From NCBI RefSeq assembly GCF_000967915.1, contig NC_022549.1, positions 794,366 through 858,365 on the forward strand: a stretch of 64,000 nucleotides of DNA. Direction: 5' to 3'. The first letter of the stretch is position 1, and each line of letters starts with the position of its first letter. The position numbers and the translations under genes are program-made. The notes below the pieces were generated by a model, which worked only from the letters and a program-made list of their open reading frames with translations, was not told the origin of the DNA and did no database searches. Below, in pieces: positions 1 to 64,000 of this stretch. This DNA comes from Paracholeplasma brassicae. GTDB lineage: Bacteria > Bacillota_I > Bacilli_A > Acholeplasmatales > UBA5453.

Positions 1-1
1 A

Positions 2-1405
<1,404 letters not shown>

Positions 1406-1414
1406 TTTAACCTT

Positions 1415-1433
1415 AGGGGCTACGGCCCCTTTT
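1415..1433 (+). terminator. Hairpin between dnaK and dnaJ
   Basis: AGGGGC and GCCCCT arms close a short loop and are followed by TTTT. It lies 10 bases past the dnaK stop and ends 18 bases before dnaJ. It may be a partial terminator that lowers dnaJ output relative to dnaK, or an mRNA-stabilising hairpin, because dnaJ has no obvious promoter of its own here. Confidence 0.6.
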
Positions 1434-1451
1434 GGTAAATAGGAGTGACTT

Positions 1452-2567
1452 ATGGCAAATAAAAGAGACTATTATGATGTCTTAGGTGTTAAAAAAGACG
1501 CAACACCAGAAGAAATCAAGAAAGCATATCGAAGTTTAGCAAAAAAATATCACCCGGACGTTTCAAGTGAGGCAAATGCGGAAGAGAAATTCAAGGAAGT
1601 TCAAGAAGCTTATGATACCATAGGTGACCCAGAAAAACGCAGTCAGTATGACCAATATGGCCATAATGGTCCGTTTGGACAAGGCGGCTTTGGTGGCGGC
1701 GGCGGTTTTGAAGGTTTTGGCGGATTCTCAGACATATTTAGTTCATTTTTCGGTGGTGGTGGTCAACAACGTAGAGATCCAAATGGACCTCAACGCGGTG
1801 ACGATTTAGAACGTGTGATGAATATCACATTTGAAGAGGCAGTTTTAGGGACTAAAAAAACCATTAAAGTTGAAACGGATCAAGCTTGTCATACGTGTGG
1901 CGGAAGTGGTGCACATAGTGCCTCAGATGTTGAGACTTGTGATCGCTGTCATGGGCAAGGGTCCATCAACGTGGAACAACGTACCATTTTGGGTACCATT
2001 AGAAGTCAACAAGTTTGTCCTAAATGCGGTGGTCGTGGAAAAGTAATTAAGAATAAGTGTAAAACATGTAATGGTATTGGTCGTGAAAAAATCACAAAAG
2101 AAGTCGAAGTTAAGGTGCCTGCGGGCATTGACAATAACATGTCACTTCGTATGCCAGGTTATGGTGAGGGCGGCTCAAATGGCGGTCCATCCGGTGATTT
2201 ATACTTAAGATTTAGAGTGAAACCACACAAGGTATTTAGAAGAAATGATGACAACATCATCCTAGAAGTTCCAGTGACATTTGTCCAAGCAACGCTAGGT
2301 GATACAATCGACGTACCGACGATTTATGGGGACGTTGCCTTAAAGATTCAACCTGGAACACAAACAGGAACCACCCTTAGAATGAGAGAAAAAGGGGTTG
2401 CGAATGTGAACACGGGCAGAAAAGGTGATCAGTTGGTTATCGTCAATATTCAAACACCAACGAACCTAACCAAAGAACAAGTGGAATTATTAAAGCAGTT
2501 TGATAAACTTGAACCAAAAGGCAAAGAAAGTGCCTGGGATAAGTTTAAAAACATATTCAAAAACTAA
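1452..2567 (+). CDS. dnaJ: Co-chaperone DnaJ (Hsp40)
   Basis: Type I J-domain protein that delivers unfolded clients to DnaK and stimulates its ATPase. The J domain covers about residues 1-70 with the HPD motif at 34-36. A glycine/phenylalanine-rich linker spans about 70-115. Four CxxCxGxG-type zinc motifs follow ([32 protein letters not shown]), then two C-terminal beta-sandwich domains. The length of 371 aa is normal. The start is preceded by TAGGAGTGACTT. It follows dnaK at a 46-bp gap that contains a short hairpin. Confidence 0.97.
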
Positions 2568-2573
2568 CTCAAG

Positions 2574-2601
2574 AATACCAGCACAAACGCTGGTATTTTT
2601 T
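2574..2601 (+). terminator. Intrinsic terminator after dnaJ
   Basis: Stem AATACCAGC / GCTGGTATT with a 6-nt loop followed by a T run, 7 bases after the dnaJ stop. It ends the dnaK-dnaJ transcript. Confidence 0.9.
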
Positions 2602-2710
2602 ACAACCTGTTTTAGTGATATCAACTCACTACGATTAGCTTCTTAATTAAATAAAAAAATTGAATACAGCACTAAAATATGTTACTATAATTAGGCAAGA
2701 AGGTGAGAAC

Positions 2711-3412
2711 ATGCAACGCTATTTTTTAGAATCACAAGAAAACGTCATAACAGCTGAAAATGCGTATCATATCAAGACCGTCATGCGAATGAAAAAAGGC
2801 GACCATATCGAAGTTTGCTATCCAAATAAACGCTGTTATATTGCAGCACTTACACAAGTCGCAGACGTCATTCAATTTCAAGAAATCAAAGAAATAATAT
2901 CCCAAAATAAGCTACCTGAGGTTGTGCTTATTCAAGGATTACCAAAGTCAGATAAAGCAGAAATTACCACTAAGTACGCAACACAATTTGGTGTATCTTC
3001 AATTATTTTTACTGAAATGACGTATTCGATAGCTAAAATGGATCCGAAAAAAGACGATAAAAAAGTCGATAGACTTCAAAAAATCGCAATTGAATCGGCT
3101 CGATTAGCACATCGTAATGACTACCCCGTCATCACTTATCAAAAGAGCATTTCAAAGATTTCATATGAGGATGCGATTATTTTACTTGCCTATGAACAAG
3201 AAAAAACAACCACAATAAAAGAAGTACTGGGTTATAGTCAAAGTGATAAGAAAATCATACTGATTGTTGGACCAGAAGGCGGTATTAGCCCAGTTGAGTT
3301 AGATTTCTTTACAAAACTAGGCGCTAAGTCAATAAGTTTAGGCAAAAGAATCTTACAAACTGAGATTGCAGCGATTTACGCATTGTCTGTGATTGACTCA
3401 ATTTATGAATAA
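2711..3412 (+). CDS. rsmE: 16S rRNA m3U1498 methyltransferase RsmE
   Basis: SPOUT-class enzyme that methylates N3 of U1498 in 16S rRNA using S-adenosylmethionine. The N-terminal PUA-like part begins MQRYFLESQ. The C-terminal knotted SAM site shows LIVGPEGGISPVELDF and SLGKRILQTEIAAIYAL, both hallmarks of RsmE. The start at 2711 is chosen because AAGGTGAGAAC lies just upstream; the frame is open further upstream but without a ribosome site. The length of 233 aa fits the family. In many Firmicutes rsmE follows the dnaK-dnaJ(-prmA) cluster, as here; prmA is absent from this spot. Confidence 0.93.
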   Translation: MQRYFLESQENVITAENAYHIKTVMRMKKGDHIEVCYPNKRCYIAALTQVADVIQFQEIKEIISQNKLPEVVLIQGLPKSDKAEITTKYATQFGVSSIIFTEMTYSIAKMDPKKDDKKVDRLQKIAIESARLAHRNDYPVITYQKSISKISYEDAIILLAYEQEKTTTIKEVLGYSQSDKKIILIVGPEGGISPVELDFFTKLGAKSISLGKRILQTEIAAIYALSVIDSIYE

Positions 3413-3434
3413 TTTAAAAAATGTAATAAAAGAC

Positions 3435-3463
3435 TTTACAAACAGTCTTGAATTAGATATAAT
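3435..3463 (+). promoter_or_regulatory. Promoter of rpsU
   Basis: The -35 box TTTACA and the perfect -10 box TATAAT are separated by exactly 17 bases. It lies about 40 bases ahead of the rpsU start. Confidence 0.85.
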
Positions 3464-3504
3464 GATAACGGCTTAAGGTATTTAAGTGCGGAAGGAGGGC
3501 AGAC

Positions 3505-3678
3505 ATGCCTAAAATCGTAGTACGTGAAACAGAATCTATCGAAGATGCATTGCGTCGTTTCAAACGTGACGTATCCAGATCTGGAACCCTCGCAGAAGCA
3601 CGTAAGCGTGAATTTTATGTAAAACCAAGTGTTGACCGTAAATTGAAACGTCAAGCAGCTCGAAGCAACAAAAAATAA
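3505..3678 (+). CDS. rpsU: 30S ribosomal protein S21
   Basis: Small basic ribosomal protein of the 30S subunit, 57 aa, starting [20 protein letters not shown] and ending in a lysine/arginine-rich tail. A very strong ribosome site (GGAAGGAGGGC) lies 5 bases ahead of the ATG. It has its own promoter and terminator, so it is a monocistronic unit between rsmE and phoH. The opposite strand is open over the same stretch but has no ribosome site and is a shadow of this gene. Confidence 0.95.
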
Positions 3679-3698
3679 GCACTTAATTGTGCTTTTTT
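3677..3698 (+). terminator. Intrinsic terminator after rpsU
   Basis: Stem AAGCAC / GTGCTT with a 6-nt loop followed by TTTT, overlapping the rpsU stop codon. Confidence 0.88.
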
Positions 3699-3732
3699 AT
3701 TTGCTAAAAATCAATCGTTTTTTACATTATTA

Positions 3733-3741
3733 TGATATAAT
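3733..3741 (+). promoter_or_regulatory. Extended -10 promoter of the phoH operon
   Basis: TGATATAAT is a TGN-extended -10 box 18 bases before the phoH start. No good -35 box is present, which is usual for extended -10 promoters. Confidence 0.7.
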
Positions 3742-3759
3742 AATGCTAGGAGTGATTAA

Positions 3760-4707
3760 ATGAAATTAAGCATTCAATTAAAAGACCCAACGCTCAGTTA
3801 CAACGTCGTTGGTGCATTTGATAAAAACCTTGAGGTCTTTAAGACCTATTTTGGCTATAATTTAGTGCTTGATAAGGCGGAATTTTTTACAGATTGTGAA
3901 GATGAAGCGATTATCTCTATTATGGAAGCTGTTTTAAATGAATTAATCGAGATTGCAAAAGACATTAATATTACCGAGCGAGATGTCATCTATCTGATTA
4001 AATTAGCTGAATCAAACGAACTGAATCAAGCAAAACAACTCTATCAAAACAGAAAACAAATTTTAACTAATTTTGTCGGTAAACCGATCTATGCTAAAAC
4101 CTATACACAAAAAATCTATCAAGAAGCGCTTAATAACTTCGATTTAGTGTTTGGAGTTGGTCCAGCAGGTACAGGAAAAACGTATTTAGCGGTTGCACAA
4201 GCCGTTAGTTTTCTCAAACAAAACAAGGTTAAAAAACTAATATTAACGAGACCAGCAGTCGAAGCTGGTGAGTCACTGGGCTTTTTACCTGGTGATCTAA
4301 AAGAAAAAGTCGATCCATATTTAATTCCACTCTACGACGCACTTTATGAGTTTTTAGGTGTAGAGACAACCATGTCATTAATGGAAAAAGGAATCATAGA
4401 AATTGCGCCTCTGGCCTATATGAGGGGTCGCACACTTGAAAATGCATATATTATTTTAGATGAAGCGCAAAACACAACAAGTGCTCAAATGAAGATGTTT
4501 CTAACTCGACTCGGGTTTTCTTCTAAAATGGTCATTACAGGCGACCCATCACAAGCCGATTTGGCTAAAGGCGTTTCATCAGGGTTAAATGAAGCAATTA
4601 CTAAACTCGATGGAATTGAATCAATTAAAGTAGTCACATTTAAACGTGTGGATGTGGTTAGAAACCCATTGGTGCAAAAAATATTAGAGAGGTATGAGCA
4701 ATCGTAA
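3760..4707 (+). CDS. PhoH family ATPase (PhoL)
   Basis: P-loop ATPase of the PhoH/YbeZ family, cytoplasmic, functionally linked to the rRNA-processing factor YbeY, which is the next gene and overlaps it by one base. The Walker A motif GPAGTGKT lies near residue 133 and the Walker B/DEAQN motif near 233. An N-terminal alpha-helical domain precedes the ATPase domain. The length of 315 aa is normal. The ATG at 3760 follows TAGGAGTG. Placement directly upstream of ybeY is the conserved arrangement in Firmicutes and supports a role in RNA metabolism; the exact activity is not known. Confidence 0.92.
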
Positions 4708-5129
4708 TGGAAATTACATTTTATAATCAAACAACAAAAGATACTAAAGACGCAGAAACACTCATAAATCATCTATTTTCTAAGGTTGATGATGACAATT
4801 CTATGACCATCATCTTCATGTCACTCGAACAAATACATGAACTGAATAAACAATACCGAAACGTTGACAAACCAACCGATGTAATTAGTTTCCCAGACGA
4901 TGAAGAAGGATATCATGGCGATGTTTTTATCTGCATTGATAAAGCAATTGAACAAGCACAAAGTTATGGTCATTCTATCGAAAGAGAAATTGGATTTTTA
5001 GCGGTCCATGGCTATCTACATTTACTAGGTTACGATCACCATACCGAAACAGAAGAAAAAGAAATGACACAAAAACAAGAAGAAATTCTTAAAAAAGCTT
5101 CACTAGAAAGGAAGATATCAAATGATTAA
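4707..5129 (+). CDS. ybeY: Endoribonuclease/rRNA maturation factor YbeY
   Basis: Metal-dependent RNase that takes part in 16S rRNA 3'-end maturation and ribosome quality control. The diagnostic zinc-binding motif HGYLHLLGYDH (HxxxHxxxxxH type) lies at about residues 101-111. The length of 140 aa is usual. The ATG overlaps the last base of phoH, so translation is coupled. It also overlaps cdd by 8 bases. Confidence 0.95.
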   Translation: MEITFYNQTTKDTKDAETLINHLFSKVDDDNSMTIIFMSLEQIHELNKQYRNVDKPTDVISFPDDEEGYHGDVFICIDKAIEQAQSYGHSIEREIGFLAVHGYLHLLGYDHHTETEEKEMTQKQEEILKKASLERKISND

Positions 5130-5532
5130 TAAAGAACAACTTGTGGCACAAGCCATTCTTGCTAGAAAACAAACCTACTCACCATATTCAAAATTCGGTG
5201 TGGGTGCGGCATTACTTATGAAGGATGGAACAATCATTCATGGGGCAAACATTGAAAACGCCTCATTTGGGTTATCAAATTGTGGCGAAAGAAGTGCACT
5301 TTTTAGTGCCTATAGTCAGGGCTATCGTAAAGAAGATATTGTTGCGATGGCTATTACAGGACAAACCGAAGGGCCAATTAGTCCTTGTGGGGCTTGTAGA
5401 CAAGTCATGAATGAACTTTTACCAAAAGACGCACCAGTTTATTTATCTAATTTAAAAGGCGATATCAAAGAAACCAACATAAAAGAATTACTGCCTTATT
5501 CGTTTGATGAGATTGAAGACAATGACGAGTAA
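5122..5532 (+). CDS. cdd: Cytidine deaminase
   Basis: Converts cytidine and deoxycytidine to uridine and deoxyuridine for pyrimidine salvage. The catalytic glutamate and first zinc cysteine sit in NCGERSA near residue 54; the other two zinc cysteines are in PCGACRQ near 88. This is the short tetrameric class (136 aa). A good ribosome site (AGGAAGATATCA) lies inside the end of ybeY. Its place between ybeY and era is the conserved Firmicutes order. It complements the deoxyribonucleoside genes deoC/deoD and thyA at the right end of the window. Confidence 0.95.
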   Translation: MINKEQLVAQAILARKQTYSPYSKFGVGAALLMKDGTIIHGANIENASFGLSNCGERSALFSAYSQGYRKEDIVAMAITGQTEGPISPCGACRQVMNELLPKDAPVYLSNLKGDIKETNIKELLPYSFDEIEDNDE

Positions 5533-6421
5533 TTTTAAGAGTGGATTTGTAAGTATTATTGGTAGACCGAATGTTGGGAAGTCTACGTTTCTAAATGCCG
5601 TTATTGGAAAGAAAGTAGCAATAACAAGTCCAAAACCTCAAACAACCAGAAATCGAATTTTAGGGATTAAATCAAAAGAAAACTACCAAATGGTTTTCGT
5701 TGATACCCCAGGTATTCATAAAGCACAACACGAATTAGGTCGCCTACTTGACAAGACCGCGATTGCATCGATTCGTGGCATGGATATTGTTTTGTTTATG
5801 GTGGATGGTCCAAGGTCTTATGCTGAAGATCAAATCATTAAACTATTTAAAGACTTAGACACACCCGTATACCTAGTCATCAATAAAATCGATACGTTAA
5901 AATCGAAAATTGACATAGATAAGATTATTTTAAGCTACATGGATCAATACGCATTTAAAGGTGTATTACCAATATCTGCAAAAAATCAAACACACATTGA
6001 TCGATTATTAGATGAACTAGCGCCACAATTACCAAATGGCTATCCTTTATTTGGAAATGATGAAATATCGGACCAAAGTGATTTTCAAATTATGGCAGAA
6101 TTGATCCGTGAGAAAGTTTTATATAAAACACAAGAAGAAGTGCCTCATGCCGTTGCTGTGGTGATTGAACACGCAGAAATGAATGGGACCTTATATGAAG
6201 TTCACGCCTCAATCATCGTTGAAAGAAACTCTCAAAAGCAAATCATTATTGGAAAAAACGGACAAATGCTAAAAGAAATCGGTACGGAAGCACGTATCGA
6301 TATTAACCGAGTGCTTGAAACGAAAATCCATTTAAACTTATGGGTAAAAGTAAAAAAGAATTGGCGCAATAAAGTCACTGACATGCGTTCGTTTGGTTAT
6401 GATGACAAAACAAATCTCTAA
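5522..6421 (+). CDS. era: GTPase Era
   Basis: Ras-like GTPase that binds the 3' end of 16S rRNA and assists 30S assembly. G1 is GRPNVGKST, G3 is DTPGIH and G4 is NKID. The C-terminal KH domain includes VERNSQKQIIIGKNGQMLKEI. The start at 5522 (MTSNFKSGF) is preferred over an ATG 18 bases upstream, because it gives the normal N-terminus with the G1 motif close behind. It overlaps the cdd end by 11 bases and the recO start by 20 bases. Confidence 0.95.
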   Translation: MTSNFKSGFVSIIGRPNVGKSTFLNAVIGKKVAITSPKPQTTRNRILGIKSKENYQMVFVDTPGIHKAQHELGRLLDKTAIASIRGMDIVLFMVDGPRSYAEDQIIKLFKDLDTPVYLVINKIDTLKSKIDIDKIILSYMDQYAFKGVLPISAKNQTHIDRLLDELAPQLPNGYPLFGNDEISDQSDFQIMAELIREKVLYKTQEEVPHAVAVVIEHAEMNGTLYEVHASIIVERNSQKQIIIGKNGQMLKEIGTEARIDINRVLETKIHLNLWVKVKKNWRNKVTDMRSFGYDDKTNL

Positions 6422-7061
6422 AGGTTTAATCTATAAAACTCAAGATTACAAAGAATCGTCTAAACTCTTATTCGTTTATACAGCGCGCGGTAAACAAACG
6501 CTTGTAGCAAAAGGCGCTAAAAGTCTAAAAAGTGACCTACGATTCTTATCGCAGTATTTTACGCTGATTGAGTTTTACGACAGTGAAAAAACGATGTTTG
6601 ACTTACGAGGTGCACAACTCATTGAACCTTTCGAAGAAATAAAAAAGTCATATGAGCACTTAAAACAAGTATCCGTGGTTCTTGAAATCATCGATCGCAT
6701 TTTCATTGAAGATTTGCCTCATGATAAGTTATTCGAACTGATTGTTTCATTCTTAAGTGAGGTTCAACCAGAAATTGCCAGCATGGCGATTTCTTTAAAA
6801 GTTCTTTACGCGCTTGGATATGGATTGAATTTTAAAGGAGATCATCCTTTAGGTTTTAATTTAGAACACGCAAGTGTCGCTACGATAGAGAATAAACTAC
6901 CGATTTCACTCGATCTAGAAACAACGATTTGTTTATCACAACTGTATTTTATGAAAAAAGATGATCAAATCGATTTAACAGAAAAAGCAAGAAAACAGAT
7001 TTGGTCGTTGATCAAAGCATTTTATCAATACCACTTAGATTACAACATAAAAAGTATATAG
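6402..7061 (+). CDS. recO: DNA repair protein RecO
   Basis: Recombination mediator that helps load RecA on SSB-coated single strands, with RecR and RecF. It has an N-terminal OB-fold (GLIYKTQDYKESSKLL) and a helical C-terminal domain. The zinc-finger cysteines found in many RecO proteins are not present. The length of 219 aa is slightly short but within range. The start at 6402 (MTKQISKG) is chosen as the family-like N-terminus; it overlaps the end of era. Confidence 0.88.
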   Translation: MTKQISKGLIYKTQDYKESSKLLFVYTARGKQTLVAKGAKSLKSDLRFLSQYFTLIEFYDSEKTMFDLRGAQLIEPFEEIKKSYEHLKQVSVVLEIIDRIFIEDLPHDKLFELIVSFLSEVQPEIASMAISLKVLYALGYGLNFKGDHPLGFNLEHASVATIENKLPISLDLETTICLSQLYFMKKDDQIDLTEKARKQIWSLIKAFYQYHLDYNIKSI

Positions 7062-7076
7062 AATAGAGGAATTTAT

Positions 7077-8447
7077 ATGATCAGTTTAGATAAATTAGTT
7101 GCGTATGCAAAAGCAACTGGCTATATTTACCAAGGTAGTGAACTTTATGGTGGACTTGCCAACACATGGGATTACGGTCCGCTTGGTAGCTTGTTAAAAA
7201 ACAACATTAAAAAAGCATGGCTACAAAAATTTCACGACGAATCCAGATATAACGTGATGCTTGATTCTTCAATTTTAATGAATTCGCAAGTGTGGGTTGC
7301 CTCCGGACACGTTGGGGGATTTAGTGACCCATTAACTGAATGTAAAAATTGTCACACGAGACATCGCGCAGACAAGTTGATCAAATCTCATAATTACGAG
7401 GTTAATCCAGATGAATTTAGTAAAGAAGAGTTAGAAGGCTATTTAAGTGAACACCAAGTTAAATGCCCTAATTGTCAAAAAAGTGATTGGACAGATATTC
7501 GGTATTTCAACCTAATGTTTAAAACCAATCAAGGGGTTATCGAATCATCAAGCAATACGGTCTATCTTAGACCGGAAACGGCTCAAGGTATTTTCATTAA
7601 TTTTAAGAACATTCAACGAACAACAAGAAAGAAATTACCTTTCGGTGTTTGTCAAATCGGAAAGTCTTTTCGAAATGAAATTACGCCAGGAAACTTTATT
7701 TTTAGAACCAGAGAGTTTGAACAAATGGAACTTGAGTTCTTCTGTAAACCAGGTACGGAACTTGAATGGTTTGACTATTGGCGTACTTATTGTAAGTCAT
7801 TTTTAATCAATTTAGGACTTGATGAAGAGAATTTGACGCTTCATGATCATTCTTTAAAAGAATTATCACATTACTCAAATGCAACAACTGATATTTTATA
7901 TCGCTTCCCATGGGGATTTGATGAACTTTGGGGGATTGCATCAAGAACAAACTTTGACTTGAATGCGCATCAAAATGAGTCAAAAGAAAACCTGACTTAC
8001 CTAGACCCAGACACGAATGAACGTTACTTACCATACGTGGTTGAACCCTCAGTCGGTGTTGAACGTCTACTCATGGCATTTCTAACACAGTCTTATGTGG
8101 AAGAAACACTTGAAGATGGCTCAATCAGAGAAGTGTTAAAACTTCATCCTTACTTAGCCCCTTACAAAGTAGCCATATTGCCACTGGTAAAAAACCGTCA
8201 TCAAGCGTTTGCTTATGAGTTACTTGATCAAGTTCAAAAATTCACAAGCGCTACTTACGATGAAACACAAAATATCGGTAAACGTTACAGAAGACAAGAT
8301 TCGATCGGTACACCATTTTGCGTAACCGTTGATGATGAAACACTTGAAAACCAAACCGTAACCATTAGACATCGTGATACGATGAATCAAGAACGTATTT
8401 TAATAAGCGATTTAAAACAATATATATTAGATCGTACGACGATATAA
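7077..8447 (+). CDS. glyS: Glycyl-tRNA synthetase (dimeric type)
   Basis: Class II enzyme that charges tRNA-Gly. The N-terminal LYGGLANTWDYGPLG is typical of alpha2 GlyRS. Paired cysteines (CKNC, CPNC) form an insertion zinc site, and motif 2 includes FRNEITPGNFIFRTREFEQ. A C-terminal anticodon-binding domain follows. The length of 456 aa is normal. The ribosome site is AGAGGAATTTAT. It lies between recO and dnaG, the standard order in this lineage. Confidence 0.96.
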   Translation: MISLDKLVAYAKATGYIYQGSELYGGLANTWDYGPLGSLLKNNIKKAWLQKFHDESRYNVMLDSSILMNSQVWVASGHVGGFSDPLTECKNCHTRHRADKLIKSHNYEVNPDEFSKEELEGYLSEHQVKCPNCQKSDWTDIRYFNLMFKTNQGVIESSSNTVYLRPETAQGIFINFKNIQRTTRKKLPFGVCQIGKSFRNEITPGNFIFRTREFEQMELEFFCKPGTELEWFDYWRTYCKSFLINLGLDEENLTLHDHSLKELSHYSNATTDILYRFPWGFDELWGIASRTNFDLNAHQNESKENLTYLDPDTNERYLPYVVEPSVGVERLLMAFLTQSYVEETLEDGSIREVLKLHPYLAPYKVAILPLVKNRHQAFAYELLDQVQKFTSATYDETQNIGKRYRRQDSIGTPFCVTVDDETLENQTVTIRHRDTMNQERILISDLKQYILDRTTI

Positions 8448-8466
8448 GAACAAGGAGGTCTTTTAA

Positions 8467-10275
8467 ATGAATATTCCAAGGCATGTCATTGATGAAATCA
8501 TAGAAAAGACCGATATTGTGGCACTTGTATCACCTTACGTTAAATTAACAAAAAAGGGTAAAAATTACATGGGTTTGTGCCCTTTTCATGAGGATAAAAG
8601 CCCAAGTTTCTCAGTTTCAACTGAAAAACACTTAGCAAAATGCATGGCTTGTGGTGAAGGTGGAAATCCAATCACATTTTATCAAAAAATAAAAAATGTG
8701 AGTTTTAACCAAGCAGCAAAAGCCTTAGCCGATCAATTAAATATTAAGTTAGATATTGAAGTAGAAGAATCAAAAACGCTAAAAGAACATGACGCATTAA
8801 AGAGCACCAATGCCTTTTATCAATTTTACTTGTTTAACAGTGAGTCAGGTAAACAAGCACTCAACTATCTTTATGGGCGTGAAATGACCGATGAGCAAAT
8901 TAAACACTTTGAAATTGGTTTAGCACCAAAAGAGAAGGGTGACAGTCTCTACCAATTACTGAAAAGTCAGGGCTTTGAAGAAGAAGTAATGCTTAGCGCC
9001 GGTTTAATTAAACAAAGAGAAGATGGTACATATTACGACTTAATGACCAACCGAGTCACATTTCCAATCCACGATGATCTAGACCGTGTGGTGGGGTTTA
9101 GTGGGCGTACACTGGATAAAAATGATCAAATCAAATATCTAAATACCCCTGAAACCGTCGTATTTAAAAAAGGTGAAGTGCTCTATCATTTGTCAAAAGC
9201 CATCAGAGACATCAGGCTATCAAAACACGTCATATTACATGAAGGATTTTTTGATGTCATTGCTTCCTACAAATCCGAATTAAAAAATGCGGTAGCTACG
9301 ATGGGGACTGCGTTAACCAGACAACAAGCAAAACTGATAAAACGCATGTCAAACCGTATCATTGTTGCCTATGATGGCGATAAGGCGGGAATTAATGCCA
9401 CACTAAAAGCGATTCCGTTACTTTTACAAGAAGGATTGATGGTCGAAGTATTATCAATTCCCGATGGATTGGATCCTGATGATTTCTATAAAGAATACGG
9501 AAAAGAAAAATACGAGGAACTCTATGGACAATTCTTAGAAGACCCATTCCAATTTGGGTATCGAATCCATAAAAGAGGCTTAGACTTAACAAACTCGAAT
9601 GACATCCAAGTATTTCAAAAGAATGTTTCTGACCTATTGATCTATGCCGATAAGACCGTAAAAGAAATCTACTTGAAAAAGTTATCATCGGATATAGGGG
9701 TTTCTGTTGAATCGTTGACCATTAAAAAACAAGCGTTTCAACCAAAAACTCAAGAAACAAACCTAGACGTTACTAAAAAAAATCAATTGCCTTACAAAGC
9801 AAAACCATACCACTCGAGTTTACCTAGGAAATTTTATAAAGCGGAAAAACAATTATTGATTGTTATGATGAAAAACAAAGAATATGCACCACGAATCGAG
9901 CAAGCCTTAGGTACAACGAAAGTCGTTAACATCGATATGTTGAAACTAAGAACCATTCTATATATGGATTATTATCAAACAAACGACGTATTTGAAGTTG
10001 AGGCATTTAAACACTATTTAAAAGATGACCATTTAATCCAAGTCTTTGAACACGAAATCATTCAATCGCTTGAATGGCGAACGACGTTCGTTTTCAAAGA
10101 AAGCGACATCGAAGACTTACTGAATACAATGTCATTGTTAATGGACATCAAAGAATACAAAAAAATTATCGATGAACTTAAATCAGTTGAAGAATCCTAC
10201 ACTCAAACACTTTTAGCCGAACGTCAAAAGAAATTGAAAAACGGTATCGAAAGTAGAAAGAAGGTTAACCGATGA
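8467..10275 (+). CDS. dnaG: DNA primase DnaG
   Basis: Synthesises RNA primers at the replication fork. The CHC2 zinc domain has CPFHEDKSPSF and CMACGEGG near residues 39-65. The TOPRIM core has HEGFFDV and AYDGDKAG. A C-terminal helicase-interacting region follows. The length of 602 aa is normal. The ribosome site AAGGAGGTC lies 9 bases before the ATG. Its end overlaps the next sigma factor by 4 bases (ATGA), giving coupled translation. Confidence 0.96.
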   Translation: MNIPRHVIDEIIEKTDIVALVSPYVKLTKKGKNYMGLCPFHEDKSPSFSVSTEKHLAKCMACGEGGNPITFYQKIKNVSFNQAAKALADQLNIKLDIEVEESKTLKEHDALKSTNAFYQFYLFNSESGKQALNYLYGREMTDEQIKHFEIGLAPKEKGDSLYQLLKSQGFEEEVMLSAGLIKQREDGTYYDLMTNRVTFPIHDDLDRVVGFSGRTLDKNDQIKYLNTPETVVFKKGEVLYHLSKAIRDIRLSKHVILHEGFFDVIASYKSELKNAVATMGTALTRQQAKLIKRMSNRIIVAYDGDKAGINATLKAIPLLLQEGLMVEVLSIPDGLDPDDFYKEYGKEKYEELYGQFLEDPFQFGYRIHKRGLDLTNSNDIQVFQKNVSDLLIYADKTVKEIYLKKLSSDIGVSVESLTIKKQAFQPKTQETNLDVTKKNQLPYKAKPYHSSLPRKFYKAEKQLLIVMMKNKEYAPRIEQALGTTKVVNIDMLKLRTILYMDYYQTNDVFEVEAFKHYLKDDHLIQVFEHEIIQSLEWRTTFVFKESDIEDLLNTMSLLMDIKEYKKIIDELKSVEESYTQTLLAERQKKLKNGIESRKKVNR

Positions 10276-11354
10276 ATACTAAAATAGAAAAGCTATTGAA
10301 AACTTATGAGAATCAAAAGTTAGTACCTTTAGAAGTTATTTTAGATTTAACCGATTTAGATGAAGGTCTTTACGATCAAGTAAAGGTAATTTTAGAAGAA
10401 AAAGGTTATCAAATCGATTACCAAACCGACGTTGAGATTGAACCGATTGTTGAACCTAAAAGCACCTCGGTTGATCCTTACTACCTGTATTTAAAAGACA
10501 TGGGTGAGGTATCGATGCTTACGATAGAACAAGAAAAAGAAGTCACCAAAAAAGTCTTTGAGGCTCATGAAGCCATCGGTCTAGGTGTTCTTGAGGATGA
10601 GACAAAGGAAAAAGAACGACAACAAGTGATTGAAATGGGCGTAGAAGCCAAAAATCTGTTGATCGTTTCAAACCTAAGACTGGTTGTCTCAATAGCTAAG
10701 AAGTATGACGGCCGACTCGATTTACTTGACATCATTCAAGAGGGTAACATGGGCTTAATGCGTGCAGCAGACAAGTTTGACTACCGTATGGGTAATCGGT
10801 TTTCAACTTACGCCACTTGGTGGATTAAACAATCCATATCAAGAGCAATTGCCAAACAAGCTAGATCAATTAGACTGCCAGTGCATTTGGTTGAAAGCTT
10901 AAATAAACTGCAACGAACTAAAAATGAGTTACGAGCAGAATTGAATCAAGAACCTACCGCTCAGGAACTAGCAGATCGTTTGGATTTAACGGTAGAAAAA
11001 GTGATCAGCCTTGAACAACTGTCAACGGACACGGTCTCATTGGATTTAAAAGTGGGGTCAGAGGAAGACGCAACCCTCTCAGATTTTATCGCATCTGGGG
11101 TTGATGATCCAGAAGAACAGTACTTTCTTGAAAAAGAAAAAGAATATTTGGATACATTATTAAAGACACTTGGTTCAAGAGATGAACAAGTGATGAGGTA
11201 TCGATTTGGATTATACGACGGCAGATTTTATACCCTAGAAGAAATCGGCTACAAAATGAATTTAACTAGAGAACGTATCAGACAAATCATAAGTAAAAGT
11301 TTGGTTAGCTTAAGAAAAACGGGCTTACTAATCGATCGAATAAAGGAGAAATAG
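10272..11354 (+). CDS. Sigma-70 family factor, divergent RpoD paralogue
   Basis: A primary-type sigma factor of 360 aa lying directly before the canonical rpoD. Regions 1.2 ([13 protein letters not shown]), 2.1-2.4 ([46 protein letters not shown]), 3 and 4.2 ([19 protein letters not shown]) are all present. It therefore contains promoter-binding and core-binding parts and is not a fragment. Compared with its neighbour it is one residue shorter between regions 2.1 and 2.2. It has WIKQSIS instead of WIRQAIT in region 2.4, and [11 protein letters not shown] instead of [10 protein letters not shown] at the end of region 4.2. It probably arose by tandem duplication; whether it is an alternative housekeeping or conditional sigma factor is unknown. 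Confidence 0.88.
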
Positions 11355-11356
11355 GG

Positions 11357-12634
11357 ATGAATTTAGAAAAAGTGATTAAAGATTTAATCAAAAAGGGTAA
11401 AAAAGATGGCAGTGTTGCCTTTGATGATGTAATCAAATTTGCAAAATTTGATTCAGATGAATATAAGGCAATTGAAGCTAAACTAACCGAAGAAGACATT
11501 GATATTATTTCTCTTGAAGACGAAGTCGATATCGATGATTTCGAAGAAGATAACAAAGAAAAATCAGTCGCGGTTGAGTTAGATGATGACGACGACTTAG
11601 ATGACGAGGATCTTGATTTTGATGATTTATCATTGTCATCACTTGAGGTTGAAGACATTAAAGAAGAAGAACTGCTGAATATTGAGTCACTACCGGCATC
11701 CATTAAAGTGGACGATCCAGTTAGAATGTACTTAAAAGAAATCGGTCGTATTCCACTGTTATCATCCGATGAAGAAGTAACTTATGCCATCCGTGTAACC
11801 ACAGGTCGTTTTGCACAAGAACAACTACATGACATGATCAATGAGGGCATGGAGATTCCAGATGAAGACCGCGTTCAACTCGAGCAAATGGTAGAAGATG
11901 GGATTTTGGCTAAAAATAAACTTGTTGAGGCGAACTATCGTTTGGTTGTCTCTATTGCAAAAAGATACGTTGGTCGAGGTATGTTGTTTCTTGACTTAAT
12001 TCAAGAAGGAAACATGGGCTTGATGCGAGCGGTCGATAAATTTGATCACGAAAAAGGCTTTAAATTCTCGACTTACGCAACTTGGTGGATCAGACAAGCA
12101 ATCACAAGAGCGGTTGCCGATCAAGCAAGAACCATTCGTATACCAGTCCATATGGTTGAAACCATCAATAAATTGGTTCGAATCCAACGTCAGCTTGTTC
12201 AAGAGCTTTCAAGAGAGCCTTCACCTGAGGAAATAGGTGATCGCATGGGGATTACCGCTGAACGTGTGCAACAAATTCAAAAAATTGCTCAAGAGCCAAT
12301 TTCACTTGAAGCACCCGTCGGTGAGGAAGAAGATTCATCCTTAGGAGACTTTATTTCTGATCCACAAGCGTTAAACCCTTATGAATATACCGTTCAAGAG
12401 ATGGTTAAACGTACGTTAGACGAAGTCCTAGAGACACTGACCGATCGCGAAGAAAAAGTGCTTAGACTACGATATGGCTTACTTGATGGTAAAACACACA
12501 CACTAGAAGAAGTTGGTAAAGAATTTGGTGTAACAAGAGAACGTATCAGACAAATCGAATCCAAAGCATTAAGAAAACTTCGTCAACCATCGAGACAAAA
12601 GAAATTAAAAGATTTCAACATTACTCGAAAATAA
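11357..12634 (+). CDS. rpoD: Primary sigma factor RpoD (SigA)
   Basis: Housekeeping sigma-70 that directs RNA polymerase to -10/-35 promoters. A very acidic region lies near residues 50-105. Region 1.2 is [11 protein letters not shown], region 2.4 is [11 protein letters not shown], and region 4.2 is [18 protein letters not shown]. The length of 425 aa is normal for a Gram-positive-type SigA. It sits in the conserved dnaG-rpoD-trmK order, which with its canonical residues makes it, rather than the gene before it, the true rpoD. Confidence 0.95.
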
Positions 12635-13278
12635 TGAACCGAATTGATACACTAGCGTCTTTAACTAAAGGCATCGATACGTTACTCGATATCGGGACCG
12701 ATCACGGCTACTTAATTGTTAAAGCCCTTAAAGAGGGATTCATCAATCAAGCCATAGCTGCTGATCTTAACTCAGGGCCATTATCACAAGCGATGAAAAA
12801 TATAAAAACCGAAGGATTAAATGAAAAAGTATCCTTTATTAAATCAAACGGCTTTGAATCAATTGATCAACCATTTGATGGGGTTTGTATCGCGGGGATG
12901 GGGATGCATCTAATCTCAGAAATCCTTTCACAACCTCACAAAAAAGCAGATAAATACATCTTACAATCAAACACGAGAGTTTTTGAACTGAGATCGTATT
13001 TATCAGCAAATGGGTTTAAAATCGTTGATGAAAAAGTCGTTTATGATAAACACTATTACGTGATTGTTGTGGCAATAAAAGAAAAAGAGCGTTTAAATTA
13101 TGAGGATCTTTTGCTTGGGCCAGTTCTGAAACACGATAAAAATGCAATCAAATACTATCAGAAAGAAATGAACAAATTAAAAACGATTTTATCTTATGTC
13201 GATTCTGATAAAAAAAATCAACTTATTAAAGAACTTGATATTTTGCAAAAGAGAGTCGAGATTCTTCAAATACAATAA
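12634..13278 (+). CDS. trmK: tRNA (adenine22-N1)-methyltransferase TrmK
   Basis: SAM-dependent methyltransferase that makes m1A22 in tRNA. The SAM site LLDIGTDHGYL lies near residue 18 and GVCIAGMGMHLI near 85. The C-terminal coiled-coil part includes YYQKEMNKLKTIL. The length of 214 aa fits. Its ATG overlaps the rpoD stop by one base, so it depends on rpoD translation. Confidence 0.92.
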   Translation: MNRIDTLASLTKGIDTLLDIGTDHGYLIVKALKEGFINQAIAADLNSGPLSQAMKNIKTEGLNEKVSFIKSNGFESIDQPFDGVCIAGMGMHLISEILSQPHKKADKYILQSNTRVFELRSYLSANGFKIVDEKVVYDKHYYVIVVAIKEKERLNYEDLLLGPVLKHDKNAIKYYQKEMNKLKTILSYVDSDKKNQLIKELDILQKRVEILQIQ

Positions 13279-13279
13279 A

Positions 13280-13314
13280 AACACTAAAAAATCATCAGTT
13301 TTTGGTGTTTTTTT
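13280..13314 (+). terminator. Terminator of the phoH-trmK run
   Basis: Stem AACACTAAAAA / TTTTTGGTGTT (one G-U pair) with an 8-nt loop and a T tail, directly after the trmK stop. Confidence 0.88.
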
Positions 13315-13364
13315 ACGCAATTTTGATATTTTTTACATAATTTACATTTTTAATAAGAAATTAC

Positions 13365-13393
13365 TTTACTTTGTGACTGCAATTATATATAAT
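13365..13393 (+). promoter_or_regulatory. Promoter of the MarR-type gene
   Basis: The -35 box TTTACT and -10 box TATAAT are 17 bases apart, and a strong ribosome site (TTAGGGGGGAATTACC) follows before the gene at 13423. Confidence 0.7.
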
Positions 13394-13422
13394 AAAAACG
13401 TAAAAGTTAGGGGGGAATTACC

Positions 13423-13851
13423 ATGGATGAAAAATTAGTTTTTGCTCAAGATTTTGAAAGAGCTTTACAAGGACTCAGAAAAAGTGGGGTGTACCGTCAT
13501 GCTAAATACAAATTAAGCGACGCAGACATCACGTTATTACTTTCAGTTGCATTTGGTGATCCAACAGGCATCAAGCCATCAGCAATAGCAAAAAGACTTA
13601 AGGTTACATTACCTGCAATCACTCATAAAATGAATAAATTAGTTGAGGACGGGTATTTAACTAGAAGGGATTCGAAAACGGATCACCGTGTCACTTACGT
13701 TTTATTAACAGAGAAAGGACAAGCATTTGTAGACAGCATTAAAGATGTTTACTACGCACGAATTTTCAAATTAATGAAACACTTAGGTGATCAAGACACG
13801 AAGACGTTCTTTAGAATCTTAAACAAAATCAACGCAGTAGGAAAATTATAA
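13423..13851 (+). CDS. MarR family transcriptional regulator
   Basis: Winged-helix DNA-binding protein of 142 aa. The recognition helix region (PSAIAKRLKVTLPAITHKMNKL) and the wing (DGYLTRRDSKTDHRVTYVLLTEKG) match the MarR family. N- and C-terminal helices would form the dimer interface. It is monocistronic, with its own promoter and a following hairpin. No neighbouring target gene suggests a ligand. It lies just left of the tRNA-Arg used as a phage integration site and looks like core genome rather than phage. Confidence 0.88.
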   Translation: MDEKLVFAQDFERALQGLRKSGVYRHAKYKLSDADITLLLSVAFGDPTGIKPSAIAKRLKVTLPAITHKMNKLVEDGYLTRRDSKTDHRVTYVLLTEKGQAFVDSIKDVYYARIFKLMKHLGDQDTKTFFRILNKINAVGKL

Positions 13852-13856
13852 TTGAT

Positions 13857-13880
13857 AAGGGGATACCTCGGTATCCCCTT
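13857..13880 (+). terminator. Hairpin after the MarR-type gene
   Basis: Perfect arms AAGGGGATACC / GGTATCCCCTT with a minimal loop, 6 bases after the stop codon. The T run after it is weak. Confidence 0.7.
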
Positions 13881-13913
13881 AACTATTATTTTTCAAAAAA
13901 TGCAAATTTTGTC

Positions 13914-13942
13914 TTTACAACGCGATGGATATAGGTTATAAT
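13914..13942 (+). promoter_or_regulatory. Promoter of tRNA-Arg(TCT)
   Basis: The -35 box TTTACA and perfect -10 box TATAAT are 17 bases apart, 17 bases ahead of the tRNA 5' end. Confidence 0.85.
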
Positions 13943-13959
13943 ATCTTTGCTGTTTAAAT

Positions 13960-14036
<77 letters not shown>

Positions 14037-14182
14037 CTTAGTAATTTCACTGGAGTAATCCAGTTTTTCCATTAATCAAGCAAGAAATAATATTTTTCAA
14101 ACTCTTCAATTGTCCTGGTTAGTTACCAGGATATATTTTACACTGATTGACACATTTTGTATGTCGTAATTCAATTATACGG

Positions 14183-14203
14183 TTGACAACTGTTGTTTGT
14201 CAA
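14183..14203. promoter_or_regulatory. Palindromic operator of the prophage regulator
   Basis: Perfect inverted repeat TTGACAA-CTGTTGT-TTGTCAA. Its right arm supplies a -35 box TTGTCA, followed after 16 bases by the -10 box TATATA (14219-14224). A dimer bound here would block the promoter of the XRE gene, so autoregulation is likely. Confidence 0.7.
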
Positions 14204-14224
14204 GCGTTTTTGAAACATTATATA
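14197..14224 (+). promoter_or_regulatory. Promoter of the XRE regulator gene
   Basis: TTGTCA, 16 bases, TATATA; 28 bases upstream of the start codon, with ribosome site GGAGGTG in between. The direct repeat TATGTCGT occurs at about 14160 and again at 14223, around the operator. Confidence 0.65.
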
Positions 14225-14252
14225 TGTCGTTTAATTATTTGGAGGTGTTAAA

Positions 14253-14489
14253 ATGACTATATTGAGATTGAAAGAATACAGAGAAAGTTTAAAAATTAGT
14301 CAAAGAGAATTAGCGAATTTACTAGAGATTACACAAGCACATTACTGGAAATGGGAAAAAGGACTTTCACTTCCAAACGCAAAACAAATCGTCAGGTTAT
14401 GCGAAATATTTAAATGCACACCTAACGATTTATTCGGTTTTAGAGGAGTTCACGAAGTAGTCGGTCAAATGATTGATGATGCTGAATGA
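14253..14489 (+). CDS. XRE/Cro-CI family regulator
   Basis: Helix-turn-helix protein of 78 aa with the motif SQRELANLLEITQAHYWKWE near residues 19-38. This is the single-domain type common in phage and plasmid control circuits. It is the only rightward gene of the prophage, lies next to attL and converges on the integrase gene, whose stop codon abuts its own. The palindrome overlapping its promoter suggests self-repression. It may act as the lysogeny repressor; no second phage repressor is seen. Confidence 0.88.
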   Translation: MTILRLKEYRESLKISQRELANLLEITQAHYWKWEKGLSLPNAKQIVRLCEIFKCTPNDLFGFRGVHEVVGQMIDDAE

Positions 14490-15347
14490 TTAACCTTTGT
14501 ATTTATCAAGATATGTTTTTTTAATATGCTTTTTGCTCATGTGAAGATAACGTTCTGTTGTTTCGAGGTTTTTATGCCCTAACGTTTCCATTACTGAAAG
14601 CAAGTCTGCACCTGATTCAAGCCAGTTTGTAGCCATAGTATGCCTAAACATATGAGGGTGTAATTCCTCTATTTTTAAAACTGTCTTTAGCTTTCTAAAG
14701 AAGAAACGGACATCATCATAGTTCAGTTGTCGATTCTTTTCTTTGTTGAAAAGTAGATAATTTGATTTGTGATCAGATATGCACTTTTTCAGTAATTCTT
14801 TTGTGTCGTTTCTAAAAAAAACTATTCGATCTGATTTCGTTTTCGTTGTTGTTAGTAGTATTTCGTTTTTCTTGATTTGAACATTCTTTTTTTCAATGCT
14901 CAATACTTCATTGATTCTTGCCCCAGTGTCAATTAATAGATGAATAAGCGTTTTATACATCAAGTTATTATATACTTCATCGTTCATTGTATCGATGAAT
15001 TTTTTTATTTTGCCCATGGTTTTATAATCAATCATTTTAAAAGTTGTTTTTCGCTCTTTTAATTTCGAAATTGAGTTTAAGTAATCCCATTCGTGATTTT
15101 GGTGTTTACTCCATCTTTTCAATATTCCTATTCTTTTATTGATTGTTGCATTCGAACATGTTCGCTTTTGTTCTGCTATGTAGTCATCAAATGCAGTAAA
15201 CTTGATATCTGATAATTCCTTAATGAAGTTGTCATCACACCATTTTAAGAAATGATTTAAATGTGATTTATAGAATTTATGAGTTCCTGTTGAATGTTGT
15301 CTTTTTATGAAAGAAGTGTATCTTTCGATTGATTCTTTAATTAGCAT
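14490..15347 (-). CDS. int: Tyrosine recombinase (prophage integrase)
   Basis: Catalyses site-specific integration and excision at tRNA-Arg. An N-terminal SAM-like core-binding domain is followed by the catalytic domain with Arg144 (TGARINEV), His232 and Arg235 (PHMFRHTMAT), His258 (GHKN) and nucleophile Tyr267 (TERYLHM), so the active site is complete. It is 285 aa. The ribosome site GGGAG lies 7 bases before the ATG. Its place at the left prophage end, next to the attL core, is usual. No excisionase is recognised. Confidence 0.93.
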   Translation of the reverse strand: MLIKESIERYTSFIKRQHSTGTHKFYKSHLNHFLKWCDDNFIKELSDIKFTAFDDYIAEQKRTCSNATINKRIGILKRWSKHQNHEWDYLNSISKLKERKTTFKMIDYKTMGKIKKFIDTMNDEVYNNLMYKTLIHLLIDTGARINEVLSIEKKNVQIKKNEILLTTTKTKSDRIVFFRNDTKELLKKCISDHKSNYLLFNKEKNRQLNYDDVRFFFRKLKTVLKIEELHPHMFRHTMATNWLESGADLLSVMETLGHKNLETTERYLHMSKKHIKKTYLDKYKG

Positions 15348-15371
15348 AATAATTCTCCCTTTGTCTTTTTA

Positions 15372-15408
15372 TGTCCTTATGTAGCGAAATATCCCCTATA
15401 TAAGGATA
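15372..15408. repeat. Imperfect inverted repeat upstream of int
   Basis: TGTCCTTAT and ATAAGGATA (8 of 9 pairs) are separated by 19 bases, in the divergent region between int and the small RNA promoter. It could be an operator or an integrase arm site. Confidence 0.4.
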
Positions 15409-15437
15409 CATTAGAAAGGTTGAAAAAATGTTACTAT

Positions 15438-15466
15438 TTGACAAATGATAAAAAATGTAATAATAT
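15438..15466 (+). promoter_or_regulatory. Strong promoter of the prophage small RNA
   Basis: Perfect -35 TTGACA, a 17-base spacer and -10 TAATAT. It is one of the best sigma-70 promoters in the window and no protein gene follows it on this strand. Confidence 0.85.
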
Positions 15467-15473
15467 ATCTTTG

Positions 15474-15556
15474 CATGGGTAGCCAGTCCCGAGACCTGAC
15501 GAAAATTCAGGATTGTTGTAAACGAAAGTCACCTTTTAGGTGACTTTTGTCTTTTT
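15474..15556 (+). ncRNA. Predicted prophage small RNA, about 83 nt
   Basis: It lies between a consensus promoter and an intrinsic terminator (arms AAAGTCACC / GGTGACTTT, 5-nt loop, then TGTCTTTTT). An internal hairpin CCTGA-CGAAAAT-TCAGG occupies 15495-15511. There is no open reading frame of note. It runs against the leftward late operon and its 3' end overlaps the end of a 30-codon ORF on the other strand. It does not match 4.5S RNA, tmRNA or 6S RNA by eye. A role in lysogeny or late-gene control is possible; the target is unknown. Confidence 0.65.
15525..15556 (+). terminator. Intrinsic terminator of the small RNA
   Basis: Nine-base-pair perfect stem with a T-rich tail. The opposite strand lacks a T run after the hairpin, so it works rightwards only. 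Confidence 0.85.
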
Positions 15557-15621
15557 ATGATGAGTTCGCACTTTTTTTCTACTCCTTCTTTTGATTTCTT
15601 GGATTTTAAGATACTAATCAT
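15529..15621 (-). CDS. Possible 30-aa basic peptide at the end of the late operon
   Basis: A short ORF starting MISILKSKKSKEGVEKK and ending in a lysine/arginine-rich tail. A ribosome site (GTGAGGACAACACA) lies 8 bases before the ATG. Its stop falls inside the terminator of the small RNA on the other strand. It has no homologue that I recognise. The ribosome site and position after the last late gene are the only support. Confidence 0.3.
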   Translation of the reverse strand: MISILKSKKSKEGVEKKCELIIKRQKSPKR

Positions 15622-15699
15622 TGTGTTGTCCTCACTTTCATTTTTTAATATGGCCGACTCGAAAAATAGTTAGTGATAATATATATAAGTATATATATA

Positions 15700-16068
15700 T
15701 TATTTGGCTTCGGTTTTGATACTCTTTTTTAGCTCTTTAGTTGTTCTGATTAAGTTATCGTTGTGAGTTTCAAGTTTGATTTTTTCTTCAGTGATTTTTT
15801 CAAGCTTAGATTTCTCTGCATAGTATGCATTTCTTAGCCTTTCAATTTCATCCGTCATTTCTCTGAACTTGCTCCACTGCTCCACATTTTCAGCCCGGAT
15901 TTTTTCAAGGTCTTTTGTCGCCTCTTCTCGATCTCGAAAGATATCATCTCTCATTTTGATTGGTACTCTGATAGCTGTCCAGAAGATAAACCAAATCACG
16001 TAACTGATGATCATCAATAGTAGAATTAATAAAGCTGATATAATTATTGATATTATTTGTTCATTCAT
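15700..16068 (-). CDS. Phage membrane protein with coiled coil
   Basis: Protein of 122 aa, not recognised. One long hydrophobic segment at about residues 5-35 (IISALLILLLMIISYVIWFIF) is followed by a charged helical region from about 45 to the end, rich in Glu, Lys and Arg with a coiled-coil pattern. It is probably anchored in the membrane with a cytoplasmic rod. Its start overlaps the end of the Zot-like ATPase gene by 4 bases (ATGA), so the two are translated together. It may be a partner of the ATPase in assembly; inference from position only. Confidence 0.8.
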   Translation of the reverse strand: MNEQIISIIISALLILLLMIISYVIWFIFWTAIRVPIKMRDDIFRDREEATKDLEKIRAENVEQWSKFREMTDEIERLRNAYYAEKSKLEKITEEKIKLETHNDNLIRTTKELKKSIKTEAK

Positions 16069-17015
16069 GCGGTCATTTTAACCCCTTTCACTTTTGGTAG
16101 TGCTTTGTATTTTTCTTTCATGTTCAAACGGTTGAAGTATTGCATATCTTCTTGATATACACAAGGATAGAACCAAACTTTCTTATCGACTAGTTTAAAG
16201 TTACTCGAATCGATAATTTCAACTTTATAGGATTTAATTTTCCAACCCTTTATATGAAATCGGATTTTTCCTGTTTGTAACCAATATTGGTAATCAAAGC
16301 CCTTTTTAACTTTTGGTTCATGATAACCTTTTAGCATTTGCATGATTGCGATATCGTTTTTTGGTAGTTGTGAAATAAAGAAGAATAAATCGATACCCTG
16401 ATGTCTTTGAGTTCCCATCGCCGCAACCATGGGCAAAACTTCATCATTATATGATTTTTTAGCGTTATTACGTTGCTGATACTTTGTCAACATTTCTTCA
16501 TATACGATAATATTAAAGCGATCAGAATCAAACTGTCCGACTTGTACACCGTCGACAAAATAGTCACTCGGATTAAATATCTGATGATAATAATAAGGCG
16601 TGCCATCGGTGTCTGTTCTAGCTGTTTCCATTAAGTCGGTCGTTAGTGAACATTTACCCGTTCGATAAGCATAATCCATCATTACGTGATAAGTACAGGT
16701 TGATTTTCCACTGCCTGCAGGTCCGTAGATATACTGTGGTCCCATTTCTAATAATGGTATTTGCTCAATTTCTAGCTGTTCTAATCGATAGGTTTTAATG
16801 TCCCACCAAATCCATATCATATGTAAAGGGAACGTACTATATCGCATGAACCGAGTAGTTAAATCAAGTACGTCGGAAAATGATTTGAGAAGCAATTTAA
16901 ATAAACTCATAATTGATAAAAATATGTCATCAAATCGTCTTATGAACGTTTTTATGACTTTTTCGTATCTATCGATAAATCCGAATATTTTTAACTCATA
17001 TTTTTCAAAAGTCAT
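16065..17015 (-). CDS. Zot/pI-like phage assembly ATPase
   Basis: P-loop ATPase of 316 aa with Walker A GPAGSGKST at residues 98-106 and a hydrophobic strand ending in Glu-Glu (FNIIVYEEM) as the Walker B site. The N-terminal part has an amphipathic to hydrophobic stretch near 30-72 that could contact the membrane. This layout resembles the Zot/pI family, which drives extrusion of filamentous phages through the membrane, and the DNA-translocating ATPases of related viruses. It sits in the late operon among membrane proteins, as expected for a virion-assembly motor. The family match is judged by eye, not by a profile search. Confidence 0.75.
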   Translation of the reverse strand: MTFEKYELKIFGFIDRYEKVIKTFIRRFDDIFLSIMSLFKLLLKSFSDVLDLTTRFMRYSTFPLHMIWIWWDIKTYRLEQLEIEQIPLLEMGPQYIYGPAGSGKSTCTYHVMMDYAYRTGKCSLTTDLMETARTDTDGTPYYYHQIFNPSDYFVDGVQVGQFDSDRFNIIVYEEMLTKYQQRNNAKKSYNDEVLPMVAAMGTQRHQGIDLFFFISQLPKNDIAIMQMLKGYHEPKVKKGFDYQYWLQTGKIRFHIKGWKIKSYKVEIIDSSNFKLVDKKVWFYPCVYQEDMQYFNRLNMKEKYKALPKVKGVKMTA

Positions 17016-17024
17016 TGAAGCACC

Positions 17025-17252
17025 TCATATCTTAAGAAAACTTCTGATGTAAAACCAACAAAAAAGCAGTACGACGACAATAATAATAAAGAATAGAACA
17101 CCTTTGAAACTGGATGTTATTTCTTTAGCGTCTGTGATAACTCGTTTATAGCCTTTTAGTGCTGAAGCGGTCATAAAGATTGCTAATATAACAAGTACAC
17201 TGGGTACAATCCAATCGATTATACCCAGGATTTTATTGCCTAATTCAATCAT
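17025..17252 (-). CDS. Small two-helix membrane protein, candidate coat protein
   Basis: Protein of 75 aa with two hydrophobic helices (about 13-31 and 50-69) joined by a basic loop (ALKGYKRVITDAKE). Not recognised. Size, hydrophobicity and place in the late operon just before the ATPase gene fit a small structural membrane protein, as in filamentous phages and plasmaviruses. Ribosome site GCAGGTGC precedes the ATG. Confidence 0.75.
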   Translation of the reverse strand: MIELGNKILGIIDWIVPSVLVILAIFMTASALKGYKRVITDAKEITSSFKGVLFFIIIVVVLLFCWFYIRSFLKI

Positions 17253-17263
17253 ATTTGCACCTG

Positions 17264-19426
17264 CTAAATAAGACTTGTAACTAATATAATGATTGCGATT
17301 GCAATTGCTAAAGCAATGATTACGCCTGGAAGATTACTTCCTTTATTTTTTCGATATCGTCTCTTAGATGAACTAAATTCATTCTTAATTTTTGCAACAA
17401 TTAAGATGACAAACCCAACCGCTACCGCAACACCTGAAGCTAAAATGATACCGATAAAGTTTTCCTCGATGAACTTGAGTAATCGAGCTAACCAATCAGG
17501 TGTTACCGGATTATCATTTGGTGTTTGTTCTAAGCTACCAGGATTGAACACTTCATTGATATTAGAATCATCAATTGTGTAGACTTTACCGTCGGTCATA
17601 TACCTAAAAGAAATGACGTCTAAGCCGTTATCTTTTCTTATCTCAACTCTGTCTTGGAAGAACTTATCAAACGTCCCTAAATGTAGTTTCCATAGGGTGT
17701 AATTCGATAAATCCATGCCGTCAAAGTTATCGTAATACTCACGATATGCCCCGTTGATTTCATTTTTAAGTGTGGTGGTTGGTACGACATTAGAAATCTC
17801 ATTGATTGAACCAATGGCCATTGAACCTTTCTCAATCATTTCATCAACCGCTAGATAGTTGAATAGTAATGATACTGGTGTACCGACTGCTAGAATAGGA
17901 AAACCTAAACCAGGTATAAATGAGCCTGCGGCTGTCGCTGCAGATGATATCATCGCCGCTTTTAATTTCCATGATACGTTACCCGATGAGACGTTGCCTT
18001 GTTCAAGTGTTCTAAAGTATGGATTCCATTCACCTTTAGATCCAACGATTGAAACATAACGCCATTCCATGGCTAGTGATACCGATAATAAGTTATCGAT
18101 CACAAAATCATTTACATAGAAATAAGCATAGATGTTATTACCAGCTTCATTTTTGGTATATAGATAAACATTGAAATCATCAATAGTTGCTAATTCGTTC
18201 GTGTTAAGGTTCCATGTTGTATATGGTACAAACGTTTGATTTTTGATGTTTCTTGAGGTAAACATGGATTGTTGTCCAAGGTTAAAAACGATAAACTTAG
18301 ATCCATTGTCAGAGTAGTAGAACGCTTCGAAGTTTGAATCAAACATTGAAACATTGGTATTACTTGCGAATGTGTAGACAAACGTGTAAATACGCTCATA
18401 GTTAATCGTGAATTGGTATTGATTATTACCTAGGTTAGAAATAGACACTTTACCCATTTTGTTCGTATCTGAGTAAATGCTTCCCTCGGTTTCAGGTAGT
18501 GCCTGATAGTCGCCACCGATTAGGTCAATTTCTACTGGTATCAGATAGGCGGTTACTGAAAAAATGACCGCTACAAAGTCGTTCGTATTACGATAATTAT
18601 GATTAAATGCGTTTAGTATTTCGTTTCTCTGAGCAGAAGTTAGGTTCTTATTAAGAGCTAAAACAATTTTGAAATGGTCGCCCTGATCAAAGTAAATATC
18701 TTCTTCAGTGTTTGCACCGTATAGATGTAAAGCCGTTCGATTGTTTGCGTTTAGATATCTAAGGTCATGTGATGATTTTTGATGAATGGTTGAATTGTCT
18801 TGATAAACCTCGACTCTTGACGTTGAACCATCAACGACGTCTAATATGAAACTATCGTAAGTCTCATTGATTGATTTAAATGCGGTAGAAACCGAAACTA
18901 AAAGCTTATTTGTGTCGTTACTTACTCGATTTGATTCAAGAAAGTAAACGCCGTTATTCATGGTTAACTCCCATTCGTTGAAATCACTCTTAACGTCCGT
19001 TACTAATCGTTCAATTGGTTGAGCTCTAGGGGTTCCTAGAGCTCTGATTGTAATGTTTAATTTTTCCGGTAGTGACATATCAATACCCAAGGTTGCAATC
19101 AAGACGTCATTGATATAAACTTCATGAAGTGCAATATTATTCGGTTGATACGTGATATCAGAGAATAATGTAAATGAACCATCAGGCTTCATTTCAACGC
19201 TCTGATAACCGTTGTTATTGTAGTTGTATTCTAGTGATGTGATGTCGATTTCACTTGATAATTCGATTGATAAACCATCAGATAACATGACGTCTTGATT
19301 ATACACATAATAGTTATCTATATAGTCCCATGAGTCAAGCGACGTCGTGTTTGCACTTAGGGTTGTTACACCCAATAGTGCGGTAAATACTAAAATGAAA
19401 CTTAGAAATACTTTTTTCAAGTTCAT
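17264..19426 (-). CDS. Large exported phage membrane protein, 720 aa
   Basis: Not recognised. An N-terminal signal peptide (KKVFLSFILVFTALLGVTT...) is followed by a long extracellular region rich in Asn, Asp, Thr and Tyr. An Ala/Gly-rich hydrophobic stretch lies near residues 480-530, and at least two transmembrane helices with a basic loop (SSKRRYRKNKG) near the end. The ribosome site AAGGAG is only 2 bases before the ATG at 19426 but 8 bases before a TTG at 19420, so TTG may be the true start. It is the largest product of the prophage. Topology and position suggest a major virion membrane or attachment protein. Confidence 0.82.
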   Translation of the reverse strand: MNLKKVFLSFILVFTALLGVTTLSANTTSLDSWDYIDNYYVYNQDVMLSDGLSIELSSEIDITSLEYNYNNNGYQSVEMKPDGSFTLFSDITYQPNNIALHEVYINDVLIATLGIDMSLPEKLNITIRALGTPRAQPIERLVTDVKSDFNEWELTMNNGVYFLESNRVSNDTNKLLVSVSTAFKSINETYDSFILDVVDGSTSRVEVYQDNSTIHQKSSHDLRYLNANNRTALHLYGANTEEDIYFDQGDHFKIVLALNKNLTSAQRNEILNAFNHNYRNTNDFVAVIFSVTAYLIPVEIDLIGGDYQALPETEGSIYSDTNKMGKVSISNLGNNQYQFTINYERIYTFVYTFASNTNVSMFDSNFEAFYYSDNGSKFIVFNLGQQSMFTSRNIKNQTFVPYTTWNLNTNELATIDDFNVYLYTKNEAGNNIYAYFYVNDFVIDNLLSVSLAMEWRYVSIVGSKGEWNPYFRTLEQGNVSSGNVSWKLKAAMISSAATAAGSFIPGLGFPILAVGTPVSLLFNYLAVDEMIEKGSMAIGSINEISNVVPTTTLKNEINGAYREYYDNFDGMDLSNYTLWKLHLGTFDKFFQDRVEIRKDNGLDVISFRYMTDGKVYTIDDSNINEVFNPGSLEQTPNDNPVTPDWLARLLKFIEENFIGIILASGVAVAVGFVILIVAKIKNEFSSSKRRYRKNKGSNLPGVIIALAIAIAIIILVTSLI

Positions 19427-19432
19427 CACTCC

Positions 19433-21037
19433 TTATTTTCTTTTCTTGTAAGTTCTTTTTCTTGCTGGTTTTTTATTGGTTGCTACTGAAACAGCAACAA
19501 TCAAAATTAAGCCGATTGATAATAAACCAATGATCATGATTTTGTTTGAACTGACAAAGTCAGTAAATCCATCTAAAAATGATTCATCAGGTGTAATAGT
19601 GATTTGGTCATCATCTGCCGTTTCTGTAACTGTAATCACAAAGTTATGAACACTTGATTGACCTGCACTATTTGACAAATTAAACCCCATATTGTAAACA
19701 CCTGGTGTTTCTTCATTGCCTGTGTATTCATCCAAGAAGAAATTAACGTTTGTGGTTCCTGTGACTTGGATTTGATTGGTTCGTTGTAATAATTCAATGA
19801 TTTGATTTTGTGTCAACTTCATTGGCGGGATTAAAACAAACGAAGAACCATTAACGATGTACCAAACACCAGGGATGTCATCACGCACGTCGATTGTGAC
19901 TGTGAACGTTGATTTATTGCCCTTGGTATCGGCAACTTCAAAAATAATTGAATAAGTGCCTACTCGGTTACCTTTGCCGGTGTAATTATCTTCTTTAACC
20001 GTTATGTATGCCGTACGGTTTCCGTCTTTTAAGTCATTGGCCGATAGATTCGCTTTGATTGTATCAACGGTTAAGACAGCTGTTGCGTCCTTGGTATATG
20101 CGTTTTGTCCCGTCCATGTTGGTGCGACGTCATCAACGACTTCAATTTGCTTTGTGAATGTTGATTTATTGCCTGAGTTATCAGCTACTTCGAAGACAAT
20201 ATCGTAAGTGCCTAGGTTTGTCTTGTTCGCTGTGTAATTATCTGATTTGATTGTGATTTTTGAGTTAGCTATCGTATCATAGTTATCTGATACGGTTAGT
20301 GAATTCTTAAATGAAGTAATATTGTACGTTTGGGTATAACTGATTTGAACCTTTGAGGTATTACCATTAATCACTGGTGCAGTAATGTCTGCAACCTGAA
20401 TATTAAATGTGAACTCTGATACGTTACCGGCTGAGTCTTCAACACCAAGTTTGACTGACCAAGTCCCCAGGACATTTTTATTAGTCGTGTAGTTATCAGT
20501 AATAATATAAATTTGGTCGGTTAAATCGCCATCGACGTTATCGTATACCTTGATATACTGCAAGAAGTGCGATAAAGGTTTAGCGTCTGATACGTTGGTT
20601 GCGAACGTTTCTTGACCGTTGAATCCGGGTCTAAGGTCGTTTGCAGTTACTTGCACTGCCCGTTTTGACATGGTTCCACCACTGTATGAAATGGTCATTT
20701 GTCCACCGGATTGATCCGCGAAAATCACTGATTGATATGTACCTGTAACTTTTACGTAATTTCCGCCGGTTTCATAATGAATCGATAAGTTGCCACCCGT
20801 GCCGAGTGTCACTTCAAATTGCGTAGCAGACATGACAGGTGACATATTATTGTTAGCGTCTAATAAATCAATTGGATTTGCTGAAGTAAACATTACACTG
20901 TCACTATTGTACGTTTGACCGCTATTTAGATCCATTAGGGTTAAATTGGCCGATGATGCATGTGTTACTGGTTTAGCTGTAATGAATACACCAAAGAACG
21001 CAATGAATAATAATAAGCCTTTAAACATTCGTTTCAT
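19433..21037 (-). CDS. Phage surface protein with Ig-like repeats
   Basis: Protein of 534 aa with a signal peptide (residues 1-27). Three clear Ig-like repeats of about 80 aa follow, each ending in a motif of the type DNYT...LGTYDIVFEVADNSGNKS, plus a more degenerate fourth. A single transmembrane helix (IMIIGLLSIGLILIVAVSV) and a very basic tail (KKPARKRTYKKRK) lie at the C-terminus. The repeats resemble the DUF5011/HYR-type folds of bacterial surface proteins. With the large protein downstream it probably forms the exposed, host-binding part of the particle. Ribosome site AGGAGGAAAAAAGAAAA precedes the ATG. Confidence 0.85.
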   Translation of the reverse strand: MKRMFKGLLLFIAFFGVFITAKPVTHASSANLTLMDLNSGQTYNSDSVMFTSANPIDLLDANNNMSPVMSATQFEVTLGTGGNLSIHYETGGNYVKVTGTYQSVIFADQSGGQMTISYSGGTMSKRAVQVTANDLRPGFNGQETFATNVSDAKPLSHFLQYIKVYDNVDGDLTDQIYIITDNYTTNKNVLGTWSVKLGVEDSAGNVSEFTFNIQVADITAPVINGNTSKVQISYTQTYNITSFKNSLTVSDNYDTIANSKITIKSDNYTANKTNLGTYDIVFEVADNSGNKSTFTKQIEVVDDVAPTWTGQNAYTKDATAVLTVDTIKANLSANDLKDGNRTAYITVKEDNYTGKGNRVGTYSIIFEVADTKGNKSTFTVTIDVRDDIPGVWYIVNGSSFVLIPPMKLTQNQIIELLQRTNQIQVTGTTNVNFFLDEYTGNEETPGVYNMGFNLSNSAGQSSVHNFVITVTETADDDQITITPDESFLDGFTDFVSSNKIMIIGLLSIGLILIVAVSVATNKKPARKRTYKKRK

Positions 21038-21052
21038 TTTTCTTTTTTCCTC

Positions 21053-21814
21053 CTAAAAATAAAGTTGTAAATACTCTTGAATGATTGAAACCGGTATTGA
21101 ATAAGAATAAACAAATTCATTACCTGAAGCAAAAGCCCCAAGCGTAGTCATACCGATTAAATTGCCTTTTCTATCAATCAATGCACCGCCTGATGAACCC
21201 TTTTGAATGGTTGCGTTTGATTTGATTGCTTCAAAAGGAAAATACTCAAGATCTTTTATCATCTCGATAAATACGCCTTGTTCAATTGCTCGTTCGCCTT
21301 TGGGATAACCGACTGAATGAACGACTGAACCGGGTTGCATTTCTAAGGTTGATATCACTGCCGGTTTGATTGATAGTTTTCTTGTTCTAAGTAATGCTAA
21401 ATCATAGAGATCAGATATGATTTCATAAGTATCATTTTCGACCATTGATATGGCCTCATATGTTGCGTTTGTATAATCGACTGCGACTATAGTTTTTAGA
21501 TCATAATCTTGATGTCTGATATTGTGATGATTCGTTATCAGATAACTGTAATTATCATCTTCGTATATGATGATGGCCGAACCAGTCGCATTTACTTTTT
21601 CGCCCTGGTCATTTTCATAAACAATGATTAATTTCATCACTGCCCTCGACGTGTAATAATTGAAATCATCATTGACAACTTCTTCAGTGATTACCTCATC
21701 AATTATCTCGAATTTCGATTCGCTCTGAGCGACTAAAAGAGGTAACCAAAATACCGATGATAATAGTGCTAAGATAAGAAGAAGTCTAAATTTCTTAAAT
21801 AGCCATCGAATCAT
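21053..21814 (-). CDS. Membrane-anchored trypsin-like serine protease
   Basis: S1-family protease of 253 aa with an N-terminal hydrophobic anchor (residues 10-29), so the catalytic part is outside the cell. The triad is visible: His97 (TNHHN), Asp138 (YDLALL) and Ser208 (KGSSGGALID). The fold elements look HtrA-like but there is no PDZ domain. It lies inside the late operon between the small membrane protein gene and the Ig-repeat gene. Likely roles are processing of phage surface proteins or attack on host surface proteins. No wall-degrading enzyme is present, as expected for a wall-less host. Confidence 0.88.
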   Translation of the reverse strand: MIRWLFKKFRLLLILALLSSVFWLPLLVAQSESKFEIIDEVITEEVVNDDFNYYTSRAVMKLIIVYENDQGEKVNATGSAIIIYEDDNYSYLITNHHNIRHQDYDLKTIVAVDYTNATYEAISMVENDTYEIISDLYDLALLRTRKLSIKPAVISTLEMQPGSVVHSVGYPKGERAIEQGVFIEMIKDLEYFPFEAIKSNATIQKGSSGGALIDRKGNLIGMTTLGAFASGNEFVYSYSIPVSIIQEYLQLYF

Positions 21815-21815
21815 C

Positions 21816-22067
21816 TTATTTTTTTAGTTTGAAAATCATTGTTGTCGCAACAATCGTCATAAGAATGACCGCAATTACAATCGCATAGAAATTCTGTGTT
21901 GAAACGTTGGTTTCAATTAAAAATGTGTATTGTTTGCTAAAGAATTCATGAACCGTTGTAAAAATGCCTGGTTCCTCCGGGATTGCAGTTGCACCAAATA
22001 AGAAAATCAATAGTGTGTACACCCCTAAGATAAATAATGCACTGATGATTACTTGTTTCAATTTCAT
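21816..22067 (-). CDS. Small two-helix membrane protein, first gene of the late operon
   Basis: Protein of 83 aa with two hydrophobic helices (about 5-28 and 60-80) separated by a polar loop of about 30 residues. The first helix may act as a signal sequence, leaving a short exported protein with one helix, as in filamentous-phage coat proteins. A very strong ribosome site (AAAGGAGG) fits a highly made structural protein. Not recognised by sequence. Confidence 0.75.
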   Translation of the reverse strand: MKLKQVIISALFILGVYTLLIFLFGATAIPEEPGIFTTVHEFFSKQYTFLIETNVSTQNFYAIVIAVILMTIVATTMIFKLKK

Positions 22068-22160
22068 TTTTTTAAAGCCTCCTTTTTCATTTATGCTTTT
22101 AAACTAACATGAATTTCAAGAATTTAAATTTTAGGCCGTATGTTTTTGTTAAAAAAAACG

Positions 22161-22181
22161 AAAAAAAAAGGCTTTCGCCTT
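22161..22181 (-). terminator. Leftward terminator left of the iteron block
   Basis: Arms AAGGC / GCCTT around TTTC. On the minus strand the hairpin is followed by a T run of about nine. It ends leftward transcription before the late operon. Because the early operon already stops at about 22637, this implies another leftward transcript starting in the non-coding block. Confidence 0.8.
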
Positions 22182-22362
22182 GTGATTTTCAAAAATCCAT
22201 ATTAATGTTTAGTACCGTCATAATTTTTTGAAAGATTAAATCCTTTGGTTCATGACCGCAAAAATAAAGTTCTAAGCGCTTTGATTAAACCCAACAAGTC
22301 AATTATCAGATAATGATTTCAAGCCCAAACGGTGTTGATTCTATTCGCCAAGTAACCTCGAA

Positions 22363-22386
22363 CGACCCGAAACGTGTATCGGGGCG
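22363..22386. repeat. Hairpin in the candidate origin
   Basis: CGACCCGA and TCGGGGCG with an 8-base spacer. It could be a protein-binding palindrome or a single-strand initiation hairpin. Confidence 0.45.
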
Positions 22387-22570
22387 TAACCATTACTAAC
22401 TCTTTTGACTTTATCTTTTCATCAAGACACAGAAAAAGCAAACAACTATCTACTGACTACGGGATCTAAAAGAAAAACAAGAAGTCATTTCGCTTCGAAC
22501 TACCTCTTGAATGCCTTAACTAATCGTATTCTATATACTCTTTTTTATTATTTTAAAAATCATTCCTATG

Positions 22571-22629
22571 CATAGCAACTTACGATTTCAACCATAGCAA
22601 CTTACGTATCATCAACATAGCAACTTACA
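22571..22629 (+). repeat. Three iterons, CATAGCAACTTACG
   Basis: Copies at 22571-22584 and 22593-22606 are identical; 22616-22629 differs only in the last base. The spacing is 22 and 23 bases, about two helical turns, so a bound protein would lie on one face of the DNA. This is the pattern of iterons recognised by winged-helix replication initiators. Confidence 0.8.
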
Positions 22630-22636
22630 TTAAACT

Positions 22637-22702
22637 AAGAAAAAAGAAAACACCCAAATCATTTACATTTCTAAAAAAAGTTAGAATGTAAGATTTGAGT
22701 GC
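22637..22702 (-). terminator. Leftward terminator of the prophage early operon
   Basis: Long imperfect stem: CACCCAAATC...TTTACATTTCTAA on one side and TTAGAATGTAA-GATTTGAGTG on the other. On the minus strand it is followed by TTTTCTTTTTT. It lies 72 bases past the stop of the Rep-like gene. Confidence 0.8.
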
Positions 22703-22773
22703 TAAGGAGAGAGCCATTTTTAGTTGTTTTTAAATGCCTAAATAACGACTCTAGGTCGTTTGTTTATATTCGC

Positions 22774-23517
22774 TTAGCTAATCCAATCCGGATTAACTCG
22801 CTCGATATCAAGCAACTTATTGAGGTCGCCTAATAGTGAGCTTCTACGCTCTGATGTGATCTTGTTTTCGGTTGCTTCTATGATTTGGTCTAAATCAATT
22901 GGTTCTTGGTTCGTATATTTAGCAAATTGATTTGCAACATAACTGTTATATTGTGTTCTGGTTGTCTTAATGTCTTCGATTCTAGCCTCATTAATCAGTT
23001 GTATGACTAAGTCAGGATTATCAATTAGTGTCATTGCACGTTGCAAAGCAAAACGACGTTCTCTCGAACGTTTATTATATTTCTTATATGTTTTATCTTT
23101 TGGCATAGCTCTAAAAAGGTCTTTTAGTTGACCTGTATTTAGTTCGACATATCTTTGAGTTAAACCACCGTTTGGATTGTCGTCATGGTCAACTAATGCA
23201 CCACCAGCGCCGACATAGTATCGTTTGCTGATGACTCCGATTTGAACTGCGTTTCTAATCGCTTTTTGAACCGTTGAGACAGTTACGTTAAATAGCTTAG
23301 CTAAACTTGTGTTTAGTTCATAAACTCTTTCCAGCGTATTCTTATCTTTGTTTTTCGGGTTTAGAAAATGATAAGTAAATCTATGTATGATTTTAACAGT
23401 CGTATCAATATTTGGGTTAGCATAGAATGTGTCCATATCTCTATTGTGATAGAGCATATCAAAACCATCTAGTTTTAGGTTTGATTGTTTGAAGTAAACA
23501 TTTTCTTTTCTTGCCAT
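22774..23517 (-). CDS. Winged-helix protein, candidate replication initiator
   Basis: Protein of 247 aa. A helix-turn-helix is visible at about residues 70-98 (SLAKLFNVTVSTVQKAIRNA), followed by a wing-like segment (GVISKRYYVGAGGAL) and a basic helical region (KKYNKRSRERRFALQRAM). The layout recalls winged-helix plasmid replication proteins and regulators. There is no HUH motif or ATPase site, so a rolling-circle nickase is not supported. It is the last gene of the early operon, with its iteron-like sites just downstream. Ribosome site GGAGGGTTAGCC precedes the ATG. Initiator is the preferred reading; a transcription regulator is possible. Confidence 0.7.
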   Translation of the reverse strand: MARKENVYFKQSNLKLDGFDMLYHNRDMDTFYANPNIDTTVKIIHRFTYHFLNPKNKDKNTLERVYELNTSLAKLFNVTVSTVQKAIRNAVQIGVISKRYYVGAGGALVDHDDNPNGGLTQRYVELNTGQLKDLFRAMPKDKTYKKYNKRSRERRFALQRAMTLIDNPDLVIQLINEARIEDIKTTRTQYNSYVANQFAKYTNQEPIDLDQIIEATENKITSERRSSLLGDLNKLLDIERVNPDWIS

Positions 23518-23530
23518 GGCTAACCCTCCT

Positions 23531-23902
23531 TTACTTTTTCATGAACAATTCCTTGTTATGCTTTTTCTCAGCTAATCTTTCTTTTTCGAATAGAATTCGG
23601 TTCTTGATATGATTCACAATTTTATTTGTGTTCGTAATATTTTTCTTTTTGAAGTCTTTGTAAGTTTTAATCAGATAGCTTAAACCAGGCATTGTGCCTT
23701 TCTTGATTATTGCTAAGTAGATGATCACACCATTGATTAATTCTATATCATCATTGATGTATTTCTCACGCAATATCGCAACGTTTTTGAGGCTGATTTC
23801 CTCTTCTTGGTTGTTTCTAAACTTGAAAGCGTCATTGACAATATCAAACGGGCTTAAATTGATTAGTATGTCAGTCAAGTTGATGTCCTGGTTATTTGTC
23901 AT
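23531..23902 (-). CDS. Small early phage protein
   Basis: Protein of about 123 aa starting MTNNQDINLTDIL; not recognised. It is hydrophilic and mostly helical, with a lysine-rich second half (TYKDFKKKNITNTNKIVNHIKNR) that may bind nucleic acid. The start at 23902 is chosen because ATGAGG lies 9 bases upstream; two ATGs further upstream are too close to it. It follows the preceding gene without a gap, so translation is coupled, and lies directly before the Rep-like gene. Confidence 0.65.
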   Translation of the reverse strand: MTNNQDINLTDILINLSPFDIVNDAFKFRNNQEEEISLKNVAILREKYINDDIELINGVIIYLAIIKKGTMPGLSYLIKTYKDFKKKNITNTNKIVNHIKNRILFEKERLAEKKHNKELFMKK

Positions 23903-24083
23903 AGCCATGAACCTCATTAAGTTTAGTTAATAGATCATTCAGTTTCAATACTTCTAAACTGTGATAAACACGTTTTGAAATGTAATCAGATATCGCAATT
24001 AAATGCATCATCTTTTCGAGTTTATTATACTCACTAATATGATACATAATTAGCGTTTTTAGTGTTTCAATAGAAATCTTCAT
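23892..24083 (-). CDS. Small early phage protein with shared leader
   Basis: Protein of 63 aa starting MKISIETLKTLIMYHISEY; not recognised, helical and leucine/isoleucine-rich, possibly a small regulator. The start at 24083 is fixed by the leader AAAGGATTGCTAAA directly before the ATG; the frame is open for 27 codons upstream but has no ribosome site there. The leader is shared with other genes of this operon. Confidence 0.65.
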   Translation of the reverse strand: MKISIETLKTLIMYHISEYNKLEKMMHLIAISDYISKRVYHSLEVLKLNDLLTKLNEVHGYDK

Positions 24084-24153
24084 TTTAGCAATCCTTTCTA
24101 TTTGATATTTAGTTTTGACTATCTCATCAGTATCAGGAGTCAATCTCTGATAG

Positions 24154-24177
24154 ACAAGCCCCAAGGTTAAGGCTTGT
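24154..24177. repeat. Short hairpin between early genes
   Basis: Perfect 7-base arms ACAAGCC / GGCTTGT with a 10-base loop, between the 82-aa gene and the leader of the 63-aa gene. No T run on either strand, so it is more likely a transcript structure than a terminator. Confidence 0.5.
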
Positions 24178-24182
24178 TTCGA

Positions 24183-24431
24183 TTAAAATGGTAAGTCTGA
24201 TGTTAAATGCTTATCTAATTCTCTATAGAGGTTATTTAGTGTGTAGTGTCTACCTTGTAATTCTTCAATATCAAGTTCACGACCATATACGAAATGAAAT
24301 CCAATGCCCTGGGTGATTTCTCTACAATTTTCAATTTCAAGCTTGATGATTTGAATCTTTGCCCTTAGACGCTCTAATTTGCCCATTGATTTAATGTGCT
24401 TATCAAATTCTATCGCTCTGATCTCATTCAT
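24183..24431 (-). CDS. Small early phage protein, coiled coil
   Basis: Protein of 82 aa, not recognised. Residues 10-40 (KHIKSMGKLERLRAKIQIIK) have a heptad-like pattern typical of a coiled coil. Its ATG overlaps the stop of the gene before it by 4 bases and there is no strong ribosome site, so it depends on translational coupling. Confidence 0.65.
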   Translation of the reverse strand: MNEIRAIEFDKHIKSMGKLERLRAKIQIIKLEIENCREITQGIGFHFVYGRELDIEELQGRHYTLNNLYRELDKHLTSDLPF

Positions 24432-24766
24432 CTTTCAACAAACCATGTGTGAACTCTTGCGTTTACAGGGGCTTTTACATCATCATCAGTCAAATCATCT
24501 TCTTCGGTTAGAATCGTCAATTCTTTGTTAAACAAGTTCTCTAAAGCGATAAATAATTTAAGATTGATATTTACACCACTCACGTTTTTGAAAGTAAGTT
24601 GTCCTTTATCTACCTCATAATAGGCCGTAATTACTTGAGACTTGAATGTAAACATGAGTTCAATCTCATTTTGATCATATTTGAAATTGTAATGCTCAAT
24701 TTCGTGTTTGGTTTCTTTTTCTAACTTAGCGATTAAGTCTTTTTCAATACTCTTAACTGGTATCAT
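24428..24766 (-). CDS. Early phage protein with shared leader
   Basis: Protein of 112 aa, not recognised. A mixed alpha/beta N-terminal part (about 10-85) is followed by an acidic stretch (LTEEDDLTDDD) and a short basic end. The ATG is preceded by GAGGGATTGCTAGA, the leader shared in this operon. Tandem 24-25-bp repeats lie just upstream (24799-24878) and could control it. Confidence 0.65.
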   Translation of the reverse strand: MIPVKSIEKDLIAKLEKETKHEIEHYNFKYDQNEIELMFTFKSQVITAYYEVDKGQLTFKNVSGVNINLKLFIALENLFNKELTILTEEDDLTDDDVKAPVNARVHTWFVER

Positions 24767-24798
24767 TCTAGCAATCCCTCTCTTCAGTTATTTTTTAC

Positions 24799-24878
24799 AA
24801 CAATTATCCAGGTTATTTGTTCTAACAATTAATCGATTATTTGTTGCAACAATTTCACGTGATTTTGTTCTAACAATT
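24799..24878. repeat. Tandem repeats of 24-25 bp with palindromic ends
   Basis: Units begin AACAATT and end TTTGTT(G/C/T). Three full units cover 24799-24823, 24824-24847 and 24848-24871, and a partial fourth follows. Each unit starts with AACAA and ends near TTGTT, giving imperfect inverted ends. They lie between two early genes, upstream of the 112-aa gene, and could be operator sites or a second set of iterons. Confidence 0.7.
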
Positions 24879-25137
24879 AAATGTTTAATGTTCCGTTACC
24901 ATCAAGCTTTATTTTTACAAAAATGTGTGTGTGCCTCGAATCATCATAGTATTTGCCATCGAGCCTGAAATCATGTGCTATGCTTTTTTTACCCGTGTAA
25001 GACCCTTCATAGTTCCATGCTCTGATTTTCAAACCATTTGATAATGCAAATTGTAATGCCCTGTCAAGACTAGAGAAGAACTCTAGATAACGCCCGGTGG
25101 CATGCTCATATATCGTATATACATATTTATTTCTCAT
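24877..25137 (-). CDS. Early phage protein with shared leader
   Basis: Protein of 86 aa starting MRNKYVYTIYEHATGRYLEF; not recognised, predicted alpha/beta. The start at 25137 is chosen because GAAAGGATTGCTAGAA stands directly before it; an in-frame ATG 18 bases upstream lies before that ribosome site. A 66-base hairpin ends 2 bases before this leader. Confidence 0.65.
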   Translation of the reverse strand: MRNKYVYTIYEHATGRYLEFFSSLDRALQFALSNGLKIRAWNYEGSYTGKKSIAHDFRLDGKYYDDSRHTHIFVKIKLDGNGTLNI

Positions 25138-25152
25138 TTCTAGCAATCCTTT

Positions 25153-25218
25153 CATAGTGATTTATGCAGAGGACAATAGGATTGCTAGAAGCTAGTGTCC
25201 CCTGCATAACCCACTATG
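25153..25218 (-). promoter_or_regulatory. Long hairpin whose loop is complementary to early-gene leaders
   Basis: Outer arms CATAGTG / CACTATG and inner 15-base arms (25165-25179 with 25192-25206) enclose a 12-base loop. On the minus strand, which is the transcribed one, one of two mismatches becomes a G-U pair, so the fold is better as early-operon RNA. The loop reads CUUCUAGCAAUC, complementary over 11 bases to the leaders (GAUUGCUAGAA) of the genes starting at 25137 and 24766, and over 8 to that at 24083. It could block or regulate their ribosome sites. Confidence 0.65.
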
Positions 25219-25432
25219 ATGGCGGGTTTTTTCGATATCTGTATTTCCGGTATTCGATATCGTATTTTATCTTGTTCAATTCTCCCTTGGTAAATCCCCC
25301 ATGGTTAGAGAGCATGAACCTATCAGCTGTTTGTTGATCTCGAATGAGTTCAATCACTTTTTTATAAATCCGGTATGGTCCATAATTTGGGTACTCATTT
25401 ACCAGGATGTTTTTTATTGTAAAAAATGACAT
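25214..25432 (-). CDS. First small protein of the prophage early operon
   Basis: Protein of 72 aa starting MSFFTIKNILVNEYPNYGPY; not recognised. It is basic, ending in an Arg/Lys/Tyr-rich tail (YRKYRYRKNPPS), which suggests nucleic-acid binding. The start at 25432 has GGAG 7 bases upstream; the frame is open for 10 more codons, but those lie in a perfect hairpin. Its leader GGAGTGATTGC partly matches the leader shared by the genes behind it. Confidence 0.65.
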   Translation of the reverse strand: MSFFTIKNILVNEYPNYGPYRIYKKVIELIRDQQTADRFMLSNHGGFTKGELNKIKYDIEYRKYRYRKNPPS

Positions 25433-25460
25433 GCAATCACTCCATTTCTTAGACTCCCCC

Positions 25461-25504
25461 ATGGTAGTTACATAACAACGTGCCGGAAGCTATGTAACTA
25501 CCAT
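25461..25504. repeat. Perfect 14-bp inverted repeat upstream of the early operon
   Basis: ATGGTAGTTACATA and TATGTAACTACCAT enclose a 16-base loop (ACAACGTGCCGGAAGC). No T run follows on either strand, so it is not a terminator. GAAGCTA spans the loop and right arm here and also in the hairpin at 25153-25218, so the two may be bound by the same factor. Confidence 0.75.
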
Positions 25505-25510
25505 TGAGTG

Positions 25511-25545
25511 CTAAAAAACAAAAAGCACCATTACAATGAATGGTG
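25511..25545 (-). terminator. Leftward terminator or attenuator at the right prophage end
   Basis: Arms CACCATT / AATGGTG with a 6-base loop; on the minus strand the tail is CTTTTTGTTTTTT. It either keeps out chromosomal transcription from the right or attenuates the early operon, whose promoter was not found with confidence. Confidence 0.7.
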
Positions 25546-25605
25546 TCGGGAGTTAAAAATTTTATGACGTCGGCACCCATTCAACTTGATTAATTGGGTG
25601 ATGGA

Positions 25606-25650
25606 CTTCTAAGCCGTCGGTCGGGGGTTCGAATCCCTCTTGCAACGCCA
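25606..25650 (+). repeat. attR core: copy of the tRNA-Arg 3' end
   Basis: Perfect 45-bp copy of 13992-14036, from the anticodon loop to CCA. The D-arm and 5' half are missing, so it is not a tRNA gene. It marks the right end of the prophage. Confidence 0.93.
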
Positions 25651-25670
25651 TTTTGATATTTATTAATGCT
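25649..25670 (+). repeat. 22-bp direct repeat, left copy
   Basis: CATTTTGATATTTATTAATG plus CT begins at the CCA end of attR and is identical to 32931-32952. The two copies flank the restriction-modification genes. Confidence 0.88.
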
Positions 25671-25692
25671 GCCTAAAAGGGCGGCATTTTTA
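25667..25692 (+). terminator. Terminator that originally followed tRNA-Arg
   Basis: Arms GCTGCC / GGCGGC (one G-U) with a T-rich tail, 16 bases after the CCA copy. A related hairpin stands after the right copy of the 22-bp repeat. Confidence 0.8.
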
Positions 25693-25813
25693 TTTTTATA
25701 CCACCGATTATGATTTATTTAATTTATACCTCAATTATATACTAAAGATTGATATTTGTAGTTAGGCCAGTGGAGTACAAATATAATAAAATTTACTAAT
25801 TTTCTATAATTAT

Positions 25814-25832
25814 AACTAATAAACAATTAGTT
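25814..25832. promoter_or_regulatory. Palindrome upstream of hsdR
   Basis: Perfect arms AACTAAT / ATTAGTT around AAACA, 12 bases upstream of the hsdR -35 box. A possible operator. Confidence 0.45.
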
Positions 25833-25844
25833 TACTGTTAATTC

Positions 25845-25873
25845 TTTCAAAAAACTCATAATAATGCTATAAT
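25845..25873 (+). promoter_or_regulatory. Promoter of the hsd operon
   Basis: TTTCAA, 17 bases, TATAAT, with an extended -10 (TGCTATAAT). The leader to hsdR is about 80 bases. Confidence 0.7.
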
Positions 25874-25958
25874 ATAGGAAATATGTGTTCGATGAAAATG
25901 CAAATAAATAATTGATTATAAAATAAGTTTAAATGTATTAAATAGGGGTGAAATGAAT

Positions 25959-28271
25959 ATGAAAAAATTAACAGAAGAAGATGTTAAATTTAGGTATATT
26001 GATCCAGCAATTGAAAACATTGGTTGGAGCAAAACTCAAATCAACAAAGAATATTACTTTACGGATGGTCAAATAAAAGTATCAGGAAAAAAAGTAAGAA
26101 GGGCAAGAGGCAAAAAGGCTGATTATCTTTTGAAGAGTAAACACGGAGAAATCCCACTAGCAGTCATTGAAGCAAAAGATTTAACCCAAAGTGTTGGTGC
26201 TGGTATGCAACAAGCAATTGAATATGCGCAAATACTGGATATTCCTTTTGCTTATTCATCTAATGGTAATGGCTTTTTAGAGCATGATTTTTTTACTGGG
26301 CAAGAAAGAGAACTCAAATTGGATGAGTTTCCATCGGAATCTGAGCTTTGGGACAGGTATATTAAAGGAAAAGGATTTAATAATGAACAAGAAGAAATCA
26401 TTTCTGAACCTTATTATTATGCACCATTTAATACGAAGAGTCCTAGGTACTATCAAAGAGTTGCGATTCAAAGAACAGTAGAAACAATCGCTAAGGGCCA
26501 AAAAAGAATATTACTTGTTATGGCTACAGGAACAGGTAAAACATACACTGCATTCCAAATCATTCATAGACTTTGGAAACAAAGAAAAGTAAAAAGAGTT
26601 TTATATTTGGCAGATAGAAATATATTAATCGATCAAACGATGCAACAAGATTTTAAACCTTTTGAAGAGGTAATGACCAAAATCAAGGGTAAAGAATTAG
26701 ACAGTGCTTATGAAATATATATGAGTTTATATCATCAACTTGCAGGCGATGAGAATGAAGAACCATTTAGAGAATTTAAAAAAGACTTTTTCGATTTAAT
26801 TTTAGTTGATGAAGCACATCGTGGTAGTGCAAAAGAGGATTCACAGTGGCGTAAGATTTTAGAATATTTTTCACCAGCAATTCAAATTGGTATGACTGCA
26901 ACGCCTAAAGAAACAAAATACATAAGTAATATTGATTATTTTGGTGAGCCTGTTTATACCTATAGTTTAAAACAAGGTATCGATGATGGTTTCTTAGCGC
27001 CTTATAAAGTGATTCGTATTAACTTAGATAAAGATTTAGAAGGTTGGAGACCATATAAAGGACAAATGGATATGTATGGTCAAGAAATTGAAGACCGTGA
27101 GTATGGTTCTAAAGACTTTGACAAAAAGTTAATCATAGATGATAGAACTAAAGAAGTAGCTAAAAGAATCACCAAGTGGCTACATGACAATGATAGATTC
27201 AGTAAAACTATCATCTTTTGTGTAGATATCGATCATGCTGAAAGAATGAGACAAGCACTTGTTAATGAAAATACGGATTTAGTCAAAGAAAACGATAAAT
27301 ATATCATGCGAATAACTGGTGATAATGATTATGGTAAATCGCAATTAGATTATTTCATTGATCCTTTTGAGAAATATCCAACGGTTGTTACAACATCTAA
27401 ATTATTAAGTACTGGTGTAGACGTTAAGACCGCTAGACTCATTGTTTTAGATAATAATATTAACTCAATGACTGAGTTCAAACAAATAATTGGTAGGGGA
27501 ACTAGGCTATATCCAGACCAAGAAAAATATTATTTTACAATCATGGACTTTAGAAACGTGACGCGATTATTTGCAGATGATGCTTTTGATGGTGATCCAG
27601 TGGCTATTTTTGAACCTAAAGATATTGATGACATCGAAGAACCAAAAGTTACACCGGTTGATGATGCAGATGATGAGTTTGTTGAACCAGTAGAAATCAT
27701 TGGCGACCATAAAAAATTTAGAGTTAATAATGTGGATGTCACTATATTAAGTGAGAGAGTTCAGTATTATGGTAATGACGGGAAATTAATTACCGAAAGT
27801 TTAGTTGACTATACCAAGAGAAATATTTTAAATGAATATGCGACCATGGATGAATTTATCCATATGTGGACTGAAGCAGAAAAGAAGACGGCAATTATAG
27901 AAGAATTATTTGAACGCGGTGTTTTTCTAGATGCTTTAAGAGATGAATCTAAAACAGATTATGATGATTTTGATTTGATTCTTCATATTGCATATGATAA
28001 AAAACCTTTAACCAAGTCTGAAAGAGTTAAGCATGTTAAAGATAGAGGTTATTTAGATAAATATAATGAAATATGTAGGGAAGTACTTTCTTCTTTATTA
28101 GAAAAATATATGGATGGCGGAATTAATGATTTAGAAGATACTAAAATACTTGAAACCCAACCCTTTAGTAATTTAGGTAGTCCGACAAGGATCGCTAAAT
28201 TATTTGGTGGTAGAACAAGTTATTTGTTAGCAGTACAAGAACTACAACAACAGCTATATAAAACAGCATAG
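25959..28271 (+). CDS. hsdR: Type I restriction enzyme R subunit HsdR
   Basis: Restriction and translocation subunit of the R2M2S complex. The nuclease domain at the N-terminus shows ADYLL and VIEAKD (the D...ExK pattern). The helicase domain has Walker A MATGTGKTYTA and Walker B LVDEAHRGS, with motif VI-like IIGRGTRLYPD further on. A C-terminal domain contacts the methylase. The EcoEI-like size (770 aa) is shorter than EcoKI HsdR. The ATG at 25959 is at better distance from GGGGTG than the ATG six bases upstream. It is first in an operon with hsdM and hsdS. Confidence 0.95.
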   Translation: MKKLTEEDVKFRYIDPAIENIGWSKTQINKEYYFTDGQIKVSGKKVRRARGKKADYLLKSKHGEIPLAVIEAKDLTQSVGAGMQQAIEYAQILDIPFAYSSNGNGFLEHDFFTGQERELKLDEFPSESELWDRYIKGKGFNNEQEEIISEPYYYAPFNTKSPRYYQRVAIQRTVETIAKGQKRILLVMATGTGKTYTAFQIIHRLWKQRKVKRVLYLADRNILIDQTMQQDFKPFEEVMTKIKGKELDSAYEIYMSLYHQLAGDENEEPFREFKKDFFDLILVDEAHRGSAKEDSQWRKILEYFSPAIQIGMTATPKETKYISNIDYFGEPVYTYSLKQGIDDGFLAPYKVIRINLDKDLEGWRPYKGQMDMYGQEIEDREYGSKDFDKKLIIDDRTKEVAKRITKWLHDNDRFSKTIIFCVDIDHAERMRQALVNENTDLVKENDKYIMRITGDNDYGKSQLDYFIDPFEKYPTVVTTSKLLSTGVDVKTARLIVLDNNINSMTEFKQIIGRGTRLYPDQEKYYFTIMDFRNVTRLFADDAFDGDPVAIFEPKDIDDIEEPKVTPVDDADDEFVEPVEIIGDHKKFRVNNVDVTILSERVQYYGNDGKLITESLVDYTKRNILNEYATMDEFIHMWTEAEKKTAIIEELFERGVFLDALRDESKTDYDDFDLILHIAYDKKPLTKSERVKHVKDRGYLDKYNEICREVLSSLLEKYMDGGINDLEDTKILETQPFSNLGSPTRIAKLFGGRTSYLLAVQELQQQLYKTA

Positions 28272-28283
28272 GAGTGAATTAAA

Positions 28284-29759
28284 TTGAGTTTAAATGGATT
28301 TGTAAAAACAATACAAAATATCATGCGTGTAGATAATGGTATTAATGGTGATGCTCAAAGAATTGAGCAAATGACATGGCTTTTATTTTTAAAAGTTTAT
28401 GATACAAAAGAAGAAGATTGGGAGTTTCACAATCCTAATTATGTATCAATTATTCCAGAAGACCTAAGATGGAGAAACTGGGCTGTTGATCATAAAGATG
28501 GTGAGTCAAAAACAGGTCAAGAATTGTTAGTCTTTATAAACAACGAACTATTTCCAACATTAAAAAATTTAGAGATTAATGAAAAAACACCTGTTAGACA
28601 AGCAATTGTTAAGGCAGTATTTGAGGATTCAAACCAGTACATGAAAGATGGGATTCAATTGCGTAAGGTTATTAATGTCATTGATGCCATTAATTTTGAT
28701 GATCATAAAGAAAAACATGCCTTTGGCGAAATTTATGAAACAGTCTTAAAAGATCTACAAAGTGCAGGTAATGCAGGTGAGTTTTATACACCACGAGCAG
28801 TAACTGATTTTATGGTACAAATGATCAAACCTATATTAGGTGAAAAAATAGCAGACTTTGCTTGTGGTACAGGTGGGTTTTTAACTTCAACGTTAAAAGA
28901 ATTAGAAAAACAAGTTAAAACAGCTGAAGATAAACGTTTATATGATGAAAGCGTATATGGTATTGAGAAAAAACCACTACCTTATTTACTGGCAATCACT
29001 AACATGTTAATTCATGATATTGATACCCCACAAATTATTCATGGAAACTCTTTAGAAAGAAATGTTAGAGAATATAAAGACCATGAAAAATTTGATGTTG
29101 TATTAATGAATCCCCCATATGGTGGTACTGAAAATGAAATTGTTAAAAGTAATTTCCCAGCAGATTTAAGAAGTAGTGAAACTGCCGATCTTTTTATGTC
29201 TGTCATTATGTATAGATTAAAGAAAAATGGTAGAGCTGCCGTTATTATTCCTGATGGTTTCTTATTTGGATCTGATGGAGCAAAAACTGAACTCAAGAAA
29301 AAGTTATTAACAGAATTTAATTTACACACAATTGTAAGACTACCTAAGAGTGTGTTTGCACCCTATACATCAATAACTACAAACATATTATTTTTTGATA
29401 ATGGATCTAAAACAAAGAATGTATGGTTCTATAGAGTGGATTTACCTGAAGGCTATAAAGCTTTCTCAAAAACAAGACCGATGCAATTAGATCACTTTAA
29501 AGATGCAATTTCATGGTGGGAAAATAGAGTAGAAATTAAAGATACTGATACTGATACATTCAAGGCTAAATGTTATACAGTAGAAGACTTAGTTAATAGA
29601 GATTATGATTTTGATTTATGTGGATATCCTACATTTGAAGAAGAGGTTTTATCTCCCGAAGAAACAATTAGACAATTTCACGAAAGAAGAAATGCTTTAA
29701 ATGCAAAGATAGATAAGAAAATCAAACAAATTGAAGAATTATTAGGTATCAAAGAATGA
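28284..29759 (+). CDS. hsdM: Type I DNA adenine methylase HsdM
   Basis: N6-adenine methyltransferase subunit. The SAM site is FACGTGGFL and the catalytic motif is NPPYGG, preceded by an HsdM N-terminal helical domain. It starts at TTG, with AGGAGTGAATTAAA upstream, and no better ATG is available. The length of 491 aa is normal. It overlaps hsdS by 4 bases (ATGA), so subunit synthesis is coupled. Confidence 0.95.
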   Translation: MSLNGFVKTIQNIMRVDNGINGDAQRIEQMTWLLFLKVYDTKEEDWEFHNPNYVSIIPEDLRWRNWAVDHKDGESKTGQELLVFINNELFPTLKNLEINEKTPVRQAIVKAVFEDSNQYMKDGIQLRKVINVIDAINFDDHKEKHAFGEIYETVLKDLQSAGNAGEFYTPRAVTDFMVQMIKPILGEKIADFACGTGGFLTSTLKELEKQVKTAEDKRLYDESVYGIEKKPLPYLLAITNMLIHDIDTPQIIHGNSLERNVREYKDHEKFDVVLMNPPYGGTENEIVKSNFPADLRSSETADLFMSVIMYRLKKNGRAAVIIPDGFLFGSDGAKTELKKKLLTEFNLHTIVRLPKSVFAPYTSITTNILFFDNGSKTKNVWFYRVDLPEGYKAFSKTRPMQLDHFKDAISWWENRVEIKDTDTDTFKAKCYTVEDLVNRDYDFDLCGYPTFEEEVLSPEETIRQFHERRNALNAKIDKKIKQIEELLGIKE

Positions 29760-31168
29760 TTGCAGAAAAGTTGAGAAAAGCAGTACTTAAGGCTGCTATG
29801 GAAGGAAAGTTATCTGAACAATTTGATAGGGATGGAAATGCAATTGATTTAATCAATCAAATAAAAAAAGACAGAGGTAGATTGTTATCTGAAAAAACAA
29901 TTAAATATTCTAAATTAAAAAACAAAAATGTTATAGATATAAATATTCCGAAAAACTGGGTAATCACTAACATAAATGAAATTGCATTTGTAACAAAACT
30001 TGCTGGATTTGAATATACAAAATATATTGCTAATAATCTAGTTGAAAGTGGAGTCCCGTTATTTAAAGGAAAAAATATTCAAAACGGAAAAATGAATCTT
30101 GAGTTTGAAAGTTATATTCCTAAGTTGGTATCTCAATTATTATCTAGAAGTAGATTAGATAGAAAGTGTTTATTAACACCATATGTAGGTACAATTGGGA
30201 ACATTGCTATTTTTGAAGCTGATTTTGAAGCTCATTTAGGTTCTAATGTTGGGAAGATAGAATTATTCAATCATTTTAGAAAAAATATATTAGAAGAGTA
30301 TTTATTATTTTTTTTAAGAAGCGAATATGGCGATGCCCAACTAAAAAGAAATAAAAAAGCTACCGCTCAAGAAAGTATTTCTATACAAGATATTAGGGAA
30401 GTTTCAGTCCCTATTCCTCCAATAGAAGAACAAAAACGTATTGTTGAAAAACTAGAGGTTTTGCTTGCAGAGATTGATAGGCTAGAACAAGATGAAAAAG
30501 CATTGAAAGATCTAGAAGTTAAATTTCCTGAAAAACTTAAGAATGCGATATTACGGAATGCAGTAAGTGGAAAATTGACTAACCAAAATTTAGAAGTGGA
30601 AACTACTGAAGATATTATTGTTTTACTGGAAAAAAAGAAGAATGAAAAAATTGAACTGATTAAAAGTTATAATAAGCAACCTTTTGATATTCCAGAAAAT
30701 TGGCGATGGATAAAAATAGGTGATTTGGGAACGATGGGAATGGGACAAACCTTATTAAAGAAAGATATGGTTGAAAAAGGTGATCCGGTTTATAGTGCAA
30801 CAATTTCAGATGATCCGTTAGGATATGTTAAGAAAGATAATAACAAACTTAAATTAACAAAAGGAGATTTTGTAATACCTGCACGCGGTGCTTCAATTGG
30901 TTATGTAAATTTAATAAAAGTAGATGAAGCTTCATCAACGCAAACGACTATGTATATAAAGAGTTATTTACCGTCCATAAGCAATTATATTTATTATTGT
31001 CTTTTGGGAATGAAAAAAGATGTATTTACCACTACAGGTACTGCTCAACCACAAATAACGGTAGGATTAACAAAAGAACAATTGATACCTCTTCCGCCAT
31101 TAGAAGAACAAAAACGTATAGTTGAAAAGTTAGATGAACTATTTAAAATTGATTTATTAAATACGTAG
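29756..31168 (+). CDS. hsdS: Type I specificity subunit HsdS
   Basis: Determines the bipartite target of the system. Two target-recognition domains (about residues 40-230 and 300-440) are each followed by the conserved segment PIPPIEEQKRIVEKLE or PLPPLEEQKRIVEKLD. The central coiled-coil repeat ends KLKNAILRNAVSGKL, and the N-terminus (KLRKAVLKAAMEGKL) carries the matching half-repeat, the circularly permuted layout usual for HsdS. The last repeat is cut short (KIDLLNT). It is 470 aa. The target sequence cannot be read from the protein. Confidence 0.93.
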   Translation: MIAEKLRKAVLKAAMEGKLSEQFDRDGNAIDLINQIKKDRGRLLSEKTIKYSKLKNKNVIDINIPKNWVITNINEIAFVTKLAGFEYTKYIANNLVESGVPLFKGKNIQNGKMNLEFESYIPKLVSQLLSRSRLDRKCLLTPYVGTIGNIAIFEADFEAHLGSNVGKIELFNHFRKNILEEYLLFFLRSEYGDAQLKRNKKATAQESISIQDIREVSVPIPPIEEQKRIVEKLEVLLAEIDRLEQDEKALKDLEVKFPEKLKNAILRNAVSGKLTNQNLEVETTEDIIVLLEKKKNEKIELIKSYNKQPFDIPENWRWIKIGDLGTMGMGQTLLKKDMVEKGDPVYSATISDDPLGYVKKDNNKLKLTKGDFVIPARGASIGYVNLIKVDEASSTQTTMYIKSYLPSISNYIYYCLLGMKKDVFTTTGTAQPQITVGLTKEQLIPLPPLEEQKRIVEKLDELFKIDLLNT

Positions 31169-31175
31169 GTGATAA

Positions 31176-32030
31176 ATGATGAATGTTATTGTAATTATTT
31201 TCACAACAATAAACTTTGTGTATCTATTATATTATCTGAATAAAATGATTAAACAAGGTAATTTCAAGAAGATAATGAAAAATGTTAACTTAAAGCAAAA
31301 ACAGGGTAATAAAATAATAGGAAAAGAAATAAACAAGATTCAATCTTTCATTGTTGCTATCATAACATTGATTTTTGGATTTGTTATTTCAATTCTTTCG
31401 ATTGCTCTAGCAACCTTAGCTATATGGTTGCCAGTGGTTATGGGAATTATTTATACTTGGCAGTTTGGCACTTTAATCTTCCTATCTATAATGATTTTAG
31501 TATCTATTCTTTGGACCACAATGATTCTTTATAATAAAGAAAAGATTCACGATAGTCAAGAAGCTGTTGTAAGAGAAACTTTAATGTTGTTATTTTGGTT
31601 TCAAATGGGGTTTTTGATTTACTTTTTAGGAGAAGGAAACTTGATGAGAATGATGGAGTTCATTTATTTGAATGCCTATTTCTTTAAAAATACATTTACT
31701 ATACTGTTTCCGATTATCTTGTTATCTAGTTTAATCTTAAATTTGTATTTATATATCCAAGATTTAAGAATAAAATTTATTAAAAATAGCATCTGGATAG
31801 TTAAGAGAAAAGATTTGATTCTAATATTTATTATATCTAGTTTTGTTGGTTTACTTTATATCACAGAAATTGATACATCTTTCATTAATGATGTTGAAAA
31901 ATTTAACAAAACACAAGATATATTAACGATGTTATTAACGGCAATATTAATACCTTTAATTTTCAATAAAATAAATAAGATTAATGATTCAAATAATATA
32001 GGAATCCAAGATAGTGATAAAAATAATTAA
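31176..32030 (+). CDS. Polytopic membrane protein linked to the hsd operon
   Basis: Protein of 284 aa, not recognised, with about seven hydrophobic segments (near residues 3-22, 48-75, 82-110, 130-148, 164-188, 206-224 and 240-262) and short charged loops. It begins 8 bases after hsdS with ribosome site TAGGTGATAA and is very A+T-rich like its neighbours. Sharing an operon with a restriction system suggests an accessory defence or cargo role, but nothing in the sequence proves it. Confidence 0.75.
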   Translation: MMNVIVIIFTTINFVYLLYYLNKMIKQGNFKKIMKNVNLKQKQGNKIIGKEINKIQSFIVAIITLIFGFVISILSIALATLAIWLPVVMGIIYTWQFGTLIFLSIMILVSILWTTMILYNKEKIHDSQEAVVRETLMLLFWFQMGFLIYFLGEGNLMRMMEFIYLNAYFFKNTFTILFPIILLSSLILNLYLYIQDLRIKFIKNSIWIVKRKDLILIFIISSFVGLLYITEIDTSFINDVEKFNKTQDILTMLLTAILIPLIFNKINKINDSNNIGIQDSDKNN

Positions 32031-32048
32031 AAAGGAAGTAAAGTGTAA

Positions 32049-32867
32049 ATGAGGAAACCTGAAAATAATAAGAATGAAAAGACTGAAGAAAAATATTTAA
32101 ATAAGAAATTAAAAGTTGAAATAGGAACTCTTGCATTGGCTGTAATATCGTTTCTATTTTCAGTGATAGTATCTTTTACAGCTAAAAATGCAGTACAAGA
32201 TATAAAAGTGGAATTTGAAAATACTATTTCAAATATCCAGGAACAATATCAAAGTCTAGAAAATCAGATAAATACAGTTCAAGAGCAATATTTAGAGTTA
32301 GAAAATATTATTAACCAACAACAAACTGTTGATGTCATTCAAGCTCGAGATAATGATGTTTTAATTAAAACGCCTGATGACAAATGGCTAGTTATACCAA
32401 TGATTGAAAAAGAAGATATCTCATTTGCCAATGAAATTATTGAAAAGCAATACAACAGTGGAGACATAGATCTTGAAAGAGTTGATATGTTTAATTATAA
32501 TAATGAAGATTGGAGCAATCGTGATGGATTTACATATACCTTACCATTTGTTTCATTTAATCAAAATAAAATGGTTAGCTTATACCAATTTATTACTAAG
32601 ATAGAATTGGAGTTTAAATTATATCATAGTAATAAAGTAGATTATCAATCTGAATTTTATGAATTGTATAATAATGAATTACAATATAAGTATTTAAATG
32701 TTTTTGAAAATATAATGCCAAACAAACAATTTGTTACAAACGAAATTATAACTCAAAACGGAATAGAAGATATTAAACTTACGGTTATTATAACTTTTGA
32801 TATTGGAGAAAACATTTTCTCGATTCCTTATACTTTTGATGATTTTATTTATGTTAATGAAGCTTAG
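32049..32867 (+). CDS. Anchored coiled-coil protein linked to the hsd operon
   Basis: Protein of 272 aa, not recognised. A charged N-terminus (EKTEEKYLNKKLK) is followed by one transmembrane helix (about 28-46), then a coiled coil of two similar units (NIQEQYQSLENQI and TVQEQYLELENII), and a C-terminal globular domain of about 180 aa. It follows the polytopic protein gene by 18 bases and is probably its partner. It lies at the end of the operon, just before the 22-bp repeat. Confidence 0.72.
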   Translation: MRKPENNKNEKTEEKYLNKKLKVEIGTLALAVISFLFSVIVSFTAKNAVQDIKVEFENTISNIQEQYQSLENQINTVQEQYLELENIINQQQTVDVIQARDNDVLIKTPDDKWLVIPMIEKEDISFANEIIEKQYNSGDIDLERVDMFNYNNEDWSNRDGFTYTLPFVSFNQNKMVSLYQFITKIELEFKLYHSNKVDYQSEFYELYNNELQYKYLNVFENIMPNKQFVTNEIITQNGIEDIKLTVIITFDIGENIFSIPYTFDDFIYVNEA

Positions 32868-32930
32868 AAATTCTTGAAGCATAATCAACACAAACCTATA
32901 AAAGAATGTAGCATTTCATTTACAGCAAGA

Positions 32931-32952
32931 CATTTTGATATTTATTAATGCT
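32931..32952 (+). repeat. 22-bp direct repeat, right copy
   Basis: Identical to 25649-25670. The bases just before it (AGCAAGA) also recall the tRNA end GCAACGC. The two copies bound a 7.3-kb block with the hsd genes and the two membrane-protein genes. Confidence 0.88.
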
Positions 32953-32977
32953 ACCGTAAAAGGTAGCATTTTTTTTT
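32949..32977 (+). terminator. Terminator of the hsd-membrane operon
   Basis: Arms TGCTACC / GGTAGCA with a 6-base loop and nine T residues. It is homologous in layout to the hairpin at 25667-25692. Confidence 0.9.
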
Positions 32978-33109
32978 ATCTTTTAAGTATTGTTGAAGTA
33001 TGTTTGAAGTAGTGTTGAAGCGATATGGTGTTTTTCTATATAAATTAATATTTTTGAATAAAATGATGTTTTTATTATTGATTTTAATCCTAAAATACTA
33101 GGGTTGATT

Positions 33110-33209
33110 AAAGGCTATTCGAGATTTTATGGCTTTTTAATCCGAGATGTTTAAAGGCTATTCGAGATTTCGTGCCTTTTTTGAAAACAGGTATAAAGGC
33201 TATTCGAGT
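33110..33209 (+). repeat. Three spaced repeats, TAAAGGCTATTCGAG
   Basis: Copies begin at 33110, 33153 and 33194 (periods 43 and 41 bases). The first two continue with ATTT and then reach a GGCTTTT or GCCTTTTTT, making terminator-like hairpins with the AAAGGC start. They lie in a gene-free stretch (32978-33271), just past the 3' end of the recombinase remnant, which is read leftwards. Confidence 0.75.
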
Positions 33210-33271
33210 TATATGATGATAATTGTCCAGTTAACGTCTATGTGAAGCCTTGTTTGAATGAATTTAAAGTT

Positions 33272-33790
33272 TCAAGATTTAAAAGGTATATTATCTATTT
33301 CAACATTTAAGTCGATTTCATTTATGTTTCTATTTGATAAATGAATACATAAAATAAGATTATCTCTATCCACTGCTATTACGTAACTAAATATTTCTTT
33401 TAAATCAACATCCCTTTTGTTTTTGAGATCCTTAAGCTTTCTCATGAATAAGGGGATGTTTTTTTCATATGTATAGTTCATTAATTTTTTATATCTTAAA
33501 GTTAGAAACTGCTCATTTACTTCACTCAGCTCAACCTTGATTTTTTCTTTGATTTGATTTCTAGCAGAAGTATCTATCTTTAGACTATTTAGATTAGATA
33601 GCTCATTGCTTAATGATTCAGCTTTTAAGGTTAATTCATTAATCTTATCATCTACACCAGATGCTTTGATTGTCTTTTCTAATAAATCATTTATCTCATC
33701 TTTGATAAATTTGGACTTAAGTACTGCATTTGCACCTTCATCTAATAATTTATCAATTTGTGCATAGTAGATGTTTTTAGAAGAGATAGA
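33272..33790 (-). pseudogene. Remnant of a large serine recombinase (C-terminal part)
   Basis: On the minus strand the frame is open from about 33790 to the stop at 33272, some 170 codons. It reads a segment like YYAQIDKLLDEGAN, a long coiled coil (INELTLKAESLSNELSNLN) and the end KEIFSYVIAVDRDNLILC. This resembles the C-terminal coiled-coil region of large serine recombinases of integrative elements. The catalytic N-terminus and the start codon are missing; the left end of the fragment abuts hsp20. A 69-codon ORF at its end has a Met start but no ribosome site, so I read it as part of the same remnant. Confidence 0.6.
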
Positions 33791-34159
33791 GACTTGATCG
33801 AGAATTTCTTCAAAAAGTTTGACCGTCCAAAATCCAAAGTAATGAAAACCGATATTAAAGAAACGGACAATGCGTATACCTTCCTAATTGATTTACCAGG
33901 TTTCAAAAAAGAAGATATAAAGGTAAGCGTTGAACGTGGCTATTTAGTCGTATCAGCAATTTCAAGTAGCGAAATTGAGGATAAAAAAGACAATTATATT
34001 CGTCGTGAAAGAAGTTATGGTTCAATGACTCGTAGTTATTATGTCGGTGATGTAAGCCTTGATGAATTAAAAGGTAAATACGACAACGGAATTCTCGAAA
34101 TTGAAGTCCCAAAAGATTCGACAAATACAACATCCACAAAATATTTAGACATTAAATAG
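33758..34159 (+). CDS. Small heat-shock protein Hsp20, altered 5' end
   Basis: Alpha-crystallin-domain chaperone that holds unfolding proteins for DnaK. The domain spans about residues 28-130, with LPGFKKEDIKV and GILEIEVPK. The only start for a full-length protein is a TTG at 33758 with no ribosome site; the first in-frame ATG (33842) begins right at the domain. The sequence upstream of about 33770 reads, on the other strand, as a recombinase fragment. The native start and promoter were therefore probably replaced by the insertion. An ATG at about 33770 is out of frame by a run of T. The gene may be poorly expressed. Confidence 0.75.
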   Translation: MCIVDVFRRDRDLIENFFKKFDRPKSKVMKTDIKETDNAYTFLIDLPGFKKEDIKVSVERGYLVVSAISSSEIEDKKDNYIRRERSYGSMTRSYYVGDVSLDELKGKYDNGILEIEVPKDSTNTTSTKYLDIK

Positions 34160-34201
34160 AAAAAATGCGACTTAACAATTTTTAGTTAAGTCGCATTTTT
34201 T
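34160..34201. terminator. Bidirectional terminator between hsp20 and the nucleotidyltransferase gene
   Basis: Perfect 17-bp stem AAAAAATGCGACTTAAC / GTTAAGTCGCATTTTTT with an 8-base loop; T runs on both strands serve the two convergent genes. Confidence 0.93.
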
Positions 34202-34945
34202 CTACGCTTGTAATAATCTTTTGATTTTTTTCACCATGTAGATGTTTGGCTCAAAATATTGGATTAAAAAGTTTAACATTATTTCTGCAGATTCTTTATT
34301 GAACTCATAGCCTTTTCGCATGTTCGAAATAAAGTTTTTATGTTCCTTGTAGCGTTCTTCAATTCGTCTTTCTGCGACAAAATAATCTGTATTTTGATTC
34401 GTTGGTGTAAAGACAACACCGAACAAATCAATAATCAAATTAAATGCGTAACTTTGTATAAAGGTTGTAGCTGAAGCAATTTCACCACGCTTTAAGCGAT
34501 TTAATCCAATGTAAATATTTGCTAAAGCTTCACATACATTGTATTCTATGTTTAGTTTTCGTTCACGTATTTTACGTGGACGAATTTTATCTAAATCAAA
34601 ACCAGGTCTTGCATAATAAACTTTTCCTAATGTAAATGTTGCTTCAAGTATTTCATCTTCAGTAAAAATAGCAAATTCAGCGAAATTTCCATCTTTAAAT
34701 AATGCTTTATAGCCATCATTAGAGTTTTGAAAACTGAAGACAATTTCATCAAAAGCCAGCCATTTGAGATTTTTCATAAAGTATGGTTTTGTTCCGTTTT
34801 TGACAATTAAGAAAAAGTCCATGTCTGAATATTCATCCATACGGAAAGTTTCGCTCATACTACCTAAACCAAGTAAGCACAGACAATCATCATAGTTTGC
34901 GATACGTTGTGCAAGCTTAATCATACCATTAAGTGCATTTATCAT
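34202..34945 (-). CDS. Nucleotidyltransferase-fold protein
   Basis: Protein of 247 aa with the Pol-beta-type motif GLGSMSETFRMDEYSDMDFFL (GS...SDxD, near residues 26-46) and a helical C-terminal domain. It resembles the lincosamide/aminoglycoside nucleotidyltransferase group, which adenylates antibiotics, but many such proteins have other substrates. It is monocistronic, leftward, with no resistance neighbours. Resistance activity should not be assumed. Confidence 0.75.
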   Translation of the reverse strand: MINALNGMIKLAQRIANYDDCLCLLGLGSMSETFRMDEYSDMDFFLIVKNGTKPYFMKNLKWLAFDEIVFSFQNSNDGYKALFKDGNFAEFAIFTEDEILEATFTLGKVYYARPGFDLDKIRPRKIRERKLNIEYNVCEALANIYIGLNRLKRGEIASATTFIQSYAFNLIIDLFGVVFTPTNQNTDYFVAERRIEERYKEHKNFISNMRKGYEFNKESAEIMLNFLIQYFEPNIYMVKKIKRLLQA

Positions 34946-35128
34946 ATTTTTAGTCCTTTTTATTTTATTGTACTATTTGCTATGATGTTTGTAAAGGGCG
35001 GTTGTAAAATGTAGATAAAAGGCGGAATGAAAATGCCTATTTACCTACATTTTTTTGTATTCTCTATATACTTTTATATAAAACGCAAGATAAAGTATTT
35101 TTGAATTTAATAGATATTTAAAAGGAAA

Positions 35129-35157
35129 TTGGATTATTATATAAATCATGTTACAAT
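35129..35157 (+). promoter_or_regulatory. Promoter of the phnA-like gene
   Basis: TTGGAT, 17 bases, TACAAT with extended TGT before it; the gene starts 41 bases on, after AAAAGGTGATTTT. Confidence 0.7.
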
Positions 35158-35197
35158 AATAAAGAGTTGAAAAAATAATAATTGAAAAGGTGATTTT

Positions 35198-35506
35198 ATG
35201 AGTTGTCCAAGCTGCGGGTTTGAGTACACGTATGAAAATGGAGAAATGATGGTATGTTCGGCATGTCAATATGAATGGGATAAAAATCCAGAAGTCTTTG
35301 TGCTAGATGCCAATAAAAACAAACTAGTTGATGGTGATGCTGTAATTGTTATAAAAGATTTAAAAGTGTCGGGGGCTTCTAACATGTTAAAGCAGGGAAC
35401 CAAAGTTGATAAAATTAAAATTCAAGAGGGTGATCATAATATCGCCTGCCGCATTTCAGGTTTTGGACAAATGAATTTAAAGAGTGAATTTGTCAAAAAG
35501 GCATAA
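35198..35506 (+). CDS. PhnA-domain zinc-ribbon protein (YjdM)
   Basis: Protein of 102 aa. An N-terminal zinc ribbon ([21 protein letters not shown]) is followed by the conserved PhnA domain ([26 protein letters not shown]). Despite the name there is no proof of a role in phosphonate use; the family function is unclear. It is monocistronic, with its own promoter and terminator. Confidence 0.92.
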
Positions 35507-35526
35507 GTGACTGTGGAAAATAAGAT

Positions 35527-35554
35527 AAATGCTAGTAGAAATTAGCATTTTTTT
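35527..35554 (+). terminator. Terminator after the phnA-like gene
   Basis: Arms AAATGCTA / TAGCATTT with an 8-base loop and a T tail. Confidence 0.88.
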
Positions 35555-35621
35555 ATTAGTTTAAATCAAAAGTCATATCAATTAAAAAAAATAAAGTTTT
35601 CTCATAATTAACGACCAATTA

Positions 35622-35651
35622 TAGACAATATAGTCATTAAAGTGGTAAAAT
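35622..35651 (+). promoter_or_regulatory. Promoter of tRNA-Arg(CCT)
   Basis: TAGACA, 18 bases, TAAAAT, 10 bases ahead of the tRNA. Confidence 0.65.
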
Positions 35652-35661
35652 GTGAACAAGT

Positions 35662-35737
35662 GCTCCGATAGCTCAATGGATAGAGCTGCACCGTCCTAAG
35701 GTGAAGGTTGAAGGTTCGAGTCCTTTTCGGAGCGCCA
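35662..35737 (+). tRNA. tRNA-Arg, anticodon CCT
   Basis: Acceptor arms GCTCCGA / TCGGAGC, D-arm GCTC...GAGC, anticodon loop GTCCTAA (anticodon CCT, reads AGG), T-loop TTCGAGT and an encoded CCA. The anticodon stem has a G-A mismatch at its outer pair and the loop starts with G instead of a pyrimidine. It lies 27 bases ahead of pepC, probably cotranscribed. Confidence 0.92.
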
Positions 35738-35764
35738 TTTTATTTAATTAAAGGGGGATTTAAC

Positions 35765-37093
35765 ATGAAGGAAGTAAAAATCGAACATATCGATGAAATG
35801 AAACAGAACTATTTAAATAAACCCATACAACAGGTGGTCAGAAAAGCGTTAGTTAAAAACAGTATCTCTGATATAACTTACGTAAATGAAAGAGAAACAG
35901 AGATTCAATTTCGTTTTTCCAATGATATTGAAACACTGCCTGTAACCAATCAAAAAGCCTCAGGTAGATGTTGGTTATTTGCTGGTTTAAATGTATTAAG
36001 AGAACTCGTTGCCAATAAATTAGAGTTAAAAGATTTCGAGTTTTCACAAAATTATCAAGCTTTTTGGGATAAATTCGAGAAAATCAATTTTTTCTTAGAG
36101 TCAATGGATGATTTTTTAACCGTTGATAACGACGATCGAACCTTAAAACATTTGCTTCAACTTGGTATTCAAGATGGAGGTCAGTGGGACATGTTTGTTT
36201 CACTTGTTGAAAAATATGGGGTTGTACCGAAAGAGGCAATGCCAGAAACACATGCCTCATCAAATACGGCTCAAATGAATCGTTTTATTAATATCAAACT
36301 TAGACAATACGCTGCAAGAGCAAGAGCGTTAGCCAAAGAAAACAAAACAAATGAAATCATTCAATTGAAAAGTCAGACCTTAGAAGAATTGTATGGTTTC
36401 TTAGTCACGAATTTTGGTATTCCACCAAAAGAATTCAATTTTGAATACGTCACAAAGAAGAACGTTTATCACATTGAAAAAAAATTAACCCCTCAGTCAT
36501 TTTACAAATCAGTTTGTCAAATCAATTTAAATGATTATGTGAGTGTCATCAATTCACCAACAAGTGATAAACCATTTTTGAAGAGTTACACAATTGATTA
36601 TTTAGGAAACGTCATTGGTGGAAAAGAAATTAAACATTTAAACTTATCTATGGCACGGTTAATCGAGTTAACCGTTAATCAATTAAAGGATAAGGAAATC
36701 GTATGGTTTGGCAGTGACGTTGCTTTCTATGGTGATCGTACAAGAGGTATTTGGGATGATCAAGCCTATGACTATGAATCGACTTTTGAAATGAGTTTTT
36801 CAATGACAAAAGCCGAACGTTTAGATTATCTTCAAGGTCAAATGAATCATGCTATGGTTATTACAGGTGTTAACATTGAGGACAATAAACCAACCAAATG
36901 GAAAATCGAAAATAGTTGGGGTAGTGATAGGGGACTTAAAGGTTATTACTTGATGAGTCAATCGTGGTTTTATGAACATACATATCAAGCAGTTATCCAT
37001 AAAAAGTATTTAACTAAAGATGAATTAGACGCCTATAATGAAAAACCGATTCGATTAAAACCATGGGACCCAATGGGCTCATTAGCGAGGTAA
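35765..37093 (+). CDS. pepC: Aminopeptidase C (bleomycin hydrolase family)
   Basis: Cytoplasmic papain-type aminopeptidase that frees N-terminal residues from peptides. The catalytic Cys lies in ASGRCWLFAG, the His in MNHAMVITG and the Asn in IENSWG. It is 442 aa, the normal size for the homohexameric enzyme. The start at 35765 follows AAAGGGGGATTTAAC; the frame extends upstream into the tRNA but that part is not coding. It fits the peptide-based nutrition suggested by pepV and the M16 pair. Confidence 0.95.
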   Translation: MKEVKIEHIDEMKQNYLNKPIQQVVRKALVKNSISDITYVNERETEIQFRFSNDIETLPVTNQKASGRCWLFAGLNVLRELVANKLELKDFEFSQNYQAFWDKFEKINFFLESMDDFLTVDNDDRTLKHLLQLGIQDGGQWDMFVSLVEKYGVVPKEAMPETHASSNTAQMNRFINIKLRQYAARARALAKENKTNEIIQLKSQTLEELYGFLVTNFGIPPKEFNFEYVTKKNVYHIEKKLTPQSFYKSVCQINLNDYVSVINSPTSDKPFLKSYTIDYLGNVIGGKEIKHLNLSMARLIELTVNQLKDKEIVWFGSDVAFYGDRTRGIWDDQAYDYESTFEMSFSMTKAERLDYLQGQMNHAMVITGVNIEDNKPTKWKIENSWGSDRGLKGYYLMSQSWFYEHTYQAVIHKKYLTKDELDAYNEKPIRLKPWDPMGSLAR

Positions 37094-37097
37094 GGCT

Positions 37098-37436
37098 ATG
37101 GAATTTTGCAGAACAAATGGTTATTGTATTTCAATAGATTTAGGACCAGATGCATCGGTCACATTTACGTATTATGATCTTAAAAAGAACGATCAAGAAT
37201 CGATATATGTCTCTGCAGCAAATAAATACGAGTATAGTATAATTATTAAAAAGAATGATAAAGAGAAATTTTTAAGCGCTATTAATCCGAACATTGACGT
37301 CTACAGTGATGAGCATTTATTTGATGAAGTTAGTTCACATTTCAAGTACGTCTCAAGTTTAGAAGATATAAAAAATTTTCTATTGTCAAATCACATCCCA
37401 TTTGAACCTTTCACATGGGTTGAATTCTACGACTAA
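37098..37436 (+). CDS. Hypothetical protein, 112 aa
   Basis: Not recognised. It starts MEFCRTNGYCISIDLGPDAS, looks alpha/beta with no membrane segment or signal, and is rich in Asp, Tyr and Phe. It begins 5 bases after pepC and probably shares its transcript. Confidence 0.7.
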   Translation: MEFCRTNGYCISIDLGPDASVTFTYYDLKKNDQESIYVSAANKYEYSIIIKKNDKEKFLSAINPNIDVYSDEHLFDEVSSHFKYVSSLEDIKNFLLSNHIPFEPFTWVEFYD

Positions 37437-37470
37437 TTTTATAATATTTAATGAAAATATTCGTGGTTCA

Positions 37471-37479
37471 TGTTATAAT
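37471..37479 (+). promoter_or_regulatory. Extended -10 promoter of the ATP synthase operon
   Basis: TGTTATAAT, a TGN-extended -10 box, about 64 bases ahead of the first gene. No clear -35 box. Confidence 0.7.
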
Positions 37480-37509
37480 TAATAAAGATTAAGACAAGAC
37501 TATAAGGAG

Positions 37510-37533
37510 AAAGCACCCTTAATCAGGTGCTTT
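37510..37533 (+). promoter_or_regulatory. Leader hairpin between ribosome site and start codon
   Basis: Arms AAAGCACC / GGTGCTTT with an 8-base loop. AAGGAG stands directly before it, and 9 bases separate it from the ATG at 37543. Folding would bring the ribosome site to normal distance from the start. Without a clear T run it is not a good terminator. Confidence 0.5.
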
Positions 37534-37542
37534 TGTGCTGAA

Positions 37543-37755
37543 ATGAAAAATAAAACATTCCGATTTTACTTTATTGTAACTGAATATTTATTTACAATGG
37601 CTGGTCTAGCAATTCTAGGCGTTTTTATTGGTAACCGGTATTTTCCTGAATCAGCTTATTTATCAGCGATATTTGGCGTCATTGGGATGTTTATTGGGTT
37701 GATTATTACAACATCATTTATTGTATCAATGATTAAAAGAGAAAATAAGGTATGA
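37543..37755 (+). CDS. AtpZ/AtpI-like small membrane protein
   Basis: Protein of 70 aa with two transmembrane helices (about 13-30 and 40-62). It has the spacing and glycine pattern of the AtpZ family that precedes ATP synthase genes (GVFIGNRYFPES, GVIGMFIGLIITT). Such proteins are thought to help in ion uptake or c-ring assembly. It is the first gene of the ATP synthase operon and overlaps the next by 4 bases. Confidence 0.75.
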   Translation: MKNKTFRFYFIVTEYLFTMAGLAILGVFIGNRYFPESAYLSAIFGVIGMFIGLIITTSFIVSMIKRENKV

Positions 37756-38102
37756 AACAGTTAAATCATGCGCTTAAAATAAGTTTGATCATTGCAGTAA
37801 TCGTCTCGATATTAATTTTCATGTTGTATAATTACCTTCAGGCTTTGTGGTTTTTGTTGGGCTATTTGGTTGCTTATCTTAATTTTAAACTGATATTGAA
37901 ATCAGCAAAAAGTAAACACGGTTATTGGATGGTTGTGTTCAACTCGACCATTCGAATCTTAATCTACGGTATTATATTATTTATAGGGTATTTAATTGAA
38001 AAAGAAGTGATGACGTTAATCTTGATTGCCTTAGGTATCGTAACGATTAAAGTAAGCATGATTGTTTCATTTATTATCCACCAAAAGGAGGAAATTAGGT
38101 GA
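37752..38102 (+). CDS. atpI: AtpI-like ATP synthase accessory protein
   Basis: Protein of 116 aa with four hydrophobic helices (about 8-25, 29-46, 63-80, 86-108). In this place, directly before atpB, AtpI-type proteins assist c-ring assembly. The sequence is not strongly conserved, so the call relies on topology and context. Overlaps of 4 bases on both sides show tight coupling. Confidence 0.72.
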   Translation: MKQLNHALKISLIIAVIVSILIFMLYNYLQALWFLLGYLVAYLNFKLILKSAKSKHGYWMVVFNSTIRILIYGIILFIGYLIEKEVMTLILIALGIVTIKVSMIVSFIIHQKEEIR

Positions 38103-38758
38103 CCATTCTATTTAAATTTCAACCAATTCCTGACTATTTGATATCTTCATGGATCGTGATGGCATTCTTAATGATTGTGCTGGGATACATAGGTTATCGA
38201 GTTAAACACATGGCAATTGGGGATAAACCATCAAAAATGGTTGCAACTGGGATCTTTTTTGTTGAGTTTTTCAATGGATTTGTCAAAAATAACGTTGGTA
38301 AATTGTGGCGGTGGGTAACCCCAATGGTGATGACCTTAGGTATCTACATCTTTGTCGCTAATATCTCTGGGTTATTTGGATTAGTCACACCGACTAAATT
38401 TACAGCGATTACATTTCCATTGACGTTGTTTGCGGTTATCACAATTCAATCATCAGGTATCATCAGCAGACGTTGGAGACACATCAAGACTTGGTTTGAA
38501 CCACTCCCGTTTATGTTTCCGATTAATATGGTTGGTGATGTGACACCGCTGTTATCAATGACTTTGCGTCTGTTTGGTAATATTGCGAGTGGTGCGATGC
38601 TACTAACACTAGTTTACGAAGCACTTGGCTGGCTAGCACCGATTGCTGCCGCACCGCTTCATGCATTGTTTGACGTCGGCTTTGGATTCATTCAAGCGAT
38701 GGTGTTTGTATTATTGACGGTAATTTTGACTTCACTTAAGTTGGAGTCTGAAGAATAA
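38099..38758 (+). CDS. atpB: ATP synthase Fo subunit a
   Basis: Membrane subunit forming the ion half-channels next to the c-ring. The essential arginine lies in LRLFGNIASGAMLL; the last helix reads FGFIQAMVFVLLTVILTS. It is 219 aa with five or more helices. It starts at GTG, with AGGAGGAAATTAG upstream. Confidence 0.93.
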   Translation: MTILFKFQPIPDYLISSWIVMAFLMIVLGYIGYRVKHMAIGDKPSKMVATGIFFVEFFNGFVKNNVGKLWRWVTPMVMTLGIYIFVANISGLFGLVTPTKFTAITFPLTLFAVITIQSSGIISRRWRHIKTWFEPLPFMFPINMVGDVTPLLSMTLRLFGNIASGAMLLTLVYEALGWLAPIAAAPLHALFDVGFGFIQAMVFVLLTVILTSLKLESEE

Positions 38759-38782
38759 AGAAAGAAAAAGGAGAAAAAGAAC

Positions 38783-39067
38783 ATGTTAGATTTATTATTA
38801 CAATTTATTCCAAATTTAGTTTTAGCTGCAGAATACAATGAGTTTTTTGCAAGAGGTATGGCTTATCTAGGGGCTGGTATCGCAATTTTAACAGCAGCTG
38901 GTACATCATTTGGACAAGGGTTTGCAGCGATGAAAGGTGCGGAAGCGGTTGGACGTCAACCAGAAGCATCAGGTAAAATCACGGTCACCATGATTGTTGG
39001 ACAAGTGATGGTTGAAACCTCTGCGATTTACTCATTAATTATCGCAATCATTTTAGCAAGTAAATAA
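38783..39067 (+). CDS. atpE: ATP synthase Fo subunit c, sodium-type signature
   Basis: Forms the rotor ring. It has two helices with loop GRQPEASGK and the ion-binding Glu78 in the second. Gln45 in the first helix and Thr79 and Tyr83 after the Glu match the spacing of Gln32, Glu65, Ser66 and Tyr70 of the sodium-binding c-ring of Ilyobacter tartaricus (33 residues from Gln to Glu, 5 from Glu to Tyr). The N-terminus is about 13 residues longer than usual and could act as a signal-like segment (MLDLLLQFIPNLVLAA). Strong ribosome site AAAAAGGAGAAAAAG. Confidence 0.95.
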   Translation: MLDLLLQFIPNLVLAAEYNEFFARGMAYLGAGIAILTAAGTSFGQGFAAMKGAEAVGRQPEASGKITVTMIVGQVMVETSAIYSLIIAIILASK

Positions 39068-39087
39068 AAATAAAAGGACTGATCAAG

Positions 39088-39633
39088 GTGAATGAAGTAT
39101 TTGAAAGACTTGCAAGGTCCATCAGTGAGGGTTTAGAATCTGTTTTTGTTGATTGGCAAGCAACTTTGCTACAATTTATATCAACAATTATCTTGTTTCT
39201 AGTAATCCGACGATTTTTTTGGAAACCAATCACTGAGTTTCTTGAAAACAAACAAAAAGCAGTTAACGAATCTTTAGAGCACGCCAAAGAAATGGCAAGA
39301 GAAGCGGATGAAGTGAAGAAAAAAGCGGAGCTGGACTATCAAGTGCTCAAAAAAGAAACCGATGAGTTAAAAGAACGACTTGTACTAGAAGCGAATAAGC
39401 AAAAAGAATTAATTATTAATGAAGCTAAGAGTGAAGCGAAAATTCGACTTGAAAAAGTTGAGAAAGACATTGAATTTGAAATAGAAGAAGCCAATTTAGA
39501 AATAAAAAATACCATTAAAGAAGTGGCTTTCGCTGCAGCTGAAAAAATTGTCCGCAGAGAAATTGATAAGTCAGTTCACGATGACCTGCTCAATGGTATC
39601 ATCGAAGAAAAACTAGGCAATGAAACGAGATAA
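39088..39633 (+). CDS. atpF: ATP synthase Fo subunit b
   Basis: Peripheral stalk subunit: one N-terminal membrane helix (about 28-46, LLQFISTIILFLVIRRFFW) followed by a long charged coiled coil to the end. The length of 181 aa is normal. It starts at GTG, with AAAGGACTGATCAAG upstream, and overlaps atpH by 14 bases. Confidence 0.93.
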   Translation: MNEVFERLARSISEGLESVFVDWQATLLQFISTIILFLVIRRFFWKPITEFLENKQKAVNESLEHAKEMAREADEVKKKAELDYQVLKKETDELKERLVLEANKQKELIINEAKSEAKIRLEKVEKDIEFEIEEANLEIKNTIKEVAFAAAEKIVRREIDKSVHDDLLNGIIEEKLGNETR

Positions 39634-40132
39634 ATACTTAAAAGCACTCCTTGAAATTGCCAAGGAAAAAAATAAATTGGATTTATTTATTATAGAATTC
39701 GAAGCGCTAAAACAACTCTTAGATCAAAACAGCGATTGGTTAAAGATGATCTCATTACCATCAATAGCCACATCAAAAAAAGAAGAAATGATAAAATCGA
39801 TTGGTTTTGATGAGGACTTTTCGTCTTTTTTGATACGTCTTGTTTTAGATGGGCTCATCGAGTCCTATAATCAATTGTTCATTGAATGGATGATTATGGC
39901 AAGACGCTCACAAAAGGTAGCTTATGTGGGATTATATTCAGCAAAGACGTTAACTGAAGCACAAAAAACAGTGTTAGAAAGATTAGTTAAACCATATTTG
40001 GGTGGTTTAACCGTAGAGTTTTACACAGTGATTGATGAGAACTTAATCAGTGGTGTAAAAGTGATTTATCAAAGTCAATCCTTAGACGGTTCTTTAGCCT
40101 ATGAGCTTAAAGAACTCGAATCATTAATTTAG
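39620..40132 (+). CDS. atpH: ATP synthase F1 subunit delta
   Basis: Links F1 to the b-subunit stalk. It is 170 aa, with an N-terminal helical domain ([14 protein letters not shown]) and the typical C-terminal ending ([25 protein letters not shown]). It lies between atpF and atpA as in other bacteria. Confidence 0.92.
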
Positions 40133-40143
40133 GTGGTGAAGAT

Positions 40144-41649
40144 GTGTCAAAAATAAGAATAAAAGAAATGGCTGAAGTCATAAAAAAACAAATCAATGAC
40201 TATGCACAAGACATTAAATTAGAAAACGTCGGTAACGTCTTAAGTGTCGGTGACGGTATTGCCATCGTTTATGGCTTACAAAAAGCAATGATGGGGGAAC
40301 TACTAGAGTTTCCAAACGACGTTAAAGGGCTCGTATTCAACCTAGAAGAACACCAAGTGGGTGTAATTTTACTTGGTGGTTCCGATAAGATTAAAGAAGG
40401 CGACATAGTAAGAACAACTGGTCGTATTTTTGAAATACCTGTCGGAAATGCGCTATTAGGTAGGGTCGTTGACCCACTTGGTAATGCACTTGATTCATCA
40501 GGTGTAATTGAAGCAGAAAAATACATGCCGATAGAGCGTAAAGCGCCAGAGGTTATGGACCGCAAGGCCATCGATGCTCCACTTCAAACAGGGATTAAGG
40601 TCATTGATGCCTTAGTACCGATTGGACGAGGTCAACGAGAATTAATCATTGGTGATAGACAAACAGGTAAAACGACACTTGCGATTGACACGATATTAAA
40701 TCAGCATGATAAAGACGTTATTTGCGTTTATGTTGCAATCGGTCAAAAACAGTCAAGTGTCACTAATAATGTTCAGTTACTAGAGAAAAAAGGTGCAATG
40801 AAGTACACCGTTGTAGTAACAGCAGGACCTTCTAATGAAGGTACACTGCTCTATCTTGCCCCATTTGCTGGGGTCACGATTGCGGAATACTTTATGCACT
40901 TAGGTAAAGATGTATTAATTGTATACGATGATTTATCCAAACACGCAGTCGCATATCGCGAATTATCCTTACTGCTAAGAAGACCACCAGGAAGAGAGGC
41001 GTACCCTGGGGATATTTTCTATCTACATTCTAGATTACTAGAACGCGCGGCTAAGTTAAATGATGAAAATGGTGCAGGCTCAATAACGGCACTTCCAATC
41101 ATTGAAACACAAGCAGGTGATATCTCGGCGTATATTCCTACCAACGTGATATCAATTACCGATGGACAGATTTTCTTAGAGAGTAAGTTGTTTTATTCAG
41201 GAATTCGCCCTGCGATTAGCGCAGGATTATCAGTCTCACGTGTTGGTGGTTCTGCACAAATAAAAGCAATGAAGAGTGTCGCAGGTACACTGCGTATCAA
41301 TTTAGCCAACTTCAGAGAACTAGAAGCATTTGCTCAATTCGGTTCTGACTTAGATCAAAACGCACAAAAACGTTTAGATAGAGGTAGAAAAACCGTTGAA
41401 ATACTAAAACAAGACGTTCATCAACTCGTACACGTGAATACACAAGTGGTCACTTTGTACGCGTTAGCCAACGGTTTTATGGACGACATTGATGTCACAA
41501 AAGTCAGTTTATTAGAAAAAGAAATCGAACAAGGCTTACAACACGTTGATTTAGGAAAACAAATCAACCAAATGATTGATGAAACCAAAAAACTACCGGA
41601 TAAAAAAATATTGGATGAATTTATCCTAGGTATGAAGAAGCATGTCTAA
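40144..41649 (+). CDS. atpA: ATP synthase F1 subunit alpha
   Basis: Non-catalytic nucleotide-binding subunit of the F1 hexamer. Walker A GDRQTGKT lies near residue 170; the signature [17 protein letters not shown] lies near 362. It is 501 aa. It starts at GTG after TAGGTGGTGAAGAT. It ends where atpG begins (one-base overlap). Confidence 0.97.
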
Positions 41650-42503
41650 TGGCTAATTTAAAGCACATTAAACAACGCATTACTGCAATTGAAAACACCG
41701 CATCAATCACACAAGCTATGTACAACATTTCTATTTCAAAGTTAAAGAAGTCGCAAGATTTAGTTAATTCGCACAATGCATTTATGAATCGCCTTTATAA
41801 CGTCGTCAATGAAACTGCCAAAGTAAGTAAAGAACACCCTATGATTAACCAAAGTGGTGGCAAAGTAGATGTTTATATTTTACTTACGAGCGATCGCGGT
41901 TTAGCTGGCGCTTATCACAATCAGCTTTTCAAAGCATTTTTAGATGAAGTCAAAGACAAAGATAAGTCAGAGTATCAAGTGATTGTGATCGGTCGTAAGG
42001 GTTATTTCTTTGCGAAAAAACGTGAATTACCGATGTTGAATACACAAGTCATTTCAAATAGAGATGATTTAGAAGTAATCAATTTTAGAAAAGATTTACA
42101 GGTATTAAAGAATATGTACGTGTCTGGTTTAATTTCAAAGGTATACTTAATGCACAATCATTTTGTCTCAACAGGGACTCAGGAAGTTGTAAAAGAAGTT
42201 ATGTTGCCAATTAAAACAACGCACAATCACGAATCAAAAGCATTATTAGATTCAGTATACATGTACGATGTTAGTCCATATGAAATTATGGACGGTGTGA
42301 CTGAAATTTATATGGAATCATGCATTTTTGGTGCCTTAGCCGATGCCAAGCTGAGCGAGCATGCTTCGCGTATGCTTGCGATGAAAAACGCAACAGATAA
42401 TGCTCATAAAGTCATTAAAGAGCTCAATATTGTTTATCATAGAGCGCGTCAACAAGCCATTACAAATGAATTGATTGATGTCATTAATGGCTCTAATCAG
42501 TAA
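41649..42503 (+). CDS. atpG: ATP synthase F1 subunit gamma
   Basis: Central rotor shaft. N-terminal coiled coil [20 protein letters not shown], the mid-domain motif LLTSDRGLAGAYH, and the C-terminal helix with ASRMLAMKNATDNA. The length of 284 aa is normal. Confidence 0.96.
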   Translation: MANLKHIKQRITAIENTASITQAMYNISISKLKKSQDLVNSHNAFMNRLYNVVNETAKVSKEHPMINQSGGKVDVYILLTSDRGLAGAYHNQLFKAFLDEVKDKDKSEYQVIVIGRKGYFFAKKRELPMLNTQVISNRDDLEVINFRKDLQVLKNMYVSGLISKVYLMHNHFVSTGTQEVVKEVMLPIKTTHNHESKALLDSVYMYDVSPYEIMDGVTEIYMESCIFGALADAKLSEHASRMLAMKNATDNAHKVIKELNIVYHRARQQAITNELIDVINGSNQ

Positions 42504-44284
<1,781 letters not shown>

Positions 44285-44289
44285 AAAGA

Positions 44290-44330
44290 AAAACTCGGCA
44301 TATCAATGATATGAATGCTCGAGTTTTTTT
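44290..44330. terminator. Terminator between atpC and the nitroreductase gene
   Basis: Outer arms AAAACTCG / CGAGTTTT with an inner CATATC...GATATG hairpin and T runs on both strands, serving the two convergent transcripts. Confidence 0.85.
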
Positions 44331-44331
44331 T

Positions 44332-44952
44332 CTATTCTATTGTACCGATTTTTTCAAATGGAAGTCGAACGGATTGATAACCCTCATCTAAAGCGACTCC
44401 GACACTGATTGCAACTGTAGCAGTTGCATTTTCAAGATTAAACATGTTTACAGCTAAATCTTTATTAAATCCACCCATTGGACAAGTATCATAACCATGT
44501 GAACGAAACACAAGCATCATGCTCATAGCTAACATACCAGAATCAAGTAAGGCAGTCTTTAAGATGATTTCTTTTGGCACGGAGTCTTTGTTAGAAAATC
44601 GTTCAAGTTGTCTTGCCTTGGTTTCTTGATCCATATAGCCTTTTGATAAAGCTAAATCAAAAATTTCATTGGCATTAGAGGCATAATCTAAATTTGCAAA
44701 TAGAATAACAATGGCTGATGATGTTTCATATTGTAATCTGTTAAATGTGAATAAATTACTGTATTTTTCTTTGGCTTCTTTTGAACTTATCACAGCAATA
44801 TGCCAAGGTTGAAGGTTGTTTGCGGATGGTGCTCTTAATGCTTTATTAATCATTTCCTCTAATTCTTTACTAGAAATCTTGATCGTTGAGTCATATTTTC
44901 TAATCGAACGTCTGTTTAAAAATACATCATTAAAATCGTTTCTCTTGTTCAT
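44332..44952 (-). CDS. Nitroreductase family protein
   Basis: FMN-dependent, NAD(P)H-using oxidoreductase of 206 aa. The FMN-binding motif RRSIRKYD lies near residue 14 and APSANNLQPWH near 42; the Gly-rich segment CPMGGFNKD is typical of the family. The physiological substrate is not predictable. Ribosome site AAAGGAACTATAATT. Monocistronic. Confidence 0.9.
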   Translation of the reverse strand: MNKRNDFNDVFLNRRSIRKYDSTIKISSKELEEMINKALRAPSANNLQPWHIAVISSKEAKEKYSNLFTFNRLQYETSSAIVILFANLDYASNANEIFDLALSKGYMDQETKARQLERFSNKDSVPKEIILKTALLDSGMLAMSMMLVFRSHGYDTCPMGGFNKDLAVNMFNLENATATVAISVGVALDEGYQSVRLPFEKIGTIE

Positions 44953-45033
44953 AATTATAGTTCCTTTCTTTTAAATGTGATAGAAGAATGGTTTGCTTTT
45001 TAACTTGCTATCCTTAGTTTTATCACTTTCTTA

Positions 45034-45042
45034 TGGTATAAT
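45034..45042 (+). promoter_or_regulatory. Extended -10 promoter of the phosphatase-mutY unit
   Basis: TGGTATAAT, 38 bases ahead of the start at 45080. Confidence 0.68.
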
Positions 45043-45079
45043 TATATTATATCAAGAGTAAAGAAAAGAGGAGCAATTT

Positions 45080-45604
45080 ATGCCTGAAATAATCTTAATT
45101 AGACATGGTGAACCAAGATATGATGAGGTAATCGAAAGAGGGTATCCTAATCAAGGATACGATCTCGGTAAGTTAACCGATAGAGGTGTATCACAAGCAC
45201 ATCAAGTAAGTAAAGACGTTAGATTAAAACAAGCTGAAATAATTATCAGCTCCCCATATACAAGAGCATTACAAACGGCAGCGATTATTTCTAAAAACAC
45301 ACAAATCGATTTGGTTGTGGAAAATGATTTACACGAATGGATGCCTGATATTACATTTAAAAATGCAATCAATCCAGGTTCAGCGTATCCTGAATACATG
45401 AAAAATAACGGGTATTTACCTGCAAACTCCTTATTTACCTATGAAACATTTGATCAATTAAAAAGACGTGTTAGAAAAGCAGTTGATAAATACAAAGACT
45501 ATAATAAGATTATTGTTGTATGTCATGGTATTGTGATGTCAACATTTACTAAGTTTGACGATTTGATTGAACATTGTGGGGTTAGAGTCGTCAGTTATGA
45601 ATGA
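45080..45604 (+). CDS. Histidine phosphatase family protein
   Basis: Phosphoglycerate-mutase-like phosphatase of 174 aa. The phospho-accepting His lies in LIRHGEPRYDE at the N-terminus; the second His is in VVCHGIVMST. The substrate is unknown. Ribosome site GAGGAGCAATTT. Its end overlaps the start of mutY by 8 bases. Confidence 0.9.
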   Translation: MPEIILIRHGEPRYDEVIERGYPNQGYDLGKLTDRGVSQAHQVSKDVRLKQAEIIISSPYTRALQTAAIISKNTQIDLVVENDLHEWMPDITFKNAINPGSAYPEYMKNNGYLPANSLFTYETFDQLKRRVRKAVDKYKDYNKIIVVCHGIVMSTFTKFDDLIEHCGVRVVSYE

Positions 45605-46607
45605 TTTTAGTAGTAAACTAATTAAATGGTATTTAGCAAATAAAAGAGATCTACCTTGGAGAAACACGACCAATCCATATCACATTTGGGTTTCTGAAAT
45701 CATGTTACAGCAAACCCAAGCAGCAACGGTAATCCCTTATTACCTTAGATTTATTGAAACCCTACCCTCCATTGAAGATTTAGCAAAGGTTGATTTAGAT
45801 CTCTTGTACAAGTTATGGGAAGGTCTTGGGTATTATTCAAGAGCTAGAAATCTAAAAAATGCAGCAATGACAATCATGGAAAAACACCAAGGGGTTTTAC
45901 CAAACACATATGACGATTTAATCAAACTTAAAGGCATAGGCAGATATACTGCAGGTGCAATTCTATCTTTAGCATTTCACTTACCTTATAGTGCCACGGA
46001 TGGTAATGTCATTAGAACATTGTCTCGTTATTATGGTATAAAAGAAGATACCCGATTAGAAAAGACGAAAACCATCATCGATGGCTTAAATCAGAAAAAT
46101 ATATCGATCATCGATCCGCATAATTACACACAGGCCATGATTGAAATGGGTGCAACGCTCTGCACGAAATCAAAGCCAAAGTGTGAAATTTGCCCAATAA
46201 ACGAACATTGTTATGCATATCTTAACAACAAACAAAGTGAGCTTCCATTTACCTCGAAACTAAAACAAAAGAAAGAAATTCAATGGATCACCGTGATTCT
46301 AAGAAATGAGGCAGGTGATTACCTACTTCAAAAACAAGAGACGAATTTATTGAACGGACTCTATTTATACCCTCAGTTCGAAGCGGAATCCATTAATTAT
46401 GTGGAAGACATATTTAATGAATTAGGTGCAACCCTGTTTATTAATGAAGACATCGGGAGTTACACACACGTGTTTTCTCATTTAAAATGGGACATGAGAG
46501 TATATCATGCAACGACGTCTTCTAACTTAGACTATACGGTTGTAAAGCCATCAAACTTTGATTTATATCCAATGGCAACTGCCCATAAACAAATAAAGAA
46601 GGATTAA
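45597..46607 (+). CDS. mutY: A/G-specific adenine glycosylase MutY
   Basis: Removes adenine paired with 8-oxoguanine. Helix-hairpin-helix LKGIGRYTAGAIL, catalytic Asp in SATDGNVIRTL, and the 4Fe-4S cysteines in CTKSKPKCEICPINEHC. The C-terminal half is the NUDIX-like 8-oxoG sensor. It is 336 aa. The start at 45597 (MNDFSSKL) is chosen over in-frame codons inside the previous gene. Confidence 0.94.
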   Translation: MNDFSSKLIKWYLANKRDLPWRNTTNPYHIWVSEIMLQQTQAATVIPYYLRFIETLPSIEDLAKVDLDLLYKLWEGLGYYSRARNLKNAAMTIMEKHQGVLPNTYDDLIKLKGIGRYTAGAILSLAFHLPYSATDGNVIRTLSRYYGIKEDTRLEKTKTIIDGLNQKNISIIDPHNYTQAMIEMGATLCTKSKPKCEICPINEHCYAYLNNKQSELPFTSKLKQKKEIQWITVILRNEAGDYLLQKQETNLLNGLYLYPQFEAESINYVEDIFNELGATLFINEDIGSYTHVFSHLKWDMRVYHATTSSNLDYTVVKPSNFDLYPMATAHKQIKKD

Positions 46608-46608
46608 C

Positions 46609-47199
46609 ATGAAAAAACTTATTTTGATTAAAGGTTATTTAGCGACTGGTAAAACAACATTCAAAACACAATTAGAAGAACGATTTTCAATTCCTTCATT
46701 TGATAAAGACACAATAAAAGAAACGATTAGTGATGTGATTGGTTTTTCTAATCGTGAGGAAAATAAACGTCTTAGTAGAGCCACGATGGCTGTAATGTTT
46801 CAAATATTAAAGCATTTTATGAAAACAAACAATGACTTAATTTTGGAGTCAAATTTCCATAAAGAAGAATTTGAAGAAATCAAGCGTCAACAAGTACTAT
46901 TTGGGTATGATGTCTTAGTCCTTGATTTTTATGCAGACCCCTCAGTGCTTTATGACCGTTTTTTAAAAAGAGCCAAACAAAACAGACACATCACGCATTT
47001 AAGTATGGATTTTGTTGATCAAGTTGGATTTGAAGACTACCTTAGTAAAGATGACTTCATTATCCCTTTTAATCAAGTAATTAGAGTCGATGCAACCACA
47101 TTTGATTATCAAAATGATCCTTCTTTATTGTTAAAAATAGAACATTTTTTAGAAAAAAATCCCGATAAAGGGATTTTAGATTTCATCGTGAAACAGTGA
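46609..47199 (+). CDS. P-loop kinase-like protein
   Basis: Protein of 196 aa with Walker A GYLATGKTT near residues 9-17 and a lid region (DRFLKRAKQNRHITHLS) typical of small-molecule kinases of the AAA_33/zeta-toxin-like group. No antitoxin gene lies beside it, so a toxin role is unlikely. It starts 2 bases after mutY and converges with queT, which it overlaps by 24 bases. Confidence 0.82.
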   Translation: MKKLILIKGYLATGKTTFKTQLEERFSIPSFDKDTIKETISDVIGFSNREENKRLSRATMAVMFQILKHFMKTNNDLILESNFHKEEFEEIKRQQVLFGYDVLVLDFYADPSVLYDRFLKRAKQNRHITHLSMDFVDQVGFEDYLSKDDFIIPFNQVIRVDATTFDYQNDPSLLLKIEHFLEKNPDKGILDFIVKQ

Positions 47200-47661
47200 T
47201 TTAAAACCAGTATTTTGATTAAGAATTAAATAGAGCGGTAATCCTATCACATACGTTACAACAAATTGGCCAATAAACACACTACCCATATTGAGCAAAT
47301 AAGGGGTTTCAAAAGCAAGTGTGAGTGCAAAGCCGACGATGAGTGCGTTAATCAGGCTAGGATACAACAGTCTTACATACAAATTCTTTGTTTTAATCAT
47401 GAGTAGTAACGTTAGAAATGTTGCGAATGTACCAAAGGTTAAGTCATAAACGAGTAAGGGGCTAAACAAGTTAGCAACAAAACACCCGATGGTTAGACCT
47501 ACGATTGATTTGTGATCGAATAGCACAATAATGACTAATAGTTCCGCAATTCTAAATTGCAGCGATTCATAGCTAATCGGTTGAAACAGAAAGACGAGTA
47601 CGACATAGATAGAAGCAATCATTGCTTGTCTAATGTAGTCTCTTAAAGTAAAATTAAACAT
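47176..47661 (-). CDS. queT: Queuosine-precursor transporter QueT (ECF S component)
   Basis: Substrate-binding membrane subunit of an energy-coupling-factor transporter for a queuosine precursor. It has 161 aa and about five hydrophobic helices; the N-terminal pattern RDYIRQAMIASIYVVL and the segment FRIAELLVIIVLFD fit QueT. The preQ1-I riboswitch directly upstream and tgt divergently next door support the substrate. The shared ECF energising genes are not in the window. Confidence 0.9.
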   Translation of the reverse strand: MFNFTLRDYIRQAMIASIYVVLVFLFQPISYESLQFRIAELLVIIVLFDHKSIVGLTIGCFVANLFSPLLVYDLTFGTFATFLTLLLMIKTKNLYVRLLYPSLINALIVGFALTLAFETPYLLNMGSVFIGQFVVTYVIGLPLYLILNQNTGFKSLFHDEI

Positions 47662-47667
47662 AGTTAT

Positions 47668-47710
47668 ATCTCCTTGTTTTGTTTTCGCAGGTGCTCTAGT
47701 ACTGCGGGTT
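47668..47710 (-). promoter_or_regulatory. preQ1-I riboswitch of queT
   Basis: On the minus strand CGCAG...CTGCG forms the P1 stem (47686-47690 with 47702-47706) and is followed by AAAACAAAACAAGGAG. That A-rich tail contains the ribosome site and would pair in the pseudoknot. It closely matches the short translational preQ1-I class (Thermoanaerobacter tengcongensis type): bound preQ1 should hide AAGGAG and shut off queT. Confidence 0.88.
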
Positions 47711-47743
47711 TTTCAAAAACCATGATAAACTATAACACATTTA

Positions 47744-47752
47744 TGATATAAT
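47744..47752 (+). promoter_or_regulatory. Extended -10 promoter of tgt
   Basis: TGATATAAT, 32 bases before the tgt ATG; the ribosome site is AAGAAAGGTTTG. Confidence 0.7.
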
Positions 47753-47780
47753 TTCAATAGAAGAAGAAAGGTTTGAATAG

Positions 47781-48893
<1,113 letters not shown>

Positions 48894-48981
48894 TTTTTCA
48901 AAAAGTCCTAAATGTCTTTTAATTATATTAAAGTTAGTGTAAAATAAATATAGTGTTATTTATCGTTAAGGAGGGTGTGTT

Positions 48982-50124
48982 ATGGTATTTGGAGAAAATG
49001 ACAATTTCAATCAAAAGCCGGTAATTAAAGTAATCGGAGTAGGTGGTGGCGGCGGTAACGCTGTGAACCGTATGATTGAAAATGACGTCAAGGGTGTTGA
49101 TTTTATTGCAGTCAACACGGATGCCCAAGTGTTAAGAGTATCAAGAGCAGAAACAAGACTTCAAATAGGTAAGCACTTAACTAGAGGCTTAGGCGCTGGT
49201 GCTAAACCTGAAGTCGGTAAACGAGCAGCGTTAGAATCCGAAGATGAAATCAGAATGGTTCTTAGTAACGCAGACATGATTTTTATTACCGCAGGTATGG
49301 GTGGAGGCACTGGAACAGGTGCTGCACCAATCATTGCGAGATTGGCCAAAGAAATGGGTTGTTTGACCATTGGGATAGTCACAAAACCATTTGCATTTGA
49401 AGGGCCAAACCGTACTCAAGCAGCGATTGCAGGACTTGAGGAATTAAAACAATTTGTTGACACACTCATCGTTATTCCAAACGAACGCTTATTATCAATC
49501 ATCGATCCAAACACTCAAATGCTAGATGCATTTAGAGAAGCAGATAATGTTTTAAGACAAGGTGTCCAAGGGATTGCAGAAATAATTGCAGTACCTGGAT
49601 TAATTAACGTTGACTTTGCTGACGTGAGAACCGTCATGGAAAATAAAGGAACCGCATTAATGGGTATCGGTATTGCAAGTGGTGAAAACAGGGCAGTTGA
49701 AGCAGCCAGAAAAGCCATTCATTCAAAGTTACTTGAAGTAAGCATTGATGGGGCAACCGACGCGATTGTCAACATCACGAGTGGAACCAACATTACATTG
49801 TTTGAGGTTTCACAAGCATTAGATGAAATCAGAAATGCAACTGATTTTGAGTTGAATGTCATTTATGGTACAACTTTAAATGTCGATTTGAATGATGAAA
49901 TGATTGTCACAGTGATTGCAACTGGTTATGAGTTAAAAGCAAAAGATTCAACCATTGATGACTTTGCAACACAAATATTTAAGAAAACAACCAATGATCA
50001 AATTAAAATCACACCAACTGGTTTTGAAAAACAAGATGAAATGCCATCTTATAGAGAACCAGAACAGCCTAAACCTAGTTCACAAAAACTACCTAGTTGG
50101 CTACAAAGTAAAAATAAAAAATAA
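48982..50124 (+). CDS. ftsZ: Cell division protein FtsZ
   Basis: Tubulin-like GTPase that forms the division ring. The nucleotide motifs [13 protein letters not shown] and [10 protein letters not shown], and the T7-loop region ([11 protein letters not shown]), are intact. It is 380 aa, with a variable linker and the end [11 protein letters not shown]. It starts after AAGGAGGGTGTGTT. sepF lies three genes downstream; ftsA is not present here, so SepF is the likely membrane tether. Confidence 0.97.
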
Positions 50125-50130
50125 AAACAG

Positions 50131-50153
50131 AAAGAGGCCATTGTGCCTTTTTT
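50131..50153 (+). terminator. Weak hairpin after ftsZ
   Basis: AAAGAGGC pairs with GCCTTT with one bulged base, followed by a T run. It may reduce read-through into ychF. Confidence 0.5.
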
Positions 50154-50173
50154 GATGAAATGAGGAATATAAT

Positions 50174-51274
50174 ATGTTAAGAGCTGGAATTGTAGGTTTA
50201 CCAAACGTCGGAAAATCAACGCTATTTAATGCAATTACAAAGTCAGGTGCATTAGCGGCAAACTATCCATTTGCAACCATTGACCCAAACGTTGGTATCG
50301 TTACCTTAAAAGACCACCGTTTAGATGTACTTGCAAAAATGTATCAATCTAAAAAAATCGTCCCAACCACGGTTGAGTTTATCGATATCGCAGGTTTAGT
50401 TAAAGGGGCATCCAAAGGTGAAGGTTTAGGCAACCAGTTTTTAAGCCATATTCGTGAAGTTGATACCATATGTCAAGTCGTAAGACTATTTAATGACGAC
50501 AATATCGTCCATGTAGAAGGCTCAGTAAACCCACTAAGAGACATTGAGACCATTCAACTTGAATTGAACTTTGCCGACATTGATACGATTAATAAACGTC
50601 TACCAAAAATAGAAAAAAAAGCAAAAGTTGGTGGTTCATCTGATGAAAAAGCCGAGTACGAAGTGTTAAAAAAAGCGCTTGAGGGCTTAATGAATGATAC
50701 CCCACTACGTTTGTTAGAATTAACAGAAGAAGAAAAGTCGATCATTAAGAGTTTTAATTTCTTATCATTAAAGCCAATGGTCTACATTTGTAACGTTTCA
50801 ATGGATGATTTACAAACGCTTAAAACAAACGAACTATTCATAAAAGTGACAGAAAAAGGAGAAAGTGAAGGTGCTGACGTGGTTGCGATTTCTGCTCAAA
50901 TTGAGTCCGAATTGGCCATGTTAGACGACGATGAAAAAGACGTATTCATGGAAGAACTAGGCATGAATGAATCAGGTCTAGATCAGTTAATTCGTATTAC
51001 TTATCATCGATTGGGCTTACAAACCTACTTCACTGCTGGACCAATGGAAGCGCGTGCTTGGACCTTTAAAAAAGGGATGAGCGCACCAGAATGTGCAGGG
51101 ATTATTCATACCGATTTCGAACGAGGCTTTATTCGAGCAGAAACCGTATCCTTTAGTGACTTAGAAAAATATGGATCTTATCTTCAAGCAAAAGAAGCTG
51201 GCCGTGTGCGACTTGAAGGTAAAGACTATAAAGTCGTTGATGGCGACGTCATGCTATTTCGATTTAATGTCTAA
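50174..51274 (+). CDS. ychF: Ribosome-binding ATPase YchF
   Basis: Obg-family P-loop protein that prefers ATP. G1 GLPNVGKST, G3-like DIAGLVKGASKGEGLGNQFL, and a C-terminal TGS domain (RAWTFKKGMSAPECAGIIH). It is 366 aa, full length. Its end overlaps the yggS start by 8 bases. Confidence 0.96.
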   Translation: MLRAGIVGLPNVGKSTLFNAITKSGALAANYPFATIDPNVGIVTLKDHRLDVLAKMYQSKKIVPTTVEFIDIAGLVKGASKGEGLGNQFLSHIREVDTICQVVRLFNDDNIVHVEGSVNPLRDIETIQLELNFADIDTINKRLPKIEKKAKVGGSSDEKAEYEVLKKALEGLMNDTPLRLLELTEEEKSIIKSFNFLSLKPMVYICNVSMDDLQTLKTNELFIKVTEKGESEGADVVAISAQIESELAMLDDDEKDVFMEELGMNESGLDQLIRITYHRLGLQTYFTAGPMEARAWTFKKGMSAPECAGIIHTDFERGFIRAETVSFSDLEKYGSYLQAKEAGRVRLEGKDYKVVDGDVMLFRFNV

Positions 51275-51887
51275 TTTTAAGAAAAACGTTGACTTAATCA
51301 ATGAATCAATTAAAGGACATGCGGTAACGGTTGTATGCGCATCGAAGTACGTCTCATCAGATGAGATACGTGAACTTCACAATTTAGGTGTGAAGCATTT
51401 TGGTGAAAACCGAGTCGATGCCCTACTCGATAAAAAAGAAAATCTACAAGATATTTCTGTTATCTGGCATTTGATTGGCACGCTTCAAACCAACAAAGTA
51501 AAAAAAATAATCAATGAAATTGACTATTTTCATGCACTTGATAGTTTAAAACTAGCAAAGACAATCAACAATTATCGCACAAAGCCTTTAAATTGTTTTA
51601 TTGAGGTTAACGTTTTAAAAGAAGAATCAAAACACGGGATTGAAACAGAAGATTTAACGGATTTTATTAATGAAGTGAAAAAGTATGATAAAATTAAAGT
51701 AGTTGGGTTGATGACTATGGGAAAACAAAATGATATAGATCAAACGACGTTGGCTTTTAAAAAGCTTAACGAACTAAAAACATTTTATGGTCTAGAATCT
51801 CTTTCAATGGGGATGACAGACGATTACCTAATAGCGTTAACTTACGGTGCTGATTTTATTCGTATTGGCAGAAAGTTTATTTTATAG
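51267..51887 (+). CDS. PLP homeostasis protein YggS/YlmE
   Basis: Pyridoxal-phosphate-binding barrel protein (206 aa) of the YggS/PROSC family, which keeps vitamin B6 balanced. The PLP lysine lies in VVCASKYVS; HFGENRVD and the phosphate-binding ending LSMGMTDDYLIAL are typical. The start at 51267 overlaps ychF. It takes the ylmE position in the ylm division cluster before sepF. Confidence 0.93.
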   Translation: MSNFKKNVDLINESIKGHAVTVVCASKYVSSDEIRELHNLGVKHFGENRVDALLDKKENLQDISVIWHLIGTLQTNKVKKIINEIDYFHALDSLKLAKTINNYRTKPLNCFIEVNVLKEESKHGIETEDLTDFINEVKKYDKIKVVGLMTMGKQNDIDQTTLAFKKLNELKTFYGLESLSMGMTDDYLIALTYGADFIRIGRKFIL

Positions 51888-51897
51888 AGGTGAACCC

Positions 51898-52248
51898 ATG
51901 GGCTTTTTTAGTAAATCAAAACAACAAACCACAAGAGAATTACCAAACTATCAAAAAGAAAGCATAACGAACAGTTTTGAACGAATCATTTTCGAACACA
52001 TCACGACCGATGAAGATGAATACATCATGACGCTAGCTCAAGAATTACTATCGGGCAACCCATTAGTACTCAACTTTGAAGAACAAAGTCCTGATTCAGC
52101 GAATAAAATCATGGCGTTTTTATCCGGTGTGATTTTTGCTGTGGAAGGTCAAATTGTCCAAATTAGTCAAAAAGTGTTTTTATTTGCTCGCGAACAAGAT
52201 TTCAAAGACGGTACGTTAAAACAATTTATTGATGAATACAAAGAGTGA
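51898..52248 (+). CDS. sepF: Cell division protein SepF
   Basis: FtsZ-bundling, membrane-binding protein (116 aa). The start MGFFSKSKQ is an amphipathic membrane-targeting end; the core domain includes LVLNFEEQSPDSANKIMAFL and GVIFAVEGQI. The ATG at 51898 follows GAGGTGAACCC. It overlaps the next gene by 17 bases. Confidence 0.93.
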   Translation: MGFFSKSKQQTTRELPNYQKESITNSFERIIFEHITTDEDEYIMTLAQELLSGNPLVLNFEEQSPDSANKIMAFLSGVIFAVEGQIVQISQKVFLFAREQDFKDGTLKQFIDEYKE

Positions 52249-52942
52249 GTTTTATCAAAGGGTTAAAAAGCAAGAAGAACGATATAACAAACCCATCTTA
52301 TATCGTTATTTAAACCCGCTTGAACAGGAAATTGTAAAAAATGTATTTAAAGACTATTACATCTTTGAATCATCAATAGATGCCGAATACAAACGATTGT
52401 ACGTGACCGATTTAAACGAAGAGTTAGACTTTCAAATCAGTTATTATAAATCAACGTATATGGATAAAGAAATTAGCCATCGAGATGTGTTAGGTGCGTT
52501 AATGAACTTAGGAATTAATCGTGATGTGTTTGGTGATATCTTGATCACCGATTCTCACGTCTACATTGAATGCATCAAGGAACAATCCACTTATATTAAA
52601 GATAACCTTCATCAAATTAAAAGGGATTTCATTTTCTTTGAAGAAACAACCAAACCAGATGAATCAATCGTTGAAAAAAAAGAAGAACTAACAATCTCGG
52701 TCGATTCGATTCGACTGGATGCGATTATCTCTAAAGTATTTGGTATCAAGCGTGACGATGTGAAGAAAATGATTGAGCAAGGTTACGTTAAAGTAAATTA
52801 CTTTATAACCGAAAAAATCATGCATAAATTAAATCCATGTGATATAATATCTATTAGAGGCTACGGACGAATCATATACATTGATACCGAGGGCTTATCG
52901 AAAAAACAAAAAACAAGAGTTAAACTACATATCTTACGATGA
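52232..52942 (+). CDS. ylmH: S4-domain RNA-binding protein YlmH
   Basis: RNA-binding protein of about 236 aa from the ylm division cluster. The C-terminal S4 domain covers about residues 170-230 (SIRLDAIISKVFGIKRDDV, EQGYVKVNYF). Recent work on the family links it to rescue of stalled ribosomes. No separate ribosome site is seen; translation is probably coupled to sepF. Confidence 0.88.
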   Translation: MNTKSEFYQRVKKQEERYNKPILYRYLNPLEQEIVKNVFKDYYIFESSIDAEYKRLYVTDLNEELDFQISYYKSTYMDKEISHRDVLGALMNLGINRDVFGDILITDSHVYIECIKEQSTYIKDNLHQIKRDFIFFEETTKPDESIVEKKEELTISVDSIRLDAIISKVFGIKRDDVKKMIEQGYVKVNYFITEKIMHKLNPCDIISIRGYGRIIYIDTEGLSKKQKTRVKLHILR

Positions 52943-52959
52943 GTTGGACACGTATCAAT

Positions 52960-53130
52960 TAGTCACGTATGAAAAAGCGAGTTAGGGTTGGTGTAAGCCT
53001 AAACGTACGTAATTGATATATCACCAAGGAGTAACTGTTTGCCGCGTTAAGGCATTGAGTGCTAGTCAATTGACTAGAACTAAGGTGGTACCGCGATTAT
53101 TTCGTCCTTAGATTTATTTCTAAGGGCTTT
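52960..53130 (+). promoter_or_regulatory. T-box riboswitch of ileS
   Basis: The T-box core AAGGTGGTACCGCG lies at 53080-53093, followed by the terminator arms CCTTAGA / TCTAAGG and a T run. A likely specifier codon ATC at 53020-53022 (in GATATATCACC) matches isoleucine. Uncharged tRNA-Ile would favour the antiterminator and so raise ileS expression. Confidence 0.93.
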
Positions 53131-53156
53131 TTTTATTTATTAGGAGGATTAAGACT

Positions 53157-55856
53157 ATGGAATTAAAAGACACACTACTACTCCCTAAAACCTCATTTGA
53201 AATGAGAGGTAATTTAGGTGTGAGAGAGGTTGATTTTCAAGCCAAATGGGAAGCCATGAGCTTGTATGAAAAAGTATTAAAGAAGAACGAGGCAAAACCA
53301 TCGTTTATTTTGCATGATGGACCACCTTACGCCAATGGAGCAATCCATATTGGGCATTCCATGAACAAAATATTAAAGGATTTCATCATTCGATACAAAA
53401 CGATGAGTGGTTTTTATGCGCCATATATCCCAGGCTGGGACACTCATGGTCTACCAATTGAAACCGCACTTTCAAAAAAAGGTGTTAATCGAAAGAACTT
53501 GACCATTGATGAATTTCGAACGCTTTGTCATCATTACGCACTTGAACAAATTGATATGCAAAAACAACAATTCAAACGCTTAGGCATACTTGGTGAATGG
53601 GACAACCCATACATTACTTTAAATCCTGAATTTGAAGCAGATCAACTAAGAGTATTTGCGAAAATGGCAGACAAAGGTTTAATTTTTAAAGGCTTAAAAC
53701 CAGTTTACTGGTCACCATCAAGCGAATCTGCACTTGCAGAAGCTGAAATTGAATATCAAGACGTTACCTCACCATCAATTTACGTCTCTTTTTCAGTCTG
53801 CTCAGAGGGGCAATTTAAAAACAACAACTTAATCATTTGGACAACAACCCCATGGACACTTCCAGCAAACTTAGCGATTTCGGCTAACCCTAAACTGACG
53901 TATGTTCGCTTTAATTACAATAACCAAATCTATATAGTTGCAAAATCGCTTTACGAAAAAGTGATTTCAACACTTCAGTTTGAAGGGGCAACGATTTTAG
54001 ATGAAGTGCTAGGAGATCAACTAGAATTATTAAACTATGTTCACCCACTAAATGGCAGAGTAAACCCCGTCATCTTAGGCGACCACGTGACCGATACCGA
54101 TGGCACAGGCTTAGTTCATACCGCACCAGGGCATGGGGAAGATGACTACATCGTTGGTAACAAATACAACCTAGACATCTTAGTACCTGTGGACGATCGT
54201 GGTATTTTCACGAGTGATGCTAATGAGTTTGAAGGTATCTACTATGAAAAAGCCAATCCAATGATTATTGAACGGTTAAAAGAACTTGGTAATTTACTGC
54301 ATGTCAATTACTTTGTCCACAGTTACCCACACGACTGGCGAACAAAAAAACCAGTGATTTTTAGAGCAACCCCACAATGGTTTGCCTCTATCGAACAATT
54401 GAAAAAACGCCTGCTTGAAGAAATTGAATCAACAAATTGGGTTCAAAAGTGGGGCGAACTACGTATATCAAATATGATCAAAGATCGTGGCGATTGGTGC
54501 ATCAGTCGTCAACGTGCTTGGGGCGTTCCAATCCCAGTGTTTTATGCAGAAGATGGTACACCAATCTTGGATAAAGATGTGATTAACCACGTTGCTGATA
54601 TTTTTGCTAAAGAAGGTTCTAATGCTTGGTTTACCAAAGACGCAACACAACTATTGCCAGAGGGCTATACTCACCCAGGTAGTCCTAATTCTATCTTTAG
54701 AAAAGAAACAGACATTATGGACGTTTGGTTTGATTCAGGATCAAGTCATCAACTATTAGAACGAAGAGGGCTTAATTACCCAGCTGACTTGTACGTTGAA
54801 GGTTCTGACCAATACCGTGGCTGGTTTAATTCAAGCTTAATCACAGGCGTTGCCACTAAAAATCAAGCCCCTTACCGCTCAGTAATTTCACATGGATTTG
54901 TGCTTGATAAAAATGGTAAAGCGATGTCAAAATCTCTTGGTAATACCGTAGATCCTCTAAAAATTACCAACGAAATGGGTGCGGATATTCTCCGTTTATG
55001 GGTCTCTTCAGTCGAATACTCTTCTGACGTCCGTATCGGTGATCAAATGATGAAACAAGTCTCAGAATCCTACCGAAAAATAAGAAACACACTTAAATTT
55101 TTATTAAGTAACTTATTTGATTTTGATCCTAAGGAGAACAAAGTAGCCTATGACGATCTAGGTTCATTAGACAAAGTCATGCTTCATAAACTAGAAGAAC
55201 TACGTAAAGACGTAATTAGTGCCTATGACCAGTATAAATTTGATACGGTCTATCGTTTAATTACCAATTACATGATTAATGACTTAAGTGCTTTCTATTT
55301 AGACTATACAAAAGACATCTTATACGTTGAATCTCAAAATGGATTAATGAGAAGAAGTGTACAAACAGTACTATACGATCAACTGATGGTGCTCTTAAAG
55401 TTGATTGCACCGATTTTACCGCACACGGCAAGCGAAGCTTACTGGAGCATTGAGACGGCGCGTAAAGAAGATATTTACTTAGAAGATATGCCAGCTAAAA
55501 TGGATTTTAATGATTTAGAACTTGATCACGATTTTGACGCATTTATGGCGTTAAGAACTGAAACGCTAAAAGTGCTAGAAGAGATGCGAAAAAATAAAGT
55601 GATTGGAAAATCATTAGAAGCTTCTTTAAGCGTTGATATAACAAAACAAATCAAAGAGTCAATCGATCGTTTAAACATCAATTTAACGCAAGTTCTAATG
55701 GTTTCAAGCATCGAATTTAACTTAGCGGATCACTTAGAAGTTCACGCGACGAAAGCCGATGGCTTAAAATGTGAACGTTGTTGGAACATTGTGCCTCATG
55801 TGAACGAACAACACGTCTGTGAACGATGCCACCAAGTATTAGAGGAAATCAAATGA
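53157..55856 (+). CDS. ileS: Isoleucyl-tRNA synthetase
   Basis: Class Ia enzyme of 899 aa with editing domain. HIGH motif in PYANGAIHIGHSMN, KMSKS motif in KAMSKSLGNTV, editing region around TAPGHGEDDY, and a C-terminal zinc site (CERCWN, CERCHQ). Ribosome site TAGGAGGATTAAG. Controlled by the T-box upstream. This bacterial-type sequence gives no sign of transfer. Confidence 0.97.
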   Translation: MELKDTLLLPKTSFEMRGNLGVREVDFQAKWEAMSLYEKVLKKNEAKPSFILHDGPPYANGAIHIGHSMNKILKDFIIRYKTMSGFYAPYIPGWDTHGLPIETALSKKGVNRKNLTIDEFRTLCHHYALEQIDMQKQQFKRLGILGEWDNPYITLNPEFEADQLRVFAKMADKGLIFKGLKPVYWSPSSESALAEAEIEYQDVTSPSIYVSFSVCSEGQFKNNNLIIWTTTPWTLPANLAISANPKLTYVRFNYNNQIYIVAKSLYEKVISTLQFEGATILDEVLGDQLELLNYVHPLNGRVNPVILGDHVTDTDGTGLVHTAPGHGEDDYIVGNKYNLDILVPVDDRGIFTSDANEFEGIYYEKANPMIIERLKELGNLLHVNYFVHSYPHDWRTKKPVIFRATPQWFASIEQLKKRLLEEIESTNWVQKWGELRISNMIKDRGDWCISRQRAWGVPIPVFYAEDGTPILDKDVINHVADIFAKEGSNAWFTKDATQLLPEGYTHPGSPNSIFRKETDIMDVWFDSGSSHQLLERRGLNYPADLYVEGSDQYRGWFNSSLITGVATKNQAPYRSVISHGFVLDKNGKAMSKSLGNTVDPLKITNEMGADILRLWVSSVEYSSDVRIGDQMMKQVSESYRKIRNTLKFLLSNLFDFDPKENKVAYDDLGSLDKVMLHKLEELRKDVISAYDQYKFDTVYRLITNYMINDLSAFYLDYTKDILYVESQNGLMRRSVQTVLYDQLMVLLKLIAPILPHTASEAYWSIETARKEDIYLEDMPAKMDFNDLELDHDFDAFMALRTETLKVLEEMRKNKVIGKSLEASLSVDITKQIKESIDRLNINLTQVLMVSSIEFNLADHLEVHATKADGLKCERCWNIVPHVNEQHVCERCHQVLEEIK

Positions 55857-56623
55857 ATATTCTATTAGTCAATGACGATGGGATTAGAGAAGAAGGTCTA
55901 AAGGTGCTTGCACAAGCGCTCGCACCCTTAGGCGATTTATACATAGTTGCACCAGAAGAACACCAATCAGGTCAATCACAAAGCATTACCATTTACGAGC
56001 CGCTTAAAATCAAACATTATGGTTCTTTATACGGTTCAAAATTGGCAATATCGGTTGAAGGTAAGCCTGCCGACTGTACAAGAATTGCCATCGGTACGCT
56101 AAATGTTCCGTTTGATTTGTGTGTCTCTGGTATTAACAGTGGATTAAATGTGGGTTCAGATATTTTATATTCAGGCACCGTGGGTGCTGCCACAGAAGCG
56201 ATGATTTTAGGTGTACCTGCGATCGCAATATCCGCACCTAAAAAAGGTCTATTTCTTGCACAAAAAACCGTCTATGAAGTGGTTAAACATTTAATCGATA
56301 CAAGAGCAGTAACAACGGACTATGTATTAAATATTAACTACCCAAGTTCTAAATTTCAACAAATCTTGGGTGTGAAGTGGACAAGACAAGGTTTACACCA
56401 TCACACCGCAAAATTTGAAAAAGTTGATGAGTATACATACAAGACGGTATACGAATTAAAAGAAACAGAAGAGTCTTTAGACTCGGATGTCGTAGCCTTT
56501 CGAATGGGTTATTTATCAATCACTCCGCTAATCGAATCTAGGTATAGCGAAGAGGTTGTTAATAATCTTAAAAAACAAAAGCAATTGAATCCAACTTTCA
56601 TTTATGATAAGATAGTTAAGTAG
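55853..56623 (+). CDS. surE: 5'-nucleotidase SurE
   Basis: Metal-dependent nucleoside monophosphate phosphatase of 256 aa. The metal site is at the N-terminus (LLVNDDGIREEG) and SGINSGLNVGSDILYSGT. The start at 55853 overlaps the ileS end by 4 bases (ATGA). It fits the nucleotide salvage theme with deoC, deoD and cdd. Confidence 0.94.
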   Translation: MNILLVNDDGIREEGLKVLAQALAPLGDLYIVAPEEHQSGQSQSITIYEPLKIKHYGSLYGSKLAISVEGKPADCTRIAIGTLNVPFDLCVSGINSGLNVGSDILYSGTVGAATEAMILGVPAIAISAPKKGLFLAQKTVYEVVKHLIDTRAVTTDYVLNINYPSSKFQQILGVKWTRQGLHHHTAKFEKVDEYTYKTVYELKETEESLDSDVVAFRMGYLSITPLIESRYSEEVVNNLKKQKQLNPTFIYDKIVK

Positions 56624-56635
56624 GGTGGTGTATTT

Positions 56636-57502
56636 ATGAGTATGTTTGTACTTCATTTTTTCAAGGAGAAAAGCCGTTCATTCGATTATGAACGCATTTT
56701 ATCTTTTTTTGATGAAATCGCTGAATCAGAGCTTGCTCCTGTGGATGAAAACTCAAGTGAAGTAAGAATCTTATATCGGCACCCAATTTTAAAATCAAAA
56801 GCAGATTTTGTTATTACAAAGAAATCGACTGTGACCGATATTTATAAGTTAGATCCGCATTATTTAGACGTTAACTTTAGAATTGAAATACCCCTGTTAA
56901 CGCCTTATTATAGTGTGGCCAAAATCATAAGGATCATCGAAAAATTATGCAAAGAATTTAATTTTGCAATCTATCATGATTTATTTGAAGATGTCTTACA
57001 ATTTAAATACGAAGTGGTTGAAAAAGTGTTTGATATTGTAAAAAGAACCTATAAGGAAAAACATGGCTATCAATTAACCGATTACTATTATTACCCAGAA
57101 AACCGATTAAATGATTGCCTAAAATACATTGATGAACAATACGAGCTTCATCGATACTACAAGGAATTAGACATTTACGTGCCTAATTATTTTGTGACGG
57201 TTGATGAACAGGATCGCGTACATTTTACGATTGAATGGAAGGAAAACACATTAACTCTTTTTCCGCCGCACATCGATTATGTTTACTATCGCAGTGGTTT
57301 TGATAATAAAATCTTACCTTATGACGAGGTGATGGCAAAAATTGAAAAGTTCACTCAAGCGGTCCCAGGTTTTCTTCAAAACACAAAAGTGATTGAATCA
57401 AAGAATAGTAAAAAAGTATTTAAAATACTAAAAAAATCAAAATTTACAGCAATTACAACAAGCCTTATTCGTATTGATCTTGAACAAGTAATTGACGTTT
57501 AA
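56636..57502 (+). CDS. Hypothetical protein, 288 aa
   Basis: Not recognised. It starts MSMFVLHFFKEKSRSFDYER; an alpha/beta N-terminal part, a Tyr-rich central region (YQLTDYYYYPENR) and a basic C-terminus (SKKVFKILKKSKF). No signal, membrane segment or known motif is visible. It begins 13 bases after surE with ribosome site AGGGTGGTGT and is probably a conserved lineage gene. Confidence 0.78.
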   Translation: MSMFVLHFFKEKSRSFDYERILSFFDEIAESELAPVDENSSEVRILYRHPILKSKADFVITKKSTVTDIYKLDPHYLDVNFRIEIPLLTPYYSVAKIIRIIEKLCKEFNFAIYHDLFEDVLQFKYEVVEKVFDIVKRTYKEKHGYQLTDYYYYPENRLNDCLKYIDEQYELHRYYKELDIYVPNYFVTVDEQDRVHFTIEWKENTLTLFPPHIDYVYYRSGFDNKILPYDEVMAKIEKFTQAVPGFLQNTKVIESKNSKKVFKILKKSKFTAITTSLIRIDLEQVIDV

Positions 57503-57517
57503 GATAGGAGGAAAAGA

Positions 57518-57760
57518 ATGGATAATATACCACCGGTACTAGTAGAAATCTTTGGGATTTTGGCAGGCGTTTTGGTGTTAATCTCATTTTTAATGAAAGG
57601 CGAGAAAAAAATACGTATCATTAATATTTTTGGTGCTTCAATTTTCATTTTCTATGGCATTTTATTAAATTCAGTTAGTGTTACCTTATTAAATATTGGA
57701 TTAGTTTTAGTTCATATTGTAAAATTAGCTCAAATGAGAAAAAATAAAGGAGATTTATAA
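57518..57760 (+). CDS. Small membrane protein, YgjV-like
   Basis: Protein of 80 aa with three hydrophobic segments (about 8-26, 35-50, 52-70) and a basic end. It has the size and pattern of the YgjV-type inner membrane family, whose function is unknown. It stands between the 288-aa gene and deoC, with ribosome site AGGAGGAAAAG. Confidence 0.68.
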   Translation: MDNIPPVLVEIFGILAGVLVLISFLMKGEKKIRIINIFGASIFIFYGILLNSVSVTLLNIGLVLVHIVKLAQMRKNKGDL

Positions 57761-58435
57761 ATGAACCTCAGTAAGTATATTGATCACACAAAACTAGGAC
57801 CTACAGTGACTAGTTATGACGTTCAAAAGCTTTGTCAAGAAGCAGTCGAACATGATTTTATGAGTGTTTGTGTGGATCCTGTATTTGTTCCACTCGCTGC
57901 ACAACAACTAAAAGGAAGCGATGTGCTCGTATGTACCGTTGTGGGCTTCCCTTCGGGCATGCACCAAAGCGAAATAAAAGCACAAGAAGCAAAACTAGCG
58001 ATTAAAGAAGGTGCCCAAGAAATTGATATGGTTATCAATGTCGGTGCATTAAAAGAAAAGAACTACGATCTTGTTTATAACGACATTAAGTTAGTTAAAG
58101 AAGCTTGTGGTAATACGCTACTTAAAGTAATCATCGAAACCTGTTTCTTAACGGATGAAGAAAAAGTGATTGCTTGTGAGTTGGCTGTTAAAGCAAACGC
58201 CGATTACGTGAAAACCTCAACAGGCTTTGGCAAGGGCGGTGCTACCGTCAGTGACATTGCATTAATGAGAAAAGTCGTCAAAGATGCCTTAGGTGTCAAA
58301 GCTTCTGGTGGCGTTAGAAGTTACGAAGACGCGATGGCTATGATTGAAGCAGGTGCTTCAAGAATTGGCGCATCAAGTGGTATACAAATTGTAAGTAAAA
58401 AGGAGAATAACAATGATTCCAACACCTCATATTAG
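57761..58435 (+). CDS. deoC: Deoxyribose-phosphate aldolase
   Basis: Cleaves 2-deoxyribose-5-phosphate to glyceraldehyde-3-phosphate and acetaldehyde. The Schiff-base lysine lies in [14 protein letters not shown] and the second lysine in [12 protein letters not shown]. It is 224 aa. Ribosome site AAAGGAGATTTATAA. It overlaps deoD by 23 bases; the pair forms a deoxynucleoside breakdown route. Confidence 0.95.
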
Positions 58436-59132
58436 TATTACAGATAAAGAATTAGTAGCAAAAACAGTTTTAATGCCTGGTGATCCACTACGTGCAAAAA
58501 TGATTGCTGAAACATTTTTAGAAGATGTTGTTCAAATTAATACCGTACGTAACATGTTTGGTTATACCGGTACATACAAAGGTAAAAAAGTAACTGTCAT
58601 GGGTTCAGGAATGGGGATGCCATCGATTGGTATTTACTCTTATGAACTATTTAAGTTCTATGACGTAGAAAACATTATTCGTGTGGGTTCTTGCGGGGCT
58701 TACACGAAAGATTTAAACTTATACGACGTTATTTTAGTTGATGACGCCTATAGCGAATCAAGTTACGCTAAGACCATGGGCTTGACAAGTGCTAAAACAT
58801 TAAAAGCAAATCGCACCTTAAACAATCGTGCCTTGAAGGCAGCTGAACGTTTAAACATTCCAGTTACCACAGGACGTATTCATTCATCCGATGTCTTTTA
58901 TAATTTAAAAGGTTCTGTGCACGAAGAAAGATTCGAAAAAAATGGCTGTATTGCTGTTGAAATGGAATCATTTGCATTATTCGCAAACGCAAAAGCATTA
59001 GGTAAGAAAGCAACGTGTTTATTAACGGTCTCTGATTCATTAGTGACACACGAAGCAACAACAGCTGAAGAAAGACAAAACTCATTTTCACGAATGATGG
59101 AAATCGCTTTAGAAGTTGCGAGGAAATCATGA
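58413..59132 (+). CDS. deoD: Purine nucleoside phosphorylase, hexameric type
   Basis: Splits purine (deoxy)nucleosides with phosphate. MPGDPLRAK and [16 protein letters not shown] bind phosphate and ribose; the catalytic region includes [18 protein letters not shown] and TVSDSL. It is 239 aa. Ribosome site AAGGAGAATAACA inside deoC. It ends over the start of the next gene by 4 bases. Confidence 0.95.
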
Positions 59133-60346
59133 TTTTAGTTGACCAAACTAAAAAATTTAAAACCGTATTAATTACACTAAAGTTTAAAGCAAAGGCTTCG
59201 AAAGAAACCTTTGCTTTAAGAACATTATTACCTAGCATGTTGCGTGCGAAAACGAATCAATACAAATCAAGAAGTGAACTAAACTTAAAGTTAGAACAGC
59301 TTTATGGCGCCAATTTACAAACACAAACCTCGAAAATGGGTGTTTTTAATATCATCACAGTTCAATTAAAAATCACTAATCCTGCCATCGTTAAAGATCA
59401 GTCTTTGTTTGAAGATGCTCTTTCATTTTTAAACGAAGTTATTTATGGGCATGACAATTTTTATCAAAAAGATTTAGACTTAGAAAAACGTTTACTAATT
59501 GAGGAAATTAGAGCAAAAGAAAATGACAAAACCAGACACGCTCTTTCTCGATTGACGGACATTATGTTTGAAAATGAATTGTACGGTTACCGCACAAGTG
59601 GAACTAAAGAAGATGTCAATGCGGTTAACTTAAAAGACTTTAAAGAATATTATAAAAATGAATTCTTAGTTAAAGACGAATTACAAGTTATTCTATCGGG
59701 TGATATCACGAATGAAGAAGTCTTGTTCGTCAAACAAAACTTCAAACAAGCGGTCTTTACTCATGAGGACGTCCTTGATCTTGAATCAAAAGAAATTAAT
59801 GAAGTAAAATCAATCGTGGAATTTGATCAAATTCAACAATCGAAACTAAATATTGGTTATCGAAGTGAGATTCGATATAACGACCCACTATATACTGCCA
59901 CGGTGTTATTTAACGCAGCACTTGGCGGGTATGTTCATTCAAGACTATTCTTGAATGTAAGAGAAAAGCACTCGTTATGTTATTATATTTCAAGTATTTA
60001 TGATGCATACAAAGGCACGCATTTTATTTACTCGGGTGTCGATAAAAACCGTTTAGAACTTGCCAAGCAAGTCATTGATGAAGAAGTTCAAAAAATGTCT
60101 ACCATTTTAATCTCCGAAAAGGAGCTAGAACTCTCAAAACAAGCACTGATTAACGATTTAAAAGAAGCTGAGGATTCACAAGGCGCAAGATTAAACCGAA
60201 AATATAATCAGCTACTGCTTAATGTAGATAAAACCATAGATGAACAAATCCAAACAATTTTAGCAATTAAACCAAACGATTTACTCGAAGTTGGTAAACG
60301 CTTAAAGAAAGACACCGTGTTTGTCTTAGATGTGGAGAATAAATAA
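59129..60346 (+). CDS. M16 peptidase-like protein, inactive partner (YmfF type)
   Basis: Protein of 405 aa with the M16 fold (for example the C-terminal-half motif NAALGGYVHSRLFLNVREKHSLCY) but without the HxxEH zinc motif in its N-terminal half. It is therefore the non-catalytic partner of the next gene, as in the ymfF-ymfH pair of Bacillus. It overlaps deoD by 4 bases and the next gene by 1 base. Confidence 0.88.
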   Translation: MILVDQTKKFKTVLITLKFKAKASKETFALRTLLPSMLRAKTNQYKSRSELNLKLEQLYGANLQTQTSKMGVFNIITVQLKITNPAIVKDQSLFEDALSFLNEVIYGHDNFYQKDLDLEKRLLIEEIRAKENDKTRHALSRLTDIMFENELYGYRTSGTKEDVNAVNLKDFKEYYKNEFLVKDELQVILSGDITNEEVLFVKQNFKQAVFTHEDVLDLESKEINEVKSIVEFDQIQQSKLNIGYRSEIRYNDPLYTATVLFNAALGGYVHSRLFLNVREKHSLCYYISSIYDAYKGTHFIYSGVDKNRLELAKQVIDEEVQKMSTILISEKELELSKQALINDLKEAEDSQGARLNRKYNQLLLNVDKTIDEQIQTILAIKPNDLLEVGKRLKKDTVFVLDVENK

Positions 60347-61632
60347 TGAATAAATTAGTCTATCCATCCTTTAATGAAACCATTTTTCATGAGGTATTAG
60401 ATAACGGATTATCCGTTTATCTAATTCCAAAAAAAGATTATCATAAAGTGTTTGCAACATTTACAACCAACTATGGCTCATTTGATCAGTCGTTTGTCCC
60501 AATTAATAAAGACAAAAAAGTTAATCAACCGGCGGGTATTGCACACTTTTTAGAACATAAAATGTTTGCGATGCCTGATAAAACAGATGCCTTTGAAAAA
60601 CTGAGCTCATTTGGTGTGAATGCAAATGCCTATACGTCGTTTGATCGTACGTCTTATCTATTCTCAGGAACGAAGAATATTGAAGGTGCGCTAAATTACT
60701 TACTTGACTATGTTCAAACGCCATATTTTACACCAAGTAGTGTAAAAAAAGAACAAGGTATTATTGCAGAAGAGTTAAAAATGTATCAAGATTATCCAAA
60801 TCAACGTATGTTTTACGGGATACTTAAAAATCTTTATCAAAAACACCCGATAAACACAGAAGTCGGCGGCACCGTCGATTCAATCATGAAGATAACCGCT
60901 AAAAAGTTATATCAAGCTTATGAAACGTTTTATCACCCATCAAACATGGTCTTAACACTTGTCGGTAACTTTGATGAAAACGAAATCTTAACGGTGATTA
61001 AAGAAAATCAAGCAAAAAAAACGTATGGCAAAGCAAGTCCAATTGTTAGGTTTATGAAAAATGAGCCTAAAGGGATTGAAAAAGCCTATGATGAAATTGA
61101 GATGCCTGTGGTGATGCCAAAACTTTCGATTGGTGTCAAACTGGATCCGGTTTCTGGAAAACAAGCGTTAAAAGATGACCTTGCATTTTCAATTTTGATG
61201 GACATGTATTTCTCGAATTCAACAAAACTTTATGAGAAGCTTTTAACCCAAGGGTTGATCAATGACAGTTTTGAGCACACAACAGTTCAAGAAGATGGTG
61301 CGTTCATGCTGGCCATATTTGCTGACACAAAAGACGTCGATGCATTAAGTGACGTACTAATCAAACAATTAGTAAACTTAAAACGCAAGAAACATGATGA
61401 ACAAGCGTTTACGCGTTACAAACGAAGTATGTTAGGTTCTTTTGTAATGAGTTTAAACTCCCTTGAATCAATTTCAATGGGATTCACACGTTATCTTGCC
61501 AACGACGTAATCATTTATGACATTCCTGAGATTATCGAAAGCATTACACTTGAAGACATTGATCGTGTTGCAAAACAAATCAATTCTAAACGCATATCAC
61601 GATATGTAATTAAGCCACAAAAAAAGAACTAA
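60346..61632 (+). CDS. M16 zinc peptidase, active partner (YmfH type)
   Basis: Protein of 428 aa with the inverted zinc motif HFLEH (in GIAHFLEHKMFAMPD, near residues 67-71) and the downstream glutamate in the GIIAEELKMY segment. It would degrade peptides in its closed two-subunit chamber together with the gene before it. Cytoplasmic, no signal peptide. Confidence 0.92.
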   Translation: MNKLVYPSFNETIFHEVLDNGLSVYLIPKKDYHKVFATFTTNYGSFDQSFVPINKDKKVNQPAGIAHFLEHKMFAMPDKTDAFEKLSSFGVNANAYTSFDRTSYLFSGTKNIEGALNYLLDYVQTPYFTPSSVKKEQGIIAEELKMYQDYPNQRMFYGILKNLYQKHPINTEVGGTVDSIMKITAKKLYQAYETFYHPSNMVLTLVGNFDENEILTVIKENQAKKTYGKASPIVRFMKNEPKGIEKAYDEIEMPVVMPKLSIGVKLDPVSGKQALKDDLAFSILMDMYFSNSTKLYEKLLTQGLINDSFEHTTVQEDGAFMLAIFADTKDVDALSDVLIKQLVNLKRKKHDEQAFTRYKRSMLGSFVMSLNSLESISMGFTRYLANDVIIYDIPEIIESITLEDIDRVAKQINSKRISRYVIKPQKKN

Positions 61633-61671
61633 TTGCCGATTTTTAGAAATAAAACAGAAAAAAGTTTAGTT

Positions 61672-61704
61672 AAAAAAGAAAACCTCGATTGGTTTTCTTT
61701 TTTT
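61672..61704 (+). terminator. Terminator of the surE-M16 run
   Basis: Arms AAAAAGAAAACC / GGTTTTCTTTTT with a 6-base loop and a T tail. Confidence 0.88.
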
Positions 61705-61801
61705 TAGTAAAAATAGATAACATTATCTCTAAAACTTAAAAAAGTGTGATTTCATATTTTAAAGCATCAATCATATAATTGGATTGAAGGGAGTGATTAC
61801 C

Positions 61802-62167
61802 ATGTTTAATCAAGTCATACTTATAGGCCGATTGACCCACGATCCAATTATAAAAAAGACTGACACAGGTAAAAAAGTAACCGACATTACCATAGCGGTT
61901 GCTCGAGCATTTAAAAATATGGACGGTATTTACGAAACAGACTTCATTTCTTGCACACTTTGGCAAGCAACGGCAGAAATGATATCTGAACATTGTAAAA
62001 AAGGTTCTATGATCGCCGTTAGAGGTCGATTACAAGTTAAAAAGTATCAAGTCAATGAAGAAAGAGAGCTGAACATGCTCGACTTCGTCGGAGAAAAGGT
62101 TACGTATTTATCAAATTCACAAAAATTGAAGCCATCATGTCCTGATGAAACGGAAGAAGACAATTAA
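61802..62167 (+). CDS. ssb: Short single-stranded DNA-binding protein
   Basis: OB-fold SSB of 121 aa starting MFNQVILIGRLTHDP, with the motif DFISCTLWQATAE. It ends PDETEEDN, acidic but without the usual C-terminal tip ending in Pro-Phe that binds repair partners, and without the long Gly/Gln linker. It is like the short SsbB-type paralogues. The start at 61802 has GGGAGTGATTACC before it. Monocistronic. Confidence 0.9.
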   Translation: MFNQVILIGRLTHDPIIKKTDTGKKVTDITIAVARAFKNMDGIYETDFISCTLWQATAEMISEHCKKGSMIAVRGRLQVKKYQVNEERELNMLDFVGEKVTYLSNSQKLKPSCPDETEEDN

Positions 62168-62308
62168 TGTCTTTTTCTTTTTTTAGTCATAGACACCTAT
62201 AAACGGAAAAAAATGAGGGGTAGACAACTGTTTTTTTGATTGATAACCACCGAGTCAGTCTATTACTCATAATTTTTATTGTGTTCAACGACAAACATTT
62301 GATTATTA

Positions 62309-62337
62309 TTGTCTTAAAGTGATACAATTGTTATAAT
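62309..62337 (+). promoter_or_regulatory. Promoter of pepV
   Basis: TTGTCT, 17 bases, TATAAT, 21 bases ahead of the start. Confidence 0.8.
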
Positions 62338-62358
62338 TATAAAAGGAGCTGATTTTAT

Positions 62359-63735
62359 ATGAGTATAGATTTTAGAAAAGAAGTAGAAAAACGTAAAGAA
62401 GCGATATTAAAAGATCTAACCGAGATCATTCAAATTAATTCAGAATTAACTACGTTTGATGAAAAGCGCGTAAATGCACCATTTGGTGAGGGCATTGATG
62501 AAGCGTTAACGTTTATGTTGAATTTAGGCAAACGTGATGGGTTTAATACATTAAATGCGGAGCACTACGCGGGGCACATCGAATATGGTAACCAAGAAGA
62601 GTATGTAGGCATGATTGGCCATTTAGACGTTGTACCTGCCGGTAGCGGTTGGTCTTACCCACCTTATGGCGCAGTGATTGCTGATGGAAAGATGTATGGT
62701 AGAGGCACCGAAGACGATAAAGGTCCAACGATTGCTGCATATTATGCAATGAAGATATTAAAGGATTTGGATTTACCACTATCAAAACGAATTAAATTAA
62801 TTCTTGGTACGGATGAAGAAACGGCTTGGCGTGGAGTTAAATACTATTTTAACCAATACCCAGAGCAGCCTGTCGCAGGATTTATTCCGGATTCAGATTT
62901 TCCATTAACTTACGCTGAAAAAGGCATTTTACGCGTTGTTGTACGTGGTAAAGCAGACGATAGCGTCCTTCATAGTTTTGAGGCTGGGCTTAGAGACAAT
63001 ATGGTCCCTGATCAAGCAAAAGCAGTCCTAAACAATGTTGAACTTGAAAAAAAATACCTTGAGTTCTTAGAAAAACGTAATTTAGAAGGTAGTGCTGTTG
63101 TAAATGATGGTAAATTAGAATTAGAAATTAACGGTATATCGGCACACGGATCAACACCACAATTGGGTGTGAATGCGGCTTATTTACTGGTTCATTTTTT
63201 TAATGAAGTTGGAATTAGTAATGCCTTTATTGATGCCATCAATACGTATTTATTAGATGACCCAGTCGGAAAAAAACTAGGTGTTGATTTTGTTGAAAAA
63301 GAAATGGGTAGTGTCACAATCAATGCGGGTGTATTCAATTTTAATCAAGGAAAGTTTGAAATTGTTTTAAATCCAAGATACCCACATGGTGTCGACTATG
63401 ACGCATTCATCGATAAAATATCTAGAGGTTTTGAATCGCTTGGGGCGCAAGTAGAAATCGGCAAACATCAAAAATTATTATACGTTGATCCAAACTCTGA
63501 GATGATTCAAAAATTAATGGGTGTTTATAAGAAGTACACGAATGATGTTGAGGCAAAACCAATGACTACAGGCGGTGGAACATTCGCAAGAGCAATGAAA
63601 AACTCAGTTGCATTTGGTCCGCATTTCCCAGGAAAACCAACGTATATCCATCAAAAAAACGAGTACATTATTCTAGAGGATTTCTTCTTAAGTATTGCAA
63701 TTTATGCCGAAGCCCTCTTTGAATTAGCAAAATAA
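62359..63735 (+). CDS. pepV: Dipeptidase PepV (M20 family)
   Basis: Zinc dipeptidase of the cytoplasm, 458 aa. Metal ligands appear in [19 protein letters not shown] and TDEETAWRG, and the family ending [17 protein letters not shown] is present. Ribosome site AAAGGAGCTGATTTTAT. Its stop overlaps the thyA start by one base. Confidence 0.94.
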
Positions 63736-64000
63736 TGAAACAGTATTTAGATCTATGTCAACACGTACTAGACTTTGGTGTCGATAAAAGCGATCGCACA
63801 GGCACAGGCACACGTAGCGTATTTGGTTATCAAATGCGCTTTAACCTTGCCAATGGGTTTCCGCTTTTAACAACCAAGCGTGTGTATTTAAAAGCAATCA
63901 TTCATGAGTTGTTGTGGTTTATCAATGGGGATACTAATATCAAATATTTGGTCGATAATGACGTAAAGATTTGGAATGAATGGCCATACGAACTGTTTAA
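63735..64000 (+). CDS. thyA: Thymidylate synthase ThyA, 3' end outside window
   Basis: Makes dTMP from dUMP with methylenetetrahydrofolate. The visible 88 residues start [15 protein letters not shown] and include the phosphate-loop arginine in [12 protein letters not shown] and the typical [19 protein letters not shown]. The ATG overlaps the pepV stop, so it is in the same transcript. The catalytic cysteine lies beyond the window. Confidence 0.95.

Follow-up and report, generated by a model that had tools for sequence, protein, structure and literature searches.

Two membrane-protein genes behind a type I restriction operon in a small tRNA-Arg island as candidate accessory defence modules

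The type I restriction-modification operon of the window (the whole stretch of 64,000 nucleotides that was analysed) is the cargo of a small mobile island at a tRNA-Arg gene and ends with two membrane-protein genes, ORF A and ORF B, whose relatives recur near several defence systems. We give about even chances to a reading of A and B as accessory defence modules that are located in the membrane, unrelated to each other and exchangeable one by one, placed in operon with the restriction genes and carried by an island without a recognised recombinase. An accessory defence role for the two genes is in itself probable, and their association with defence is good. The island with its common ends is a firmer and less expected result than the role of A and B. 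Genomes and inspected loci are referred to by G- and L-numbers, G000 being the genome of the window.

The operon lies on the forward strand and begins with hsdR (25953-28271; Pfam PF04851, PF08463 and PF04313; PADLOC REase_I), followed by hsdM, which has a TTG start (28284-29759; PF02384 at 1.3e-67 and PF12161; PADLOC MTase_I), and hsdS, where PF01420 is matched over two stretches (29756-31168). The HsdR, HsdM and HsdS subunits that a type I system requires are all present with the expected domains according to Pfam and PADLOC; a type I system would also have ATP-dependent restriction and methylation activity. ORF A (31176-32030, 284 aa) and ORF B (32049-32867, 272 aa) follow on the same strand with gaps of 7 nt between hsdS and A and 18 nt between A and B, and an AGG-type sequence resembling a ribosome-binding site was noticed by eye 5' of both starts. 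The first forward-strand terminator-like site 3' of ORF B is a hairpin at 32947-32970, to the right of the island. Four terminator-like sites were found in the scan compared with 2.4 in shuffles, and promoter-like sites occurred at chance level (42 compared with 48.6), some of them near ORF A. The original prediction had placed two membrane-protein genes a few bases behind hsdS and ahead of a terminator, and this layout was borne out; from it, hsdR, hsdM, hsdS, A and B are likely to be co-transcribed as a single transcript. Both genes are more than chance ORFs, since homologues of each were found and the pairwise dN/dS was 0.20 for A and about 0.18 for B, where the dS of 1.6 is near saturation. 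Judging by this ratio, ORF A is under purifying selection.

ORF A encodes a polytopic protein, proposed earlier to have seven helices. A simple hydropathy scan gives six transmembrane segments in A itself, and among 11 members of the family seven segments were counted in three (L015, L016 and L039, by a hydropathy and charge script), six in seven and five in one. The odd loops and C-tail of L015, L016 and L039 hold 27, 30 and 19 K/R residues respectively and the even side 3, 1 and 1, with loops of at least 70 aa excluded from this count. The charge pattern thus fits about seven transmembrane segments, and a topology with the N-terminus outside and the C-terminus inside is predicted. The copy of A in G052 stops about 15 residues earlier than that of the window, which suggests that the tail is dispensable. 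A structure model of A was useless (pLDDT 45), and comparison by sequence with solved structures gained nothing.

No credible family was found for A in Pfam, NCBIfam or PHROGs, with scores far under the cut-offs displayed for it, and neither A nor B matched any of 5027 PADLOC models at an E-value of 1; a PycTM-like identity of A was ruled out on the PADLOC result. A polytopic protein such as A could belong to a known transporter or channel family from which it has diverged too far to be recognised, and single members among the 11 touch Claudin_2 (3.2e-4) and TauE (0.005) in Pfam. We consider this highly improbable because no match is common to more than two of the 11 members, the sole Pfam match common to more than one being DUF6264 (two members, best 0.19), and because A itself falls so far under the cut-offs.

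ORF B was described from the outset as an anchored protein, in agreement with the single transmembrane segment that we observed at residues 25-43, behind a K/R-rich N-terminus. Its C-terminal part holds 16 K/R against 40 D/E residues, and from these counts and the positive-inside rule the C-terminus is placed outside. The protein is therefore predicted to be single-pass, with its basic N-terminus inside and a helical stalk and an acidic beta domain outside. An AlphaFold2 model built from four sequences (mean pLDDT 68) contains a low-confidence helix at residues 10-89 and a better supported beta-rich domain at about 100-271; two of the three intact homologues have a shorter stalk. The best scores of B (Pfam 0.0066, over the helix only; PHROGs 0.009; NCBIfam 0.014) are not credible, and no Pfam match was common to more than one of the four B relatives scanned singly. 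Structural matches of the C-terminal domain are weak (Foldseek best E 0.015) and look like generic beta sandwiches; the best VIA-align match (Z 7.1, rmsd 3.5, 107 aligned residues) falls in a range often seen with models that lack a clear match. No defence family is named in the fold list, which is not evidence of absence. The expectation that neither A nor B belongs to a known family was thus upheld across Pfam, NCBIfam, PHROGs and PADLOC, and also when relatives were scanned singly against Pfam.

The island spans 25651-32932 on the forward strand (7.28 kb, the first of two stacked elements), and its recognised genes are hsdR, hsdM, hsdS, A and B. The window has a tRNA-Arg(tct) gene at 13960-14036 and a copy of the 3' part of this gene (92%) at 25603-25661, and the left end of the island lies directly behind that copy. 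The right end is a 27-nt sequence at 32907-32933 on the forward strand, the last T of which is already part of the next segment. The operon is flanked by a 47-nt direct repeat (85%), the left copy at 25649-25695 (forward strand) holding a terminator-like hairpin at 25665-25688 and the right copy at 32931-32977 holding the hairpin behind ORF B. In a search of 88 genomes, G000 included, the 27-mer was found at eight exact places in six genomes and with two mismatches at one place in a seventh; the reversed pattern was not found, and the 27-mer occurs once in the window compared with no occurrence in 100 shuffles. The location inside an island, as first suggested, is confirmed by this discrete segment with a tRNA copy on its left and a common right end. 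This entire region is absent by BLAST from G004, G003 and G001 of the same genus, and in G003 (L074) a terminator-like hairpin and the gene found at window position 35198 come, in this order, after the tRNA.

A second island of this kind was found in G052, a genome of another family in the same order, behind its own tRNA-Arg(tct) (L014 4214-4290) and with the same 27-nt end. It carries hsdRMS and A (90% identical), with a Shedu-like gene (SduA_C, 2.1e-11) in the place of B. The flank to the right of this island, from L014 position 11820, matches G028 at 92.6% from L135 position 628, and the tRNA-Arg gene of G028 lies at L135 553-629, so that the match begins at the tRNA end. As the flank is continuous with the tRNA-Arg end in G028, the G052 island is a discrete insertion. 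Between the window and G052, DNA identity is 85.4% in hsdR, 87.6% in hsdM, 57.3% in hsdS and 92.6% in A, and A together with the 3' end of hsdS forms one block of 91.9%. The dS is 0.88 for hsdR, 0.85 for hsdM and 0.23 for A, with dN/dS of 0.06, 0.04 and 0.20 respectively. From identity and dS, the 3' end of hsdS and A appear to share a more recent common history than hsdR and hsdM. HsdM relatives at an E-value of 1e-150 were found in three of 160 genomes of the order, namely G000, G052 and G037 (62%), where the contig ends just behind hsdM.

Several other structures were observed at these island sites. G028 has two tandem island right ends (L135 8601-8627 and 13512-13538) behind a single tRNA-Arg, the second segment carrying an ABC-transporter-like set by eye. 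The tRNA-Arg island of G022 (L130 11353-12345) looks internally deleted by eye, with a 211-aa gene followed by DNA resembling the end of the Shedu-like gene of G052 and then by the 27-mer. In the window, a provirus-like block lies at 13989-25650, between tRNA-Arg(tct) and the copy of its 3' part. This block has an integrase-type gene (14490-15347, PF00589), a P-loop protein (16065-17015) which may resemble the Zot-type ATPases of filamentous phages, large secreted-type proteins, and a product that is protease-like by eye (21053-21814). A second element (32933 to about 35060) is stacked behind the first and holds a 69-aa gene, hsp20 and a nucleotidyltransferase-like gene. The window matches G028 (L132) at 94.2% from position 32931, starting there from the end of a tRNA-Leu gene. 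Three 14-nt copies of AAAGGCTATTCGAG, spaced about 43 nt apart, lie at 33110-33208, close to the left end of this element, and similar copies were seen in L014, L132 and L135.

Repeats spaced by 32 nt, one to three in number, precede the 27-mer at six of the eight ends examined; none were found at the mismatch limits used at the second G028 end and at the end in the window, nor in five mononucleotide shuffles. They differ from the left repeats seen. No recombinase or integrase gene was found among the ORFs of 25651-32932 or of L014 4291-11821, and no PF00589 match lies inside the islands. G000 has six such matches and G052, a 30-contig draft, has two, both with orthologues in G000 and G028. 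A tyrosine-recombinase island would have its own integrase gene, and a Tn7-like element would have matching repeats at both ends as well as TnsABC/TniQ genes, none of which were noticed by eye. The island end was also sought among viral contigs, plasmids and phages, without result. A broader proposal, which we regard as doubtful, is that these are members of an undescribed island family lacking a recognised recombinase, which would insert precisely behind a tRNA gene or the tRNA-like right end of a resident island, stack in tandem, share the 27-nt end and the 32-nt subterminal repeats, and move defence cargo between bacterial families. In this proposal A and B would serve as 'plug-in' membrane arms of general use: islands and prophages would fit them to nuclease-based systems of whatever type, so that DNA cleavage is joined by a membrane response.

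ORF A and ORF B are distributed independently. Relatives of A were found in 8 of 199 genomes of relatives, 10 of 395 of the class, 11 of 160 of the order and 9 of 392 of the phylum, in overlapping sets and with weak matches counted. B was sought in fewer genomes and was found in 4 of the 199 and 5 of the 395, one weak match being included in each count, and a pattern-based scan of an 84,980-species collection gave four loci on contigs that are, by their length, the same as those of G132, G192, G306 and G282. Weak matches with internal stops (E 1e-6 to 1e-3; A in G222 and G484, B in G170 and G182) stand outside the counts of genomic context given below. Searches for B in viral contigs, for the A of the window as a single sequence in viral contigs, for both in plasmids, and for A and the HExxH protein described below in phages led nowhere. 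Only G000 had both genes, in the 199-genome and 395-genome samples alike, which rules out A and B as a conserved pair; the claim of a pair made at the outset therefore fails, the gene after A in G052 being the Shedu-like one. That A and B make up a single two-component system, intact only here, would suit two adjacent, co-directional genes, but we judge it very improbable given their joint presence in G000 only, the G052 island of like kind, which has A but lacks B, and the different, 83-aa hydrophobic protein that adjoins B in G132.

Known or candidate defence genes directly adjoin A at nine of the 15 inspected loci, the window included. The neighbour is HsdS in G000 and G052 (with SduA also in G052), and PycC with PycTM next in G155, G335, G253 and G259, where an HMM score was obtained for G155 and the others were assigned by eye from near-identical sequence; in G259, A is cut by the contig end. 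PDC-S02 is the neighbour in G149 (scored) and G147 (by eye), and a second copy of A in G253 is followed by a GajA-like gene (2.5e-29) and then a GajB-like gene (1.6e-10). As the four Pycsar loci resemble copies of a single prophage cassette, and those of G147 and G149 copies of another, the independent events linking A with defence number fewer than nine. As PycTM is encoded two genes after the A relative in G155, A stands alongside it and is not its replacement. No recognised defence neighbour was found at the other six loci (G028, G070, G022, G044 and the fragments in G015 and G010), where some neighbours in the first four were scanned. Since defence genes cluster, the adjacency of A to them may be co-residence only.

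The four intact B genes are each separated by at most two genes from a restriction-modification gene, and the type differs each time. B stands with the type I operon in the window; with an Eco57I/IIG-like methylase in G132, PDC-S61 and the 83-aa gene lying between; behind type III mod and res and then a PD-T7-5-like gene in G306; and ahead of an unknown gene, a type II restriction endonuclease and a methylase in G282. In G192, a distance of about 4.4 kb separates a broken B from genes that resemble type I subunits by eye. A small partner common to the B loci was ruled out, as the compared neighbours have no mutual BLAST match at 0.05. Three neighbours of A or B (L042 10792-11247, L044 6783-7418 and L022 10575-11960) carry a putative HEPN-like RX4H motif. 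Relatives of A and of B thus recur near other defence genes, where the original prediction had proposed to look for the pair, and neither a location mainly outside defence loci nor membership of a known transporter family was seen. A small control drew 79 ORFs from 11 of 12 arbitrary regions of 10 kb; these matched 27 PADLOC families at 1e-6, a figure that counts families and not ORFs matched and in which the clustering of defence genes on mobile elements remains. None of these families, many helicase-type by name, matched more than two ORFs, and strong matches were mad3 (2.2e-30, two ORFs), mad2 (3.5e-22) and REase_II (6.4e-21).

The shared operon, the 3' position in a type I island and the recurrence of B with four restriction-modification types would also fit a role in which A and/or B tether the restriction complex at the membrane, as subunits and not separate effectors, so that it meets DNA at its entry site. 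EcoKI is membrane-associated, and our literature search on this association found no report. The tether is nevertheless improbable, since A relatives stand with systems other than restriction-modification (Pycsar, Gabija-like) and the large domain of B is predicted outside, away from the enzyme.

At prophage-type loci, A occupies a variable slot that follows the gene of a small HExxH protein, and it may be ordinary phage cargo there. This gene recurs in 24 viral loci, and A follows it in six of the 18 with usable downstream sequence (the other six being L098, L102, L108, L112, L114 and L120), other genes taking its place elsewhere. The six include the near-duplicate pairs L109/L110 and L115/L116 and represent four distinct cases. 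A as a partner of the HExxH protein, which L016-L019 had suggested, was ruled out since A follows in just these six. No relative of the HExxH protein was found in G000, in a search without a known positive. The gene marks a variable cargo slot in L016-L019, L038, L039, L050-L055 and L098-L120, where the cargo includes Pycsar, a HEC-06 match, DUF3800 (PF12686) and, by eye, nucleotidyltransferase-like genes; the protein matching PADLOC HEC-06 (6.7e-33) lies in the slot on a plasmid record of Tenericutes bacterium MO-XQ.

Such slots raise the possibility that A and B are general mobile-element cargo without a role in immunity (e.g. lysogeny, stress or surface functions) and were collected by cargo slots. 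The viral loci, the six A loci without a recognised defence neighbour, and the G+C of A and B (0.25, compared with 0.29-0.33 for hsdR-hsdM), which fits a separate origin, are in keeping with it. We consider it rather unlikely, because two restriction islands have little other cargo and carry A 7-10 nt after hsdS, and all four intact B genes stand with restriction-modification genes.

If A and B do serve as accessory defence modules, A is somewhat favoured to be a membrane-acting effector or exclusion factor. With seven transmembrane segments and K/R-rich inner loops, it could act as an effector or barrier in the cytoplasmic membrane, either through membrane depolarisation and abortive infection or through exclusion of phage DNA entry, and would thereby provide a further layer where restriction fails. 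In known anti-phage systems, the transmembrane proteins are believed to serve as suicide effectors, according to the part of Rousset et al. (2022, PMC9122126) available to us. Because its partner systems already own a nuclease or membrane effector, A is more likely an autonomous or auxiliary module than a missing part. For B, the link with restriction-modification and the predicted outer domain suggest an extracytoplasmic sensor or blocker at the outer face of the cell, recruited by restriction-modification operons; on the same assumption of a defence role, this assignment is tentative.

If A and B protect, restriction systems would carry their own membrane-located second line, and two unlabelled gene families could be used as bait for further defence loci in this group. 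In addition, module function and island movement are directly testable, thanks to precisely placed island ends and to the natural replacement of B by a Shedu-like gene behind hsdRMS-A.

The operon resembles other type I systems in its complete hsdR, hsdM and hsdS but differs in the two extra membrane-protein genes directly 3' of hsdS; membrane-protein genes behind hsdS are not known as a standard accessory of type I systems. Defence operons also encode other small membrane proteins, among them PycTM and further 2TM effectors of Pycsar and CBASS, whereas A has about seven transmembrane segments and no PADLOC effector match at an E-value of 1. No description of such accessory membrane genes or islands appeared in the titles and abstract beginnings of the literature matches listed. 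Hitcher elements or helper-dependent islands (PMC11389934) are similar in being small mobile islands that would need an enzyme from elsewhere, while the 27-nt end, the 32-nt subterminal repeats and the end-to-end stacking at tRNA genes found here are not described in the part of that paper available to us. Furthermore, as far as the accessible part of PMC9122126 allows comparison, the A relatives in a variable prophage-type slot beside Pycsar resemble the defence hotspots of prophages and satellites, whereas here the slot is marked by the HExxH gene and the carrier in the window is an island and not a prophage.
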